Made by a program: the position numbers and the translations under genes. A stretch of DNA of 64,000 nucleotides from Panopea generosa. Lineage: Eukaryota; Mollusca; Bivalvia; Adapedonta; Hiatellidae. A model generated the notes under the pieces. The model was not told the origin of the DNA and searched no databases. It saw only the letters and a list, made by a program, of their open reading frames with translations. Below, piece after piece: positions 1 through 64,000 of the stretch. The stretch covers positions 63,031,078 through 63,095,077 of the forward strand of contig CM055895.1 of assembly GCA_029582155.1 (NCBI GenBank). The letters run 5' to 3'. The stretch's first letter is position 1. Every line of letters starts with the position of its first letter.

Positions 1-231
1 TCATATGATTTATTATTTACAAATTCCATAATAATGGAACGTTTAAAAGAAAACCCGCGTATTAAAACTTGTCTGCTTTGTTTCTTTGTTGGGAAGATAC
101 AATATGCATAATTTGTACGTTCACACATACAACAGAAACTGTCTAAGAGCTGAAATATGTTTTTGAACGTGAATAGAAACCAGCGATGGAGCTTGATAAC
201 ATCTACGGTCAGATATATTAAAAAATGAAAT

Positions 232-500
232 GAGATTGATTGAAAAGTTAGCGTCACGTTCATTCTATCCCGGGGTAACGTACGATCAGCCAACCTAACC
301 ACGCTTTCCTGCGATCCTGGAATGTTAATCAGTACTCCAGAACACCCCATCTCCGCAAGTAACTGATAACTTTCCCACTTGAATCAGTGGTGAGAGACGA
401 ATAGCAATGTGGCGCAATGTCGTATATCAATCATCGCGGAGACTGTGCTGGGCAAGGCTTCGAACTCACGACCCCCGGATTGATAGTCAGACGCTGCCTA
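232..500 (-). mobile_element. SINE family A copy in RADIL intron 7
   Basis: In reverse, it has the B box (GAGTTCGAAGCC), the GATTCAAGTGGGAAAGTTAT body, and the GACGCTAAC end with a short tail. It is degraded. It lies 40 bp beyond the exon 7 donor. Confidence 0.75.
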
Positions 501-542
501 CAAATATAATACACATGCATTATCACTGGCACATACACTCAC

Positions 543-1982
543 CTTCTGCCACGCCGTAGAGCGCTTTCAGTCGTCTAAGATGATTCCAAAATGACGTGTC
601 TTCCGGCGTACGGACAAGGTCTATCACACCGCAGTTGTCGGGCAGGGCAAACGGTGGGTGGGTAGAAAGAGGCAATATCCCAAATGCTGTAAAATAAAGA
701 AGGTATGATTATCAATAAGCATGGGAAGTTAGAAGTATTAAAATACACGCATAATAAATACTCTCATGTTACAAACGGCCATGTCGTCGCCCATTGGTGC
801 AATAAGGTACCAAGTGCATATGAAATAAGAAGGCACTTGGTACCTTTTTGCACCAATGGGGCGATGTATATTATGGATAGAAGGACAATAGCAGCTTACC
901 AGTCAGAAGAAAGGAATGGATAGTGGCATACTAGTTCATATGACAGTAAACGTTATGATAACATATTAATGATGATATCATAGACATTGTCATACTAGTT
1001 TATATGACAGTTGTGATAAAATATTAATAATAATATATAATCAATTTCCAATTGTCGTTTTAACATGAAAGGAAAACGTACACCAGTACTACTGGATCGA
1101 TTACGAGCAGACAAATGATTACATTGTCACCTTGTATTAATTACTATATAGTAGTGTAATATATTGATAAGTTGTAGTTTTATATGCTCGTTTCAGGTTA
1201 CCTTCTTTTTCTATCGCTTCTAATTCATCTCCTGGTGGGGTCCATGCTACAGGTAAGGTTTTACTACCCAAGTGGTAGTTTGTAAGCAGGTGATATAGCT
1301 GCCCGTGGGTGAGAGGCTGGTAGTGAGTCTTCATTATATGCCACTGGTACTGAAATTATAAACATATGAATTTACATATTTCATTTCTCTCAAAATGGAC
1401 CTGTTGGTTAAACTCATTTTTATAATTTAAGTTATGTATTGCAAGTATTATCATATAGTATCCGCGCTAGTATACACAACTGTCAGTAGCAGAAACGTCG
1501 TATACGCCGCAGCTTATATACATACCCAATCAGCTGCAACTGTATTCTCAGCAACCAAGTAACTTGCACATATTTATTGTTACCATCCCAAGCGCTACTT
1601 AAAATCCGTTTGTGTAGTAATTAATTTGTCTTCTTTGCATTTGTAACACAATTGTATAGTCCTTGCAGGATATTCAGGTGTGAGAATAGCTTTCTTCTCA
1701 GTTCTGTTATTATATACCTCTGTGTTTTGAATATATGTATATGTAATATGTTAATAACAAATATGTAGTGTTTAAACCAAATAACTTTTATCTAAGGTGT
1801 AATTTGTTATATGTAATTTATCAGTTAAAAATAACAAAGGTACCCCAAAGCGAGTTTTAGGAAATATTTGCTGCTGCATTTTCAAAATAAATTTGAACTA
1901 AAATGAATGTTAAGTTAAGATCGTCATGGGAGATTGAATTTATTCAAATGAGTTCTCTCGTTAACAAAATTCTTTATTATTA

Positions 1983-2023
<41 letters not shown>

Positions 2024-5000
2024 TTTTTTTTTTTTTTTTTTTTTTTTTATTATAAACCTTAACACATTAATTCAACTTCCAGCATATTATAGATCATTAC
2101 CTTAACCAGTGTATTTTTTGAAGTGGCAAGTAATTCGGACGCCGCTAGCAAACGTTCAAACATCTGTCCAAACTCATCTTCTAGCCCGTTTTGTGTAGCC
2201 CAGTCTTCTAATTGACTCAGATTAGCTCGGACTCGAACGCCAGATTGCCAGTTGAAATACTGTGTGCCAGATTCTGTATAAAGAACAAACTCATTTGAGC
2301 TACTACATAAGCTTGGCTTCGGAGTTGTCATTCATTGTAAACATTCAATATGACAATTTTAATACTCAATAAAACATATATTAAATATTAAAAGAAACGC
2401 TATTTGGAATGGCCGTATCTAATGTTGAGAGAACTTGTCCGACCATTTTGCCTTATTTTTTATTTGATTTAGATCTATATGCATACTATATATTGCAATA
2501 TGTATTTATATTATATGGCAATAAAATATGTTTAAACTAACTATTGAGACGGCCGAATGTGTAAGTCAAGAAGAGACATTTTAGCAAGCTAAAAATAAAT
2601 ACACAACAAAGTAGTTTTTATTTACATAACTTCAATTTCAAACATATTAAATTAAAATGTCTTTCAATAGCAGAACATACAGCGAAAATCACGACCACCT
2701 ACCTTCCACCATCAACTTGTTGAAAATGTTGGTGTTGGTAAAAAAGAACAGGTATGTAAACAGTTGTCGCGTGATGCTCTCGTGCAGCATGACAGAGTGC
2801 GTCACTTCCGCCAGCGCCTCAAACATACGAATGATGTCTTCCATTGAACTTTCCTCAGAGTTGGCATCGCTGAAGGGGTTGCTATTTAAAAGTGCTGATA
2901 ACGTTGGATGCAGAGACTGAAAATAAGAAAAACAATATACTGTAATTATAATGCATATTGTACATCTATGAAAATGGTTGAAGACAGTAGTGATTGAATA
3001 TAAACACTTGGTGTAAAGTTCAACCATTGTATTTCAATTTGTATATTCATTAAACGTAAATATACAATATAAACATCCGTTTAGTAAATAACAATTTATA
3101 CACTTTCATACAATCATATAAGTGTAACAGGAGAAACACTTGTAGTTTAAGAAAATCCATAGAATGTCCGCAGATATACATTAAAGTATTACTGTACAGA
3201 AGTGCATAGTCACTGCTAATTATCCTGTTTGAAGTTAAAATGATAAGAAGTTAGTTAGAAGTCCTACTTAAACATTAAGTGTTATGCACGTCTGTAGAAT
3301 CCATGCACGCGCCTAGCGGCTGAAACCGCAGCATTACTTATGAACTACATTGTGAATGTTAAAACTCGAAAACTGAAGAACGAAATTAAAGTACGCTTTC
3401 TGCGACTAACTCTTAACCATTAAATTCTATTTCATAACTAAAAACGTGTTTAATGCGCTTTGAGAAATCACCATGTTACTAGCACATGTGACCTATAGTA
3501 ACCTATAAAACAATACTTTTTGGCGGGTCTTTCAAATCTCAGCACCACTCTCCTAGTAGCAAGTTTTGAATTGATAATAGCTGCATGGATTAACTGTAAA
3601 GCTGGTGGTTTTCAAACAAGAACAGGTTGTCATCCGTGTATGATAAGGCGGATATATTTTGCTAAACGTATTAACGTGTAGAACTACCTGGCTGATAAAA
3701 CAAGTACATAAAAACATGATCTTACATCAATAATAATTATTTTAAAATTTGAATGAAACTGTTTCTATAAAAGTTCACTGTAAGATACACTTACAGTAGC
3801 AATATGATATTCCAGATACACCGGTCGGTAACATGTTAAAATGTGCGTGTCAGTTGAAAGGCTTTTGACACATTCTTAAGACGTAACAAGCATTAAAATC
3901 GAATGAAAACATATATCGCATTTGAAGAAACTTTCGGTTTTATTTAAATGTATTAATTACATTATGCATCTTGTATAACATGGACATTTTGTGTGATATC
4001 CATACAGATGAATAATTTTGGCGCGAAAAATACCTCTACAATTATTAAAACCAAAACTTACTTTTGTTACAGTGTAGACACACTGTTGGAAACAGAACAT
4101 AATAATCTCTTCCAGTCCAGTCACTAGTTGTCCTAGCGCATGCTTGGCACTATCTTCCTTTCTTGGAGATTTGTCGCTGCGCCCTCTGTTGGAGCCTCTA
4201 TCTGATAATGGAAGTTCCGGAAGTTGAAACGTGTGTTTCAGGAAAAGCAGAAGTTGTACACAGTTTGATTTCCACAACAACAGACGCTGCAGTTTCTGGT
4301 CTCTTTCGGTTGGCGGCAATGTAGCGTCGAGCAATGTACTGTAAATGTTTAATTTGACTCGTGAATATATATACATAACAAACAATTCGAGCATTATATA
4401 GTTGTTTCGTTGACAATTTTGTTCTTCGATACATAGATGTTACAGGCATACACCATTTATAAGAGGATGCGATTCCGTGGGAAAGTCGCATAATGGCGGT
4501 TATTTCTTCTTCTTTAAAAATGCATTTTCCTTATTTTAATGCTATTTTTTTTATCTAAATGACATTATTGATGTAATATCATTGTCATGTTTGAATTGTG
4601 AATTCAGAAAAAAGATGCTTGAAAATTGGGGTATGAATATATGATTTCGGAAGTCTACTTTTACTATGTCAACCGTTTACACATTGAACAGTAAACAAAT
4701 ATCTTATATGACACATGGCCCCTACTTTTCTCATCATATTTTGGTAGTGCAGAGGTTGACAAACAGCAAAATGTAAGTTTCATTTCTTTCATTGGGTATC
4801 TCTTTGAAAGACAAGTCTTCAAACTTTTATTATTTACTATAGAATAAAGAACAACAAATAATGGTGGGTTTACACTTTTAAGCATTCGGTATATGTTACA
4901 TTCACAAATGTCTACACTTAGAATCATGATGGTGAACCTTAAGCTCTCAACAAAGTCGTTAGAATATAAACATAATAGGTACGAGATAACAGAGTATTTT

Positions 5001-8000
5001 ATCTCGCAGGACCGGCTTACTTGTTACGCACAAAAAAATCATATTTTGAAATTTTATGGCAGTGGCTTTTATATACAATATTTTCGAATGAAAACCAACT
5101 CAATCATAAAAGTACAAACTTTCTTTCAAAACTCCCAACGCTATGACTCATGAAGTATAGTTGCAAGTAAGAAGATAGAAGTTCGATTCAGTGTTATTCG
5201 AGTTTCGTTCTTCGTCTTTCGTTAATTAAGTGTGTAATTCTTCAATATTGGAGGTAAACAAGTTGATTTAGTTTTTTAAGTTGTATGCTAAAGGCATGAT
5301 CCGAATATCGAACCAACTTCAGGTTGCCCTAAAATTACCAGTATCTATCTAACAGATGTGCATATATCTATTTCTCCCTTTAAAACATGTCTTCATTAAT
5401 TAGGACTCGATCAGATGTTGCCAGTCTATAAAGATTTGAATTCCATCGGAAGTACATCGATCGATTTAAATAATTAATTAGCGAACACTTCTGTTTTAAA
5501 CAACAATTTAAGTCACTTTACTACCGTTGTTCACAGAATACATTGAAACTGTAATGTACAACCGTTATGGCACGTGTATGTGAAGTTATTTATCTAATTT
5601 TAAATTACTCAGGCATTACGTTGATTGAATAAGTTTTACGGAGTATCAAAAAAAAATATATATATAATGTAAACAGGAAGTAACGCGCAATACTCGCATT
5701 CACCGTGTACAAAAATGCATAACGATACATGTATTTGGTAACAAATAAATATGTAAAGTTGACCTAGAACCTAGGTTCGCCTTGTTCGAGGTACATGAGC
5801 CAGAAATATCGTATTATCGCTACCACCCCCGTCATTTCAGAGTATGTTTGTCTAAATCTGGAATATGCATGATATATTTTCTACCATATATAATTCATAG
5901 TTACAACCCGACCCCTACACGGAGTCACATATACCCACATTTGCAGCGTGTTACCCATCTATTACCAGATGTTAGATATAGGCGCTTAATTAAACATCGT
6001 CTATCGCGTGTAAATCTATCTACCCATTTTCATACTTTTATGCAAAAACACATACTATTTCCGAAATGATAAATATCAGTATCAGCTTGATATTTAACTC
6101 TATAAATCTAATATCAAAATCTATCTGCAATTTTGACAATGCATCCTTCAAGCTTAACAAACTTAAGGAAAGATCATATCCGGTTGTGTGAACCTCTATG
6201 AACTCATCGGAGCATCATTTTTATTTGTTTTGTGATAAAGAATGGGATATTTCTATGGCTATATTCAATACAAGATAATATAAAGATAAAATTAGTTTTT
6301 GAGTAGATACAAGTAACAATGCTCCATTTGGAGTCGGTCATGTGCATTTTTTATTTGTTTATTCAGTAAACACTCAAACTATTGGGTTCCCACAGACGGT
6401 TCGACACAATGAACCGACTCATGATTTAAACACATTAATTTTGCTCGAGTCACGAAAACGTCAATTAAAGTCAACCCCGCAACCTTGGAGAATGTTATAT
6501 AAAATTATTGTTTTGTGGTGTACTGATCTTTATAATTTATTTGTAACATTCCTTTGCGTATGTTTAATTGCGCATTTTTATAACTGAGCATTTAGTGTGA
6601 CATATATTGAGAAACGGGAAAACGTCTTTACAGCCAAATAGAAATTAACGTATCAAGAGTTCGTCGTATAATAAGGACCTCATGCAAAGATACCCGTATC
6701 CTTCATCAAGCATACAGACTACAGCAATTACATAATGATTTGTTCTGGGTGCACCGGGAGCTAATTGTTGATATTAGAGTATCCCGACCTGCAAAACATC
6801 TTTTAGAAAGACAGATTAGTCTTCGTTTCTTTTTGTTATTTTTTCCTGCAATTTTATCTGGTTCGCCGGTTTGAAAATGCATGTTAAGGACAAATCGAAT
6901 ACATTTTTTTTTCTTCTATATTGATCATTGATTTAGTGTAACAATTCCTTCAAGCTCAGGTTACATGTATGTATCGAGTATAGATAACTAACATATTTTA
7001 CTGAAGATAGTATATATGTGTTTATAATTCATTTACAGTATGGTACTAGAGAATATACATTTGGTTATAGTTCAATAACAGTGTGGTACTAGAGAATATA
7101 CATATGGTTATAATTCATTTACAGTGTGGTACTAGAGAATATACATTTGTTTATAATTCATTTACAGTATAGTACTAGAAAATATACATTTGGTTATAAT
7201 TCATTTACAGTGTGGTACTAGAGAATATACATTTGGTTATAATTCAATAACAGTATGGTACTAGAGAATATACATTTGGTTATAATTCATTTACAGTGTG
7301 GTACTACAGAATATACATTTGGTTATAATTCATTTACAGTGTGGTACTAGAGAATATACATTTGTTTATAATTCATTTACAGTATGGTACTAGAGAATAT
7401 ACATTTGGTTATAATTCATTTACAGTGTGGTACTAGAGAATATACATTTGGTTATAATTCAATAACAGTATGGTACTAGAGAATATACATTTGGTTATAA
7501 TTCATTTACAGTGTGGTACTAGAGAGTATACATTTGGTTATAATTCATTTACAGTATGGTACTAGAGAATATACATTTGGTTATAATTCATTTACAGTAT
7601 GGTACTAGAGAATAAACATTTGGTTATAATTCATTTACGGTGTGGTACTAGAGAATATACATTTGATTATAATTCATTTACAGTGTGGTACTAGAGAATA
7701 TACATTTGGTTATAATTCATTTACAGTATGTTACTAGAGAATTTACAGTATGGTACTAGAGAATATACATTTGTTAATTATTCATTTACAGTGTGGTACT
7801 CAAGAAAATACATTTGGTTATAATTCATTTACAGTATGGTACTAGAAAATATACATTTGTTTATAATTCATTTACAGTATGGTACTAGAGAATATACATT
7901 TGGTTATAGTTCATTTACAGTGTGGTACTAGAGAAAATAAATTTGGTTATAATTCATTTACAGTATGGTAGTAGAGAATATACAATTGGTTATAATTAAT

Positions 8001-11000
8001 TTACAATGAGGTACTAGAGAATATATTTGGTTATAATTCATTTTAAATAAGGTACTTAAGAATATACATTTGGTTATAATTCATTCACAATGTGGTACTA
8101 AAGATAGTATACATTTGTTTATTATTCTGTTACAGGATGGTACTTAAAATAGTATACATTTGTTTATTTTTCTGTTGCAGGATGGTACTAAAGATAGTAT
8201 ACATTTGTTTATTATTCTGTTGCAGGATGGTACTAAAGAAAGTATATATATGTTTATTATTCTGTTACAGGATGGTGACTAAAGATAGTATACGTTTGTT
8301 TATTATTCTGTTACAGGATGGTACTTAAGAAAGTATACATTTGTTTATTATTCTGTTGCAGGATGGTACTAAAGATAGTATATATATGTTTATTATTCTG
8401 TTACAGGATGGTGACTAAAGAAAGTATACATTTGTTTATTATTCTGTTGCAGGATGGTTCTAAAGATAGTATATATAGGTTTATTATTCTGTTGCAGGAT
8501 GGTACTAAAGACAGTATACAATTGTTTATTATTATGTTACAGGATGGTGACTAAAGATAGTATACATTTGTTTATTATCCATTTACATGATGATATTAAA
8601 GAATATACATTTGTTTACAATTCTGTTACATGATGGAACTTAATCCAGTAACTTTGTGTTGATCATTATTTTCAGGATGCGGTACTAAAGAAATTATACA
8701 TTTGTGTATTATTCTGTTACAGTGTTGTACTAAAGACCATACGTTTGTTAATAGTTCATTTACATGATTGCATTAAATATTATACATTTGTTTATTATTT
8801 ATGTACACGATGGTACTAAATAAAGTGTACATGCATTTAGTATTAGTGTACAGGATGGTACTAAAGAGTATACATTTGTTTATTATTTATTTACAGAAGG
8901 GTACTAAATAGTATACATGCATTTATCATGTATGTAGACGATGGTACTAAATAAAATGTACATGCATTAATTATAAGTGTACAGGATGGTACTTAAGAGT
9001 ATACATTTGTTTATTATTTATTTACAGAAGGGTACTAAATAGTATACATGCATTTATAATGTATGTACACGATGGCACTAAATAAAATGTACATGCATTT
9101 ATTATAAGTGTACAGGATGGTACTAAAAGTATGCATTTGTTTATTATTTATTTACAGAAGAAAACTAAATATTATACATGTATTTATTATGTATGTTCAC
9201 AATGGTACCTAATAAAATGTACATGCATTTATTATTAGTGTACAGGATAGTACTAAAAAGTATACATTTGTTTATTATTTATTTACAGAAGAAAACTAAA
9301 TATTATACATGTATTTATTATGTATGTACACGATGGTGCTAAATAAAATGTACATGTATTTATTATTGGTGTACAGGATGGTACTAAAGATTATACATTT
9401 GTTTATTATTCTGCTACATGACGGTGCTAAAGAATATACATGTGTTTATTATTCTGCTACAGGACTGTGCTAAAAAATATACATTTGTTTATTATTCTGC
9501 TACAGGACTGTGCTCAAGAATATATATTTGTTTATTATTCTGCTACAGGACTGTGCTAAAGAATATACATTTGTTTATTATTCTGCTACAGGACTGTGCT
9601 AAAGAATATATATTTGTTTATTAATCTGCTACAGGACTGTGCTAAAGAGTACATGTTTGTTTATTATTCTGCTACAGGACATTGCTAAAGAGTATACATG
9701 TGTTTATTATTCTGCTACAGGACAGTGCTATAGAATATACGTTTGTTTATTATTCTGCTACAGGACGGTGCTAAAGAGTATACATGTGTTAATTATTCTG
9801 CTACAGGACGGTGCTGAAGACAGTATATCTTAGCTCATCGTTATTGTACAGAATGGTTCTTAAGACATATGTACATTATACATTTATACCTTTGATTACA
9901 TAACAGCAAGATTGCTATAAACCCAAAGAAAGAAACAATATGCCGCTAAGAGTATTTGTGGAAAATACAAATAATCGGAAATATTTTATAAAAAATAGAG
10001 AATATTGAAAATGTATCGATAACACGTTTAATATCTACTTTTCAAAATCAATATATGAACGTATCAACAGTGTTTCCTGCGAGGAGACAGATGGTGTAAA
10101 TATAACATACATATGTTATGCTTTAATGCATTCCTTGAAGTAGAATTATTTTCTTTATTATCATGTTAATAACTTATTTATTAGATATTTTAATCATCGA
10201 GTATTTAGAGACTTATAAAGCTCTTCAACTCGAATCATCAATCAATACAAGACAGTTAGCTTCTATTGTCTGCTCTTGTATATTAACAAGAGTACGTCCT
10301 ATATTTGGTAAGTTGTGCATTATTAATATACCCGTAAGACCTCATAAATCATGAAATATTAGCCTATGTCATAAGTCAATGATGCAGATTAAAATTCAAT
10401 CAAAATCAGACAATGTGGAGACGTTTTTTATAATTACAGTATAATAATTACGACTACAGCCTCAGTGATAATTGATATATGACATTTCGTCTCATTGTCA
10501 TTCGTTTCTCACCGCTGATTCAAGTGTGAAAGTTATCAGTTACGACGGTTATTTTTAAGGAGATTGATCCAAAAATATGGTTCAATTAATCTTCATTATC
10601 TACTTTTTGAAGAACTATATGCATACATAGCATGCATGTACGTATCACTACGTGTAGGTTTATATGATGGTATATACATCTAACGAAAAACCATACATAA
10701 ATACCGTAGCCATATTTTATAATGAAAGAGTTGTTGTCATTGACTTTTATTAGATTTCTATTAAATAACTTTACTATTTAAATGTTTTACTTACCACGTG
10801 AACTTGCTTGCTGACAATGACTTGGCAGTTTCCTGTAATGAATGTATTTAACTTTTTAAAAAAGAGTAGAAATATACTGAAAATATATACTGTTCCATCA
10901 ACGGTTTGGAATATATACTTAAAAACTTAAATCTAAATAAAGCTTCCATATGAGTAAGATTTTATACTGGTTCCACTATAACTCCATATTTTATTTATTT

Positions 11001-14000
11001 AGTTTGTCTCAGCCGAACCTGGTTAGCCCAGTCGGTAGCGCGATTGACTTTCAATACATGTTTCGTGAGTTCGAACCCCGCTCGGCCACAGCCTCAGTGA
11101 TAATTGATATATGACATTTCGTCTCATTGTCATTCGTTTCTCACCGCTGATTCAAGTGGAGAAGTTATCAGTTACTTGCGGAGATGGGTGTACTCGATTA
11201 CTGATTAATCGCCCAGGAAAGAGTGGGCAGTTTAACTAAGTGTATGTTAGCATTCGACGGCATAAGAATGACGCTAAAATACTCACACAAACAAGACCGG
11301 GCTCGATTAGCTCAATCGGTAACGCGCTTAATTATTACTCCAGGGGTCGTGAGTTCGAATCCCCGCCCGGCAACAGTCTCTGTGATGACTTATATCCGAC
11401 ATTGTGTCGCATTATCATTCGCCTCTCAACGTTGATTCAAGTGGGAAAGCTATCAGTTACTTGCGGAGATGGGGTTTGCTCGAGTACTGGTTAACCTTTC
11501 AGCATCCTGGGAAACAGTGGTTAGGTTAACTGATCGTCTGTCAGTCCTCGAATAAAAATGACGCTAAATATTCAACAATCAATCAATCAATCAAACAAAC
11601 AACAATTTGTCACTCAGAATGGATAATTAATCAATAGAATCACGACCAATAGTTCAATAACTTAAGTAAAACATATTAGAATATGTTTGTGACCCTGGAA
11701 TAGGTTATTTATCTAGTATCTAATACAAGACGGCTAGACTATATACAGTTATGCGGGAGCCAGTCTAAAATCATGATATCGCCTGAATGTTTTAGTATTT
11801 AAGTGTAAGCTGATGAAGCCTCAAGAAGTTCCATCAATATTTACTTAACTATGTGGATATTTAACGTGTCTATTTTATAGACATATAAGTTTGTTTAAGA
11901 GTCCTCCGTGGCCGAGTGGTCAATGCGCCGTCTCAAGATCACTGACCTCCCACCACTAAGGTCGTAGGTTCGAATCCCGCTCGTTCCAAAACCTTTACGT
12001 GAGAAAGTTTGCCAGTTACTTGCGGAAGGACGGTGGTTCTACTCAGATTCATTCTGGAGGGTTCCTCCACCAAAAAAAACTGGATATGCCATATATAGTC
12101 TGAAATGCGTTGAAAAATAGCGTGAAAGTACAAAAAAATAAAAAAAAAGTTAAATTGTACACATTTCTTGCACATATGTGTATTGCACGACTTTCGATAA
12201 ATTGCTATTTTATCATATGTGCGTTATACATGGCATTTTGTAATAGTTATGTTATCAAGCAGATGTCAATTATTTTAACATTTTTAAAGTACATTGATTT
12301 GAAAATATTTACATAATAACTTTTAAAACTATATTATAATAATATTAACGCTGCTAAACTGGTGTACACTTTAAAAGCGCATTTTGCAGTATACTGTTTA
12401 TATTCATTATTTACATAGACTGAATAAAAATGATCTAAATATTGATTTGTTAATTAAAATTCGATTCAAATCAACGCTGTTAAGCACTTGAATGAACAAG
12501 ACCCAGGTAAAATAAGATTGCTATCGAAGGGTGTGATGCCTATTTAATTTTTAACTAGCCCGAAACTAGACTTCATGGGAAATTAACAGGTATTAACCCA
12601 ATAGCAAAACGGCGGTGATAAACATATTCGTTTCAAATTAAAAATTAATTCGCCGGAAATAAAATGTATTGAAACTACCATTAAGGTTTTAGTTTAAAAA
12701 TTAAACCTGTGTAAGCTAAAATTTGACAGATGGCTTAATCATAGTGTTGTGTTTGTCAATAAGGCAAAAACACCGTATTCCTTCATGTTTTCGTTGGCAT
12801 TAAATTAATAATTTAACATGCATTGCTTAGGACGCGTTATCTGCATATGAAAATACTGTTGCCCGATGGGGTTTAGGAATTACGGTCTTCCGCTATGAAC
12901 ATATAATTCTTTAACGTGCTGAGATTTTAGAAAGAGCATGTCGTATAAACCTAATTTAAAATTTATTTTATTTTAATTCTGAAACAAGTTATCATAACTA
13001 AGACAAATCACGCTCGAAGTCTTCCTGAGAAGAACCAGTACTAAGCATACGCGGAAAAGTGTCTTGCTCAAAGACATCACACACAACCGTGGCGAAAGAT
13101 CGAACCAACGGCCCTTCGATCATGGGTTCGATGCTTTACCACCGGACCACGTGCTGTCAGATAATCAAGAAAACATTTTCCTTACAAATAGAAGATATGA
13201 CCCATGGACGTACACAAAAACTTATTGTATTTGCTTGAACAGTATGAGTATTTTAGTACTGGCAAAGTAGTCTATGCCTGAATGGATCTAACAAGATTTT
13301 GCCGTATTAATTAGCGGTATATTTCCTAAATAAACACCCGTTTAGCCTCAAACATTTTATCTCCGATGTCAATCTTATGTATCAACTATATTTAATTGTA
13401 GTGTTATAGTATAGCGCTATGCCTTCAAGTTTGATACCCATGTCAGAACGGCGTATGGCGATTTTTAATTCATTATTCATTGTCTCAACGACTAAATCCT
13501 TGAGAAGAATATAAATTATTAACAATTAAGGGGGGCTTATTTGCGTGACCTACGTATGCGCACCGATGAATTGCCAAAATATTTTAATTTATCAAAAGGG
13601 CACCGACAGCACGACACGAGACGATATGCCACTCAGTCAACTCCTGTAATGTCTTAATTCTAATATAAACAGATTTAAGTATATCAAATATATAAATGAA
13701 TTAAAATTATCTTACTTACAAAGGCTTACTCGGATAATATTTAATTGTTCAAACAGTTTGGAGGATTAAATCAATTAAACCAAACATCGACCCCGTCAAA
13801 TAACATTAAACGGTGATTCGTGTTTAATTGTGGTCCTTCAAATGCTGATTATTCACCAATATTATGATACCCAGATGACTTTTAAACAGTAAAATCCGTT
13901 CTATACCCACAGTTAACAGGTAAACAAGACGATATGTAAACGGGACGAAGATGGCCTGAATTATAACTGTCTCCATTCGAGGATATATTTCAACACATAT

Positions 14001-16040
14001 AACAAACACCCACGGCGCCGAATATAAGCGTAAGCGTCTGCATTCCATTAAAACATGAATAAACTAATTTGATATTTATAGAATAAGCTGTTTCATTAGA
14101 AAATAATTAAGAAGATGACATTGAGTTTTCCCTTTCTTTCTTCAGATAGTATCGTCAACAAAACTGTTATTTTGAATGTATTGATATAGTAGCAGTCAAT
14201 GGTTTATTTTTATTGAATTTAATGTATACCGTCATCTTACCACATATTATCGTTTGACTAAGATGGCTAGACTTGGGAAATGCATCGTCGGAGTTTATAT
14301 TACTTTCTTTATTAAGTACATTGTACGCCACTTATTTCACAAAGTCTGTTTGTTCCTATCACTTTATGGAACGTTAGTACCCTATATAACCGTTCTGGCT
14401 TATTTTAAAAAACTTACCGCTACATTCTCCCTGACGGTGAACAGAATCCTTAGAAACAAATGTTTCAGCTGTCGTCTGTCAAAGTTTCTGCTGGCGTACT
14501 CGATGCACATGCTGAACAAGAACGCAACAGTAAGCGCGTACGTCTGGCACGTGTTTTGTTGCTGGATTATTGCACATATATACTTCACTAGCTCTTCCTC
14601 CTTATCTTTAGTGTAAGCAAACGACATTCTCTCCGCAATGGACGCATCCATTGACTCGTCCGTGTTCGATTTAGATTCGTCGTCTGCGTTTCTCAGATTA
14701 AGTCTCAAATCACAGTTATCACTCTCGCTGTCACTGTTTCTTGATAATTCTATTATTGGTTGCCATGGCAACGCAAGAGGTACGTCGAATCCTTTGCTGC
14801 AGTCCTTGAAAAGCAACGCATAATATATCCCAATGTTTAGAATATCACCGCTTTTGATCACTGTTTTACCGTGAATTTTATGACCATTTACACAGACGTT
14901 GTCAACCAACGGATTAAGTTCCAGAAAATAATTATTTCTTTCATCATTTGGATCACTTAGTCCATTGCTCTTTTTGAATCTGTACACTTTGAAATTACAA
15001 TGAACGGGGTCTATATCGGGTGCATAGAGATTAAATTTTGGTACATCATCTTTTGAATTTTGAAGTTTTGAACTTGGGTTTCCAAATGTAAACTGCTTCC
15101 ATTTTATCACATACATGGTTCTATCTTTTAAGACATCAAATCCACGAACATTTACGAAAAACGGATGTTTTGTGGGAATTGTAAAGTCTATTTCCTCTGA
15201 ACACGTCCTCCTAGTGTCGTTTGGTTGTTGTTTACATGCCGACGGGTCGTTATCCGGAAAATCGTTCGACAGAAGAGTAGAATCTGAACGCAGAACAGAG
15301 GAATAATCCATACTTAATCCATTCGAATGGCACGATAATTTAGAAGCATCAAACAACGGAATTGCGCCTGGACGCAGTTTCGACATTAGAATTTTTCGGG
15401 CATTTTTATTTATACCGGAAGTATCATCGTCATCTGTACTATCAGTCACGTGAGCCCGTTCATGCAATTCGTATCGTCTGCTATATTTGTCGATAGGTTT
15501 CCAAAACTTCTGTAACAACAGAGGTTTGTCACGATCTGAAAGAATTCTAGCGTATATCCTTTCCCATTTGCCTGAATGTTGGTCTTCTGAATTGTTTACA
15601 TCTGGTGTTGTTTGTTCAAATTCATATCTCCCAACCACATCACACAACACAAATTTCCTATATTCAACCGGTGGTAATCCAAATCGTTCCAGAGCTTGTT
15701 TCACGAGTTCTTGAGCGGTTGATCGACATGATGCGAGGACGCTTTTATACTGAACACCTGGCAAAATAGTTTCCCCAAACACCTTCAATACTCCAGGCGT
15801 ATATTGATCGGTGGACAATTCCGCGCTCTCTGCGTTGAAAACACTCAGTTTATTGGTAATGGTCTTTTTCTTCTCCCTGGTGAGTGTCGCGGATCTCTGG
15901 TGATCTGTTGTTTCTTCTGTGAAAGCTTCCATCGCCTGGTCAAACATTTCACTGACCGACGACTTGTGCTGCGTGTTATCGAAAGGAAAATCGTAGGGTG
16001 CTGAATGCCTTTTCCAATCATTTCGAGCTATTTTTTCCAT
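543..16040 (-). CDS. RADIL: RADIL/RASIP1-type Rap effector (RA-FHA-DIL), 3' part outside window
   Basis: Coding exons on the minus strand, 5' to 3': 16040-14418, 10832-10795, 4338-4062, 2916-2703, 2273-2101, 1349-1202 and 686-543. All have AG/GT borders and matching phases, giving 872 codons plus one base. Exon 1 encodes 541 residues. A Ras-association domain lies at about 80-190 (TPGVLKVFGE, YKSVLASC, FVLCDVVGRYE, DKPLLLQKFWKP) and an FHA domain at about 290-415 (YAPDIDPVHC, VCVNGHKIHGKT, LNIGIYYALLFKD). The DIL domain begins near 485 and continues through exons 3-7 (QYFNWQSGVRVRANL, GQLYHLLTNYHLG). This order is that of vertebrate RADIL and RASIP1, effectors of Rap1-GTP in cell adhesion and migration. 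A C-terminal PDZ domain, if present, would lie off the left edge. The start is the first ATG of a frame that aligns with RADIL near residue 75. An upstream 5'UTR exon was not identified. RADIL is preferred to RASIP1 by resemblance from memory only. Confidence 0.94.
781..869. mobile_element. Fold-back element (37-nt arms) in RADIL intron 6
   Basis: Arms 781-817 and 833-869 are reverse complements with a few mismatches (core CATTGGTGCAATAAGGTACC against its complement) around a 15-nt loop. It is most likely a small MITE; a transcribed hairpin is possible but unsupported. Confidence 0.7.
920..1040. repeat. Imperfect direct duplication of about 60 bp
   Basis: CATACTAGTTCATATGACAG (931 on) recurs as CATACTAGTTTATATGACAG (991 on), followed by similar ATATTAATGATGATAT-type sequence. 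Confidence 0.65.
1975..2049. repeat. (TTA)n and poly-T tract beside RADIL exon 5
   Basis: About 13 TTA/ATT units then about 24 T, ending 52 bp from the RADIL exon 5 end. On the RADIL strand it reads poly-A then (AAT)n, just inside intron 5. Confidence 0.95.
2920..7015. other. RADIL introns 3 and 2 (part): no further gene seen
   Basis: Apart from RADIL exon 4338-4062 this is AT-rich unique-looking sequence. Short frames (for example 5782-6069 plus) lack recognisable motifs or splice context. Confidence 0.5.
7020..9835. repeat. 2.8-kb minisatellite in four blocks, 43-45 bp units
   Basis: It lies in RADIL intron 2. Block 1 (7020-8100) has about 25 units of 43 bp (core GTGGTACTAGAGAATATACA, TTTGGTTATAATTCATT). 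Block 2 (8101-8575) has about 10 units of 45 bp (CAGGATGGTACTAAAGATAG). Block 3 (8580-9405) is a higher-order repeat of about 130 bp made of three diverged subunits (TACATGCATTTAT). Block 4 (9406-9830) has about 10 units of 43 bp (CTACAGGACTGTGCTAAAGA). All share the core TACTAAAGA, TATACATTTGTTTATTATT. Open frames inside it come from repetition. Confidence 0.95.
10452..10543 (+). mobile_element. SINE family A fragment (body only)
   Basis: Matches 11092-11180 almost base for base (GCCTCAGTGATAATTGATAT, TTTCTCACCGCTGATTCAAG). It lacks the tRNA head and the 3' end. Confidence 0.75.
10795..10832 (-). other. RADIL: 38-nt RADIL microexon (coding exon 2)
   Basis: Flanked on the minus strand by an acceptor ending in ATTACAG and a donor GTAAGT. 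It starts in phase 0, matching the end of exon 1 after Ala541. Its 38 nt leave two bases (TG) that join the first base (T) of the next exon to make Cys. It encodes ETAKSLSASKFT plus the split Cys, falling where vertebrate RADIL has a short linker (after the RETVWEK region) inside the early DIL domain. The phase fit on both sides is the main support. Transcript evidence was not available. Confidence 0.85.
11014..11293 (+). mobile_element. SINE family A, first unit of a head-to-tail pair
   Basis: tRNA-like head (GGTTAGCCCAGTCGGTAGCG, B box GAGTTCGAACCCC), the family body (CGCTGATTCAAGTG, TTATCAGTTACTTGCGGAGA) and the end motif ATGACGCTAAAA. Confidence 0.85.
11296..11602 (+). mobile_element. SINE family A, second unit of a head-to-tail pair
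   Basis: Same order of head, body and end motif as the unit just before it, with a (CAAT)n-type tail (AATCAATCAATCAAAC). It lies in RADIL intron 1, antisense to the gene. Confidence 0.85.
11901..12149 (+). mobile_element. SINE family B, complete copy
   Basis: tRNA-like head (TGGCCGAGTGG, then GGTTCGAATCCC), a central body (GTGAGAAAGTTTGCCAGTTA, CTTGCGGAAGG) and an A-rich tail. It lies in RADIL intron 1, antisense to the gene. Confidence 0.85.
12150..14400. other. RADIL intron 1 (part): nothing beyond one tRNA-like repeat
   Basis: AT-rich non-coding sequence. Only the tRNA-like repeat at 13064-13160 stands out. The frame at 13824-14048 (minus) has no recognised motif. Confidence 0.5.
13064..13160 (-). 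mobile_element. tRNA-like repeat head (SINE family D), copy 1
   Basis: The minus strand has GGTCCGGTGGTAAAGCATCG (A-box like) and GTTGGTTCGATC (B-box like). No body was recognised, and acceptor stem pairing is too poor for a functional tRNA. Confidence 0.45.
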
Positions 16041-16044
16041 TGTG

Positions 16045-17180
16045 TAAATTTTATTGAATAGAAAATAAATCTATAATTTCAAAGGCAATATTTATCCGCT
16101 GTATGTATCAATTACAACTTTACGTTTTGCTCTTTATGCACACATTAACACTTCACCAATACAAGAAAGGCTCCATTTAAACCTTAATGGCAGTATTACG
16201 CGATACGAGTATATATAAATACACGTAATTACAACTCCATTGTGAAAAATCATTTTCAAGTATTTCCCATTGAGTAATCGTCCAGTCTTCCACTTCCGAA
16301 CCGCCTGAAATAATTGAAAACAATATTCCTTTTTGTTATTTAATAATAAGTGCAAATTGAATAAAATAACTTAAATCACTTGAAATTAATCAATACAGTA
16401 GTCCATATTGATTATATTTTTATATGTCGTTATCATTTAAAACAAACGAGAACTGCAAAACGCATGTTTCTTAATAAAAAGAACATCACAACCATCCTAT
16501 GCAAAATCTTCTCTATATTTAAACTGGGGATTTAAGAAGGACTTGATTAGTCGATTTTCTCACAATACTTCATCTGATATTACTTTATTGCATCGATGGG
16601 CGATTGAAGATATTGTTGAGTCAATTTACATATTTGTGCAAATGTTTTAATGAGCCATAAACCGCTCTATTATCCCCAATTGATCAACTGCGCATGACGA
16701 ACAATTCGGATTCAGTCGTGATTTATCGTCTAGTTAAATACCGCTTCCCCGCCATTTCCACAATGGATATTGTATTATATGTAAGAATGTAAAGAGTTAT
16801 ATTCATAAGGATATTGATTTGATGTCATTCGATTTTATTTTTTCAAATGTTCCAATCTAACGCACACATGTACTGCATCAAGCCTCATTTGATTTATTAA
16901 CTTGCGTGTTTAATATTAAATTCAATATGATACCCAGTATGTGAGATGCAGTATGCGCCGATAAAATATTAAACCATTCCTCACAACTGGCTAAAGCACA
17001 ACACGAACAGATGACACAACATGCAAGTATAAAGTATAGCACAACATGGGATAATAAATGAAATTTAAAACTGAAATATGCACATATATATAATACACAT
17101 CCCGCCATAATAATACAGGCTTTATTTAACATGAGATTATCGCACAGTCAAATGAATAGCGCATATTCATCAATGAAACA
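16045..17180. other. Upstream of RADIL coding start: promoter/5'UTR region, not resolved
   Basis: No clear TATA box, CpG-rich stretch or 5' exon could be picked out. A minus-strand acceptor-like tract lies close to the ATG, so an upstream non-coding exon is possible. Confidence 0.35.
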
Positions 17181-17186
17181 AAATTT

Positions 17187-17487
17187 ATGTTGTTGTATGG
17201 TGTTTAGCGTCGCTTTCAAAATTTTTTCAGTTATATCGCGACGGTGTCAACTTGAGGCAGTATTCTAAGCACTGCCACACTGAACTATCATGCTGCAGAC
17301 ATGCTGCATACAGCATCCACTCACATTATACTGACACCGGCCGACCAGATCTAGAACTATCCTGTAAATGCTGAGCGACAACCGAGGAAACTTTAAGTAC
17401 CCTTCTTTAGTATGACCCGGCCGGGGAGCAAACATACTACCTTCCACATTTGAGGCGGACGCCCTAACATTTGACCACCGCTGTGGC
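17187..17487 (-). mobile_element. SINE-like family C, copy 1
   Basis: About 70-75% alike to 23397-23713 over its length. Shared blocks on the plus strand include TGTTTAGCGTCGCTTTCAA, TCAGTTATATCGCGA and TAGAACTATCCT. The minus strand starts with a tRNA-like head (GCCACAGCGGTGGTCAAATG). The family has no open frame. Confidence 0.7.
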
Positions 17488-17525
17488 AAATAAAACAAAT
17501 TACTTATACTTGACAAGTCTATGAT

Positions 17526-18695
17526 GAAATTGTGATTGATGCCACAAACTTACTTTCTGTACAAGATGATTGGTGTCACAAAACCTATGCCGGGTGTACC
17601 AGATGATTGGTGCCACAAACCAATACCGGATGTACCAGATGATTGGTGTCACAAACCAATACTGGCTGTGCCAAATAATTGATGTCATAAACCAACACCA
17701 GGTTTACCATATGATTGGTGTCACAAATTAATACCGGCTGTACAAGATGATTGGTGCCACAAACCAATACCAGGTTTATCAGATGATTGGTGTCACAAAC
17801 CTACTGGCTGTACCAAAAAATGATTGGTGTCACAAAACCTATGCCGGGAGTACCAGATGATTGGTGCCACAAACCAATACCGGATGTACCAGATGTTTAG
17901 TGTCACAAACCAATACTGGCTGTGCCAAATAATTGATGTCACAAACCACTACCTTGTTTACCAGATGATTGGTGTCACAAACCAATACCGGCTGTACCGG
18001 ATGATTGGTGCCACAAAAACGAAACTGGCTGTACCAAATGATTGGTGCCACAAACCTATCGGCTGTTCCAGATGATTGGTTTCACAACACCTATACCGGG
18101 TGTACCAGATGATTGGTGTCACAACACCTATACCGGGTGTACCAGATGATTGGTTTCACTAAAACAATACCGACTGTAACAGGTGATTGGTGTCACTAAA
18201 ACAATACCGGCTGTACCAGGTGATTGATGCCACAAACCAATACCAGGTTTATCAGATGATTGGTGTCACAAACCTACTGGCTGTACCAAATGATTGGTGT
18301 CGCAAAACCTATGCCGGGAGTACCAGATGATTGGTGCCACAAACCAATACCGGATGTACCAGATGTTTGGTGTCACAAACCAATACTGGCTGTGCCAAAT
18401 AATTGATGTCACAAACCACTACCTTGTTTACCAGATGATTGGTGTCACAAACCAATACCGGCTGTACCGGAAGATTGGTGCCATAAAAACAAAACTGGCT
18501 GTACCAAATGATTGGTGCCACAAACCTATCGGCTGTACCAGATGATTGGTTTCACAACACCTATACCGGGTGTACCAGATGATTGATGCCACAAACCAAT
18601 ACCGGCTGTACCAGATGAATGGTGCCACAAACCAATACCGGCTGTAACAGATGATTGGTGTTATAAAAACAATACCGACTGTACCAGTATTTGTG
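17526..18695. repeat. 36-bp minisatellite with a 470-bp internal duplication
   Basis: About 32 units of 36 bp (core GATTGGTGTCACAAACCAAT, ACCGGCTGTACCA). The stretch 17824-18075 recurs almost unchanged at 18294-18545, an offset of 470 bp, so part of the array was duplicated as a block. Since 36 is a multiple of 3, long frames appear on both strands; none looks like a protein gene. Confidence 0.93.
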
Positions 18696-18699
18696 TTGA

Positions 18700-21318
18700 G
18701 ATTGTACAAAATCAGACAACTTGAAAAAGAAACAACTTATTTTCTCCAATTTGATCTTTGGAGTCAAAAATAATATAATATATATGCATGGAACGTTGGT
18801 AATTCGCTTTAGTGGATACGTCTTTATGATAACGGCGACATCAAAGACTAAAACATGAATCACCGGTTTTTCATCTGAAAGCACATAGTCGGAATGTGTT
18901 TAACGGTTGTATTTTGTTTCTAAGTTACATCATAACTGTATGTTAATTTTATTCATTTTTTACGTTTATTACCCGACGTGCAGGTGTTTATTTCAGCGTG
19001 ACAAACGAGAACTAATGAATGTGCCGGTGGTCCTGGTTCCCAGCATGCTGTGTAAGTTAATACGCCGACTGAGAATGTATTAAGACCTCTTTTTGCACTT
19101 GTTGCATTCTTCAACAGATAGAATCTTTGTAACTTGACAGGTTACTCATTACCACATATGTATTCTATAATCATGTTTTTCCGACAAAGTAAAGCGTTGC
19201 GAAATAAGTTTTCATTCAAATAACTTGGATTTCTTCCTTCTACTTATCAGGATATGTCGCTTATATACATTTATACACAGAAACATTTTAGTAAACATGA
19301 TAAATAGAACATTAGATTTGTGACTTTCTTTACAAAAAACACATTATGTTCGGCATAAAAACGTAACAATGGCTCGACAAAGTGTCGCTGTCTCGTGTTT
19401 TCTCAGCCTCGCCTATTAAACTTAGTAGATAATGGCCGATTTTGGCGTGTTCAAATACATTAAAACAAGGACGTATAAGGACGTCTCCTTTGCAGCACCG
19501 AATTCTTCGGTGCCACGCCGACGGGAAATGTAGTGTATAGGAAGCCGATTGCCGACGTACTTTGGTACCCAAGTCCTCCTGATCGTGTCCTTGCCCACAG
19601 TGGGTGTCAGGCTCGTTCTGATCCATCATGTTATGAATACTCTTACAATATGACATCATATTAGGCGTATCGTATGTTCATTCTTCACTTGTAACTCATT
19701 GTATATTGTTAATTTATATGTAATTATTTACTGCAATTTTTATATATGTTATTATATGCTCTCCAATTATGGAGGAAATAAAGATTCTATCTATATATCA
19801 TACATTGTGGGCATCTAAAAATACCCCAAAATTGGAAACACCGCTGTTGTGTGATTTCAATTATCTCCTTTTATAACCATGAACACTTATATATATAGAG
19901 ATATATATAGATACTTATATAAATTCTTAATGTGACGAACTGCTCTCTATAGTACTATGGTATATATAACTATTCACAGAAACCTGGATATGAAACACAG
20001 TTTTCTAGGATGCGTGCTATTTCTCCCGGCCATTTCATCAATAAGCAAATCGACAAAAAGAATATACTGTAGTTGATGAATTTACAAACGGACATAACTT
20101 AAAGCCCATGTTATTTGTACCTTAAGAATAACAAACATAACGATAAAATATAAACATCAATACAAAGTGCTAAATATATTAGTTGAAAACAATAAGCAAT
20201 CAACCATGTGTCTGCCATAGGTCGGGGGTGAAGTCCAAGTAAAGATATTAAAATATAAAATACATACGCGATTCATCAGTCCTTTATGAGAATATATAAA
20301 ACATCCTAGCTAAAATGTCCGGTTTGTGTACAATTAATCGCATCCGTATTTAAATCTCACAATTCAACACCCATTAAGAGTGAAATTACAGCTTACCTTA
20401 AATAAACCACATATTTTCACATAATATCCAAAAAACAATATCCCACGAAACTTACCGCCGAAACGATATCGCAAAATCGAATGAGAGAAATCTGACCGTG
20501 TAGTTTCAAAAGTGACTAGTCAAATTTTAAGATAACTTTGTAAATAACACAAACACCCCGTATCAGTTATCATCGTTTTGTCTTCAGTGTCGTCTGTAAT
20601 AAATAGTCTGTTTTCGTGTCTTTGTTTGTGGGTATAGCGTTAGGATAATCCGTTCATCTAGCTCGCATAGAGAATGCGGGACTGGCTGTAAACAATCACA
20701 AATACGAAGCAGAGCCTTTTGTTTTTTCGATAAGTAAAATGTATTATTTTCGTGCTATTCAAGTTTGCCTCCTCAACCGAAGAGATAAAATATTTTGTTT
20801 GTTTAAGGTTGACGAAATATACATTGGAACATTACAATTGCTTTAAAGTATCATATTATTTACTTACGTGTGCAGTAATTTAGAAAAGTGGACCATCTAC
20901 AAAGAAAGCGATTAACTTCATTGTCTTAAAGAATGGTTGCCTTGTACTGCGGTATGCCAAATCCTCAAGTTGACTTGATCTATCTATCTTCTTCTACTAT
21001 CCAGTCCCTTCCGGGAACCTTGATAGGGCGAGTGACCTTTGACAAATGCGTCAGCAAGAGTGATAAGAAAGTGAAAGTTTGCCAAGATGCTCATAATATG
21101 GTAGCTCATTTTGTGCAATACGTCTGAAGTGGTGAAAGAACAATAAAACAATGTGACTTATATTATCGGGTCAAAAGACGATACATTATGCAAGACAGGA
21201 CGACACATCGCCCTTTGTTTGTCGTTCTGTCTCCCCAACGGGCCGAAAGAAATTCTTCATACATTTTGACATTTCAGTGCAAGACACCACGATTAATTTC
21301 ACCTTCCAAGTGTCGGAG
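18700..21318. other. Intergenic: LINE 3' copy, otherwise nothing recognised
   Basis: Besides 19626-19800, I see no gene. The GC-richer block 19365-19625 carries a 109-codon minus frame that runs into the LINE copy and matches nothing I know. The 64-codon plus frame at 20933-21127 is likewise unrecognised. Confidence 0.45.
19626..19800 (+). mobile_element. 5'-truncated copy of the 28-33 kb LINE (3' end only)
   Basis: About 170 bp match 33363-33535 with only a few differences (TATATTGTTAA against TATGTTGTTCA), including the terminal hairpin, AAATAAAGATTCTATCTAT and the tail. Severe 5' truncation is typical of LINE copies. The near identity points to recent activity of the family. Confidence 0.9.
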
Positions 21319-21319
21319 A

Positions 21320-21321
21320 GT

Positions 21322-21367
<46 letters not shown>

Positions 21368-21392
21368 AGAGAGGGGGAGGGGGGGGGGGGTA
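21320..21392. repeat. (GA)n followed by a G-rich run
   Basis: About 19 GA units, then AAAAAAGAGAGGG and a 12-G run that could form a G-quadruplex on the plus strand. Confidence 0.95.
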
Positions 21393-22039
21393 AATATTAA
21401 GCTATACACATAATAGTTTACATGTGTAGAAAATAATGTACTGTTGTAAAATTAATGCTGGACGAGCATACTGACCAGTGAAGTACATGTACATTTACTT
21501 CTTGTACAAATAGGAACAGAGAGATAAAATGTAATACCTTTTATTCAACAATGAAGTCCAAACACACGATCACAAAATGTTAGTATGTACCAAATATCCC
21601 AAATTGTGTCTTCCAAATGCACACAATAAAGCGTACTGTATTGTTAAAACTGATGGTCACTGTACGGTGAGCACATAACACAATGGCCACAATGACCAGC
21701 ACAACTCTCGTTATAATCCGATCGTACTTTCACCTAAATATAATTAGGCGACACAATGTACTTATTATCGATATGGTAATCACAGATTCGATTGGAAGCG
21801 TATAATTTTGTATAAAATTGATTTAATAATCTTAATAAAATACCTGGCACACTTTGCCTTTCTTTGCTTTGATGTCGGAATCGTTTTTCTGGCTGTTATT
21901 GTATGTACGTGTACAATATTTAAATAACTCCAGTACTACCAAGTATCACTGTAGAAGTAGCATGTTCATGTCCATTGTAAAGTACTAAACACCAGAGAGC
22001 ACAACTATTGTTGGAAATGCAGAAAACCCTGACTGAATA

Positions 22040-22925
22040 CATAGTTCCTGGTTAATATCAAGGAACGGAAGCAATAGTTCTTGACTATAAGTACTGAAGA
22101 ACGCAACACAGTCTTTGAATATGTACTGAAAAACGAAACGAAAGTATTTTACGAGGTACTAAAAAATGGAACCCATGTCCACTGACTAGTATAGAAAGCA
22201 CAACATTTTGGTACTTAAGTACAAAATACACAGTTTTGGTACCGAAGTACGAAACACACAGTTTTGGTACCGAAGACGAAACATACGGTTTTGACTACGT
22301 ACCACAGGACGGAACACACAGTCCTTGATTATGTATTGAAGAACAGAACAAATAGTCCTTGACTGGGTACTGAATCATTAAACACACAGTTTTGTTATTG
22401 AAGCACGAAACACACAGTTTCTACTAGGTTCCACAGTTTGAAGCACACAGTTTTGACTAGGTAGCACAGTATGAAGCACAGAGCTTTGACCAGGTTCCAC
22501 GGAACGGAGCACGTAGTCCTTGATTAGGTATTGAAGGAACAAATATTCCTTGACTGAGTACTGAAGAACGAAACACACAGTTTTGGTACTGAGGTACGAA
22601 ACAACAGCTTTGGTACCGAAGTGTGAAACACACAGTTTTGGTACTGAGGTACGAAAATAACGGTTTTGACTAGGTACCACAGAACGGAACACCCAGTCCT
22701 TGATTATGTATTGAAGAATAGAACAAAATTTGATATTCCTTGATTCGGTACTGAAGAACGAAACACAGCTTTGATTAAAAAACTGAAGGTAAGAATAACC
22801 AGTAAAGACTCGTAAAGAAAAGCGCAACATACTAACCAAGAATGGGTACCAAGGAACAGAAAGGCAAATAGTCACTTAATACTGTAGGTTGGAACACATA
22901 TCCCTTAGGTAGGTACCGAGGAACA
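22040..22925. repeat. Degenerate minisatellite, about 30-45 bp units
   Basis: Repeats of GTACTGAAGAACGAAACACA followed by CAGTTTTGGTACCGAAG, with insertions such as GACTAGGTACCACAG. Divergence and unit length vary, indicating an old array. The 165-codon minus frame across it is a by-product. Confidence 0.85.
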
Positions 22926-23396
22926 TAACTAATACTATCTCAGTAAAGAACATAATGCACTCGTTTGACACTGAACGGGACACAGCCTACGACTAGAAGC
23001 AGATACCAGAGAGCATCTTTTGCTGTGTATGTATGGACCATCAGAACACACTATTCAATGAACGTGCCATGCTCGTAATGAGTAGCATATCAAATTCGTG
23101 ACAAGTTCATTAAAAGGAATTAATAAGCTATTATGACTAAAACTGCAATCTGAAAATGAAATGTTCATTGTCTTTGAACTCTACCGAATAAAGCATAGCA
23201 CGATTCCTGTTATATACCGGATTAAGGAAATATTACACTTTCAGTACTGAAGCTTTGGTACGGTGAACAGAATCCATATAACAATGTCTCTAGCAACGAC
23301 GGACCATACATCCTATTAGTTGTACTAAAAAGACAATCAATGACACGTACAGACGAAACACACAGTCCAGACTAGTACTGAACATAAACTGAATTG

Positions 23397-23713
23397 TGTT
23401 GTATGGTGTTCTATGATGTTTAGCGTCGCTTTCAACAACTTTTCAGTTATATCGCGATGTTGTGTACTTGAAACAGTGTTATAAACGCTGCCACACTGGA
23501 GTATCATGCCGCACATATGGTATGATACCCCGCCCAGTCACAGTATACTGACACCCAGCAAACCAGTTCTAGAACTATCCTCTAAATGCTGAGCACCAAG
23601 CGAGGAAGCTTCTAATATAATTTTCAAGTATTTGGTATGACCTAGCCGAGGTTCAAACACACGATCTTCCGCATGCGATACAGACATTCTACCCATAGAC
23701 CAACGCTGTGGTC
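23397..23713 (-). mobile_element. SINE-like family C, copy 2
   Basis: Second copy of the repeat at 17187-17487 in the same orientation, with the same block order and a head near 23640-23713. Confidence 0.7.
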
Positions 23714-24752
23714 ACTTCTTGATTCAAATATAAAATACACTTAAAATGCGGAAATGAAAAGAACACTGCAGTCCCTACAATTTCCCAGATCAATCGCGGT
23801 TACATCAATGATTGAGTGGGATTACTGCCATAAAACTGTCATAGTTCAGTATCAGGCATCTGGACATTTTATGTGTTAAAATCTAAAACGGCAAGTATTA
23901 GGCTTATGTAAACGATAGCCAATTATAGCATGAAAGACGCCCCTAATTACACAAATCACGCACAATGGTGATAATACTATTATTAGACATCCGAAACTCA
24001 ACCTATCCGTCTGAATCCAATGGACAGGGGACCCCATTACGTCTACTTGTAGAAGTCAGATACAGCATGGTGACCACAGCGTCCAAGACAATAGTAAGTC
24101 AATCAACACCCGGCGATGAGTAAAGATACATACTTACAAATTCATCCAGGATGCCAAATAAATAATTTCACTGTACAATTAATAACTGAATAAACTATAG
24201 GCGAACATCATATATCACTTTCCAAACATTTGGTACGTAACTTACTGAGAGAGTAGTGTCAAGTATTACCTTGATGTTCAACATATTACGTACACATTAT
24301 ACCAGTATCCCACTCCATTTGCAGTCGGATATAGATATAAATAATCTCTACGATTATTAATTCAATAGACTGCGACCATCTCTTAACATCAATATGATAA
24401 CAATACTCGACTTAGTCATTTACAATATAAGCCAGGATAACATAACCATTAAGCCATAATTCCTCGTGGGAGGTTCTTGTGCAGCGAAAGTGGTCATATA
24501 AACTTGTGTTAATCAATTGATGAAGAGATAAATCTAATCTGTTAAACATTCCGTCAGATCGGTTCTTGTGATACGACAATATACATTAGTTATTAGTGGC
24601 AGGTTTATTCTACAGTAATTACGACACGATTTCAGGAAACATTTTTTTCTTTAACCCGTTTTGCAGAGATAACTCGACTGATTTCAACTGAATTTAGAGT
24701 ACTAGTATATGCACTCTAAACAATAAACTCATTGTCTGTAATCGTTACAAAC

Positions 24753-25302
24753 TAAATATGACTCATAACTGGGTGGGTCATCTTCCAAAACCAAGTATGA
24801 CCCAAATCTGGATGGGTACATCTTCCAAAACTAAGTATGACCGAAATCTGGATGGGTACATATTCCAAAACCAAGTTTGACCCATATCTGGGTAGGTACA
24901 TCTTCCCAACCAAGTATGATCCAAATATTGATGGGAGCATATTCCAAAACCACGTATGACCCGTATCTGGACGGGTACATCTTCCCAACCAAGTATGACC
25001 AAAATCTGGATGGGTACGTACATCTTCCAAAACCAAGTATGACCCAGATCTGGATGGGAATATCTTCCAAAACCATGTATGACCCAAATTTTGATGGGAA
25101 TATCTTCCAAAACCAAATATGACCCAAATCTGGATGAGTACATCTTCCAAAACCAAGCATGACCCAGATCTTGACGGGAACATCTTTCATAACCAAGTGT
25201 GATCCAAGTCTGGATGGGAACATCTTCCAAAACCAAGTATGATACAAATTTGTTTGGATACATCTTCCAAAACCAAGTATGGCCCAGATCTGGATGGGTA
25301 AA
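24753..25302. repeat. 40-bp minisatellite, about 13 units
   Basis: Unit core CATCTTCCAAAACCAAGTAT, GACCCAAATCTGGATGGGTA. Copies are 80-95% alike. All three minus frames stay open across it (143, 161 and 183 codons). Confidence 0.93.
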
Positions 25303-25304
25303 TG

Positions 25305-27688
25305 TACAAGTACATGCGAAAGTGTCGTGAATACATCCGCGTTATTTATATGAAATATCACAAATAGGACCAGAAAGTGCAAGTATACTACACATCAGAT
25401 TATAAAATGCCAACAGATCTAAGGCAGGCGGCAGTTATAAAACTATGGATAACCCATTTGTATCGAAAGGTGACTTTGTCGGTGACACAGCTTATCCTAA
25501 TCTTAATTATGACATGTTCAGTAATTGTCTTATTTCTGAAACAATACCTGTCTGGTTTATGTTGATTAAATCCTAGCAAATACAGATTCTTTAGTTCTTA
25601 ATAACATTGATCGTCGAAAAGTGTGTAGCTACTTTGGTGATGTCGTGATCTCGATCTGTTACCTGATATTAATTTGGTATTAAGGCATTCAAATTCAAAT
25701 ACAAACATGTGCTATATAATTTGTTTCTAGATATAATTTAGTAGAACATTGCCAACTGTGTGACAATGTATTTTATTATTAATTATAGTAAGTGAAGTGT
25801 TCATAAAGGTATTGTCATTGCCGTACATGATATGCGTGTGTAAACTTAACAGCTTCAACGAAACATATCTTAAATATGTAGCTGAAGGAAATTATAACAT
25901 AACAATCACATAAGACGTGTTGGCCGAAGATGACCTCTGAGAGATGACCTCTAAAAAACAATACTTAGAACTGGTGGTGGCGGTGGGGAGTGGGGGAGGG
26001 GTGTGGGGGTGAGGTGCTCAACTTAGCAAACATATTCGACAATGATTTGTATAATCTCGAAGCTTTTTCCGCAATCGGGCTAAACTAATACATAAACTTA
26101 ATACGCTATAATTTTTATGTGTTGATGTGAAAATGTATATTTGATAGAAGAGAAAACTAGTCCTTTTCAAATAGTATTTTATTCCACGACTTTTTTGTTT
26201 GTGTGAATGAAATATTCTTAGATACACTTCATTATTCCGCTAAACCAAAGCAAACTTTAATACAAGTCGAATCCATTAGCCCCTTTATTCGTCCGTTTGA
26301 TTTGAAAGTAAATGCCGACAATCTAACCACACGTTATTCTAAACTTATTATACAAATTATAAGATAACAACCCCTCTGTTCAGTGTAAAGTCATTCATTA
26401 AATGCCCCCCTACAATATTTTCACAAATAAGAAATTCAATAAAAAATCAAAGTTACACTTCATGTTGGTTTTGCACAAAATAGTGTCAATAATTACTTTA
26501 GAAACGATTAAAGGGCTATCGATAAAAATGATCAAGAAATCGATCACATTAAAGGTGTCAAATCGTAAATATATAATTAAATGTATTTGCTTTTAAGACA
26601 TTGTGTATATAGCAGTTGTATAACAAAAAATACTTGAGCATATTTTGTATCGGGTAAAAGTTACAGTTTCCACGAGCGGATCCAGATGGATGGGGGCTGT
26701 GGAAGATGTTTAACTTAAACTTAAAGCAAGAACGGTTAAAATGAATACATTTTGGAGATAGAACCGGCAAACGACCCTACTCCTAAATCGGTTCAATATA
26801 TATTTCACTTTTAATCAAAAGTTCATTTAATCAAACAACCGGAAGTAGTATTGATTCAAAGTTTCCATTTGGGAAAACGGCCGAATCACCAACAACCAAC
26901 CACTTGCCAGCTGTTTTTTTTTTTAAATCGCTGATTTATTTTAATTAAACAAAACAATACAAACGAAAAACAGTTTACAGCAATAAAAAACAGTACCGAG
27001 TCAAAATTTCCAGCTGGGGATTCGGATTCCGATTTCAAATGAAGATACATATTCTGTTTGAGATTTATTGTATTTTTTCAACGTGCAAAAAGAAAAACTA
27101 AACCGTGGTTATAATAACGAATACGAATCCCCAACTTGCAATTGATCGATAATTTGTTATTCGAATGTCCAACTACCAACTACCAACTGCCAACTACCTA
27201 CTAACTTTACACTTATACATTTTACCTTTTGGCATAAAAGAATAAAACAAATATGATACTTTTTTATGACAGCAAAGAACAAATATAGGAGTTCCAATCA
27301 CTTTAACTAAGGGGTGGCATTCTACAACTGTGTTGGTGTAACATTGATAAATTACAATAGTAAAGTTTATCACCTAATCGTGTTTCAACAATACGGTAGT
27401 AATCCTATATTTGGAATTACTGCCGAACCGCCAATATGTATCAATATGGCACGGATACAATTTCAGTTTAAACAATCTATATTCAATCACAAAATTGTCT
27501 CAGTTTCATAGTTTACTAATTTTAACTTTAGACAGTAAAGCAATTGTATTACATTAACGTATTGCTCGTATCTAGCAATTACGACGTGTAATTGAAATTG
27601 TAATTCAGTGGAATAGTATTAAATACGGTTTTAACAAAGCCTGGCCATTTATTATCTGGTAAAATACAAAACTATTTGATTAGCGACA
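25305..27688. other. Intergenic, AT-rich, no gene seen
   Basis: Only the G-rich motif at 25980-26012 and short simple runs (CAACTACCAACTGCCAACTACC near 27170, shown here in two parts: CAACTACCAACTG and CCAACTACC) stand out. Confidence 0.45.
25980..26012 (+). other. G-quadruplex-type motif
   Basis: Runs GGGG, GGGGG, GGGG and GGGGG separated by 1-4 nt (25984-26010), in otherwise AT-rich sequence with no gene near. Confidence 0.6.
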
Positions 27689-27689
27689 A

Positions 27690-27905
27690 CTACCGAACGT
27701 TTAAACAATCGGCTTAGGTCAGGCCTTGCAGCGGTAACTACCGAACGTTTAAACAATCAGCTTAAGTCAGACATTGCAGCGGTAACTACCGAATGTTTAA
27801 ACAATCAGCTTAGGTCAGACCTTGCAGCGATTGCTTACCAACGCTTAAACAATCAGTTTAGGTCAGACCTTGCAGCGATATCTCTACCAAAGGTTTAAAC
27901 ATTCA
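27690..27905. repeat. 48-bp tandem repeat, 4.5 units
   Basis: Starts at 27690, 27738, 27786, 27834 and 27882 (partial). Core CGAACGTTTAAACAATCGGC, TTAGGTCAGACCTTGCAGCG. It lies 180 bp upstream of the SINE/LINE composite. Confidence 0.92.
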
Positions 27906-28090
27906 TTTCTTGTTTGCTTTTTTCGTCTTTCCGCATCTCTCTAAATATGCATCAATTTGTGTTCATGCATAGTACCACCAGTTGGAAACAGAAAATGCTT
28001 TTTTGTTACCGATCGCCACAAATGTTTGAAATATGACGTTTTTTCAACAATTTACTAGTGATGCGACTATTTTTGCGCTATGGGCGGGCC

Positions 28091-28176
28091 GTCCTTCGTG
28101 GCCGAGTGGTTCAAAGCGCCCTCTCAATATCACTTACCTATCACTTCCAAGGTCGTAGGTTCGAGTCCCGTTCAGG
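28091..28176 (+). mobile_element. SINE family B, 5' (tRNA-like) half, split by the LINE
   Basis: The tRNA-like head has A box TGGCCGAGTGG and B box GGTTCGAGTCC and resembles a class II (Leu/Ser) tRNA. It aligns with the complete SINE at 11901-12149. The SINE body continues only after the LINE. Confidence 0.82.
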
Positions 28177-29340
28177 ATGCAGGAAACAATATCCGTGCTG
28201 CCTATCAATGATATGTACTCTCTAAGGTCAGACATTAACTTGGTCAGGAAGAGACTTGACGTTATTGAGACGTATATAGACAAAAACGATACAATTCTGA
28301 TAACTAAAGTAAATGTGCCTGTGGTGTCCCTCCTCAACCCACCCTCCTTATCAGATCTAGCCACCAATGCATTACGATCTGGTAACGTGGGTGAGTTTGG
28401 GCTGACAACTGCTCCTTTAAACAATTTTGGAAGTTTGGATATGCCATATGAACATAATAATAATGATATGGAAGCTAGTGTAAATGAAATAACAGACAGT
28501 TTGTGCGTAAACAATGAGACGCAATTAACCACGGAACTGGTCACCACCTTGCAAACATCAACATGTACTGCTGATGAACGGGTAACAGTGTCACCAAATA
28601 AGACAGTTATAGATGTATCAGTTCAATGTGATGAAAGCAATCCATTTCAAAATGGTAATGTTGATATGAGTGGTTCATTTGGAGATCTGCAAACTGAGCG
28701 GACTAAACGTGTTTCAGACTGCAGAGTTCCAAATGAAACTAACAGCTCAACACATTCCAACATCAAACATACAAATACAAAGCATGACAATGTTTCAGAT
28801 TCCGGTAACCGCTATCATAAATATGGTAAAAATAAAAAGGACGGTCGCAAAGTGACATTCGCCGATATAGTCTCTACTATCGGAACACCAGAAGTACCAC
28901 GGAAAAATGGCATTCCCGTTAGAATCACTCGGCGCCACGATACCGAGATTGATGAAGATTTTAGTGTCTACGTGAGAAAGCGAACTCGTCGATATTTCAT
29001 AGGAGGGTTTTCAAATTTGATGACTGAAGATAAACTAAGATCGTTTATTAAACAAAAAGGTCCAAAAGTGACCATGATACGTATATTTCCAGAAAAACGT
29101 ACTCCTGACGGGGTCATTATTCAACTTAATGTTGAAGCTAATACCGAGTGCTATTTACTTGAGGAAAGAGGTTTTTGGCCACGCGGTGTAACTTGTAAAC
29201 AGTGGTTGTCGCGCAACTCACTAATCAAAAAACGTAAATCGGGCGAACGTCACTTTGCGGACCGATCCGGCAATTATAATGCTTGGTGTGACCCTACCCC
29301 GAGTTATGAAGATTACAATAGGTACTGTAATTTAGATTAA
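28177..29340 (+). CDS. LINE ORF1 protein (RRM-like nucleic-acid-binding, 387 aa)
   Basis: The N-terminus (about 10-45) is a short helical segment with possible coiled-coil character, followed by a low-complexity polar region. About residues 225-345 form a basic domain (GRKVTFADIVSTIG, then YFIGGFSNLMTEDKLRSFI, VTMIRIFPEKR, GFWPRGVTCKQW) with the spacing of the RRM-like fold common in ORF1 proteins of molluscan LINEs. ORF1 products bind the element RNA and chaperone target-primed reverse transcription. The frame is closed upstream by a TAG 18 nt before the ATG, inside the tRNA-like sequence. The RRM assignment is by pattern only. Confidence 0.8.
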   Translation: MQETISVLPINDMYSLRSDINLVRKRLDVIETYIDKNDTILITKVNVPVVSLLNPPSLSDLATNALRSGNVGEFGLTTAPLNNFGSLDMPYEHNNNDMEASVNEITDSLCVNNETQLTTELVTTLQTSTCTADERVTVSPNKTVIDVSVQCDESNPFQNGNVDMSGSFGDLQTERTKRVSDCRVPNETNSSTHSNIKHTNTKHDNVSDSGNRYHKYGKNKKDGRKVTFADIVSTIGTPEVPRKNGIPVRITRRHDTEIDEDFSVYVRKRTRRYFIGGFSNLMTEDKLRSFIKQKGPKVTMIRIFPEKRTPDGVIIQLNVEANTECYLLEERGFWPRGVTCKQWLSRNSLIKKRKSGERHFADRSGNYNAWCDPTPSYEDYNRYCNLD

Positions 29341-29382
29341 TCAAGTATATTAATCTCAAACAAATTACTCAATGGTATAAAC

Positions 29383-29664
29383 ATGTTGATGGTTTTTTTT
29401 TGTAAAACTAAGAAAATTAGTTTATTATCGTTGAACACGTGTGGTGTAACTTATAATCGTGATTGTCATTGTATTCAATTGAATATTTGCTTGGCATACA
29501 TAGGATGTTCTTCGAACTCGGACTGCTTATGTGGCTATAACTTACCTTTGTTTGATACAGTATGCAGCAGCTATAAACGGAATTACGTATTATTTACTCA
29601 AGCGTCTTTAGTTTATAATATGCTATTATATATTTTTTTAATCTGCAATCATGATAAATCTTAA
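29383..29664 (+). CDS. Small Cys-rich ORF between LINE ORF1 and ORF2 (function unknown)
   Basis: A 93-codon frame with ten cysteines, ending 14 nt inside the start of ORF2. Its segment KKISLLSLNTCGVTYN resembles the start of the ORF2 endonuclease (KKLNLLSWNATGLMSS), and the DNA there is also similar. It may be a decayed partial duplication of the endonuclease start rather than a real gene. Low confidence that it is translated. Confidence 0.3.
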   Translation: MLMVFFCKTKKISLLSLNTCGVTYNRDCHCIQLNICLAYIGCSSNSDCLCGYNLPLFDTVCSSYKRNYVLFTQASLVYNMLLYIFLICNHDKS

Positions 29665-32600
29665 GAAACTTAACCTATTATCGTGGAATGCAACAGGTTT
29701 AATGTCTAGTAGCACTTACCTATGCAATTCTTTGAACGGACTATCGATAGATATTTGTGGTGTTTCAGAACATTGGTTATCAGATAATAATATACATTTT
29801 ATAAGTTCTCTAGACAATAATTATAAAGCACATGTTGTTACTGACTCTAGTTTAAATGTTAAAGGTAGCAGACGAGTCGGTAAAGGTGGCGTAGCTTTGC
29901 TATGGCATATTAAATATGATAGGTTTGTGACACCGATAACTATTGATGATGATAGAATAGTTGGTATACAAATTCAATATACACGCAGTCATTTTTTGTT
30001 TATATTTCAAGTGTATTTACCATGCAGTAACCATCCCATTGAAAGCTATAGGAATAATATTGACAAGCTTTTCAATTTATGGAGTTTATATTCAGAAAAT
30101 GGTTTTGTTATATTTATGGGCGACTTCAATGCAACCTGTTCAAAATTCCCAAGTAATAGCAGAGATCAATCATTCACACAGTTCTTGAATGATACTAATA
30201 TGATCTCTGCTAATACATTGGATATGTGCACCGGTGCTTCATCATCCTTTGTATCCTACGATGGAAAGTGTGAATCGCTTATTGATTTCATCATTTTGCC
30301 AGTTGAGAAAACAGATTGTATTACTCATTGTGTAATAGTAGATGACGATTGTCTAAATGTTTCAAGACATAGACCTATTAAATGTAGTCTGAATATGCCT
30401 TCGACTGGTTATAATGACGATGTGTCGAATGTAAATATTTCGCAATCATATAATATTAACTGGAAAAAAGTAAGACAAGTTGATATTACATCCTATCAAA
30501 ACATGCTCAATGCATCAGAAGATTTGATAAAAGCACAAAATTGTCCGCTTAAATGTCCTGCTGAAATTGATAATATGTATAAAATTTTAAGCGAGACTGT
30601 TGTTTCTTGCTCAGATAAATGTTTTCGCAAGACGAGATTTAAGCACTTTTTAAAACCGTATTGGAATTCAGAGTTATCTAATTTACATAAAGTCATGTTA
30701 GAAAAACGGAAAATCTGGATTCAAAATGATAGACCAAGAGATCAATCACATTATTCTTATAAAAGTTATAAAACAGCAAAATGTTATTTCAGAAAAAAAC
30801 ACAGGTATTTTGCCAATGAGTATTTAAAAAATCTTGATGAAGAAATTGACACAACCGCTGAACTTGATAAAGAACAATTTTGGAAATTAGTGAATTCGCG
30901 AAGAAAACGGTCATCAAGAAGAGCAGGCGCTGAAATAAAATTCAATGGCGTAATGTATAGGGATAACGACAGTATTACAGAGCAATGGAAACAATATTTT
31001 GAATCGTTATATACCCCGTCAATTGATAGTAATTATGATAATATTTGGAAAGCTTCTGTTGACGAAAAAATAAATTCTGTTATATCGCAGTCTAGATTTT
31101 GTATTGATGACGTCATTAATGTGTCACAGGAAGAAGTAAGAACCTCAATTGCATCGTGTAAACGCGGCAAAGCCAGTGGGATCGATAATGTTTCTTACGA
31201 ACATTACATTTTTGGCGGAAATATAGTTATTAATACATTAGCAAAACTGTATACAGCTATGCTGTCCCAAAGTTACATTCCACCAAACATGAACAAAGGC
31301 GTCATTATAACATTACATAAAGGCGGAGGTAAACGTAAGGATGATCCCAATAATTATAGAGCAATCACATTAACTCCTACTGCTCTTAAACTATATGAAA
31401 ATATACTTCTTTCACGTTCCAAACAAAAACTTCTTTCTAATTTAAGTAATCAACAAGGGGGGTTTCAGGAAGGACTTGGTTGTTTGATGACTTCCTTCGC
31501 ACTAAAAGAATGTATTTTATATGGCAGAGAGCACAAGAGCAAGGTTTTTGTTTGCTTTTTAGATGCTCGTCAAGCTTTTGATAGGGTGTGGCATAATGGA
31601 CTTATGCTCAAATTGTTTGATAGCGGCGTTACAAACTATATATTTATGTCATTCTTTAATATGTATCGTAATATGCAAAGCTGCGTACGAAACCAAGGGT
31701 CGATTTCTGAGTGGTTCAATGTTCTTCAAGGAACAAGACAAGGGGGTAAAAGTTCACCAATATTATATCTTCTTTTCATTGATGGTCTGATAAAAGACAT
31801 AGAAAGTAGCAATCTTGGGTTGTGTATTTTTAACTTGAAGGTTGGTACCCCTACCGTCGCGGATGATATGGTTCTTGTATCGTATTCAAAGTCAGGTTTA
31901 GACAAAATGCTAGATATTTGCTACAAATATTCCATAAAATGGAGATATGATTATAATCCATTAAAATGTGCTATTGTTGTTTTTAATGAATCCAAACATA
32001 ACTTTGATAAAAACTGCAGATCATGGAAACTAGGATCTAGTAACATTATTCATGAAACAGAAAATTATACACATCTAGGAATTATATGTGACAAATATAT
32101 GTGTATTAGTGATCATATTCGACAGTCAAATAATAAGTTACGTGGACTTTTTTTAAGTCTTATTAATAGTGGCTTACATCCGCATGGTCTTAATCCCTTG
32201 ACAACATTAACAATATATAAGTCAATCGTAATACCAAAATCCCTATATGGTTGTGAATTATGGAATTCATTAACCAAATCAAATATTATACAACTAGAAC
32301 GAGGACATAGATTCTGTATAAAATTTATCCAAAATATCCCACAATATGTAAATACGGATTTTGCTTTAAGCTCTATTGGTGTAACTTCACTTGAAACGGA
32401 AATCGACTACAGGAAGCTACAATTCTTTGGTCAATTATGCAGACTCCCGAATAAGTATATTGCTAAGCAATTATTTGTTAATCGTCTGTTAAAATATCTT
32501 AGTGATGATAAACAAACATTAGGTTTTATTCCTGACATCTATAGAATATTAACGAAGTATGATCTATATAATTATTTGGTTAATTATTCTAAAACAGCAA

Positions 32601-33106
32601 TATTTCCATCCAAGTATGCATGGAAATATATTCTTAGACAAAAAGTGCTAATACATTACTCAAATACAATGTTAATGAGGTTAGGTGACAAGATGGGTCC
32701 ATCATATGTCATGAATATGTTTAGCATAAATAGGCCTTGCTTCCTATGGCAATTAAGTAGGAAAAATCAGTATGTAAAAGCACAATGTTTTACAGCAGTG
32801 TCACTACTAAGTAAACTGCAATCGTTTACAGCTGTACAGCTATGTAACAAATGTAATACGCTTGTAGATAATTTAGTACTACATATTGTTCATTTTTGTA
32901 TTGCAAACACTGTCGAAAGAAATAAGCTTTGGGACGCAGTTATAACGACCTGTGGTCTTCAGGTCTTTAATTCATTTATTAAAAAGACGCCTAAAGATCA
33001 GATTTATGCACTGCTTTCCGGGCTTAATGAATATTTATCTGACATTGAACAGATTGAAGATGTATTATTGTTCAATATTGGGATACTTCACAGTATGTTA
33101 AAGTAA
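29651..33106 (+). CDS. LINE ORF2: APE endonuclease + reverse transcriptase (1151 aa)
   Basis: The N-terminal endonuclease/exonuclease/phosphatase domain (about 5-250) keeps its catalytic motifs: LLSWNATG with N13, SEHWL with E40, MGDFNAT (D158, N160), LIDFIILP and SRHRPI with H240. The reverse transcriptase (about 500-800) shows KASGIDNVSYE, NYRAITLTPTALKLYE, FLDARQAFDRVW (D638, D644), QGTRQGGKSSP and the VADDM active site (D738, D739), then YTHLGI. A C-terminal Cys/His cluster (C1065, C1068, H1078, C1083) fits the CCHC knuckle of many LINEs. No RNase H domain was seen. The protein nicks target DNA and copies element RNA at the nick. All key residues are present. Confidence 0.95.
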   Translation: MINLKKLNLLSWNATGLMSSSTYLCNSLNGLSIDICGVSEHWLSDNNIHFISSLDNNYKAHVVTDSSLNVKGSRRVGKGGVALLWHIKYDRFVTPITIDDDRIVGIQIQYTRSHFLFIFQVYLPCSNHPIESYRNNIDKLFNLWSLYSENGFVIFMGDFNATCSKFPSNSRDQSFTQFLNDTNMISANTLDMCTGASSSFVSYDGKCESLIDFIILPVEKTDCITHCVIVDDDCLNVSRHRPIKCSLNMPSTGYNDDVSNVNISQSYNINWKKVRQVDITSYQNMLNASEDLIKAQNCPLKCPAEIDNMYKILSETVVSCSDKCFRKTRFKHFLKPYWNSELSNLHKVMLEKRKIWIQNDRPRDQSHYSYKSYKTAKCYFRKKHRYFANEYLKNLDEEIDTTAELDKEQFWKLVNSRRKRSSRRAGAEIKFNGVMYRDNDSITEQWKQYFESLYTPSIDSNYDNIWKASVDEKINSVISQSRFCIDDVINVSQEEVRTSIASCKRGKASGIDNVSYEHYIFGGNIVINTLAKLYTAMLSQSYIPPNMNKGVIITLHKGGGKRKDDPNNYRAITLTPTALKLYENILLSRSKQKLLSNLSNQQGGFQEGLGCLMTSFALKECILYGREHKSKVFVCFLDARQAFDRVWHNGLMLKLFDSGVTNYIFMSFFNMYRNMQSCVRNQGSISEWFNVLQGTRQGGKSSPILYLLFIDGLIKDIESSNLGLCIFNLKVGTPTVADDMVLVSYSKSGLDKMLDICYKYSIKWRYDYNPLKCAIVVFNESKHNFDKNCRSWKLGSSNIIHETENYTHLGIICDKYMCISDHIRQSNNKLRGLFLSLINSGLHPHGLNPLTTLTIYKSIVIPKSLYGCELWNSLTKSNIIQLERGHRFCIKFIQNIPQYVNTDFALSSIGVTSLETEIDYRKLQFFGQLCRLPNKYIAKQLFVNRLLKYLSDDKQTLGFIPDIYRILTKYDLYNYLVNYSKTAIFPSKYAWKYILRQKVLIHYSNTMLMRLGDKMGPSYVMNMFSINRPCFLWQLSRKNQYVKAQCFTAVSLLSKLQSFTAVQLCNKCNTLVDNLVLHIVHFCIANTVERNKLWDAVITTCGLQVFNSFIKKTPKDQIYALLSGLNEYLSDIEQIEDVLLFNIGILHSMLK

Positions 33107-33542
33107 CTTTTATCGATACTGCTAATGTTTACTGTTTGTTACTCAGTGTATGATTAATTTCTTACATTTCGTTTCGGTAAGATACAAAAGGTTCATCGTT
33201 GTCATAAGTCTATCACTGGGTCTTGCATTTTATTTCGGTAAGATTCATTATAGATGGACAATGTTATTATTTCACTTATATTATTTTAAGGTACACTATA
33301 TGACAGTTAAAAAGCTATACTAATTTTTATAAAATCATAATTTATTTAGTTATTTTAACAAATCCATCATGTTATGAATACTCTTACAATATGACATCAT
33401 ATTAGGCGTATCGTATGTTCATTCTTCACTTGTAACTCATTGTATGTTGTTCATTTATATGTAATTATTTACTGCAATTTTTATATATGTTATTATATGC
33501 TCTCCAATTATGGAGGAAATAAAGATTCTATCTATCTATCTA

Positions 33543-33686
33543 ACTGAAATCTTCATGTGAGAATGTTTGCCAGTTACCTGCAGAAGGTATTACTCCACCA
33601 ATAAAACTGGGTATGTAATAAATATTACGGTTGAATAGTGTTGGAAATGGATTTAGACTCTTTCTAAGATAAAAATAAAATAAAAG
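33543..33686 (+). mobile_element. SINE family B, 3' half, split by the LINE
   Basis: The stretch containing GTGAGAATGTTTGCCAGTTA, CTCCACCA, AAAACTGGGTATG and an A-rich tail aligns with 12000-12149 of the intact SINE. It starts where the head at 28176 stops. Confidence 0.8.
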
Positions 33687-33689
33687 GTT

Positions 33690-36480
33690 CGTAACATTCT
33701 TGAGTGTTGATAGCATGTAGATATATAAATGTTAAATTAACAATCATCAAAATATCCGGGTGCCCCTTTCTTTAAACCAAAATACCTAGCTTCTGATGCA
33801 CAAGTCGTAAGTTATTTGATTATTTAAATTTTGACCTAATTAACACTTCCGGTTGTGTAAGCTCATCATGATCAACTTACAAGACATAGTTGTACACAAT
33901 GCGTTGACGCCATGCGGGGACACTTATGATATTTTATTTCTGTTGATGAGTGGAATTTCACCTTTGTTGCCAGTGAATTAACATTCCTACCCTAAAATAA
34001 GCCGATTTGCGTCCTGTCGCAGTACGCGCCATATACAATGTACCTTCCTAATTAGGGTAGGTATATGTATTAATTGGTAGTTTTAGCATCACGCCGATTT
34101 AAGGTGTTAATTGGAATGTACTATATCAAAAGTGAGATTGTAAATCCTCTTAAACAGAGATTATTATATAAACACCCCGGTTTTAAACCATGTCAAAACG
34201 CATTTTAATAATTTATAAGTCATTAGATGATTATTGTCCAACAACACTTGCGTTCGTTTTCCCAGGAAATAATAGTTTTTATTCAGACCATCGCCTTCAT
34301 TAAAAAAAACACCATGGTTAAAATTTCGTGAAAACTGGCACATAATTTTTACGATATATTCTCTTTAAATTATTTTAAAATCAGGACACCCCAAAATACA
34401 AGTATCAGAGCAAAAACCAAATGATTCAAGTTAATTCTCAATTTAATTTTGGTCCATAGTATTTTATAATTGCAAACTGTTGTCGCTGACGCGGTATATA
34501 TATACAATGGAGGTGACCAGTCTTTGAGTAGTAAATATTACCATTGATGGATATATTAAACACAAAATAACGAATAAGTTTAAATTCGATATATTTGTAA
34601 TGATGTATACGAAACTTTCCTAAAATATTAAATATGAAAACGTAAACCGTTATCAGTAAATTTGTAATACTAAACATCAGTTAGTAAAATATCAAATATA
34701 AATTCAAAACTCAATCTAAAGCATCGTTTTCATGCCAGAAACCAATACAAAATATTTCATCAAGATATCTTAAAAGGAGTCGACAATTTTCATGTCCATT
34801 CAAAACGACCTTTTCACAATTATAAACTTTATATCCACATGATGAAACAATAAAGTTAAAATAACATAGTTTGTATTGAGAGTAATTTTGGCCAGGGGCA
34901 TATAGTAAACAAGAATACAATAGAGCATTGAAGATATTAATTAATCGGAAACCCGTATTTTCCCCTCGGTTTATTAACTATGACCTAGACCATATATACC
35001 TCAAAACTAATCCCAGACTTCCTTTTCATGTCACGTTGAACATGTAAGAAACATGACAAATGAGGTGTCGCATATAGTTTGAACATATTTATTCCATAAT
35101 GTACACCTTTTGAAACATATAGCTCGGGTGTCGATATGACTTGTCGGATTGTCTATGATAAGGTTAAAAAGAGAATAGCAAAGTTCCATGATATTATATA
35201 TATGTTTAAGTACTTAAAAAATCGTTTTAATTTGCTCGAGTACACCACACAAAGCCGTGACGGAGGATCGAGCCCACGATCGTGGATCCGGCACTCTACC
35301 ACTGGGTCACGCGCCTCATATATCAGTAGAATCCACAATTAACGTGTTCATTATCTACAACTATGTTTCCTTCACAAAACAAATGTATTGCTCCTAGTGC
35401 ATCATAATCACAATACAACGAAAGATTATAATCTTTGACTATTTAATTACTATGCAAAATTAACGGACGCATGGGTCATTGCGTCAACCCACCCTCCCTT
35501 TGATACCAAGACGTGTAATGTTCAATGCCCATCGCAAAGTACATTTGAACTGATTCTCGAATGAACATTCACGAAAGAGTTAGTCAACATCTGAATGGTT
35601 ACCTATCGTGTTATTTTTGCGTGATGTTGGAAATGGCTAAAACAAGTATGCATCTATTTTCATATATTATAATCTTTCTGCGAATTTCTGTACGAATATT
35701 ATAGTTTTTAAAAGCCTACATTTCGCCCACGTTGTTGTGAGTGTTGTTACGTAAAACGAGTTTATTATAATCATTTAAAAATAAGAACTCATCAAACCTA
35801 AATTAATAAACACTCTACTACCAAATCACGATATAAAATATTCTATTATTTACTGCTATCGATGTTTTTTGTGCCATTTGCGCTCCGTTGAAAATAATGT
35901 ATTCATGTATAGGTTTGGTGCCGCCTCCACCCCTTCGGGAGATCGACTCGATTAAATGCGTTCTCTCGTTAAATAAAGACTATATGATTATTTAGTGTGT
36001 TTGGGACATGAAAAAAAAGCAACAGAAGGGACGCAATACTTCTTAAAAATACAAATGCAGATAGTCATCCTTTTTGGAGTTGCTCCTCTCAATGTACATT
36101 GTAAATATATAGTTCAGTGGTTTTAGAAGAGATGTCGCTCAAATTAAATATGTGGGCAAGGCCTGGTGGCCATCTTGGTTTCCCGAGGTCGAAAAAGAAC
36201 CCAGAAATGTCACAACCCAGGTTACATAGTGGCCACATCTTATGATAATCGGGCAGAGTAAAAGCAGACGAAAATGTGAACAAAATAGGTTTCCAGTGCC
36301 TTTGTCTTAACCTCGTGTGATTTAATAAGACGTGTATATCGATCAGGATATTCAGCTGAGGATATACAGGTGCATTTGTATTTTAATACAATGCATGCAC
36401 CAATGGCAAACTTCGGTGAAAGGGACATAACTGCCACAACTCGTTACCTAGGAAAAACACTAATACAAAATCATGACAAT
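33690..36480. other. Intergenic, AT-rich, one tRNA-like repeat
   Basis: No host exon was recognised. Only the family D head at 35222-35325 is annotated. Confidence 0.45.
35222..35325 (-). mobile_element. tRNA-like repeat head (SINE family D), copy 2
   Basis: The minus strand reads TGACCCAGTGGTAGAGTGCC followed by GGGCTCGATCCTCCGTCACG, a tRNA-shaped order of A and B boxes. It resembles the sequence at 13064-13160. Confidence 0.45.
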
Positions 36481-38900
36481 GGAGATTATAAAATACGTCC
36501 GATATAAGGACTCTGCACTGCTCTCCTTCTTTAATAAAATGTCAGAATGGCATGGAATTGCTGTTGTTTTTTTAACTGTCTTGAACAAGACCCATTTCAG
36601 CAGCTCATAAGTGACGGTCCTCTTAGAGTTTCAAGGTTAAAAATAGATTAACACAATCGTGTCTGCTCCATAGCTACGTGCATTAAATGTTCACCAGCAT
36701 GAGACGGTTGATCACAAGACAGTGCTGGCGGGTCGATATTGGAGCTCTTGTGCATTAAAAACAAAGGAAAAATCAAATGCTTTTTTCTTTTTTCAGTTAC
36801 AAAACATTATTTTTGATTATGCTTCTTGTCCACATCATCATTAATTTACGGGTTACTGCGGACGGACGACGAACAAGCGATCAGAATATATCACCTTGAG
36901 CTAAAAAGTAAACAAGGTAGAGTTATGGTCCTTGTACATTGCACTTCCTCTCAATGTCCCCTGTCATCATGTGAAGATTCAACAATATCCCTTGAATAGT
37001 TTTGGAGTTATGCTCCGGACAAAAGTGTTAGACGGACAGACGCCATTACCATAACCCATTTCGTTGGGGGGTAACTGGAGCTGTTGGTTGACAATTTCTG
37101 AGCCAGCGAAAATTTTAATTAGATGCAAGAGTAGTGCGACATATTGCACGTCTCTATGGAGCCTTTTAAAGATGGACAGCAGATCAGATATCAAAATAAT
37201 AAAAAAGCTCTCCGTTCACGCCGTATTTAATCAGGCTAATGCAAGAGCACACAGCAAAAGTTGTGAGGACGGACGACATAGTGTGATCAGAATAGCTAAA
37301 CTGTTTTAGATGCGATATAAAAATGTACGTGTACAGTTATTTTGTGTATACACAAAACAGTAAGACAATGGGCAATCAGAAAAGCTTAACTTCAGCTTTT
37401 TTTATGCCATCTTGGTAAAAGATAGGTGACAAAATATCAATGAACAATGCGAGCATCTGTTATCAAGTCATTTCGACTAATAAAATGTGTTCAACGTACA
37501 GCAAACTGCACTCGAGTCTTGCGAATTTATTGAATGTCGTTTGTCATGTTTAACACACAACAGGTAATCAAAGTCCACCGTTCCAAGCGATACATGAACC
37601 CACCTTAATGACAAGTGATTGACAGATGATAGCCCCTTGGACCATACAGCCGGGAACTGAATTTCACTTAAAAATAAGAGGCACAAAATCGCTCTAATGA
37701 ACAGATGAAAATTTCAGAGGAAATGTTTTTAGAAGTTCTTCAACAAATCTTTTCGACCACAATGCAGCTACACGTAAAATATCTGTGAAGGCCTTGAACT
37801 TTGAGATAAAAAGGTTTTCTAAAGTTTCGCTTAAATGTACTTTACAAGTCCTGTTGCAGGGGGCATTAGTGGTCGGATCACGATGGATCAAGAACATGTG
37901 CGTGAACTTGTGGTTACAGTAATGCTGTTCAAGTTTGGTTAAGATTCAATGAACAAGAGCACCGCAAGCGGGTGCAGACGCTTTTTTTTCAAATCTATTA
38001 CGTAGGTCAAAGTCAGTGAAGTAAACTTTTTAAACATGAGTTTAAACAAGCAAATATCGGTGGAATCGATGGATGCTTCCGAAGTGAGTGTTGGACCATA
38101 TGGTAATGATATTGAATGGGGGAAGTAATCGTACGAGTTCTAAAGAGAAGTCAATACATTATTTTTTTATTTCGTGACGATACACTGTACTTACTTTGAA
38201 ATGCATCCAAGCAAGTTTCATAAAATTCCAACTTGGGGTTGTAGAGAAATAGCGTGGGAAACTTGTGGTCGAATCACGGTGGTTTAAGGGTTTGTCCAAG
38301 AGCTTGTGGTTATATAAATGCTGTGCAAGAGCAGTTAAGATTCAATGAAAAATTAAGGTGCTATCGCGTCTACAAAATAAAAAGTTAACACAAGGGCGAC
38401 GGAAAATTTACCACGACACAAGCCCTGCTGGCCTTCAGCCGGTAGAGTTGATGAATGTGTTATCGTGTCTACAACATTTTCGCTATATAACTATGTAAAA
38501 CAGTCCCTGTGGCGGCCCCAAATTTGAATCCAGAGACCAGACTTCTGCAACTGTTTTAGGGGACCTCCATGCAATGCTACTTGTAAATTATCAACGGTCC
38601 AGGCCTTGAACTCTCTGAGAAACTATTTTTTTCAGTTTTGCTTAAAATGTGTTACTAATAAAGACTTATGGCCAATCACGCTGGTTCAACAACTCGTCCG
38701 AGAATGAACGGTTAATGGAAGGACGGACAATTTACCAAGACATAAACCCTGCTGGCCTTTGGCCACTAGAGCCTAAAACGAAGGTGCTATCATGTCTACA
38801 AGAAAAATGATAACGAAAGGACAACAGATAATTTATCACCTTTTGACCAGCAGAGCGAAAAAAACTGCAAGTGCCAAGTGTACACATCAAATAACCCAAT
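36480..38900. mobile_element. Degenerate non-autonomous repeats with internal duplications
   Basis: No host gene is seen. GGACGGACGACGAACAAGCG (36860), GAACAAGAGCACCGCAAGCG (37951), and recurring blocks such as AAGATTCAATGAA (37941, 38338) and CCCTGCTGGCCTT (38422, 38747) mark nested, decayed mobile elements of a type I associate with bivalve genomes. No long frame. Confidence 0.55.
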
Positions 38901-39219
38901 TCTGATTATTCAAATGTTGGTCTCGCTTTCAAGCAAGTGAATTATGATTAAAGTCATTAAAACACATTGTACTTAGGTTCAAAGTACAATCAGCTCACAG
39001 CTAGCGACTAATAAGCATTCTCAGTTGCATATGTTCAAGTACTTGCGACTGAACTTGGCTCAAACTCACTTCAACGGTGAGAGGGAAAATGACCACCAGA
39101 CTTCTTTCCAACCAATCCATGTCACCAAAAATGCAGTAGCAGGTGTTATATGAATATTCTGATTTACCTCAAATATTATATTAAAAGAACCAACAGAAGT
39201 ACAAATTTTATGATTTTTT

Positions 39220-39225
39220 TTTATT
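39220..39225 (-). terminator. RPS9: RPS9 poly(A) signal
   Basis: AATAAA on the minus strand, about 40 nt after the TAA stop of RPS9, followed by an A-rich run and an AT-rich stretch. It is the only canonical hexamer in the short 3'UTR that I found. Confidence 0.7.
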
Positions 39226-39265
39226 TCTGCACACACGTGAGCATATACAGATAAAGACAGAACAT

Positions 39266-42200
39266 TTAGTCTTCTTCTTCCTCTTCACCACCACCGGTTC
39301 CCTTCTTGGCGTTCTTCCTCTTAACACGGCCTAAAAAAAAAGAAGTATGAAATGGTTACTAAAAATAGAAATTATGTTAAGCCGGACTTATAAAGCATAG
39401 CTGTTTCATGTGAAAAATTCTATAAACATCTTAAAATGAAAATTAACAATATATTTAGAAAGGATTTGCATATATCAATGAATAACAAATACTTATGGAT
39501 TAAAGTTACAGATCAAACATGAAATTTCAGTGCGACCTTGACCTTTATGCGAGTTAACATTTGATGTGCAGGCCTGGTTATTGCAAGCTTCACATTGCCA
39601 TGACATGTTGATCACTTGTGCAAAGTAATGCTAAAATTCGTCTATGTAAGACAAAGTTAGACAATAAATCCCAGAATGAAAGTGTGACCTTGTACTTTCA
39701 GGTATGTACAACATAGTTACAGGTCGAACACCAAATCCTAAAGGTGACTAGGTGTTGTAAAACAAACTTGAAAGTGGCCTAGACCTTTGAGGTACAAGTC
39801 TGGATATTACACATGCCATATGGTGTTATCAATTGGGCAAAGTTAAAGTGTTTTTAAAATTATATGGAAATTTCCCCCCCCCCCACCTACCAACTTGTTT
39901 TGTTAGAAGAAAGGCTTACACAATACAATACATGTGTGGCAACCACCTACGTTAAAGCGAATTATCAAAATTTTAAAATTGGCTAAAACTTCTTTCTACT
40001 ATACCATGCCTATATATACTCATTGACCTCATTTTGCCAAAAGGATATTATTTTTAAACATGCCAAAATATTGTAAAGGGATTTCCTAACTTGGGCTGCA
40101 CGTCTAGGTTATGCTAAAATAAGATTTCCTGTTTAAGATTGCAACATATTAAACATGTCCCACCATTACGTTTTGATTTCAATACAATCCAAACTATTAT
40201 TTGCAGCTATTTACGTCCCGATAGGTTCGTGTTGGCTAATTTGATTATTTAATATCATTTTATGCCATCAAGGGCTCACAGACAATCAGTTGCCAAATGG
40301 GAATTCAAACTCGCAATCTGTGTGTTAATAGTCAAGACACATTTATGACTAAGCAAATTTGGCAAATGTAAAACAAGACTGTCAACAGAAAAGCTGCCTA
40401 GCATCATTTTTGCAATTTCAAAGTTTCAGAAAAGAACAAACGTTGAATTACCTGGACGACCACCGCCATATGGTGAGGTGAGGGCAAAGTCAATGTGTTT
40501 CTGCGAGTCCAAACGTACCACATAGGATGGAATGTTAACCACCTGCTTGCGTACTCTGTAAAATGAAACTGAAAAGTTATTTTCAAGAGACAATAGTTCA
40601 TATAATGACAACGCTAAAATTTATCAATTATTAACTTTGCATTTTAAACTAAACCAGGGTTCATACAGATAAGGACAGATAAAATTCAAGCACTTTTCAA
40701 GGTTGAAATTTTCGAAATTTCAAGCACTAAAATAAACTCGCCATACATACTTACTGTACCTTAGGAGTTCCTTCCTGCACAGCTTTCCAAGGGCTAGTTA
40801 CAATATAATTTTATATATTCCATATCCCTATACATAGTATAATAAAGTCTTTATCATACTATATATAGGGATATAGTATATATATATATATGGGAGAGAT
40901 ACTAAATTAATTTTTAAAAATTAATTAATACACTCAAACAATACTGAATTCTTTAAATTTATTTTAAAATATATATATACATTGTAACTAGCCCAGCTGT
41001 CTCTCCCAATAAAGACAACTTAAACATATGAACAGCAACATACGACCAAAATAAATTAATTGCTAGATTATCATCCCCGCCCGCCCCCTAATTTGCAGGA
41101 CTCCCAGACCCTTTTTTATTTTTATAAAATTATTAGAAAAACATCAAAATTTTAAAAATAAAAAATAACAATAAAAAAATGAAATACTCCCATCCTCCCC
41201 TCGATTTTAAAAAAAATTGGATGATAATCTAAAAATTATTTTATAATGGCCTAAATTATTTTGTTTACAAGTTCAGTTAGTTTCACACAGCCAAGTACCC
41301 AAACAGCCCTTACTGTTTCATAGCAACCTTTGCATCCCATTATTTACCAATTTCTTTGTACTACACAAGGTTATCTTGTGCTCATTTGTGAATTGTTGAT
41401 ATTGACGTTCCATTTTTCTTGTGTTTCTCGCTCGTATCGTGCGACTACACACTTTGTTATCCGTTTATTACTACCATGTGCTTTTGATAAAAACATTGGG
41501 TTCCCCAGATTACGTCACTAGTTCAGAACACAAGTAGCTGCTAAATTGCATTTGATTCTGTTGTCTGTATTTTGGGGTTATCAAAAGGGTATTACTGACA
41601 AATTTTCTGCGAGAGTTACGGGAGAATTATTGATCAACTGCGTTAGGTTTATGCAATTGTTTGTTTCAACGACAACACACCGTATCTATTTTTAAAATAT
41701 TAGAACATGTACACACTGGTTCCCAGCATGCTGCACTCCACAATAGATGGGAAACAGATTTGTCAAATTAAGTAGTCTCCCTTCTCTTGTATATAGTAAA
41801 ACATGGAGTAAAATAAATGACAAAGATGGTCATTTCATATTCTCCGTTACTATTTTTTAAATTCAAGCACTTTTCCCACTGACATTAAAAATAAGCACTA
41901 TTCAAGGATGTTTTTAAGAAATAAGCACTTCTCATTTGAGAGGTTGAAAATCAAGCACTTTTCAAATCTGTGCTAACCTTGTAAACATCAAACAAGAGTC
42001 AATTCAGTTTTCAACTTCAACATAATCACTGATTACAACAGAATATCATCTTCTGTTTGTACATACCATTGTTCCCTTACAAAGAGATGCTTGAATGTAG
42101 TCATTGATAGGCGTAGGACATGGTTGCCATGCCCAAGTGGCCTAACTGTACAATCACATCCTTGGGAGGTACCTAGGTGCAAGTTAATCGGTTAAGTCTC

Positions 42201-43954
42201 CCCAAAGTGGAATATGGACGTAGGGCACCAGTTAGTACCCAAGTGGTCCATCAGAACAGATCCATGATAGACGTAGGAGCTAATGTCCTAGTGGCCTATC
42301 TTTATAAATTATACCTGATGTGTCTTTGTCTGATCAGAACACGGGCATGATGGATACTCTTGGCCAAACCAAGCTTGAAGACCTGTGTCTGAAGACGTCT
42401 CTCCAAGAAATCCTCAACACGAAGACCAAGCACGAAATCGAGCTTCATCTTAGTCTCATCCAACACTCCGATACGTACAAGACGACGCAGCAACGCATTT
42501 CCTGAAATAAGCAGAATTAAAATTTATTAACAAAAAAATAAAAAGAGTTAAATACTACAAAATAAACAAGAGGTCCAAGTTGCTCTCCTAGCTCCTTCTT
42601 TAAAATATTGTGATGGAGGAAATTAGATGAGAAAAATGTTGATTACCTTTTCCATATCAACGTTGTGTAAAAACAGGTACTTTTATTGACTCATACTCTT
42701 AAGCTATTGACATACAAGATTGTTGACCCATTTTTAATGCACAGCAATGTAAACCAAATCGTAAGTTCAGCCTTCAGTCGATTCTGGCCTATTCTGCAGC
42801 TGATCCAAGGAAATTTTTAATATTTACTGTAAGTGTGAAACTGACAACCAATTTTACATTGTAAATCTGGTTTGTTCGCTTTTAAAATAACTAACACAAT
42901 TTTTACACGTTTCCAGAGAGCTTTCCCGAAATGTGTACATTTTCTGTGAAAACACACTTTGTCCTAAATATGTCTTCTCTTCTATGATTAGTAGGCATTG
43001 CTTGATATACGAATATAGCAAAATTATTATAAATCAACATTAAAACTTGGGCTTCGGAATTTAAAAATCTAATCCTTCTCTAACAGAACTGAACAACTCA
43101 AAATATTGATTACAGAGTTGTTTACAGATTTAGAAATGGAGGGTTCCGTGTCAGTTATTCATTATAACAAATAAAGATTCAGAAACAATAATATGTATAC
43201 ATTTAACCAGGAAAGCAACAATTAATAGTCTAAATAAATAGCACAAAATACAATTGAATTTACAACAATGAATGAATGAATGAATAGGGTTTTACGGCAT
43301 ACCAACACATAGGTTATTTGACGTTGTCAGGAATAAAGATTCCAGGTTCACTCTACATGTACACAATCAACAAATTAGCATACAGATTAAAATAAAAAAA
43401 ATACATCAACAAATGAATATGCAAAATGAACCTAGAACCTCTACACCTACAGTTTCAGCAATTACTCAAATTGTTGTTTCCTACAACACGCACAAGCCAG
43501 TGATCCTATTCTTGCCATCACCCATACGACTCCCTGGAACCACACAGGGGTTGGTAATTTAACCACAATGTAAACATGACGAAAAAATTATAAAATGAAT
43601 ACAACACTCATTTCGACGATTCCTACCCCTCTGCAGGGATCGACAGTGGTTCTATTCTTAGCAGAAACACCACAGGCAGAATTTGCAAAATAATCAATCT
43701 ATTTGTATTGTAAATATAGATTCTGAAATACGCATTTCACCTTCAAAGAGTCGCTTTCCGTCTTTTTCATCCAAGGTCAGCAGTTCTCTAGCTGATTTAC
43801 GGATCTTCGCCAAAGCATACTTTACACGCCATACTTCACGCTTGTTTCTTAGACCATATTCACCAATTAATTTTAATTCCTGATCAAGGCGTTCTTTTTC
43901 GAAAGGACGCCTTGGAGTGGTGAAAGTTTTGTGCTGCACGAGGGGAATCCTCAT
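39266..43954 (-). CDS. RPS9: 40S ribosomal protein S9 (uS4)
   Basis: Four coding exons on the minus strand: 43954-43741, 42501-42315, 40555-40452 and 39330-39266. They total 570 nt, or 189 residues plus TAA, against about 194 in other animals. The protein carries the uS4 landmarks: [52 protein letters not shown], the S4 RNA-binding stretch [20 protein letters not shown] and VLIRQRHIR, then [19 protein letters not shown] and an acidic EEEED tail. It is a component of the small-subunit body, binding 18S rRNA early in assembly. Phases (1, 2, 1) match at each junction. The start ATG lies 14 nt into its exon, preceded by an in-frame stop, so the N-terminus [14 protein letters not shown] is short and diverged compared with vertebrate and insect proteins. 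A poly(A) signal AATAAA follows at 39225-39220. Confidence 0.98.
39500..39880. mobile_element. RPS9: Decayed repeat with GACCTTGACCTTT motif in RPS9 intron 4
   Basis: Contains GCGACCTTGACCTTTATGCG and the related GGCCTAGACCTTTGAGGTAC, with repeated 'caggcctggttattgcaa'-type blocks, followed by a C10 run at 39874-39883. It is similar in style to non-autonomous elements of molluscs. The rest of intron 4 holds only the SINE fragment at 40241. Confidence 0.5.
40241..40363 (-). mobile_element. RPS9: SINE family A fragment in RPS9 intron 4
   Basis: Has the family end motif (ATCATTTTATGCCATCAAGG on the plus strand) joined to a decayed tRNA head, with the central body deleted. Confidence 0.6.
40655..41981. 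mobile_element. Non-autonomous DNA element (hAT-like ends) in RPS9 intron 3
   Basis: The left end CAGGGTTCATACAGA and the right end (minus strand CAAGGTTAGCACAGA) form imperfect terminal inverted repeats. Both are followed by copies of TTCAAGCACTTTTCAA pointing inward. The element is flanked by the 5-bp direct repeat TAAAC (40650-40654 and 41982-41986). CAGGG-type ends recall hAT elements, but an 8-bp duplication is not visible. It carries no transposase. It contains the nested fold-back at 40791-40994. Confidence 0.6.
40791..40994. mobile_element. Nested fold-back MITE
   Basis: The perfect 14-bp ends GGGCTAGTTACAAT and ATTGTAACTAGCCC, with AT-rich extensions, enclose a second palindrome at about 40825-40873 (ATCCCTATACATAGTATAAT and its complement). 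Confidence 0.72.
42100..42300. repeat. RPS9: Imperfect 80-130 bp duplication in RPS9 intron 3
   Basis: GATAGGCGTAGGACATGG, CCCAAGTGGCC recurs as GATAGACGTAGGAGCTAA, GTCCTAGTGGCC at the other side of the block, with ACCAGTTAGTACCCAAGTGG between. It lies within 20-210 bp of the exon 3 end. Confidence 0.55.
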
Positions 43955-44640
43955 TTTGAATTATGGCACTGTAAAATACAAGATAAATTTGTTTTAAAGA
44001 TGGAGAGAAGTGAAGTGTAGATTTTTTCCTTGAAATTTCGTTATCCAGACAGAAAGAGAAAAGTCTAAAATTTCCCTGTAATAAAAGATACATGCAGTTG
44101 GTAGTCTGTGCTCATTAATATACCACATGCGTCTCATTTGTTGCCAATTCAAGTTACAAGTTATTTGCATATATAAGTGTGTTCGAGAATCCAAGTCAAG
44201 GTGAACTGGTATCATGTTATTACTATATTCAAGCAAAAGATAGTTTATTTATATATTCAATGGCGTGTTTTAGAAATACACACGCCGTCATAAAAGCTCA
44301 ATTACATCGACATTCTTGACGGGTAGGACTCGATTGGCAGTTCAAAAAAACGAAACCAACACACACACAAGGACATGAAGTTTTGAAGTCAGGGCGAAAA
44401 AAATTGTGCATTTTGTGTCATTTAGGGCAACACTGAAAGATTCGATTCCAAGACACGTGTTGCGATCAATTAAGTATTTGCGGACAGTTTTACTTAAAAT
44501 GCATATGTAAACACTCACGACTGCACTTATAAATAAGATGTAATATTTTTGTTAATATATGCTTTCAAAAATTTAATGAATAAAGCATTTACAATAGACA
44601 AAATTTAACAAAAAGTGTGACAAAATTTTGCCGAGCCCAC

Positions 44641-44673
44641 CTTCTTGGCCGACCACGTGAGAAAAGGAAGAAG
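44641..44673 (-). promoter_or_regulatory. RPS9: Probable 5'-TOP non-coding first exon of RPS9
   Basis: On the minus strand a pyrimidine tract (CTTCTTCCTTTTCTCACG) is followed by a GC-rich leader containing CACGTG (44654-44659) and then AAG|GTGGGC, a good 5' splice site. The next acceptor (AG at 43970-43969) begins the exon with the RPS9 start codon. A C-start followed by pyrimidines is the 5'-TOP signature of ribosomal protein mRNAs, which puts their translation under mTOR/LARP1 control. The transcription start is inferred, not measured. Confidence 0.7.
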
Positions 44674-45261
44674 GTAGTTCAGTTTAGCTTAGTATTACTA
44701 CGCGTGAAATAAATTGGTGCAGATATATGTTTTTTTAGTCCTTTTCATAAAATACATCACAAAACATGCTTGTTAATAAATGTCTCAATCAATAACATCC
44801 TTTAATGTTACCATTCGAGTATTTTTTCACAAATTATCACTGGAACTACTTTTTAGAGCAGAAACGGTAAACTGTATTATCAACACTGGCGTAATAATCA
44901 CCAATTATACCGGTCTTCCAATGCACGTTGGCACCAGAAAATGAATAATATTCACCAAGGCAAAAGTCCATATTTGAAATATGTCCACCACAAATACTAT
45001 ATTCGTAGGGGACAAAAAATTTATAAGAAAATTCGAAAATGCGTCAAATGATTATAATATAATATCAAAGAATTGACAATATAAAGTGATTCAAATGTTT
45101 TATATCATCTTCATCTTCATCTTCCAGTTAAAGGTCAGGAGACTTCTTAGACTGTAAAGTTGACCTGGTTAGGGTGGTGAAACAGCCATCCTCCTCTAGC
45201 TTATTTGCAATTAAAAGCACCTGATATATTACAATTAAAATCATATTCACGACGGCTTACT
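44674..45261. promoter_or_regulatory. RPS9: RPS9 upstream region
   Basis: AT-rich sequence directly upstream of the inferred TOP start. No TATA box at the expected distance was evident. The LINE fragment begins 590 bp upstream. Confidence 0.35.
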
Positions 45262-45894
45262 CCTACGTACCGACGAAGAAGGTTGCTGAGACTGCGACTA
45301 GGGCAACCTTGAAGTCTTCGATGGTGGGATGATCGGTGATCGCTGTGGGAAGCCTATTCCATTCCTGTATGGTCCTCGGGTAGAAGGCGTACTTGTACAC
45401 TCTCTGGGATGCAGTAGGTTAGTAGAATCGGTGACCTCCTCTGGTACGCATGTCGTTGCGCCTGAGTATCGGTCCTGGATCGACATCTACCAAGCCTTCT
45501 TGGATTTTGTAGAGCATTGTAAGTCTCTGGGTTCTCCTTTTCTGTGCGAGTGAATCCCATCCTAGATTGGTTATCATGCTGGACACACATCGTGGGGTCC
45601 TCTCCCAGTAGTTGCGCATTACAAAGCAAGCTGCCGTCTTTGTACCTGTTCCAGCCGGTTAATGTCAGTGGTTAGGTGGGGATCCCATGCTGATGAAACA
45701 TACTCTAGTATTGGTCGTACCAGTGTATTGTAGGTTGTCTCACGTACCTCTTTAGCGCAGTTTTGCAGGTTCCGACGAAAAAATCCCAGAGTCTTTGAAG
45801 CCTTGGACGATATGTTGTCGACATATATGTATATTATGTAATATATGTAACCTGCCACATCATATTGAGCTAAAATGACAAATAAAAGCATCAA
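45262..45894 (-). pseudogene. Broken LINE reverse-transcriptase C-terminus
   Basis: The minus strand encodes KTLGFFRRNLQ, LVRPILEYVSSAWDPH, INRLEQVQRRQ, then in a second frame LGWDSLAQKR, TMLYKIQEGLVDV, TRGGHRFY and, after a stop, YAFYPRTIQEWNRLP. This is the C-terminal part of a Jockey/CR1-type ORF2 common in molluscs. There is one frameshift near 45620 and one in-frame stop near 45420. It is a different family from the 28-33 kb element. It lies between the divergent RPS9 and INTS1 promoters. Confidence 0.88.
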
Positions 45895-47570
45895 AAGTTT
45901 GATTTTAACTTGTTTATTTAACTCCAGTTGCGAAACAAGTTATTACAACGTAGAAAATGCATGCTCAATGTATTCCTGGGTAAAACGTGTTGTACTAACC
46001 TTTTTTGAAACCAAGACGGAAAAAAGCAGATAACTAAGAGCAAGCCACTGAATATAGTTAGTTTTTTATTTATTTAAAACGGACATATAGGCTGTGTGTA
46101 GACGGCGTGAAACATCCTTTAAAGATTAAGATCTATTCCTGCGACTTCCGCTGGTAATCTATTGGTTGCTTCGGAATACTGAAATAATAATAGACATTGA
46201 AGGATACATTTTTTAACATATTGGCAAGGAATAAGAGCGGCACTCCTTGGTTATTGAGCATTTTAATTAGTTCTGTCCAGAATGCTTTAATAGTTTTATC
46301 AAAAATATTTTAACAACACATCATAGAATTTTTTTTCCCATCTATATGGATGTTATATATGGGTGATGAAAAGTTCATATCAATATTCAAAGAAGTTTAA
46401 TTTCTTACTGTAAAATGGACTCATATGAGAAAAAGATCACACAAAATAACTGTAAAATCTTCTTTCCTTTAAATTAAAAAAAGAGAGAAAAGTTAACCAA
46501 CCAAGCCCTTTCTTTTGATGTTTAAATCACAAAACGTATGTTGAACATTACTAGATAAGAACTCGTCAGTCACAAGCGTCAGTGTATTCAATACACAACA
46601 TATATTGAAATGTGAAAATACTTTGCAAATTCGACTAACGCTGCAAAGGAATTTGTCGTGAATAACAGGATGATCCAATCATAGATAAGAACTCGTCTAT
46701 TTTGATCACTTTTATTGGTAGGTCACAAATGATGGAATCATCTAAAAGTACAGTAATCACAAGTTGTATTAATGTGTCTATATTATTCTCTTATTACTAC
46801 TGGTATGTTGACTGGTTCAGCAGGAATTAAGTTTCCCGTATATGGAATATTCCAAATGTGCTACCCGAAATTTACAAGCACCTAGTCACTTATTTCAACA
46901 TTAAAAAATGTTCTGTTTGGTCGTCTGAATTTCTTAGAATATATTTTCTGAAAATTATGACAAATACATTAAAATGTTATTATTTTATATATTGTATTTA
47001 GGCCTAATTAGGAAGGCATCGTGATCAAAATAAATGAAAATCATACATACAACCATGAAGTTGTATAGGTTTAAAGTGTGTAAGTCAAACGTCACAATGA
47101 ATTGAACTTATCATTTAAATGCCATAGAAAAACGCATTTTATGGACGGAAACTCATTTTAAAGATGAATTTTAGAAAATTAATGACGAAACATATCTAAT
47201 TATAGGATAATATAATATCTAATGATTCGTTATAATATATTGGAATAGCTTGAGAGCATGCATGATTTCATAGTTATCCTACTCAAATCAATATAAATTT
47301 CTGAGGGTGATGCTCTTTACAGGGATATAACTATTTCATTTATTATGTTATTGATATGACTTGTTCATACAATAATAGCAATCGTGGATATGTGTACATG
47401 ATCTACTTTTAGATGTTTCAAGATACACGATACAAAAAACTTTATTTTGTTTCGGATGTACACATATAAAACACTAGCTGTAAAGCTATTTGCCGACAGT
47501 AACAAAGATACATAACATGTTAACATTTTTATTTGTTTTTACTTACATGCATATAGCATAAGCATACATG

Positions 47571-47708
<138 letters not shown>

Positions 47709-47884
47709 CATACATTACTTAAAAAAACATTTTTTCGTTTTCAACTTATTATAAATAATGTAGCCCATAGACAAACTTCAATATCGGACTTCTTAATGTT
47801 ACAATTATTGCAGTTTATACAGCGACAATAGCATTATTTAGTTTAATTAATTATGGTTTTAAACACTTGTAAGAGTGTAACTAT

Positions 47885-47940
47885 AGTATTCTCCTTAGTC
47901 CCCAATAGGGGCTTGTCATTAAAGATAGATAGATATCCTT
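47885..47940 (+). mobile_element. Possible LINE 3' tail (hairpin plus GATA repeat)
   Basis: CCCCAATAGGGG is followed by TCATTAAAGATAGATAGATA. This matches the architecture, but not the sequence, of the 3' end of the intact LINE (small hairpin, AAAGAT, tetranucleotide tail). Confidence 0.4.
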
Positions 47941-48651
47941 CTATATAAGTCATTGGATATATTGTTTTTTATTGAATAAAATTGTTAGCTGACTTACCCG
48001 TGCATGTTATTATTTACTTAAATATCATATATGTATCTTGTAATCCGAATCGTCCACTTCCACTCATGATATTATAATTGTTTATTTATATTATTTATCG
48101 TTGTACAGTATAAGCCTGTTGTTTGTTTTTTTATATAAAGATATGCAGAGTGATTTAATTAAAACTTTTTCTCCAATCTTCTAGTTGTTTAAAATACAAA
48201 ATCAAATCTTTTGTTTCTGAGTATTTCTCAGAATCAAATTGTAAATCAATTTTTATTTAAAATGATTTTAATTGACGTTCGATCTTTCCTAAACTTCTAT
48301 TTAAAAATGCCAAAAACTAATATATTTAGAAGGGATTCCTTAATTTGGGCTACGTGCACATGTTAGACTTTTAAATATATTTCCCGCTTACACTGCAACA
48401 TATTAAATTAAATGAGTCACGTGATTTCATTTTGATTTCAATTTGATCCGTTTTACACGTAGTAAAAATTGTTTCATCTTAGAAATGATCTAAAGGTCGT
48501 CACTCCGTATTTAAGTAGGCTACTGTCTAGTTTTAGACTTGGACATAGTCAACAAAAAGTCTACATCAAGGACTTGTATTATTACCATTCCTTGTCTACA
48601 TGTATATAAGTTTACATACGTTAGTCCGAGTAAAAGTACAGGTTACATGCT

Positions 48652-48905
48652 AATGACAATGACAATGACAATGACAATGACAATGACAATGACAATGATA
48701 TGATATGATATGAAATGAAATGAAATGAAATGGTATGGTATGGTATGGTATGGTATGGTATGGTATGGTATGGTATGGTATGGTATGGTATGGTATGGTA
48801 TGGTATGGTATGGTATGATATGATATGACAATGACAATGACAATGACAATGACAATGACAATTGACAATTGACAATTGATAATTATAATGATAATGATAA
48901 TGAAA
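48652..48905. repeat. Nested mosaic microsatellite
   Basis: In order: (TGACAA)n, (TGATA)n, (TGAAA)n, a central (TGGTA)n of about 17 units, (TGATA)n, (TGACAA)n, then TGATAA repeats. The 5- and 6-mer blocks are arranged symmetrically around the centre. Confidence 0.97.
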
Positions 48906-49160
48906 AACACAACTAGTAAACACTCAAAAATACAGATGGACAGTCACTTCTAGGAAATTAACAACTCTTTACTTACTTTCACTGAAAGATTGTTGCAATT
49001 TACATTCCTTTTCGCGCTTTATGTTCCATTTCGCATTTAACCATACCAGATACTCTTCAATTTAGAGTTTCACGGAAATCACGGCGGTGTTTGGTTATCT
49101 GGTTATTTTGATAAATATTGTAATTTAACATAATAACTGTGTTAATTTGTGTGGTTTAGA

Positions 49161-52100
49161 ATGGATGCCAGAGGTAAAACGATTCACGGTAAAAGACCCG
49201 TGAAAGGAAAAGGTAAATTAAGTTACATGCACAAAAGAAATCAGTTGTCATTTAATGGCGTTTCGCCCATGAAGGAGTTCGTAACTTCGTCTATATAATG
49301 TTTTCCTAAAGTGATTGCTTTATTAGAAAATAATATGGCCAAAGATTTGATATTTATTTATATGTATATGGAGGCAGTTTATATATATCCTAGAAAAGAG
49401 ATTCCAGAAGAAACGTTTTACCTGAATATTTGAATGCTCTAATATTCGTGTAGTCATAGGTGCTTTTGTTGTCTAAACAGTTTATCGCATGAGATGACAT
49501 TCTGCAGTTTAAGATCATAGGCCCTGTCATTAAAAAAACAAGAAAATAAATGCCAAAACGAAAATGTAGTTTAACAACGTTGTTTTGACTTTACATACAT
49601 ATAGTTCTGAACTGAGGCCCTACAGGGAATACTGAAATCTGAGCTCTATACATAGATCTAATATTCATGGTATGTCATAGCTGGGACAAAAACCCAATTT
49701 TACATCGGATTGGAGAAAACCTCCCTCTTGAAGGATATCAAGAAGGGGGCCACAGCAATAGATGCTGGTAGTCTATTCCAAGTAGGGATGGTCCTTGGGA
49801 AGAGACTGTACATGAAGTAGTCTGTAGATGGAGAATATTGTTGGTTCTTTTATGAGTGAGATACTCTTGTTCTGGTTGTTGCTAGAGTGAGATATTGCAA
49901 GGCTGGGATGTCAACCAATTAATTGACAATTATGTATAGAATTCTAAACTAGTTTCGATCGTCAGAATAATTGCAATATCTCTGTTTTATCAAAATTTAG
50001 GTTCCATATTGCCTCCTGGTGACCTTTTTGCCCTTGGTTCCAAGCCTTCAAGACCAGGAGGAGAGACAAGCTTCCCAAAGAGTTCAAGTTCATCGTCACT
50101 GTCAGGGGATAAGAAGCTAGATAGAAAGAGGGATTCCACAAGTTTACTCACTCCTGCAGCAGCAATAAAGAAACCTAAAATACTAGCACAGGGTCAGACA
50201 TTCACCCCGCTAGGACGACCGGCGGATCGAGAATCTGATCGTAGGGCATCGCCAATTCCCCCAGTAAGCCAGCTGTATGAGGAATCTGCAGTTGATGGTA
50301 AAATACGATGATATTGTCACTGAGAATACATCGCGATTTAGTTGAAGTTTTTCAATCAATTCATTAATTGTTATACATATATATCGAGTTTTAACAAATC
50401 TTCATGTAGTTGGAAATAGCAATTTTGGTTTAGAGATTTTTCATTTACATAGATACATACAATGCAGGATTCTCCACAGGAAGGAATGCAAGTGTAGGGG
50501 TAAAAGCGCGTAAACACCTTCAACACATTTTTAAGTGCTGTGTATTTAGTGTGTTTCATTTTAGGCATTAAAATGAGAAAAGATATGCAAAGAAAAATAA
50601 TGATTTAAAGGAAAGTAAGCTTTTTCAAAATTTAAAGAATTCAAGTGCTAGGCCTGGGGAATACCATTTCTGATAGTCAAGTGCTGGAGTGTCCCTGTGC
50701 TTAAATGACTGTGGAGAAACCTGCAATGAACCTCCTTATGACAAGAATGCAATATAATATTTGTATTTATCACATATGTATTAAAGGGAGAAAAAAATCT
50801 CTCATATGTATAAAGGAAATGATTTTTATTCCTTCTTTTCAACTGCTTTGACCTAATCTTAACTTTGTCTCAAACAATGTTTTTAAAAAACTTTGTTGTT
50901 ATGTGTCATATTTACAGTTGACCATGCCATCCTACTGACGGAAATACTGAGTGCAGAGGCAAAAAATGACTTTGAGCGTGTAGAAGGTCTTCTCTGTGGA
51001 ACAGTCAGATATCTCCATGGCAACAGATCCAAGCCAGATCAGCTAGTCTATCTGACCTTGATGTACCTGGCCAGGTTGAAACCCAATGTGTTTAATAGTG
51101 AAATTATCATAGAGGTAATATTTTTGTCTCAATTAAATATTGTTTGTTGAAATAAATATTAAGTTGAGAAATATATTCATTTCCTTGTCTCAGGAAAAGG
51201 TTATTTTTATGCACTGGTGCCTATAAAGTTCAATTTTAGAAACAAACATCTTTAAATTTTCTTAGGTGGTAATCTATAAAATATTTATATTCCTTTTAAA
51301 GTTATTAACCTTTTTAAATGAATTAGATCTTTTTATCTAACAGTATTTAAGTTTAAATGTTACTTTTTGTATTAACTTATTTAGGAGCTGTATAGGTAAA
51401 TTGGAGTTTCTTTCCTATATTAAGAGACAATACAATGTAGGTGATTTTCTCTTTATTGGCTAATATATTAATTACATGTATATATAATAACACATTTTCT
51501 TTGACATTTGCAATGTTTACAGTATGTTTTACTTATCCAGGCATTCTGTAGCTTGTTGAAGCGTGATATGTCATTAAACTTCAAGTCTAAAGGCAACCCT
51601 GTGGTGTCTGTGCTGGCGTGCAATGTGATGATGACATCATACTGCGAAGAAGACAATTGGCCAGATGATTTTGTCAAGGTTAATGTTTTAATATATATAT
51701 TCCATGTCATTTTTATTATTATCAACATCTGTCCAGTCCATTGGCCTGGTTAGCTCAGTCTGTAGCCCATCTGACTATCAATCTAGGCCATAGTCTCTGT
51801 GATGATTCATATATGACAATGCATCTAATTGTCCTTCTCTCACTGCTGATTCAAGTTGGAAAGTTATCAGTTACTTGCATAGATTGGTGTGTTCATATAT
51901 TGGTTAACCTTCCAGGATCCCAGGAAAGAGTGGTTTGGTTAACTGCTCGTCTGTTAGCCCTCAATGGCATAAAATGATGCTAAACATTTAAACAATTAAG
52001 CTGTGCCCAAAAAGCTCAGTCGGTAATGCATCGTGGTTGTGAGTTTGAATCCCCACTCGGCTACAGTCTGTGACGATTGATATTTAACATTGTGTCTCAT

Positions 52101-55100
52101 AATCATTCGTTTCTCACCGCTGATTCAAGTGGGAAAGTTATCATTTACTTGCTGAGATGCGGTGTGATCATCTGATCGTAACTGATCGTCTGTGAAACTC
52201 TCGGATAAAATGACGCTAAACCTTCATTCATTCATTCATTCATTCATTCATTCATTCATTCATTCATTCATTCAAACAATCAAATTGTCCAGTCCAGTGT
52301 TTATACTCTTTTTCAAGTTCATTCTGATTGTGTGCCAACCCATTCACTATTAGAGGCCTAATTTACCTCTCATTGTATTGCTTTGAAATGATCAGGTTAG
52401 AGCAGACATTATTCAACAAAAGTAGTATCCAGATACTGGTACCTGCTACAATGATTGACATAAATATTATTGCTGTCGGAATAGGTAGAAATTATTTATT
52501 TGCTTGTATGCTTTTATCGTTTGTTTTGTACTTATACTATATACAATAAATGGTTTTAATTAATAACCACAGGTGTATATAGACGATGCCCTTGGTGAGA
52601 GAGTCTGGGTGGATAGAGCAGATTGTAAAGGCTTCGTCGATAACATTGCCACAGCCTTTAACACAAATCTACCCAAAGGTGGTATGAGTTCTCTAGATGC
52701 AAAACCTGAACAAGGCTCGGGTAACTATTTAAGCTTTGATGTAATGTTAAAAATCTGAAATTTTCGTAGAATGAAGGTTTTCACAATAGTTTTTCTGTTC
52801 AACTGTCTTTCTTTGTTTCACACTGTTTAGATTTTATTGAAAATATATGCATTCAATGCAAATGATAAAAAGTTAAATAAAGATGCAGAAATGTAAGTTT
52901 ACAATTTAGTATCAATACAGTGTCGTGACTTCTTCTTAGTTTTTAAAATGTACTGATAAACTTAAATGTGTATAAGTTGTCTACATTGATTACAAACCAC
53001 GTAATATGATAAATGGTAAAATAATTGCATCAAATGATGGACTCGGATGTTTGAAACACACATTAATAATAAGGATACTAATTTTTAGCTTTCAAGTTAT
53101 GGTTTCCTACCTTTTTATAACATACCATGGTTTTCAAGAATTAAAATTGAAAAAAACAAACTCGAATAGAATAATAATGGGCAAAAAATGTGTTGCATTT
53201 AAGGTGGAGTTGTTTAAGGCCTAATAATAGAAAAACTGATAATGTGCAAGTAATGTGAAGGAATTTATTTAGACTGGTGGAATTGTAGTTTTATGACAAG
53301 GTAGCCACAACAATTTAATGTTTCCGTAGGGAACTTGAAGATTGGTGTATATTTAAAGATATACATGTACATGTAGATGTGTTCATATGAAACCTTTCTT
53401 ATTACCCTTTTGTACATGTATGAAACAATTTTGCATCACCATGAAAGTCAGCAGGTTTATTGTATTTTTTTAAACTTCTCTTTACCAGCAAGTCCACTGG
53501 TCAATGTTGGTGAGGAAGAGGAAAACAAGATGGAAGTGGACACGGACAAATCAGCCAGCAACATAGGGGAATTACAAAATGTTCAGGTTTATCCAAGGTT
53601 TGTATATGGCAGTTTAGTTGAAGTATCAGAGTTGTATAAAGTGAATCTATAACGATGATGCCTTGCAGATAAGGCCATCCTTAAAAAATATATTGTTTGC
53701 TGTGCTCCTACCTACTCCCATAAAATTACAGTTACCCAAACTTTTTTTATTGACTTTCAAAGCATTTCAATTTTTTTTTCATAATTTCTGTTCATTTTTC
53801 TATAAAATGACTATACAAAATCAAAAATTGGCAAAAAATAAAAATTAACTACCTGCCTACCCACATGAAAAATAATGGGTAGGAACACAGCAAACAAATA
53901 TTTTTTAAAGGATGGCCTAAGAACCACCCAAATATTACATTACAATACAAGATACATTCAACAAACAAGACTCTGTCAAGTTCTTTGCATATATTTTAAC
54001 TGGAGGACATTTTTATACAACTCGTAGTCATTATGGGTTTATTTTCTCACCCTCAAAAGTCTGTGTAGAAGACAGTCAATAGAACTGGATGTTATGTAGG
54101 AATAATGATGTCAGCATGTGAGTTTGTGACATCTTTTTACTCATGTGAGACAATTTATTGTTTGTTAAAATATATAGTATCATTTTATGTCATCAATGGA
54201 CATAACATAACAGATGATCAGTTAATCTAACTACTGGTTCCTGGGATCCTGGGAAGTTAACCAGTACTTGAGCACACCCATCTCCGCAAATAACTGATAA
54301 ACTTGAACCAGACACTGCAAATGACACTGGGACCCAGTGTCATATATCAATCATCACAGAGACTGTGGCCTTGCCGGGAATTGAACTCATAACCCTTGGA
54401 TTGATAGTCAGGCACATTACTGACTGAGCTAACATGGCCTGGCTACATGTGAGACAAACAAGTTGGAGCAGATGTTATCTTGCACTGCATTATAACCAGG
54501 ATATCCCGGTCTGATCTGCAAGAAAAAGTTTTAACATGTATTTAATTACATTTTAATGACAAGAATTAGGTCTTTCTTCGTCAACAAAACTGGATGCCAA
54601 TAAAAAATTGTATAACTTACAGTGTTGAAAACCCCAATCAATGATGAGGATTAACTGATTTATACATTATTGATAAAAGGAACTTTTGTTGTCATGGGAT
54701 ACCCTTCATCTGCAGGTTCCCATACCAAGTTGACAATATAGAGACATTTGTGATGGAGATTATAAAAGAGCAGCTGGTGAAGCGTCAGTTGATGGATGCA
54801 TCTGCTAAGAGTCTTATAAGACTGATGACGGCTACTTGTGGTTATGGTGAAGTAAGGCTGCTTGCATCACAGAAACTAGAGCTTTGGTTGCAGAACCCAA
54901 AGGTTTGTTTGTGCTAGTTGGAGACATATTTATTTTTTGTTGTCTGAGTGATCTAGAAATGAAAAAGATGCTTTTTATAAAAAACGGGTTTTATACCTCA
55001 TTTAATTTTTAGCTTACCTGAGCCAAAGGCTCACAGGTGAGCTTTTGTGATCGCCTGGTGTCCTTCGTCTGTTGTCCGTCGTTAACTTTTAGCTTCTAAC

Positions 55101-58100
55101 AACTTCTCCTCTGAAACCACTGGGCCAATTTTGATATAACTTCACAGAAATGTTCCTTGGGTGACTCTTTACCAAGTTTGTTCAAGCCATTTTGATTTGT
55201 CAAAAAACATGGCCGCCAGGGGGCAGGGCAAGTTTAATTAGTAAAAACATAAAAAATCGATTTTAAAATAATTTCACAGAAATGTTCCTTGGAGGACCCT
55301 TCACCAAGTTTGTTCAAACCGTAGTGATTCGTCAAAAAACATGTCAGCCAGGGGGTGGGGTTAGTTTACTATATAAGCTATAGTAAAAACTTAAAAAATC
55401 TTCTTGTCAGAAACATCTGGGCCAATTTTCATATAACTTCACAGAAATGTTCCTTGGGTGACCCTCTACTAAGTTTGTTCAAGCCATTTTGATTCGTAAA
55501 AAAACATGGCTGCCAGGAGGCGGTGCAGTTTTAATTAGTAAAAACTTAAAAAAACTTCTTGTCAGAAAGTTTGTTCAAACTGTAGTGATTCGTCAAAAAA
55601 CATTGCGGCCAGGGGGTGGGGTTAGTTTATTATATAAGATATAGTAAAAACTTAAAAAAGTCTTATTGTCAGAAACCACTGGGCATGTTTTGATATAACT
55701 TCACAGAAATGTTCCTTGGGTGACCCTCTACCAAGTTTGTTCAAGCCATCTTGATTTGTAAAAAAACATAGCCACCAATGGGCGGGGCAAGTTTAATTTG
55801 TAAAAACTTAAAAAATCTTCTTGTAAGAAACTACTGGCTCGATTTTAAAATAATTTCACAGAAATGTTCCTTGGAGGACCCTTCACCAAGTTTGTTCAAA
55901 CTGTAGTGATTTGTCAAAATAACATGGCGGCCAGCGGGTGGGGTTAGTTTACTACATGTATATAAGCTATTATAAAAACTTAAAAAATCTACTTGTCAGA
56001 AACATCTGGGCCAATTTTGATATTACTTCACAGAAATATTCCTTGGATGACCCTCTACCAAGTTTGGTCAAGCCATCTTGATTCGTCAAAAAAGATGGCT
56101 ACCAGGGGCCGGGGCAAGTTTAGTTAGTCAAAACTTTAAAAATCTCCTTGTCAGAAACTACTGGAATGATTTTAAAATATTTTCATAAAAATGTTCCTTG
56201 GAGGACCCTTCACCAAGTTTGTTCAAACCATAGTGATTCGTAAAAAAACATTGCGGCCATGGGTTTGAGGTTAGTTTACTATATAAGCTATAGTAAAAAC
56301 TTAAAAAGTCTTCTTGTCAGAAATCACCGAATTGATTTTAAAACAATTTCGCAGAAATGTTCCTGGGATGACCCTTTACCAAGTTTGTTCAAGCCGTTTT
56401 GATTTGTTCAAAAACATGACCGCCACAGTGAGGTGCTAGTTTACTATTTAGGCAGCTATAGTAAAAACTTCAAAAGCCTTCTTGTCAGAATCTATTGACC
56501 TGATTTCGATGTAATTTCACTGACATTTACCATGGGTGAACCTTTACAAAGTTTGTTCCAGCCATTGCGATTCGTCGAAAAACATAGTCGCCAGGAGGGG
56601 AGTCTGGTTTTCTTTATATGAATATATAGTGAAAACATTCTTTCGATATCTGATATCCAGATATCCGCACAAGGATACTATTGTTATCGCACAACTCTTC
56701 TACGCATCTGTTACATCTTCAAAACAAATCAAAATTATATCTACTTGCATATATATATTATATAATCTACTTAAGTTGTGTAATTCAAGGTCACTTAGGT
56801 GAGCGATATAGGGCCATCTTGGCCCTCTTGTTTATAAAGCAATTACAATGCTGATAGATCTATACATGATATAGCATTTGTTTGATATCAACAGTTTAAT
56901 ATGCGTAATTATTGATGTTTAGACAAAACTATCAGCATGAGTATGCACTCAAGGTCATATTTCATTTCCTATTATCTGTATTATTTGTGAACAGTTTCAA
57001 TATAACGGTCAGGTGTTCCTATTGTACTCTTCAAAATTCAAGATGGTGACTAAAAGAAAAGGAGAAAAATTAATAGAAATATCGATAAAAACAAGCAACT
57101 GACAAAATATTCCGCTTGATGATGATGTTGACAACATCACTGCACTGTCACTGCAACTTCCTTTGTCTGTCGCTTTGAACTTACTGTTAATTTATTTAAA
57201 AGAATCTTGATTTTTTTTTATTCTTTTGATATATTTCTTTCAGATTGAGGTATAGAATACAAATATCATTTTACAGTGTCTTGTCCAATATAGGTTTTTT
57301 ACCACACTACATACTCTTACAATATATTTCCATGCTGTACAAAACACAGTAAAATAACCTTATACTATGACATTGTAAATGGAATAAGCACTCATAAGTT
57401 TTCTAATGAAGCAGTTTTAGCTTGAAGCCTTCTCGAGTCATTAGTTGACTGTTTGAATATTTGAATTCACAACCCCTGGATTGGTTGTCAGATGGCTACT
57501 AATGAGCCAACTGTGCCCAGCTCTGTAGAATAAGCATGATTATCAACATCTCCTCTATTCGAGCCAAAATGTTTTACGAAAACAGGGCCTCTTCAAGACA
57601 TTGGACACATGCTATAATATTTTTTTCAGTTGGCACGGGCAGCCCAAGAGCTACTCATGTCCGTATGCATGAACTGTGTAGAACATGATGCGAGTGACAT
57701 GGAGGCTATGTCTTTACTGGTCAAGATGAGGATGAAAACAAAGCCACTTATAAATCACTATCTCAACTGTATCAGGTAGGGGGAAAATAACATCTCCTTC
57801 AATGTAAATCATTATCTCAACTGTATCGGGTAGGGGGAAAATAATATCTCCTTCAATGTAAATCACTATCTCAACTGTATCTGGTAGAGGGAAAATAACA
57901 TCTCCTTCATTGTAAATCACTATCTCAACTGTATCTGGTAGAGGGAAAATAACATCTCCTTCAATGTAAATCACTATCTTAACTGTATCTGGTAGAGGGA
58001 AAATAACATCTCCTTCAATGTAAATCACTATCTCAACTGTATCAGGTAGAGGGAAAATAACATCTCCTTCAATGTAAATCACTATCTCAACTGTATCAGG

Positions 58101-61100
58101 TAGGGGATAAATAACATCTCCTTCTTCAATGTAAATCACTATCTCAACTGTATCAGGTAGGGGATAAATAACATCTCCTTCTTCAATGTAAATCACTATC
58201 TCAACTGTATCAGGTAGGGGGGAAATAACATCTCCTTCTTCAATGTAAATCACTATCTCAACTGTATCAGGTAGAGGGAAAATAACATCTCCTTCAATGT
58301 AAATCACTATCTCAACTGTATCAGGTAGGGGGGAAATAATCTCATTCTCTAATGTAAATCACTATCTCAACTGTATCAGGTACGGTGGGAGGGGGAATAA
58401 CATCTCATTCTTCAGTGTAAATTACTATCTCAATTGTATTGGGTAGGGGGGAAATAATGTCTCCTTCTTCAATGTAAATTACTATCTTTAGAACATTGAC
58501 ATATGTTAAGTTTGGCAGTAACGATTTATCACCAGATTTTTTTGTAAATGTTATACATTTTATAAAAAGTTTCAAATTGAGGCTGTTGAAGAAATATAAA
58601 ACGGACTCAAGCATTTAAAACGGCCACTCTTGTTCTATACAGTAATTGATAACATCTTAGGTTAAACACAATTTACAAGAAAATCCCTGAACAGATCCAT
58701 CTGAAATTTTGCATAAGTGTCCTTCAGAATATGTTTCTTTATTCCTGAAAATATGAACATTTATCTTAATTAAAGCCTCATAAATTTCTGAAATGCACAC
58801 TATTTGATAATAACAAAAATGATTGTAATTAAATGTGTTTATAGTATTGCTAAAACTATTCATGTAGACCCATTTGTGACTGTTTTAAAAAAGCGAGAAA
58901 ATAAAAACTTCGATCGAAATGTGTGTTTCTTAGACGAGAACATTTTTGTAATTCGGTAATGACTGGGTTGCTTTCCGACTGTCCCTACGCCAGTGTTCGG
59001 AAGTACACAAATGAATACTGCAGTGGTAGTGTTTAGATTAAAACTAAGATAAGGGGTTCATTAACAAGATTAGAAAACTATGGCTTCACTAATATTATGT
59101 ACTGTATTTTTTTTGTTTTTTTTTGTTTAAAATATATAATATTAATGTCTGCAATAAAACTGTATTGAACGTAGTATGCACTATATCAGTTATACGCACT
59201 AAAAAACAATGAGTACAGAATATTAGTTTGGTCTAGTAACTCTTGATCCTCCCTTGCATATATGTGTGATACTATTGCATGTGCTGTCACAAATCACTTT
59301 ATCGCAGTCAATATTGAGAGGCTACCAAGGATGGTTTGTTTAGAACAGTTATTAAAAAGTTATTTTGTTTTTGATTATATATGAATGAGTCATTGCTTAA
59401 TATGTGCTTGTGGGTTCAGTTTATTAATACACTGAAGGGAATAAAGGGGACATTCTTAAAAACTATTTAACCGCAAGCAGTTATATAATTTTTAACCGCA
59501 TCCCCAACAGTTCCCAAAACTATGTTTTTCTCTGAAGTGAATTGATCATATATTACCGACCAACACGTTTCCGAAAAACCTTCGTAACTCCCCGTTTTCT
59601 GCCGAAGGTGTTTATCGGAAAGAGAAGAACATTAATTTGTAAACATAACCCATTCTTAATTATGTACTAATAATGTGCTTTATTTATGTTTTTATTTGCA
59701 AAGTCTCTCAGTGATCAAATAAACATGTATTCTATCATCTAGAAAAGTAAAACTCACTTAAATTAAAACTAAAAATGACCGTTTTGGAAGTTAAATGAGC
59801 CTTTAAGAAATGTCAGAAAAAAGTTTTTGTTGTCTGCTTGAAAATTGGATTTGACCTCCTGGATGATTGGCAGGTTGGCTAGGAGCTAGCTGTTGTATTA
59901 GTCACACACTGAATGCATGTACATGTATTATAGGAATCTTACATGGTTTGAGGTTCTGATAGAAAATTCTGCCGAGTTCCCACGACAGCAGTTGTCCCAG
60001 GGGATGGAATTTTCTATCCGAACCGAAAAAGTCATGAATGATTCTTTTTCTTGCATACCAATAATATTAAACAATTATTTTAACTTAATTTATCATTAGA
60101 GATTTTACAACAACCACTTTAAAGATGTTTAATTATATGATTTACGTCATTTATTTTATATGTTACGTCATCTACATGGTTCCAGGGTCACAGCACAAGA
60201 ATTTTATCTTGGCCCCGGTATAAATGTAGATATACTTATTCGGGTGCAAGAAAACTTCATTGAAAACTTTACATGCTATCAGATTACAGTTATATGCATT
60301 CTCTCTCACAGGCAGTTTACTTCTCAGTATCTACCATGTGTGGCGGTATTTTACTGATGCAATCCCCAGCCTTTTAATTTCATTGTATATATGACAAGTA
60401 CTTATAATTGTCTTATAGATTAATTAGAAAAATATTATCTTTAAGATATCAGGCTGCTCCACAAGTGTAAGAGGAGTATGTATGCATTTTACATGTAATT
60501 ATTCAATACACAAAATCGGTATGGTCTGTGAACTTTTCTAAGAAAATAAATACATGTACTATGTGTGTATACATGTTCAATAGATGGTATTCGGAATTGG
60601 TCTGACCACGTTTTTCCATGTAGCTACGGACATGATAGGTCACATGATTTATTGAAAATTACTTGTGCAGAAAATAAATTGTGAAGTCCAAGCTGACCGT
60701 TTTGGTACACTTGTTTTTTACCTACATCTACTTGTACTGGGAAAACACAATGTGACACCTTATCTGAAACACGTCTATTCACATGGATGTAACAAGTTTT
60801 CTGTGAAATTTTGCTATACCTTTTTAATTAATACCGTTGTTTATGTTCTTGTCGCTTGTGCTTATTGCTTATTGCTTCCATTTCTATCCCACTTTTTTTT
60901 TACTTGTTACTTTTGTTGTCCGTACAATACAGGTAGTTCAATAACACTGATCACAGCCAATATTTTATATTTGTTTTAATAATTTCTCTTTTAACCCTTT
61001 ACTCCATAGATACCCATTTTCCCACACCAATCACTGAAGGCCATTGAAAACAGTGCAGGAAGAGTTCAGATTGCTCGTAACGAGCAATCTGAACACTTCC

Positions 61101-63550
61101 TGCACTGTTTTCCACTCTGTCAGTTAATATAAACATAATTCACCCATTGCTGATATGTGGTGAATTAATGTTTTCAACATTAGAGGTGTCCAAAGGCGTC
61201 TATATAAAGTAAAGGGTTAAGTGAGTGGCCTGTTGTATGGGTTTATACAATGTATGGCATTATTACTTCGATAGATGTTCATTTGTACTATGTTGTTACC
61301 CACTTTACAAACAACTTTCAGAGAATTGCTGACTCAGCACCCAGACAACTTGAGAATGGTTCTCACCCACACTATTTACAATGAGCTGTCTACAGCCAGG
61401 AACACCAACAACATGTCACTTATTGGTGTTGTTTTCCAAACTAAACCTGAAACTGCTCCCAGGGTAATTATGTACAATTATATTTAATCATTCAACACTG
61501 ACAATCCAATTTACATGTAGATGTGATCATCCTGAAACATTGCCTGGTTATCACACTATGAAGATGATTGATTGAATATTTAGCGTCATTTTTATGCCAT
61601 CGAGGGCTAACAGACAATCAGTTAACTTAACCACTGTTTCCTGGGATCCTGAAAGGTTAACCAGTACTCGAGTACACCCCATCTCTACAAGTAACTGATA
61701 ACTTTCCCTTTTTTGTCAGCAGTGAGAGACGCATAATTATGAGACACAATGTCGTCAGTTATCACAGAGACTTTTGCCCGACACACAAACTCATGGCCCT
61801 TGGATTGGTAGTCAGATTTGTAACCAACTGAGCTAATTGGGCCCGGCCCTATGAAGATGAACTTACATGATTGTATGGTTTTGATGGTTTCATTCTCAGT
61901 GATATTTTTATCATATTATTTATTATTTTCATAATAAAGTGGGGGTAAGATTAACGTTTGCTATCGACAAGGAACGTTTATCTTGCAGCAACACACAAAC
62001 TGATGATGTCATTGTTTTTGCATTGTGTTTAGCCCACATTAAAACACTTTTCTGACCATAAATAAACTGTTTATTAGGCCATCCATAAAAAAAAATTTGT
62101 TTGCTGTGCTCTGGCCCACTATTTTTCATGTGGGTAGGTACATGTACATTTAGGTAACTAATTTTTTTATTGCCAAATTTTAATTTTGCATAGTCATTTT
62201 AAAGAAAAATGGACCAAAATCAACCAGCCCCAGATGTCAGTTGTCTCATATGATAATAGAAGGCAAATAAATTCTCACCATTGGTAAAGTTAAACCATCA
62301 GGAAATTGAAATAAAAATGAAACCGTCAACACTTATCTACATGTATCTCATATTGAAACATGACTAAGATGCTTTTTTAGAATCTTGTGCGGTTCGCTGC
62401 TGAGGCCATAAGTATAAGCCTCAAATAAGTCATTTATTAAACCACAAATTGAAAAAGTTGCCAGCTACTTGCTGTTTCTTTAGATCATACACTTGGGTAT
62501 TGAGGTTGTCCTTGGCAAAACAGGGCATAAATTTGGTTTGACTTGTTTGGCAAATTTACTCCATTTGACAAACACTGAATGATTTTATGTATATTACAGA
62601 TATTAGCGGAGATATTCCAGGACTTGCTGGTAAACAAGGACGATTATCTACGTGCCTTGCGGGCCTTGTTCCGGGAAATAGTGAGGTCACTCAGGCATGA
62701 CATTGACTTCTCCTCCTTTTGCCTGGGTCTGATGCAGGAGAGATCTGAACCCAAGTTTACAGACATGGAACCAGCATATAGGGTATGTATATATAGAGAT
62801 CCTGTCCAAAATGTACAGACATGGAACCAGCATATAGGGTATGTATATAGAGATTTGATTAAAAGTTTATATAATTATATAGAGACTCAATACAAAATTT
62901 AAAGACATGGAACCAGCATATAGGGCATGTTTATATATAGATTCGATTCAAAGTTTACAGATGTGGAACCAGCATATAGGGTATGTATATAGAGATTTGA
63001 TTAAAAGTTTATATAATTATATAGAGACTCAATACAAAATTTAAAGACATGGAACCAGCATATAGGGCATGTTTATATATAGATTCGATTCAAACATTAC
63101 AGATGTGGAACCAGCATATAGGGTATGTATATGTAGAAATCCAGTCCAAAATGTACAAACATGGAACCATTTTTAGAGTTATGAACACACAGAGGTTTGA
63201 GCCAAAATTTTCAAACACATTACATGTAAATGGGTATATTAACAAATAACGAATAAGTAAACAATTTCTTTTATAAAAACTTACTTTATTTATTGTTTTG
63301 AATTATGTTAGCATAATGAATTATGGTACTGCAAGGAGATATTGTTCATTGAAAATTCTCTTTAAATCATTATTTGTTATACATGTAATTTCTTGTACAT
63401 GTACAATGGTCTTTAATATGGGTACATTTTAACATCTGCAGGAGCGGTATATGGTGTCTGTTACAGACCTTGTAACCATGTGTATACTACAGGCCATTAC
63501 ACCATCTGTTCGTGAGGCAGTAGCTGCCATAGCCAGGGGAGATAAGAAAG
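49161..63550 (+). CDS. INTS1: Integrator complex subunit 1, N-terminal quarter (runs off right edge)
   Basis: Exons: 49161-49212, 50001-50297, 50918-51114, 51541-51678, 52573-52720, 53489-53597, 54716-54902, 57630-57775, 61322-61463, 62600-62782 and 63442-63550. All have AG/GT borders and compatible phases, giving 569 codons plus one base of a protein usually near 2,200 residues. Recognisable INTS1 segments in order: PPGDLFALGSK, KRDSTSLLTPA, LCGTVRYLHGNRSKPD, SVLACNVMM, YIDDALGERVWVD, TATCGYGEVRLLASQKLELW, AQELLMSVCMNC, IYNELSTARNTNNM, FQDLLVNKDDYLRALRALFR and FCLGLMQERSEP. INTS1 is the nuclear scaffold of Integrator, which cleaves snRNA 3' ends and terminates paused Pol II. The ATG has A at -3 and G at +4, with an in-frame TAA upstream at about 49144. 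The first intron is short and the exon 1 peptide (MDARGKTIHGKRPVKGKG) is basic. Confidence 0.96.
49675..49905 (-). mobile_element. Degraded LINE-derived fragment in INTS1 intron 1
   Basis: The block TCTATTCCAAGTAGGGATGG followed by TCCTTGGGAAGAGACTGTAC parallels 45355-45395 of the LINE fragment (ATTCCATTCCTGTATGGTCC), suggesting a related but older C-terminal fragment. Similarity is patchy. Confidence 0.4.
51743..51998 (+). mobile_element. SINE family A, first of a head-to-tail pair in INTS1 intron 4
   Basis: Head GGCCTGGTTAGCTCAGTC, then the body (CTGATTCAAG, AAGTTATCAGTTACTTGC) and the end (AAATGATGCTAAAC). The B box region is shortened. Confidence 0.8.
52001..52276 (+). mobile_element. 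SINE family A, second of a head-to-tail pair, with (CATT)n tail
   Basis: Head (AAGCTCAGTCGGTAATGC, GAGTTTGAATCCCC), body, and the end motif ATGACGCTAAAC followed by about 13 CATT units (52219-52272). This tetranucleotide tail is typical of the family. Confidence 0.8.
53671..53920. mobile_element. MITE with 40-nt inverted ends in INTS1 intron 6
   Basis: Left end AAGGCCATCCTTAAAAAATA, TATTGTTTGCTGTGCTCCTA. The right end, read on the minus strand, is TTAGGCCATCCTTTAAAAAA, TATTTGTTTGCTGTGTTCCT. No open frame. Confidence 0.85.
54182..54443 (-). mobile_element. SINE family A copy in INTS1 intron 6
   Basis: Reverse-oriented, complete from the tRNA head (GAGTTCAATTCCCGGCAAGG on the minus strand) to the GATGACATAAAATG end. 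Confidence 0.78.
55011..56833. mobile_element. Non-autonomous element with internal tandem repeats in INTS1 intron 7
   Basis: It starts with a hairpin (GCTTACCTGAGCC, GGCTCACAGGTGAGC) and ends with AGGTGAGCGATATAGGGCCA, TCTTGGCCCTCTTGTTT, where AGGGCCATCTTGGCCCT is palindromic. The interior is about ten copies of a 150-bp unit (ATAACTTCACAGAAATGTTC, CTTGG, CCAAGTTTGTTCAAGCC, CATGGCCGCCAGGGGG). Ends and internal motif are of a type I recognise from bivalve genomes. No coding capacity; superfamily not determined. Confidence 0.8.
57460..57520 (-). mobile_element. SINE family A head fragment in INTS1 intron 7
   Basis: The minus strand reads a tRNA-like head (CTGGGCACAGTTGGCTCATT, GGTTGTGAATTC) with no body attached. 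Confidence 0.55.
57776..58500 (+). repeat. INTS1: Minisatellite made from the INTS1 exon 8 end and its 5' splice site
   Basis: The unit is 54-57 bp and begins with the last 26 nt of exon 8 (AATCACTATCTCAACTGTAT, CAG) plus the donor GTAGGG, then GGAAAATAACATCTCCTTCA. About 12 full copies and a fragment follow the true donor at 57776. Most keep CAG|GTAGGG or CTG|GTAGAG. The 197-codon minus frame is a by-product of the period. Confidence 0.95.
60995..61216. mobile_element. 222-bp TTAA-flanked MITE with internal hairpin in INTS1 intron 8
   Basis: Flanked by TTAA at 60991-60994 and 61217-61220. The ends are CCCTTTACTCCATAGA and, on the minus strand, CCCTTTACTTTATATAG. TTAA target sites plus CCC-starting ends fit piggyBac-type MITEs. 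At 61046-61112 lies a hairpin with 32-nt arms, one mismatch and a 3-nt loop. Confidence 0.85.
61565..61848 (-). mobile_element. SINE family A copy in INTS1 intron 9
   Basis: Reverse-oriented full copy. The minus strand begins GGGCCCAATTAGCTCAGTTG, and the end motif is followed by a (CAAT)n-like tail at 61565-61575. Confidence 0.8.
62083..62210 (-). mobile_element. Partial second copy of the intron 6 MITE, in INTS1 intron 9
   Basis: TTAGGCCATCCATAAAAAAA and the following sequence (TTTGTTTGCTGTGCTC, TTTTTCATGTGGGTAGG, TTGCCAAATTTTAATTTTG) match the reverse complement of 53800-53920. The other end is missing. Confidence 0.8.
62783..63180 (+). repeat. INTS1: Minisatellite made from the INTS1 exon 10 end and its 5' splice site
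   Basis: ACATGGAACCAGCATATAGG, the last 20 nt of exon 10, recurs at about 62818, 62906, 63046 and, with ATGTGG, at 62963 and 63103; a truncated copy is at 63157. Each is followed by GTATGT or GCATGT. A block of about 140 bp (62840-62980) is itself duplicated at 62980-63120. Confidence 0.93.
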
Positions 63551-63867
63551 GTAGTAATTACATTGTTAAATGCTATGTATACGTGTAAGCAACTATATTT
63601 CTCTGCTGAACTGCCTAGATTGGCAGATATCTGTTACCACTGAACAATACATTTGCCTGTTGTTCAGGTACCAGTGAGTTTTTGATTCCAATATCCAAGA
63701 AACACTGAAATTGTAAAAGAAATTGTTTAATCTGTCTATATCAAATACAATGAAAACTGTTAAAACAGATCCGTCATCTGGGTTTTCTTTATTAAGCACA
63801 AAGTTGACAACTACACCTTGGGTTAGATTGGCTGTTAATTTCCTTCCGAGTCATTTTCAGTACTGTG

Positions 63868-64000
63868 TAACAAAAACCCTTAGTGTAACAAAATCATTAT
63901 TTGTTACACTAAGGGTTATAACCGAAACCCATAGTGTAACAAAAGTATTTTGTAACACTAAGGGGCAATATGTGACATATTGTTGCAATATGTAACAACA
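63868..64000. mobile_element. Fold-back repeat cut by the window edge (INTS1 intron 11)
   Basis: The perfect 18-nt arms AACCCTTAGTGTAACAAA (63875-63892) and complement (63900-63917) have a 7-nt loop. A second, weaker pair (ATAGTGTAACAAAA, TTGTAACACTAAGG) follows at 63931-63962. GTAACA recurs to the edge. Confidence 0.75.

Follow-up and report, generated by a model that had tools for sequence, protein, structure and literature searches.

A minisatellite spanning the 5' splice site of an INTS1 exon in Panopea generosa and its likeness to exon-intron boundary repeats of amphioxus and human

Minisatellites that include splice sites

The mirages of amphioxus are minisatellites with a repeat unit that spans an exon-intron boundary. 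Their units are reported to be 10 to 160 bp long, many of the repeats carry AG/GT splice signals (here and below the slash marks the exon-intron junction), and the units are described as homogenized with a diverged edge (PMC3087553, PMC3902484). In human, the VNTR of ABCA7 exon 18 has a 25-bp unit that includes the splice donor, and use of the second donor is described to result in the retention of one unit with a frameshift and a premature stop (PMC5954066). A 31-bp VNTR of human CBS, c.1444_1467+7, lies, as far as its name indicates, across a 5' splice site with 24 coding bases and 7 bases of intron, and its reported alleles have 16-21 repeats (PMC2630376). Repeats of this type have also been connected to intron gain, as tandem duplication over an AG/GT is reported to give GT-AG segments (PMC3087553) and novel introns are said to form from tandem repeats located at human exon-intron boundaries (PMC2812944).

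The array described here was found in a 64,000-nt window, the whole stretch of DNA analyzed, of Panopea generosa contig CM055895.1; coordinates are positions in this window unless they are marked as region positions. It is located in INTS1, an essential gene of the Integrator RNA-processing complex. It matches the known amphioxus mirages and the human ABCA7 exon-18 VNTR, and its kind is already known. Judging from the sequence, it probably belongs to the mirage class: the unit spans the exon-intron boundary with 25 exon bases, the donor and intron bases in 13 copies, splice signals are found in many units (GT in 13/13 and AG/GT in 8/13), and more than one gene is affected, namely INTS1 with three exons and 1 of 20 SNF2-domain exon ends. 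Concerted evolution that leaves out the boundary of the cluster is seen at the 3' edge of the INTS1 array only. Furthermore, the cases found here are at 5' splice sites, three of them in one gene, whereas the published mirages are reported at both boundaries, and undisturbed splicing and somatic instability are reported features of amphioxus while the P. generosa array is known from one assembly. As for ABCA7, both arrays include the exon's own GT donor and extend into the intron, but the GT is given as the start of the human array and the INTS1 unit adds 25 coding bases; length and isoform data exist for the human array. The CBS repeat differs in gene and in repeat unit. Repeated donors in an interferon-induced transcript are reportedly the subject, by its title, of one more paper. 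The INTS1 array is raw material of the kind proposed for intron gain via AG/GT duplication; in this case, however, the duplication is located at an existing intron.

Structure and source of the exon 8 array

Exon 8 (the number is that of a sequence-only reading of the window that preceded this analysis; no exon was located for INTS1 residues 265-313 or for the N-terminus) starts in phase 0, ends in phase 2 (..ATC AG/), and matched INTS1 of PDB 7cun_A with an E value of 1.3e-12 (Table 1). The following exon begins at 61322, as had been proposed. When both are joined the aligned protein is continuous with 7cun_A, and the intron between them encompasses nucleotides 57776-61321.

Table 1. Features of the INTS1 locus discussed in the text (window coordinates)
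Feature	Coordinates	Strand	Basis
INTS1 exon 8, 146 nt	57630..57775	+	phmmer, 7cun_A residues 381-428; frame, GT/AG
Minisatellite, period 54, 13 copies	57751..58487	+	TRF, unit alignment; first copy is the 25 terminal exon bases plus donor
Authentic 5' splice site CAG/GTAGGG	57776..57777	+	AGG (Arg) codon restored on joining 61322
TAG stop, read by any mRNA spliced from a distal instead of the authentic donor	57777..57779	+	translation; ORF 57618-57779 ends there
12 decoy GT donors	57830..58444	+	unit alignment, donor scoring
Next INTS1 exon	61322..61463	+	phmmer, 7cun_A residues 427-480
INTS1 exon 10, ends ..GCATATAGG/GTATGT	62600..62782	+	phmmer, 7cun_A residues 475-541
Second exon-end minisatellite, 6 copies	62756..63169	+	TRF rows 62756-63132 and 63017-63169
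INTS1 exon 11	63442..63550	+	weak phmmer stretch (0.4 bits) and in-frame join; acceptor AG 63440-63441

The minisatellite, which the sequence-only reading had located at 57740..58500, was detected by TRF at 57751-58487 with a period of 54, 13.2 copies, 90% matches and a score of 1038. The copy in the exon is followed by 12 further copies in the intron, the number that had been estimated, and the distance between successive donors is 54 nucleotides in seven cases, 57 in three, and 55 and 63 in one each. The unit is made up of 25 coding and 29 intron bases and includes the 5' splice site. The GT donor had been correctly assigned to it, but the coding portion is 25 (57751-57775) and not 26 bases because base 57750 is an A as opposed to the G present in the other 12 copies, and 11 of the 12 BLAST matches start at 57751. 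Inner units are homogenized (units 7 and 8 are identical, as are units 6 and 10), the exon-side unit shows 93-96% identity to units 2-6, and the 3' edge is diverged, with units 12 and 13 showing 73-89% identity to all others. The idea that the half of each copy derived from the exon is under purifying selection was considered and rejected, as 7/26 sites are variable in this half versus 11/28 in the other (Fisher P 0.40). A 214-amino acid antisense ORF over the array (57714-58358) was rejected too: the array period is divisible by 3, which makes such an ORF an artefact, and among the 7992 candidates sharing most words with it that were scored none reached E<=0.001.

The exon is the probable source of the array, since the exon half of the unit is conserved protein sequence: INHYLNCIR corresponds to NHFMLCIR in 7cun_A and to LINHYLxC[IM]R in P0001-P0004. 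This genome is rich in minisatellites, which account for 19% of arbitrary unmasked sequence (195 kb) and 11% of the 129,923-bp INTS1 region, and one could imagine an intron-to-exon slide in which the exon end came from a minisatellite already present in the intron; this is hardly credible, as the exon end can be aligned and is conserved in 7cun_A and in the relatives P0001-P0003, where the frame ends at the same residue as exon 8. A search of the 1.47-Gb genome (39 contigs of up to 101 Mb; very common words skipped) returned a single match to the array, and related copies at other loci, looked for as the sign of a dispersed intronic satellite, were not among the results. Because the array and the INTS1 domain PF12432 are each found at one locus in the genome, we do not regard the array as an inserted dispersed satellite. 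Tandem arrays are error-prone in assembly, but a misplaced array or an inflated copy number is very unlikely in view of the individually marked copies, the presence of the array only once in an assembly with such long contigs, and the independent arrays of like design elsewhere in the genome. The distinct copies and the single site argue against the simple assembly error that had been named as a caveat, while the copy number itself could be wrong.

Decoy donors and their expected effect on splicing

The GT is kept in 13/13 units, with the true donor at 57776 and the decoys at 57830, 57884, 57938, 57992, 58046, 58100, 58157, 58214, 58271, 58325, 58380 and 58443. All are in the right orientation, as claimed in the sequence-only reading, which also considered every copy near-perfect; this second part is true of the 4/12 that are identical to the authentic donor at positions -3..+6 and does not apply to the other 8. 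The five decoys nearest to exon 8 are weaker than the true donor due to changes at -2 and/or +5. The authentic donor has the joint best U1 duplex energy (-11.2), and sites equal by this measure number 5 in the 737-bp array (true donor included) versus 1 in 11,159 bp elsewhere.

The likeliest account, which we consider probable, is a near-neutral tandem duplication over the 5' splice site. DNA spanning the boundary of the conserved INTS1 exon and its intron would have been duplicated in tandem and expanded to 13 copies by later unequal exchange or slippage. Since no decoy is better than the exon-proximal donor, which also gives the shortest exon (146 nt versus 200-813), the spliceosome would chiefly take this one, and mRNAs made with distal donors would stop at once and be cleared by nonsense-mediated decay, so that the array would be close to neutral. 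The same process may have struck other INTS1 exons and another gene in the genome. It had been anticipated that a distal donor would add repeat-coded sequence or a stop; the stop is indeed read immediately (AGG TAG), and repeat-coded protein is never added because this TAG is directly after the first junction.

An alternative is that the array is active in splicing, with distal donors used appreciably and a copy-number-dependent amount of dead mRNA tuning the INTS1 level. The 12 decoys with their four exact replicas of the true donor, the difference in U1 energy with the rest of the sequence, and the ABCA7 precedent of a retained unit leading to a premature stop (PMC5954066) are in its favor. 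Nevertheless, we consider it unlikely: simple consensus matching gives a smaller contrast (6 sites in the array, true donor included, versus 18 in the 11,159 bp elsewhere), which suggests that comparable decoys are common in introns, the five decoys closest to the exon are weaker than the true donor, and amphioxus mirages are reported to occur without interference with regular splicing (PMC3087553, PMC3902484).

It had been stated that no copy has an acceptor tract in front of it. This is doubtful, since 7 of the 12 intronic copies have an AG/GT that scores like real INTS1 acceptors. The AG/GT junction is present in 8/13 units including the exon copy, the intronic ones being units 6-12. With a matrix built on 19 INTS1 acceptors, one of which (E13) was judged by eye, the unit AGs score 2.4, which places them at the 94th percentile among 501 intronic AGs and above 5/19 real acceptors; the true acceptor of the exon-8 intron, at the exon beginning at 61322, has the lowest score of the 19 (-2.4). 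The segments retained by use of donors 6-12 (7/12, 270-604 nt) are GT-AG segments that secondary or recursive splicing could remove as introns. A unit AG acting as acceptor would recreate CAG/GTA and restore the exact mRNA, and the array would therefore be harmless. We think it quite improbable that such self-repair explains the array, considering that units 2-5 and 13 are devoid of the AG, that the scoring matrix derives from so few acceptors, and that the property is absent in the other arrays, with copies ending AGG/G at exon 10, TGG/GT in the copy after region position 74506, and AAA or AAT in the SNF2 case. Under the preferred near-neutral account, INTS1 tolerates 12 donors in addition to the true one and would be a natural test of spliceosome choice among near-identical 5' splice sites; the number of copies in such arrays could differ from one individual to the next, with a possible effect on splicing.

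Arrays at other exon ends

The exon-8 array is one of several such arrays and not peculiar to this exon. Exon 10 (exons 10 and 11 are counted on from exon 8) joins the exon at 63442 in frame and has an array with its last 27 bases plus the donor in each unit; the donors are GT at 62783, 62839, 62981 and 63123, and GC at 62925 and 63067. A third INTS1 exon, ending at region position 74505, has 2 copies. In total, exon-end arrays were found at 3/16 protein-supported donors and 0/19 acceptors of INTS1. The 19 donors sampled were these 16, two of them with weak support (E11 and E23), together with E1, which has a below-threshold match, and E13 and E27, which were judged by eye. Exons E4, E24, E25 and E26 were left uncounted because their donors are ambiguous; a copy was found for none of the candidate GTs (best, 15/26). 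Candidate exons E12, E14 and E28-E32 are outside the counts. A fourth array at an apparent exon end, with 27 copies of a 34-bp unit and CAG/GTATGT (region 96673-97593), was also left uncounted, as homology was found neither for its exon-like ORF nor for a neighboring candidate exon.

Among SNF2-domain exon ends, 1/20 sampled has a 50-bp array of the exon-8 design, at an exon that ends with TGTPVQNNLK. This sample comprised 20 of the 57 matches listed, picked for short open frames and few stops, and the end of a match is not always the exon end. The presence of three such arrays in INTS1, and of another among the 20 exon ends sampled from a second family, suggests a wider class. Under one null, exon-end arrays look more frequent than random placement would give, with 4/39 sampled donors (P 0.0016), or 3/38 (P 0.013) when the exon-8 case is excluded, but under a looser null, in which array interiors are counted as well, the values are P 0.13 for all 39 donors and P 0.066 for INTS1 (3/19). 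Whether donors are favored over chance thus depends on the null chosen, for a sample that is small and partly post hoc. The excess under the first null speaks against pure neutrality, which does not itself explain it. In a bolder view, which we hold to be improbable, 5' splice sites are preferred places in this genome for minisatellites to be born or to survive, several percent of exons have ladders of donors, and AG/GT ladders such as that of INTS1 exon 8 repair themselves because a mis-chosen segment is a removable GT-AG intron. If true, donor ladders would provide a constant supply of recursive splicing events and new introns.

Other candidate signals were set aside. The enrichment of donor motifs in array units (4/63 versus a shuffle mean of 0.84) is post hoc, as the four include the 74479 and 96673 arrays of the region itself. 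A triple CAGGTAAGT pattern was found 248 and 482 times genome-wide versus 150 and 161 for the reversed controls, and we base no claim on these counts because hits inside arrays are not independent. A 43-bp array at 7011-9820 has apparent repeated 3' splice sites on the plus strand, but the gene found around it is on the minus strand. Upstream of another array (L020), with GGCAG/GTAAGT units, no exon was recognized; its flank resembles what we take to be a tRNA-derived repeat.

INTS1 and the array at the end of exon 8

The assembly totals 1.474 Gb in 39 contigs, and the window lies at 63031078-63095077 of contig 2. INTS1 is located on the + strand with its earliest clear match at window position 50920, and its exons were found in order, running on past the window, when three reading frames were compared with the INTS1 of the solved Integrator structures (7cun_A, which we take to be human INTS1). 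The genome includes a single locus for the INTS1 domain PF12432. Exon 8, whose number follows the sequence-only reading, ends in phase 2 (ATC AG|), and the Arg codon is completed by a third base from the exon at 61322; both the exon 8 end and the next exon therefore lie where that reading had placed them. Exon 8 was matched by six protein fragments (P0001-P0006), of which P0001-P0003 terminate at the same Arg; the exon 8 end is therefore conserved. P0001 and P0005 include the 5' part of exon 8 twice in one frame, with an apparent intron end between, and the exon 8 copy in P0006 departs early from the exon sequence. These three fragments suggest that in other genomes a boundary duplication may be found at the other (acceptor) end of exon 8. 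Among 29 exon 10 relatives, an obvious repeated exon end was seen in none of the 10 inspected, each in its single visible frame.

Features of the INTS1 region and of contig C6, which carries an SNF2-domain array (region coordinates are numbered from the window start)
Feature	Position	Strand	Description
Gene with RA and DIL domains	1-16070	minus	RA domain at 14403-16070
Open 1154-aa ORF	29642-33106		endonuclease and reverse transcriptase domains
INTS1 exon 8	57630-57775	+	match to residues 381-428
INTS1 exon 8 array	57751-58487	+	period 54, 13.2 copies (TRF)
INTS1 exon 10 array	62756-63169	+	last 27 exon bases and donor AGG|GTATGT, six copies
Third INTS1 exon-end duplication	region 74479-74543 (downstream of the window)		donor CAG|GTATGT, two copies
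SNF2-domain exon match	C6:71009174-71009299	minus	..ILTGTPVQNNLK|GTAAGT starts a 50-bp array

Unit 1 of the exon 8 array takes in the final 25 bases of the exon together with the true donor CAG|GTAGGG, and the array is found at only one place in the assembly. The amplified exon end and donor are real and had been well read from the sequence; the analysis shows the anatomy of the array, the identity of the exon, the effect on the reading frame and recurrence at other exons. The GT is retained in 13 of 13 units. Four of the 12 decoys (the donors of units 2-13) are identical to the true donor from -3 to +6, the remaining eight being altered, mostly at -2 and +5. The five exon-proximal decoys (units 2-6) are all weaker than the true donor, which we do not take as proof of selection since units 3-5 have one 9-mer in common. 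The interior is homogenised (unit 7 equals unit 8, and unit 6 equals unit 10). At the 3' edge, units 12 and 13 rank among the most divergent copies. By U1 duplex energy, five sites in the array, counting the true donor, equal or exceed the true donor, versus one in 11,159 bp elsewhere; by simple consensus matching the figures are six versus 18. The array is ordinary in kind and striking in number.

Distal donors and acceptor potential

Skipping of the first donor puts AGG TAG in frame, with the stop at 57777-57779, and frame reading gives an identical truncation, at about residue 428, for 12 of 12 distal donors. Distal donor use had been expected to add repeat-coded sequence or a stop; the stop is found, and repeat-coded protein is therefore never produced. 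As a general rule, mRNAs are decayed when an early stop precedes later junctions by a long distance, and by this rule those from distal INTS1 donors should be as well.

The proposal that the copies lack a preceding acceptor tract is doubtful. Scored with a matrix derived from 19 acceptors of INTS1, the CAG of the units reaches 2.4. This value outranks 5 of those 19 and falls at the 94th percentile of 501 intronic AGs; the intron's own acceptor, at -2.4, comes last of the 19. AG|GT is kept in seven intronic units (6-12), and the segments that use of these donors would retain are GT-AG, 270-604 nt in length. A self-repairing or recursive splicing route is possible on paper for this array, a testable idea that is new here. 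The AG|GT property is absent from the other exon-end arrays compared, and self-repair therefore cannot account for tolerance in general.

Exon-end arrays elsewhere

Exon-end arrays recur within INTS1 (see table). The exon 10 array has four GT and two GC donors. After the exon ending at region 74505 (IIQRQ|), which corresponds to INTS1 residues 833-885 (phmmer), its end and donor occur once more. Taking at least 23/26 bases matched within 400 nt as a copied boundary, 3 of the 19 INTS1 donors examined have a nearby copy, all within the 16 with protein support (weak for two of the 16), as do none of 19 acceptors (best 16/26). SNF2-domain exons, an unrelated family, were sampled at 20 of 57 matches. 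One has an array, whose 510 visible bases include 10 unit ends, with GT in all nine for which the next six bases can be read; the remaining 19 match at no more than 20/26 bases. This array, at C6:71008724-71009233 on the minus strand, is built from the exon end TGTPVQNNLK with its donor and continues up to where the examined stretch stops. A 34-bp unit with CAG|GTATGT, present in 27 copies at region 96673-97593 (contig 2 63127750-63128670), adjoins an exon-like ORF (..DRSETQ|) for which a homology search found no relative; the ORF is possibly a poorly conserved INTS1 end, or part of another gene.

Minisatellites are dense in this genome (37 loci across 200 kb of arbitrary sequence, occupying 19% of the unmasked 195 kb), and the probability that a random point falls within an array's first unit is 0.013. 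Under this first-unit null, 4/39 donors gives P = 0.0016, 3/38 without the given case P = 0.013, and the SNF2 sample alone (1/20) P = 0.23. A looser null, counting 26-mers with a nearby copy of at least 22/26 and taking in array interiors, finds such a copy for 5.0% of 3000 random 26-mers and gives P = 0.13 for 4/39 and 0.066 for 3/19. Because the two nulls point opposite ways, an excess of donor arrays over chance is suggestive only.

Arrays of this kind are already known, as amphioxus, ABCA7 and CBS cases exist together with that of the 6-16/IFI6 gene, which reportedly includes a minisatellite with multiple donors. Amphioxus "mirages" are minisatellite-like duplications of intron-exon boundaries, reported to leave regular splicing undisturbed, whose length varies, somatically too at Adh3 (PMC3087553, PMC3902484). 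The human ABCA7 VNTR (25-bp unit) begins at the exon-18 donor; one retained unit leads to a premature stop, and VNTR length affects splicing (PMC5954066). The 31-bp CBS VNTR is named c.1444_1467+7 (PMC2630376). An abalone TSSK1-like gene is reported to carry a 27-bp minisatellite in an intron, with a copy number that varies; it is not described as boundary-spanning in the part cited (PMC6905558). An earthworm study mentions minisatellite repeats and exon duplications that the transcript lacks (PMC12783039). For the exon 8 array, donor choice, mRNA decay, neutrality and polymorphism are matters that we infer. No report of an exon-end array in INTS1 or any mollusc was found among the open-licence papers listed by searches; what is new is another genome, a second gene and three cases in one gene.

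Other features near INTS1

About 65 copies (TRF 17.1 and 47.5) of a 43-bp unit at 7011-9820 look, on the + strand, like a 3' splice site (TTATTCTGTTACAG|GATGG) and sit between the domains of the minus-strand gene, which is presumably RADIL-like. The 1154-aa ORF we take to be a LINE-type retrotransposon. A 155-165-bp tandem repeat at 55260-56585, with look-alike units by eye in arbitrary samples L018 and L021, is perhaps a dispersed satellite-like element.
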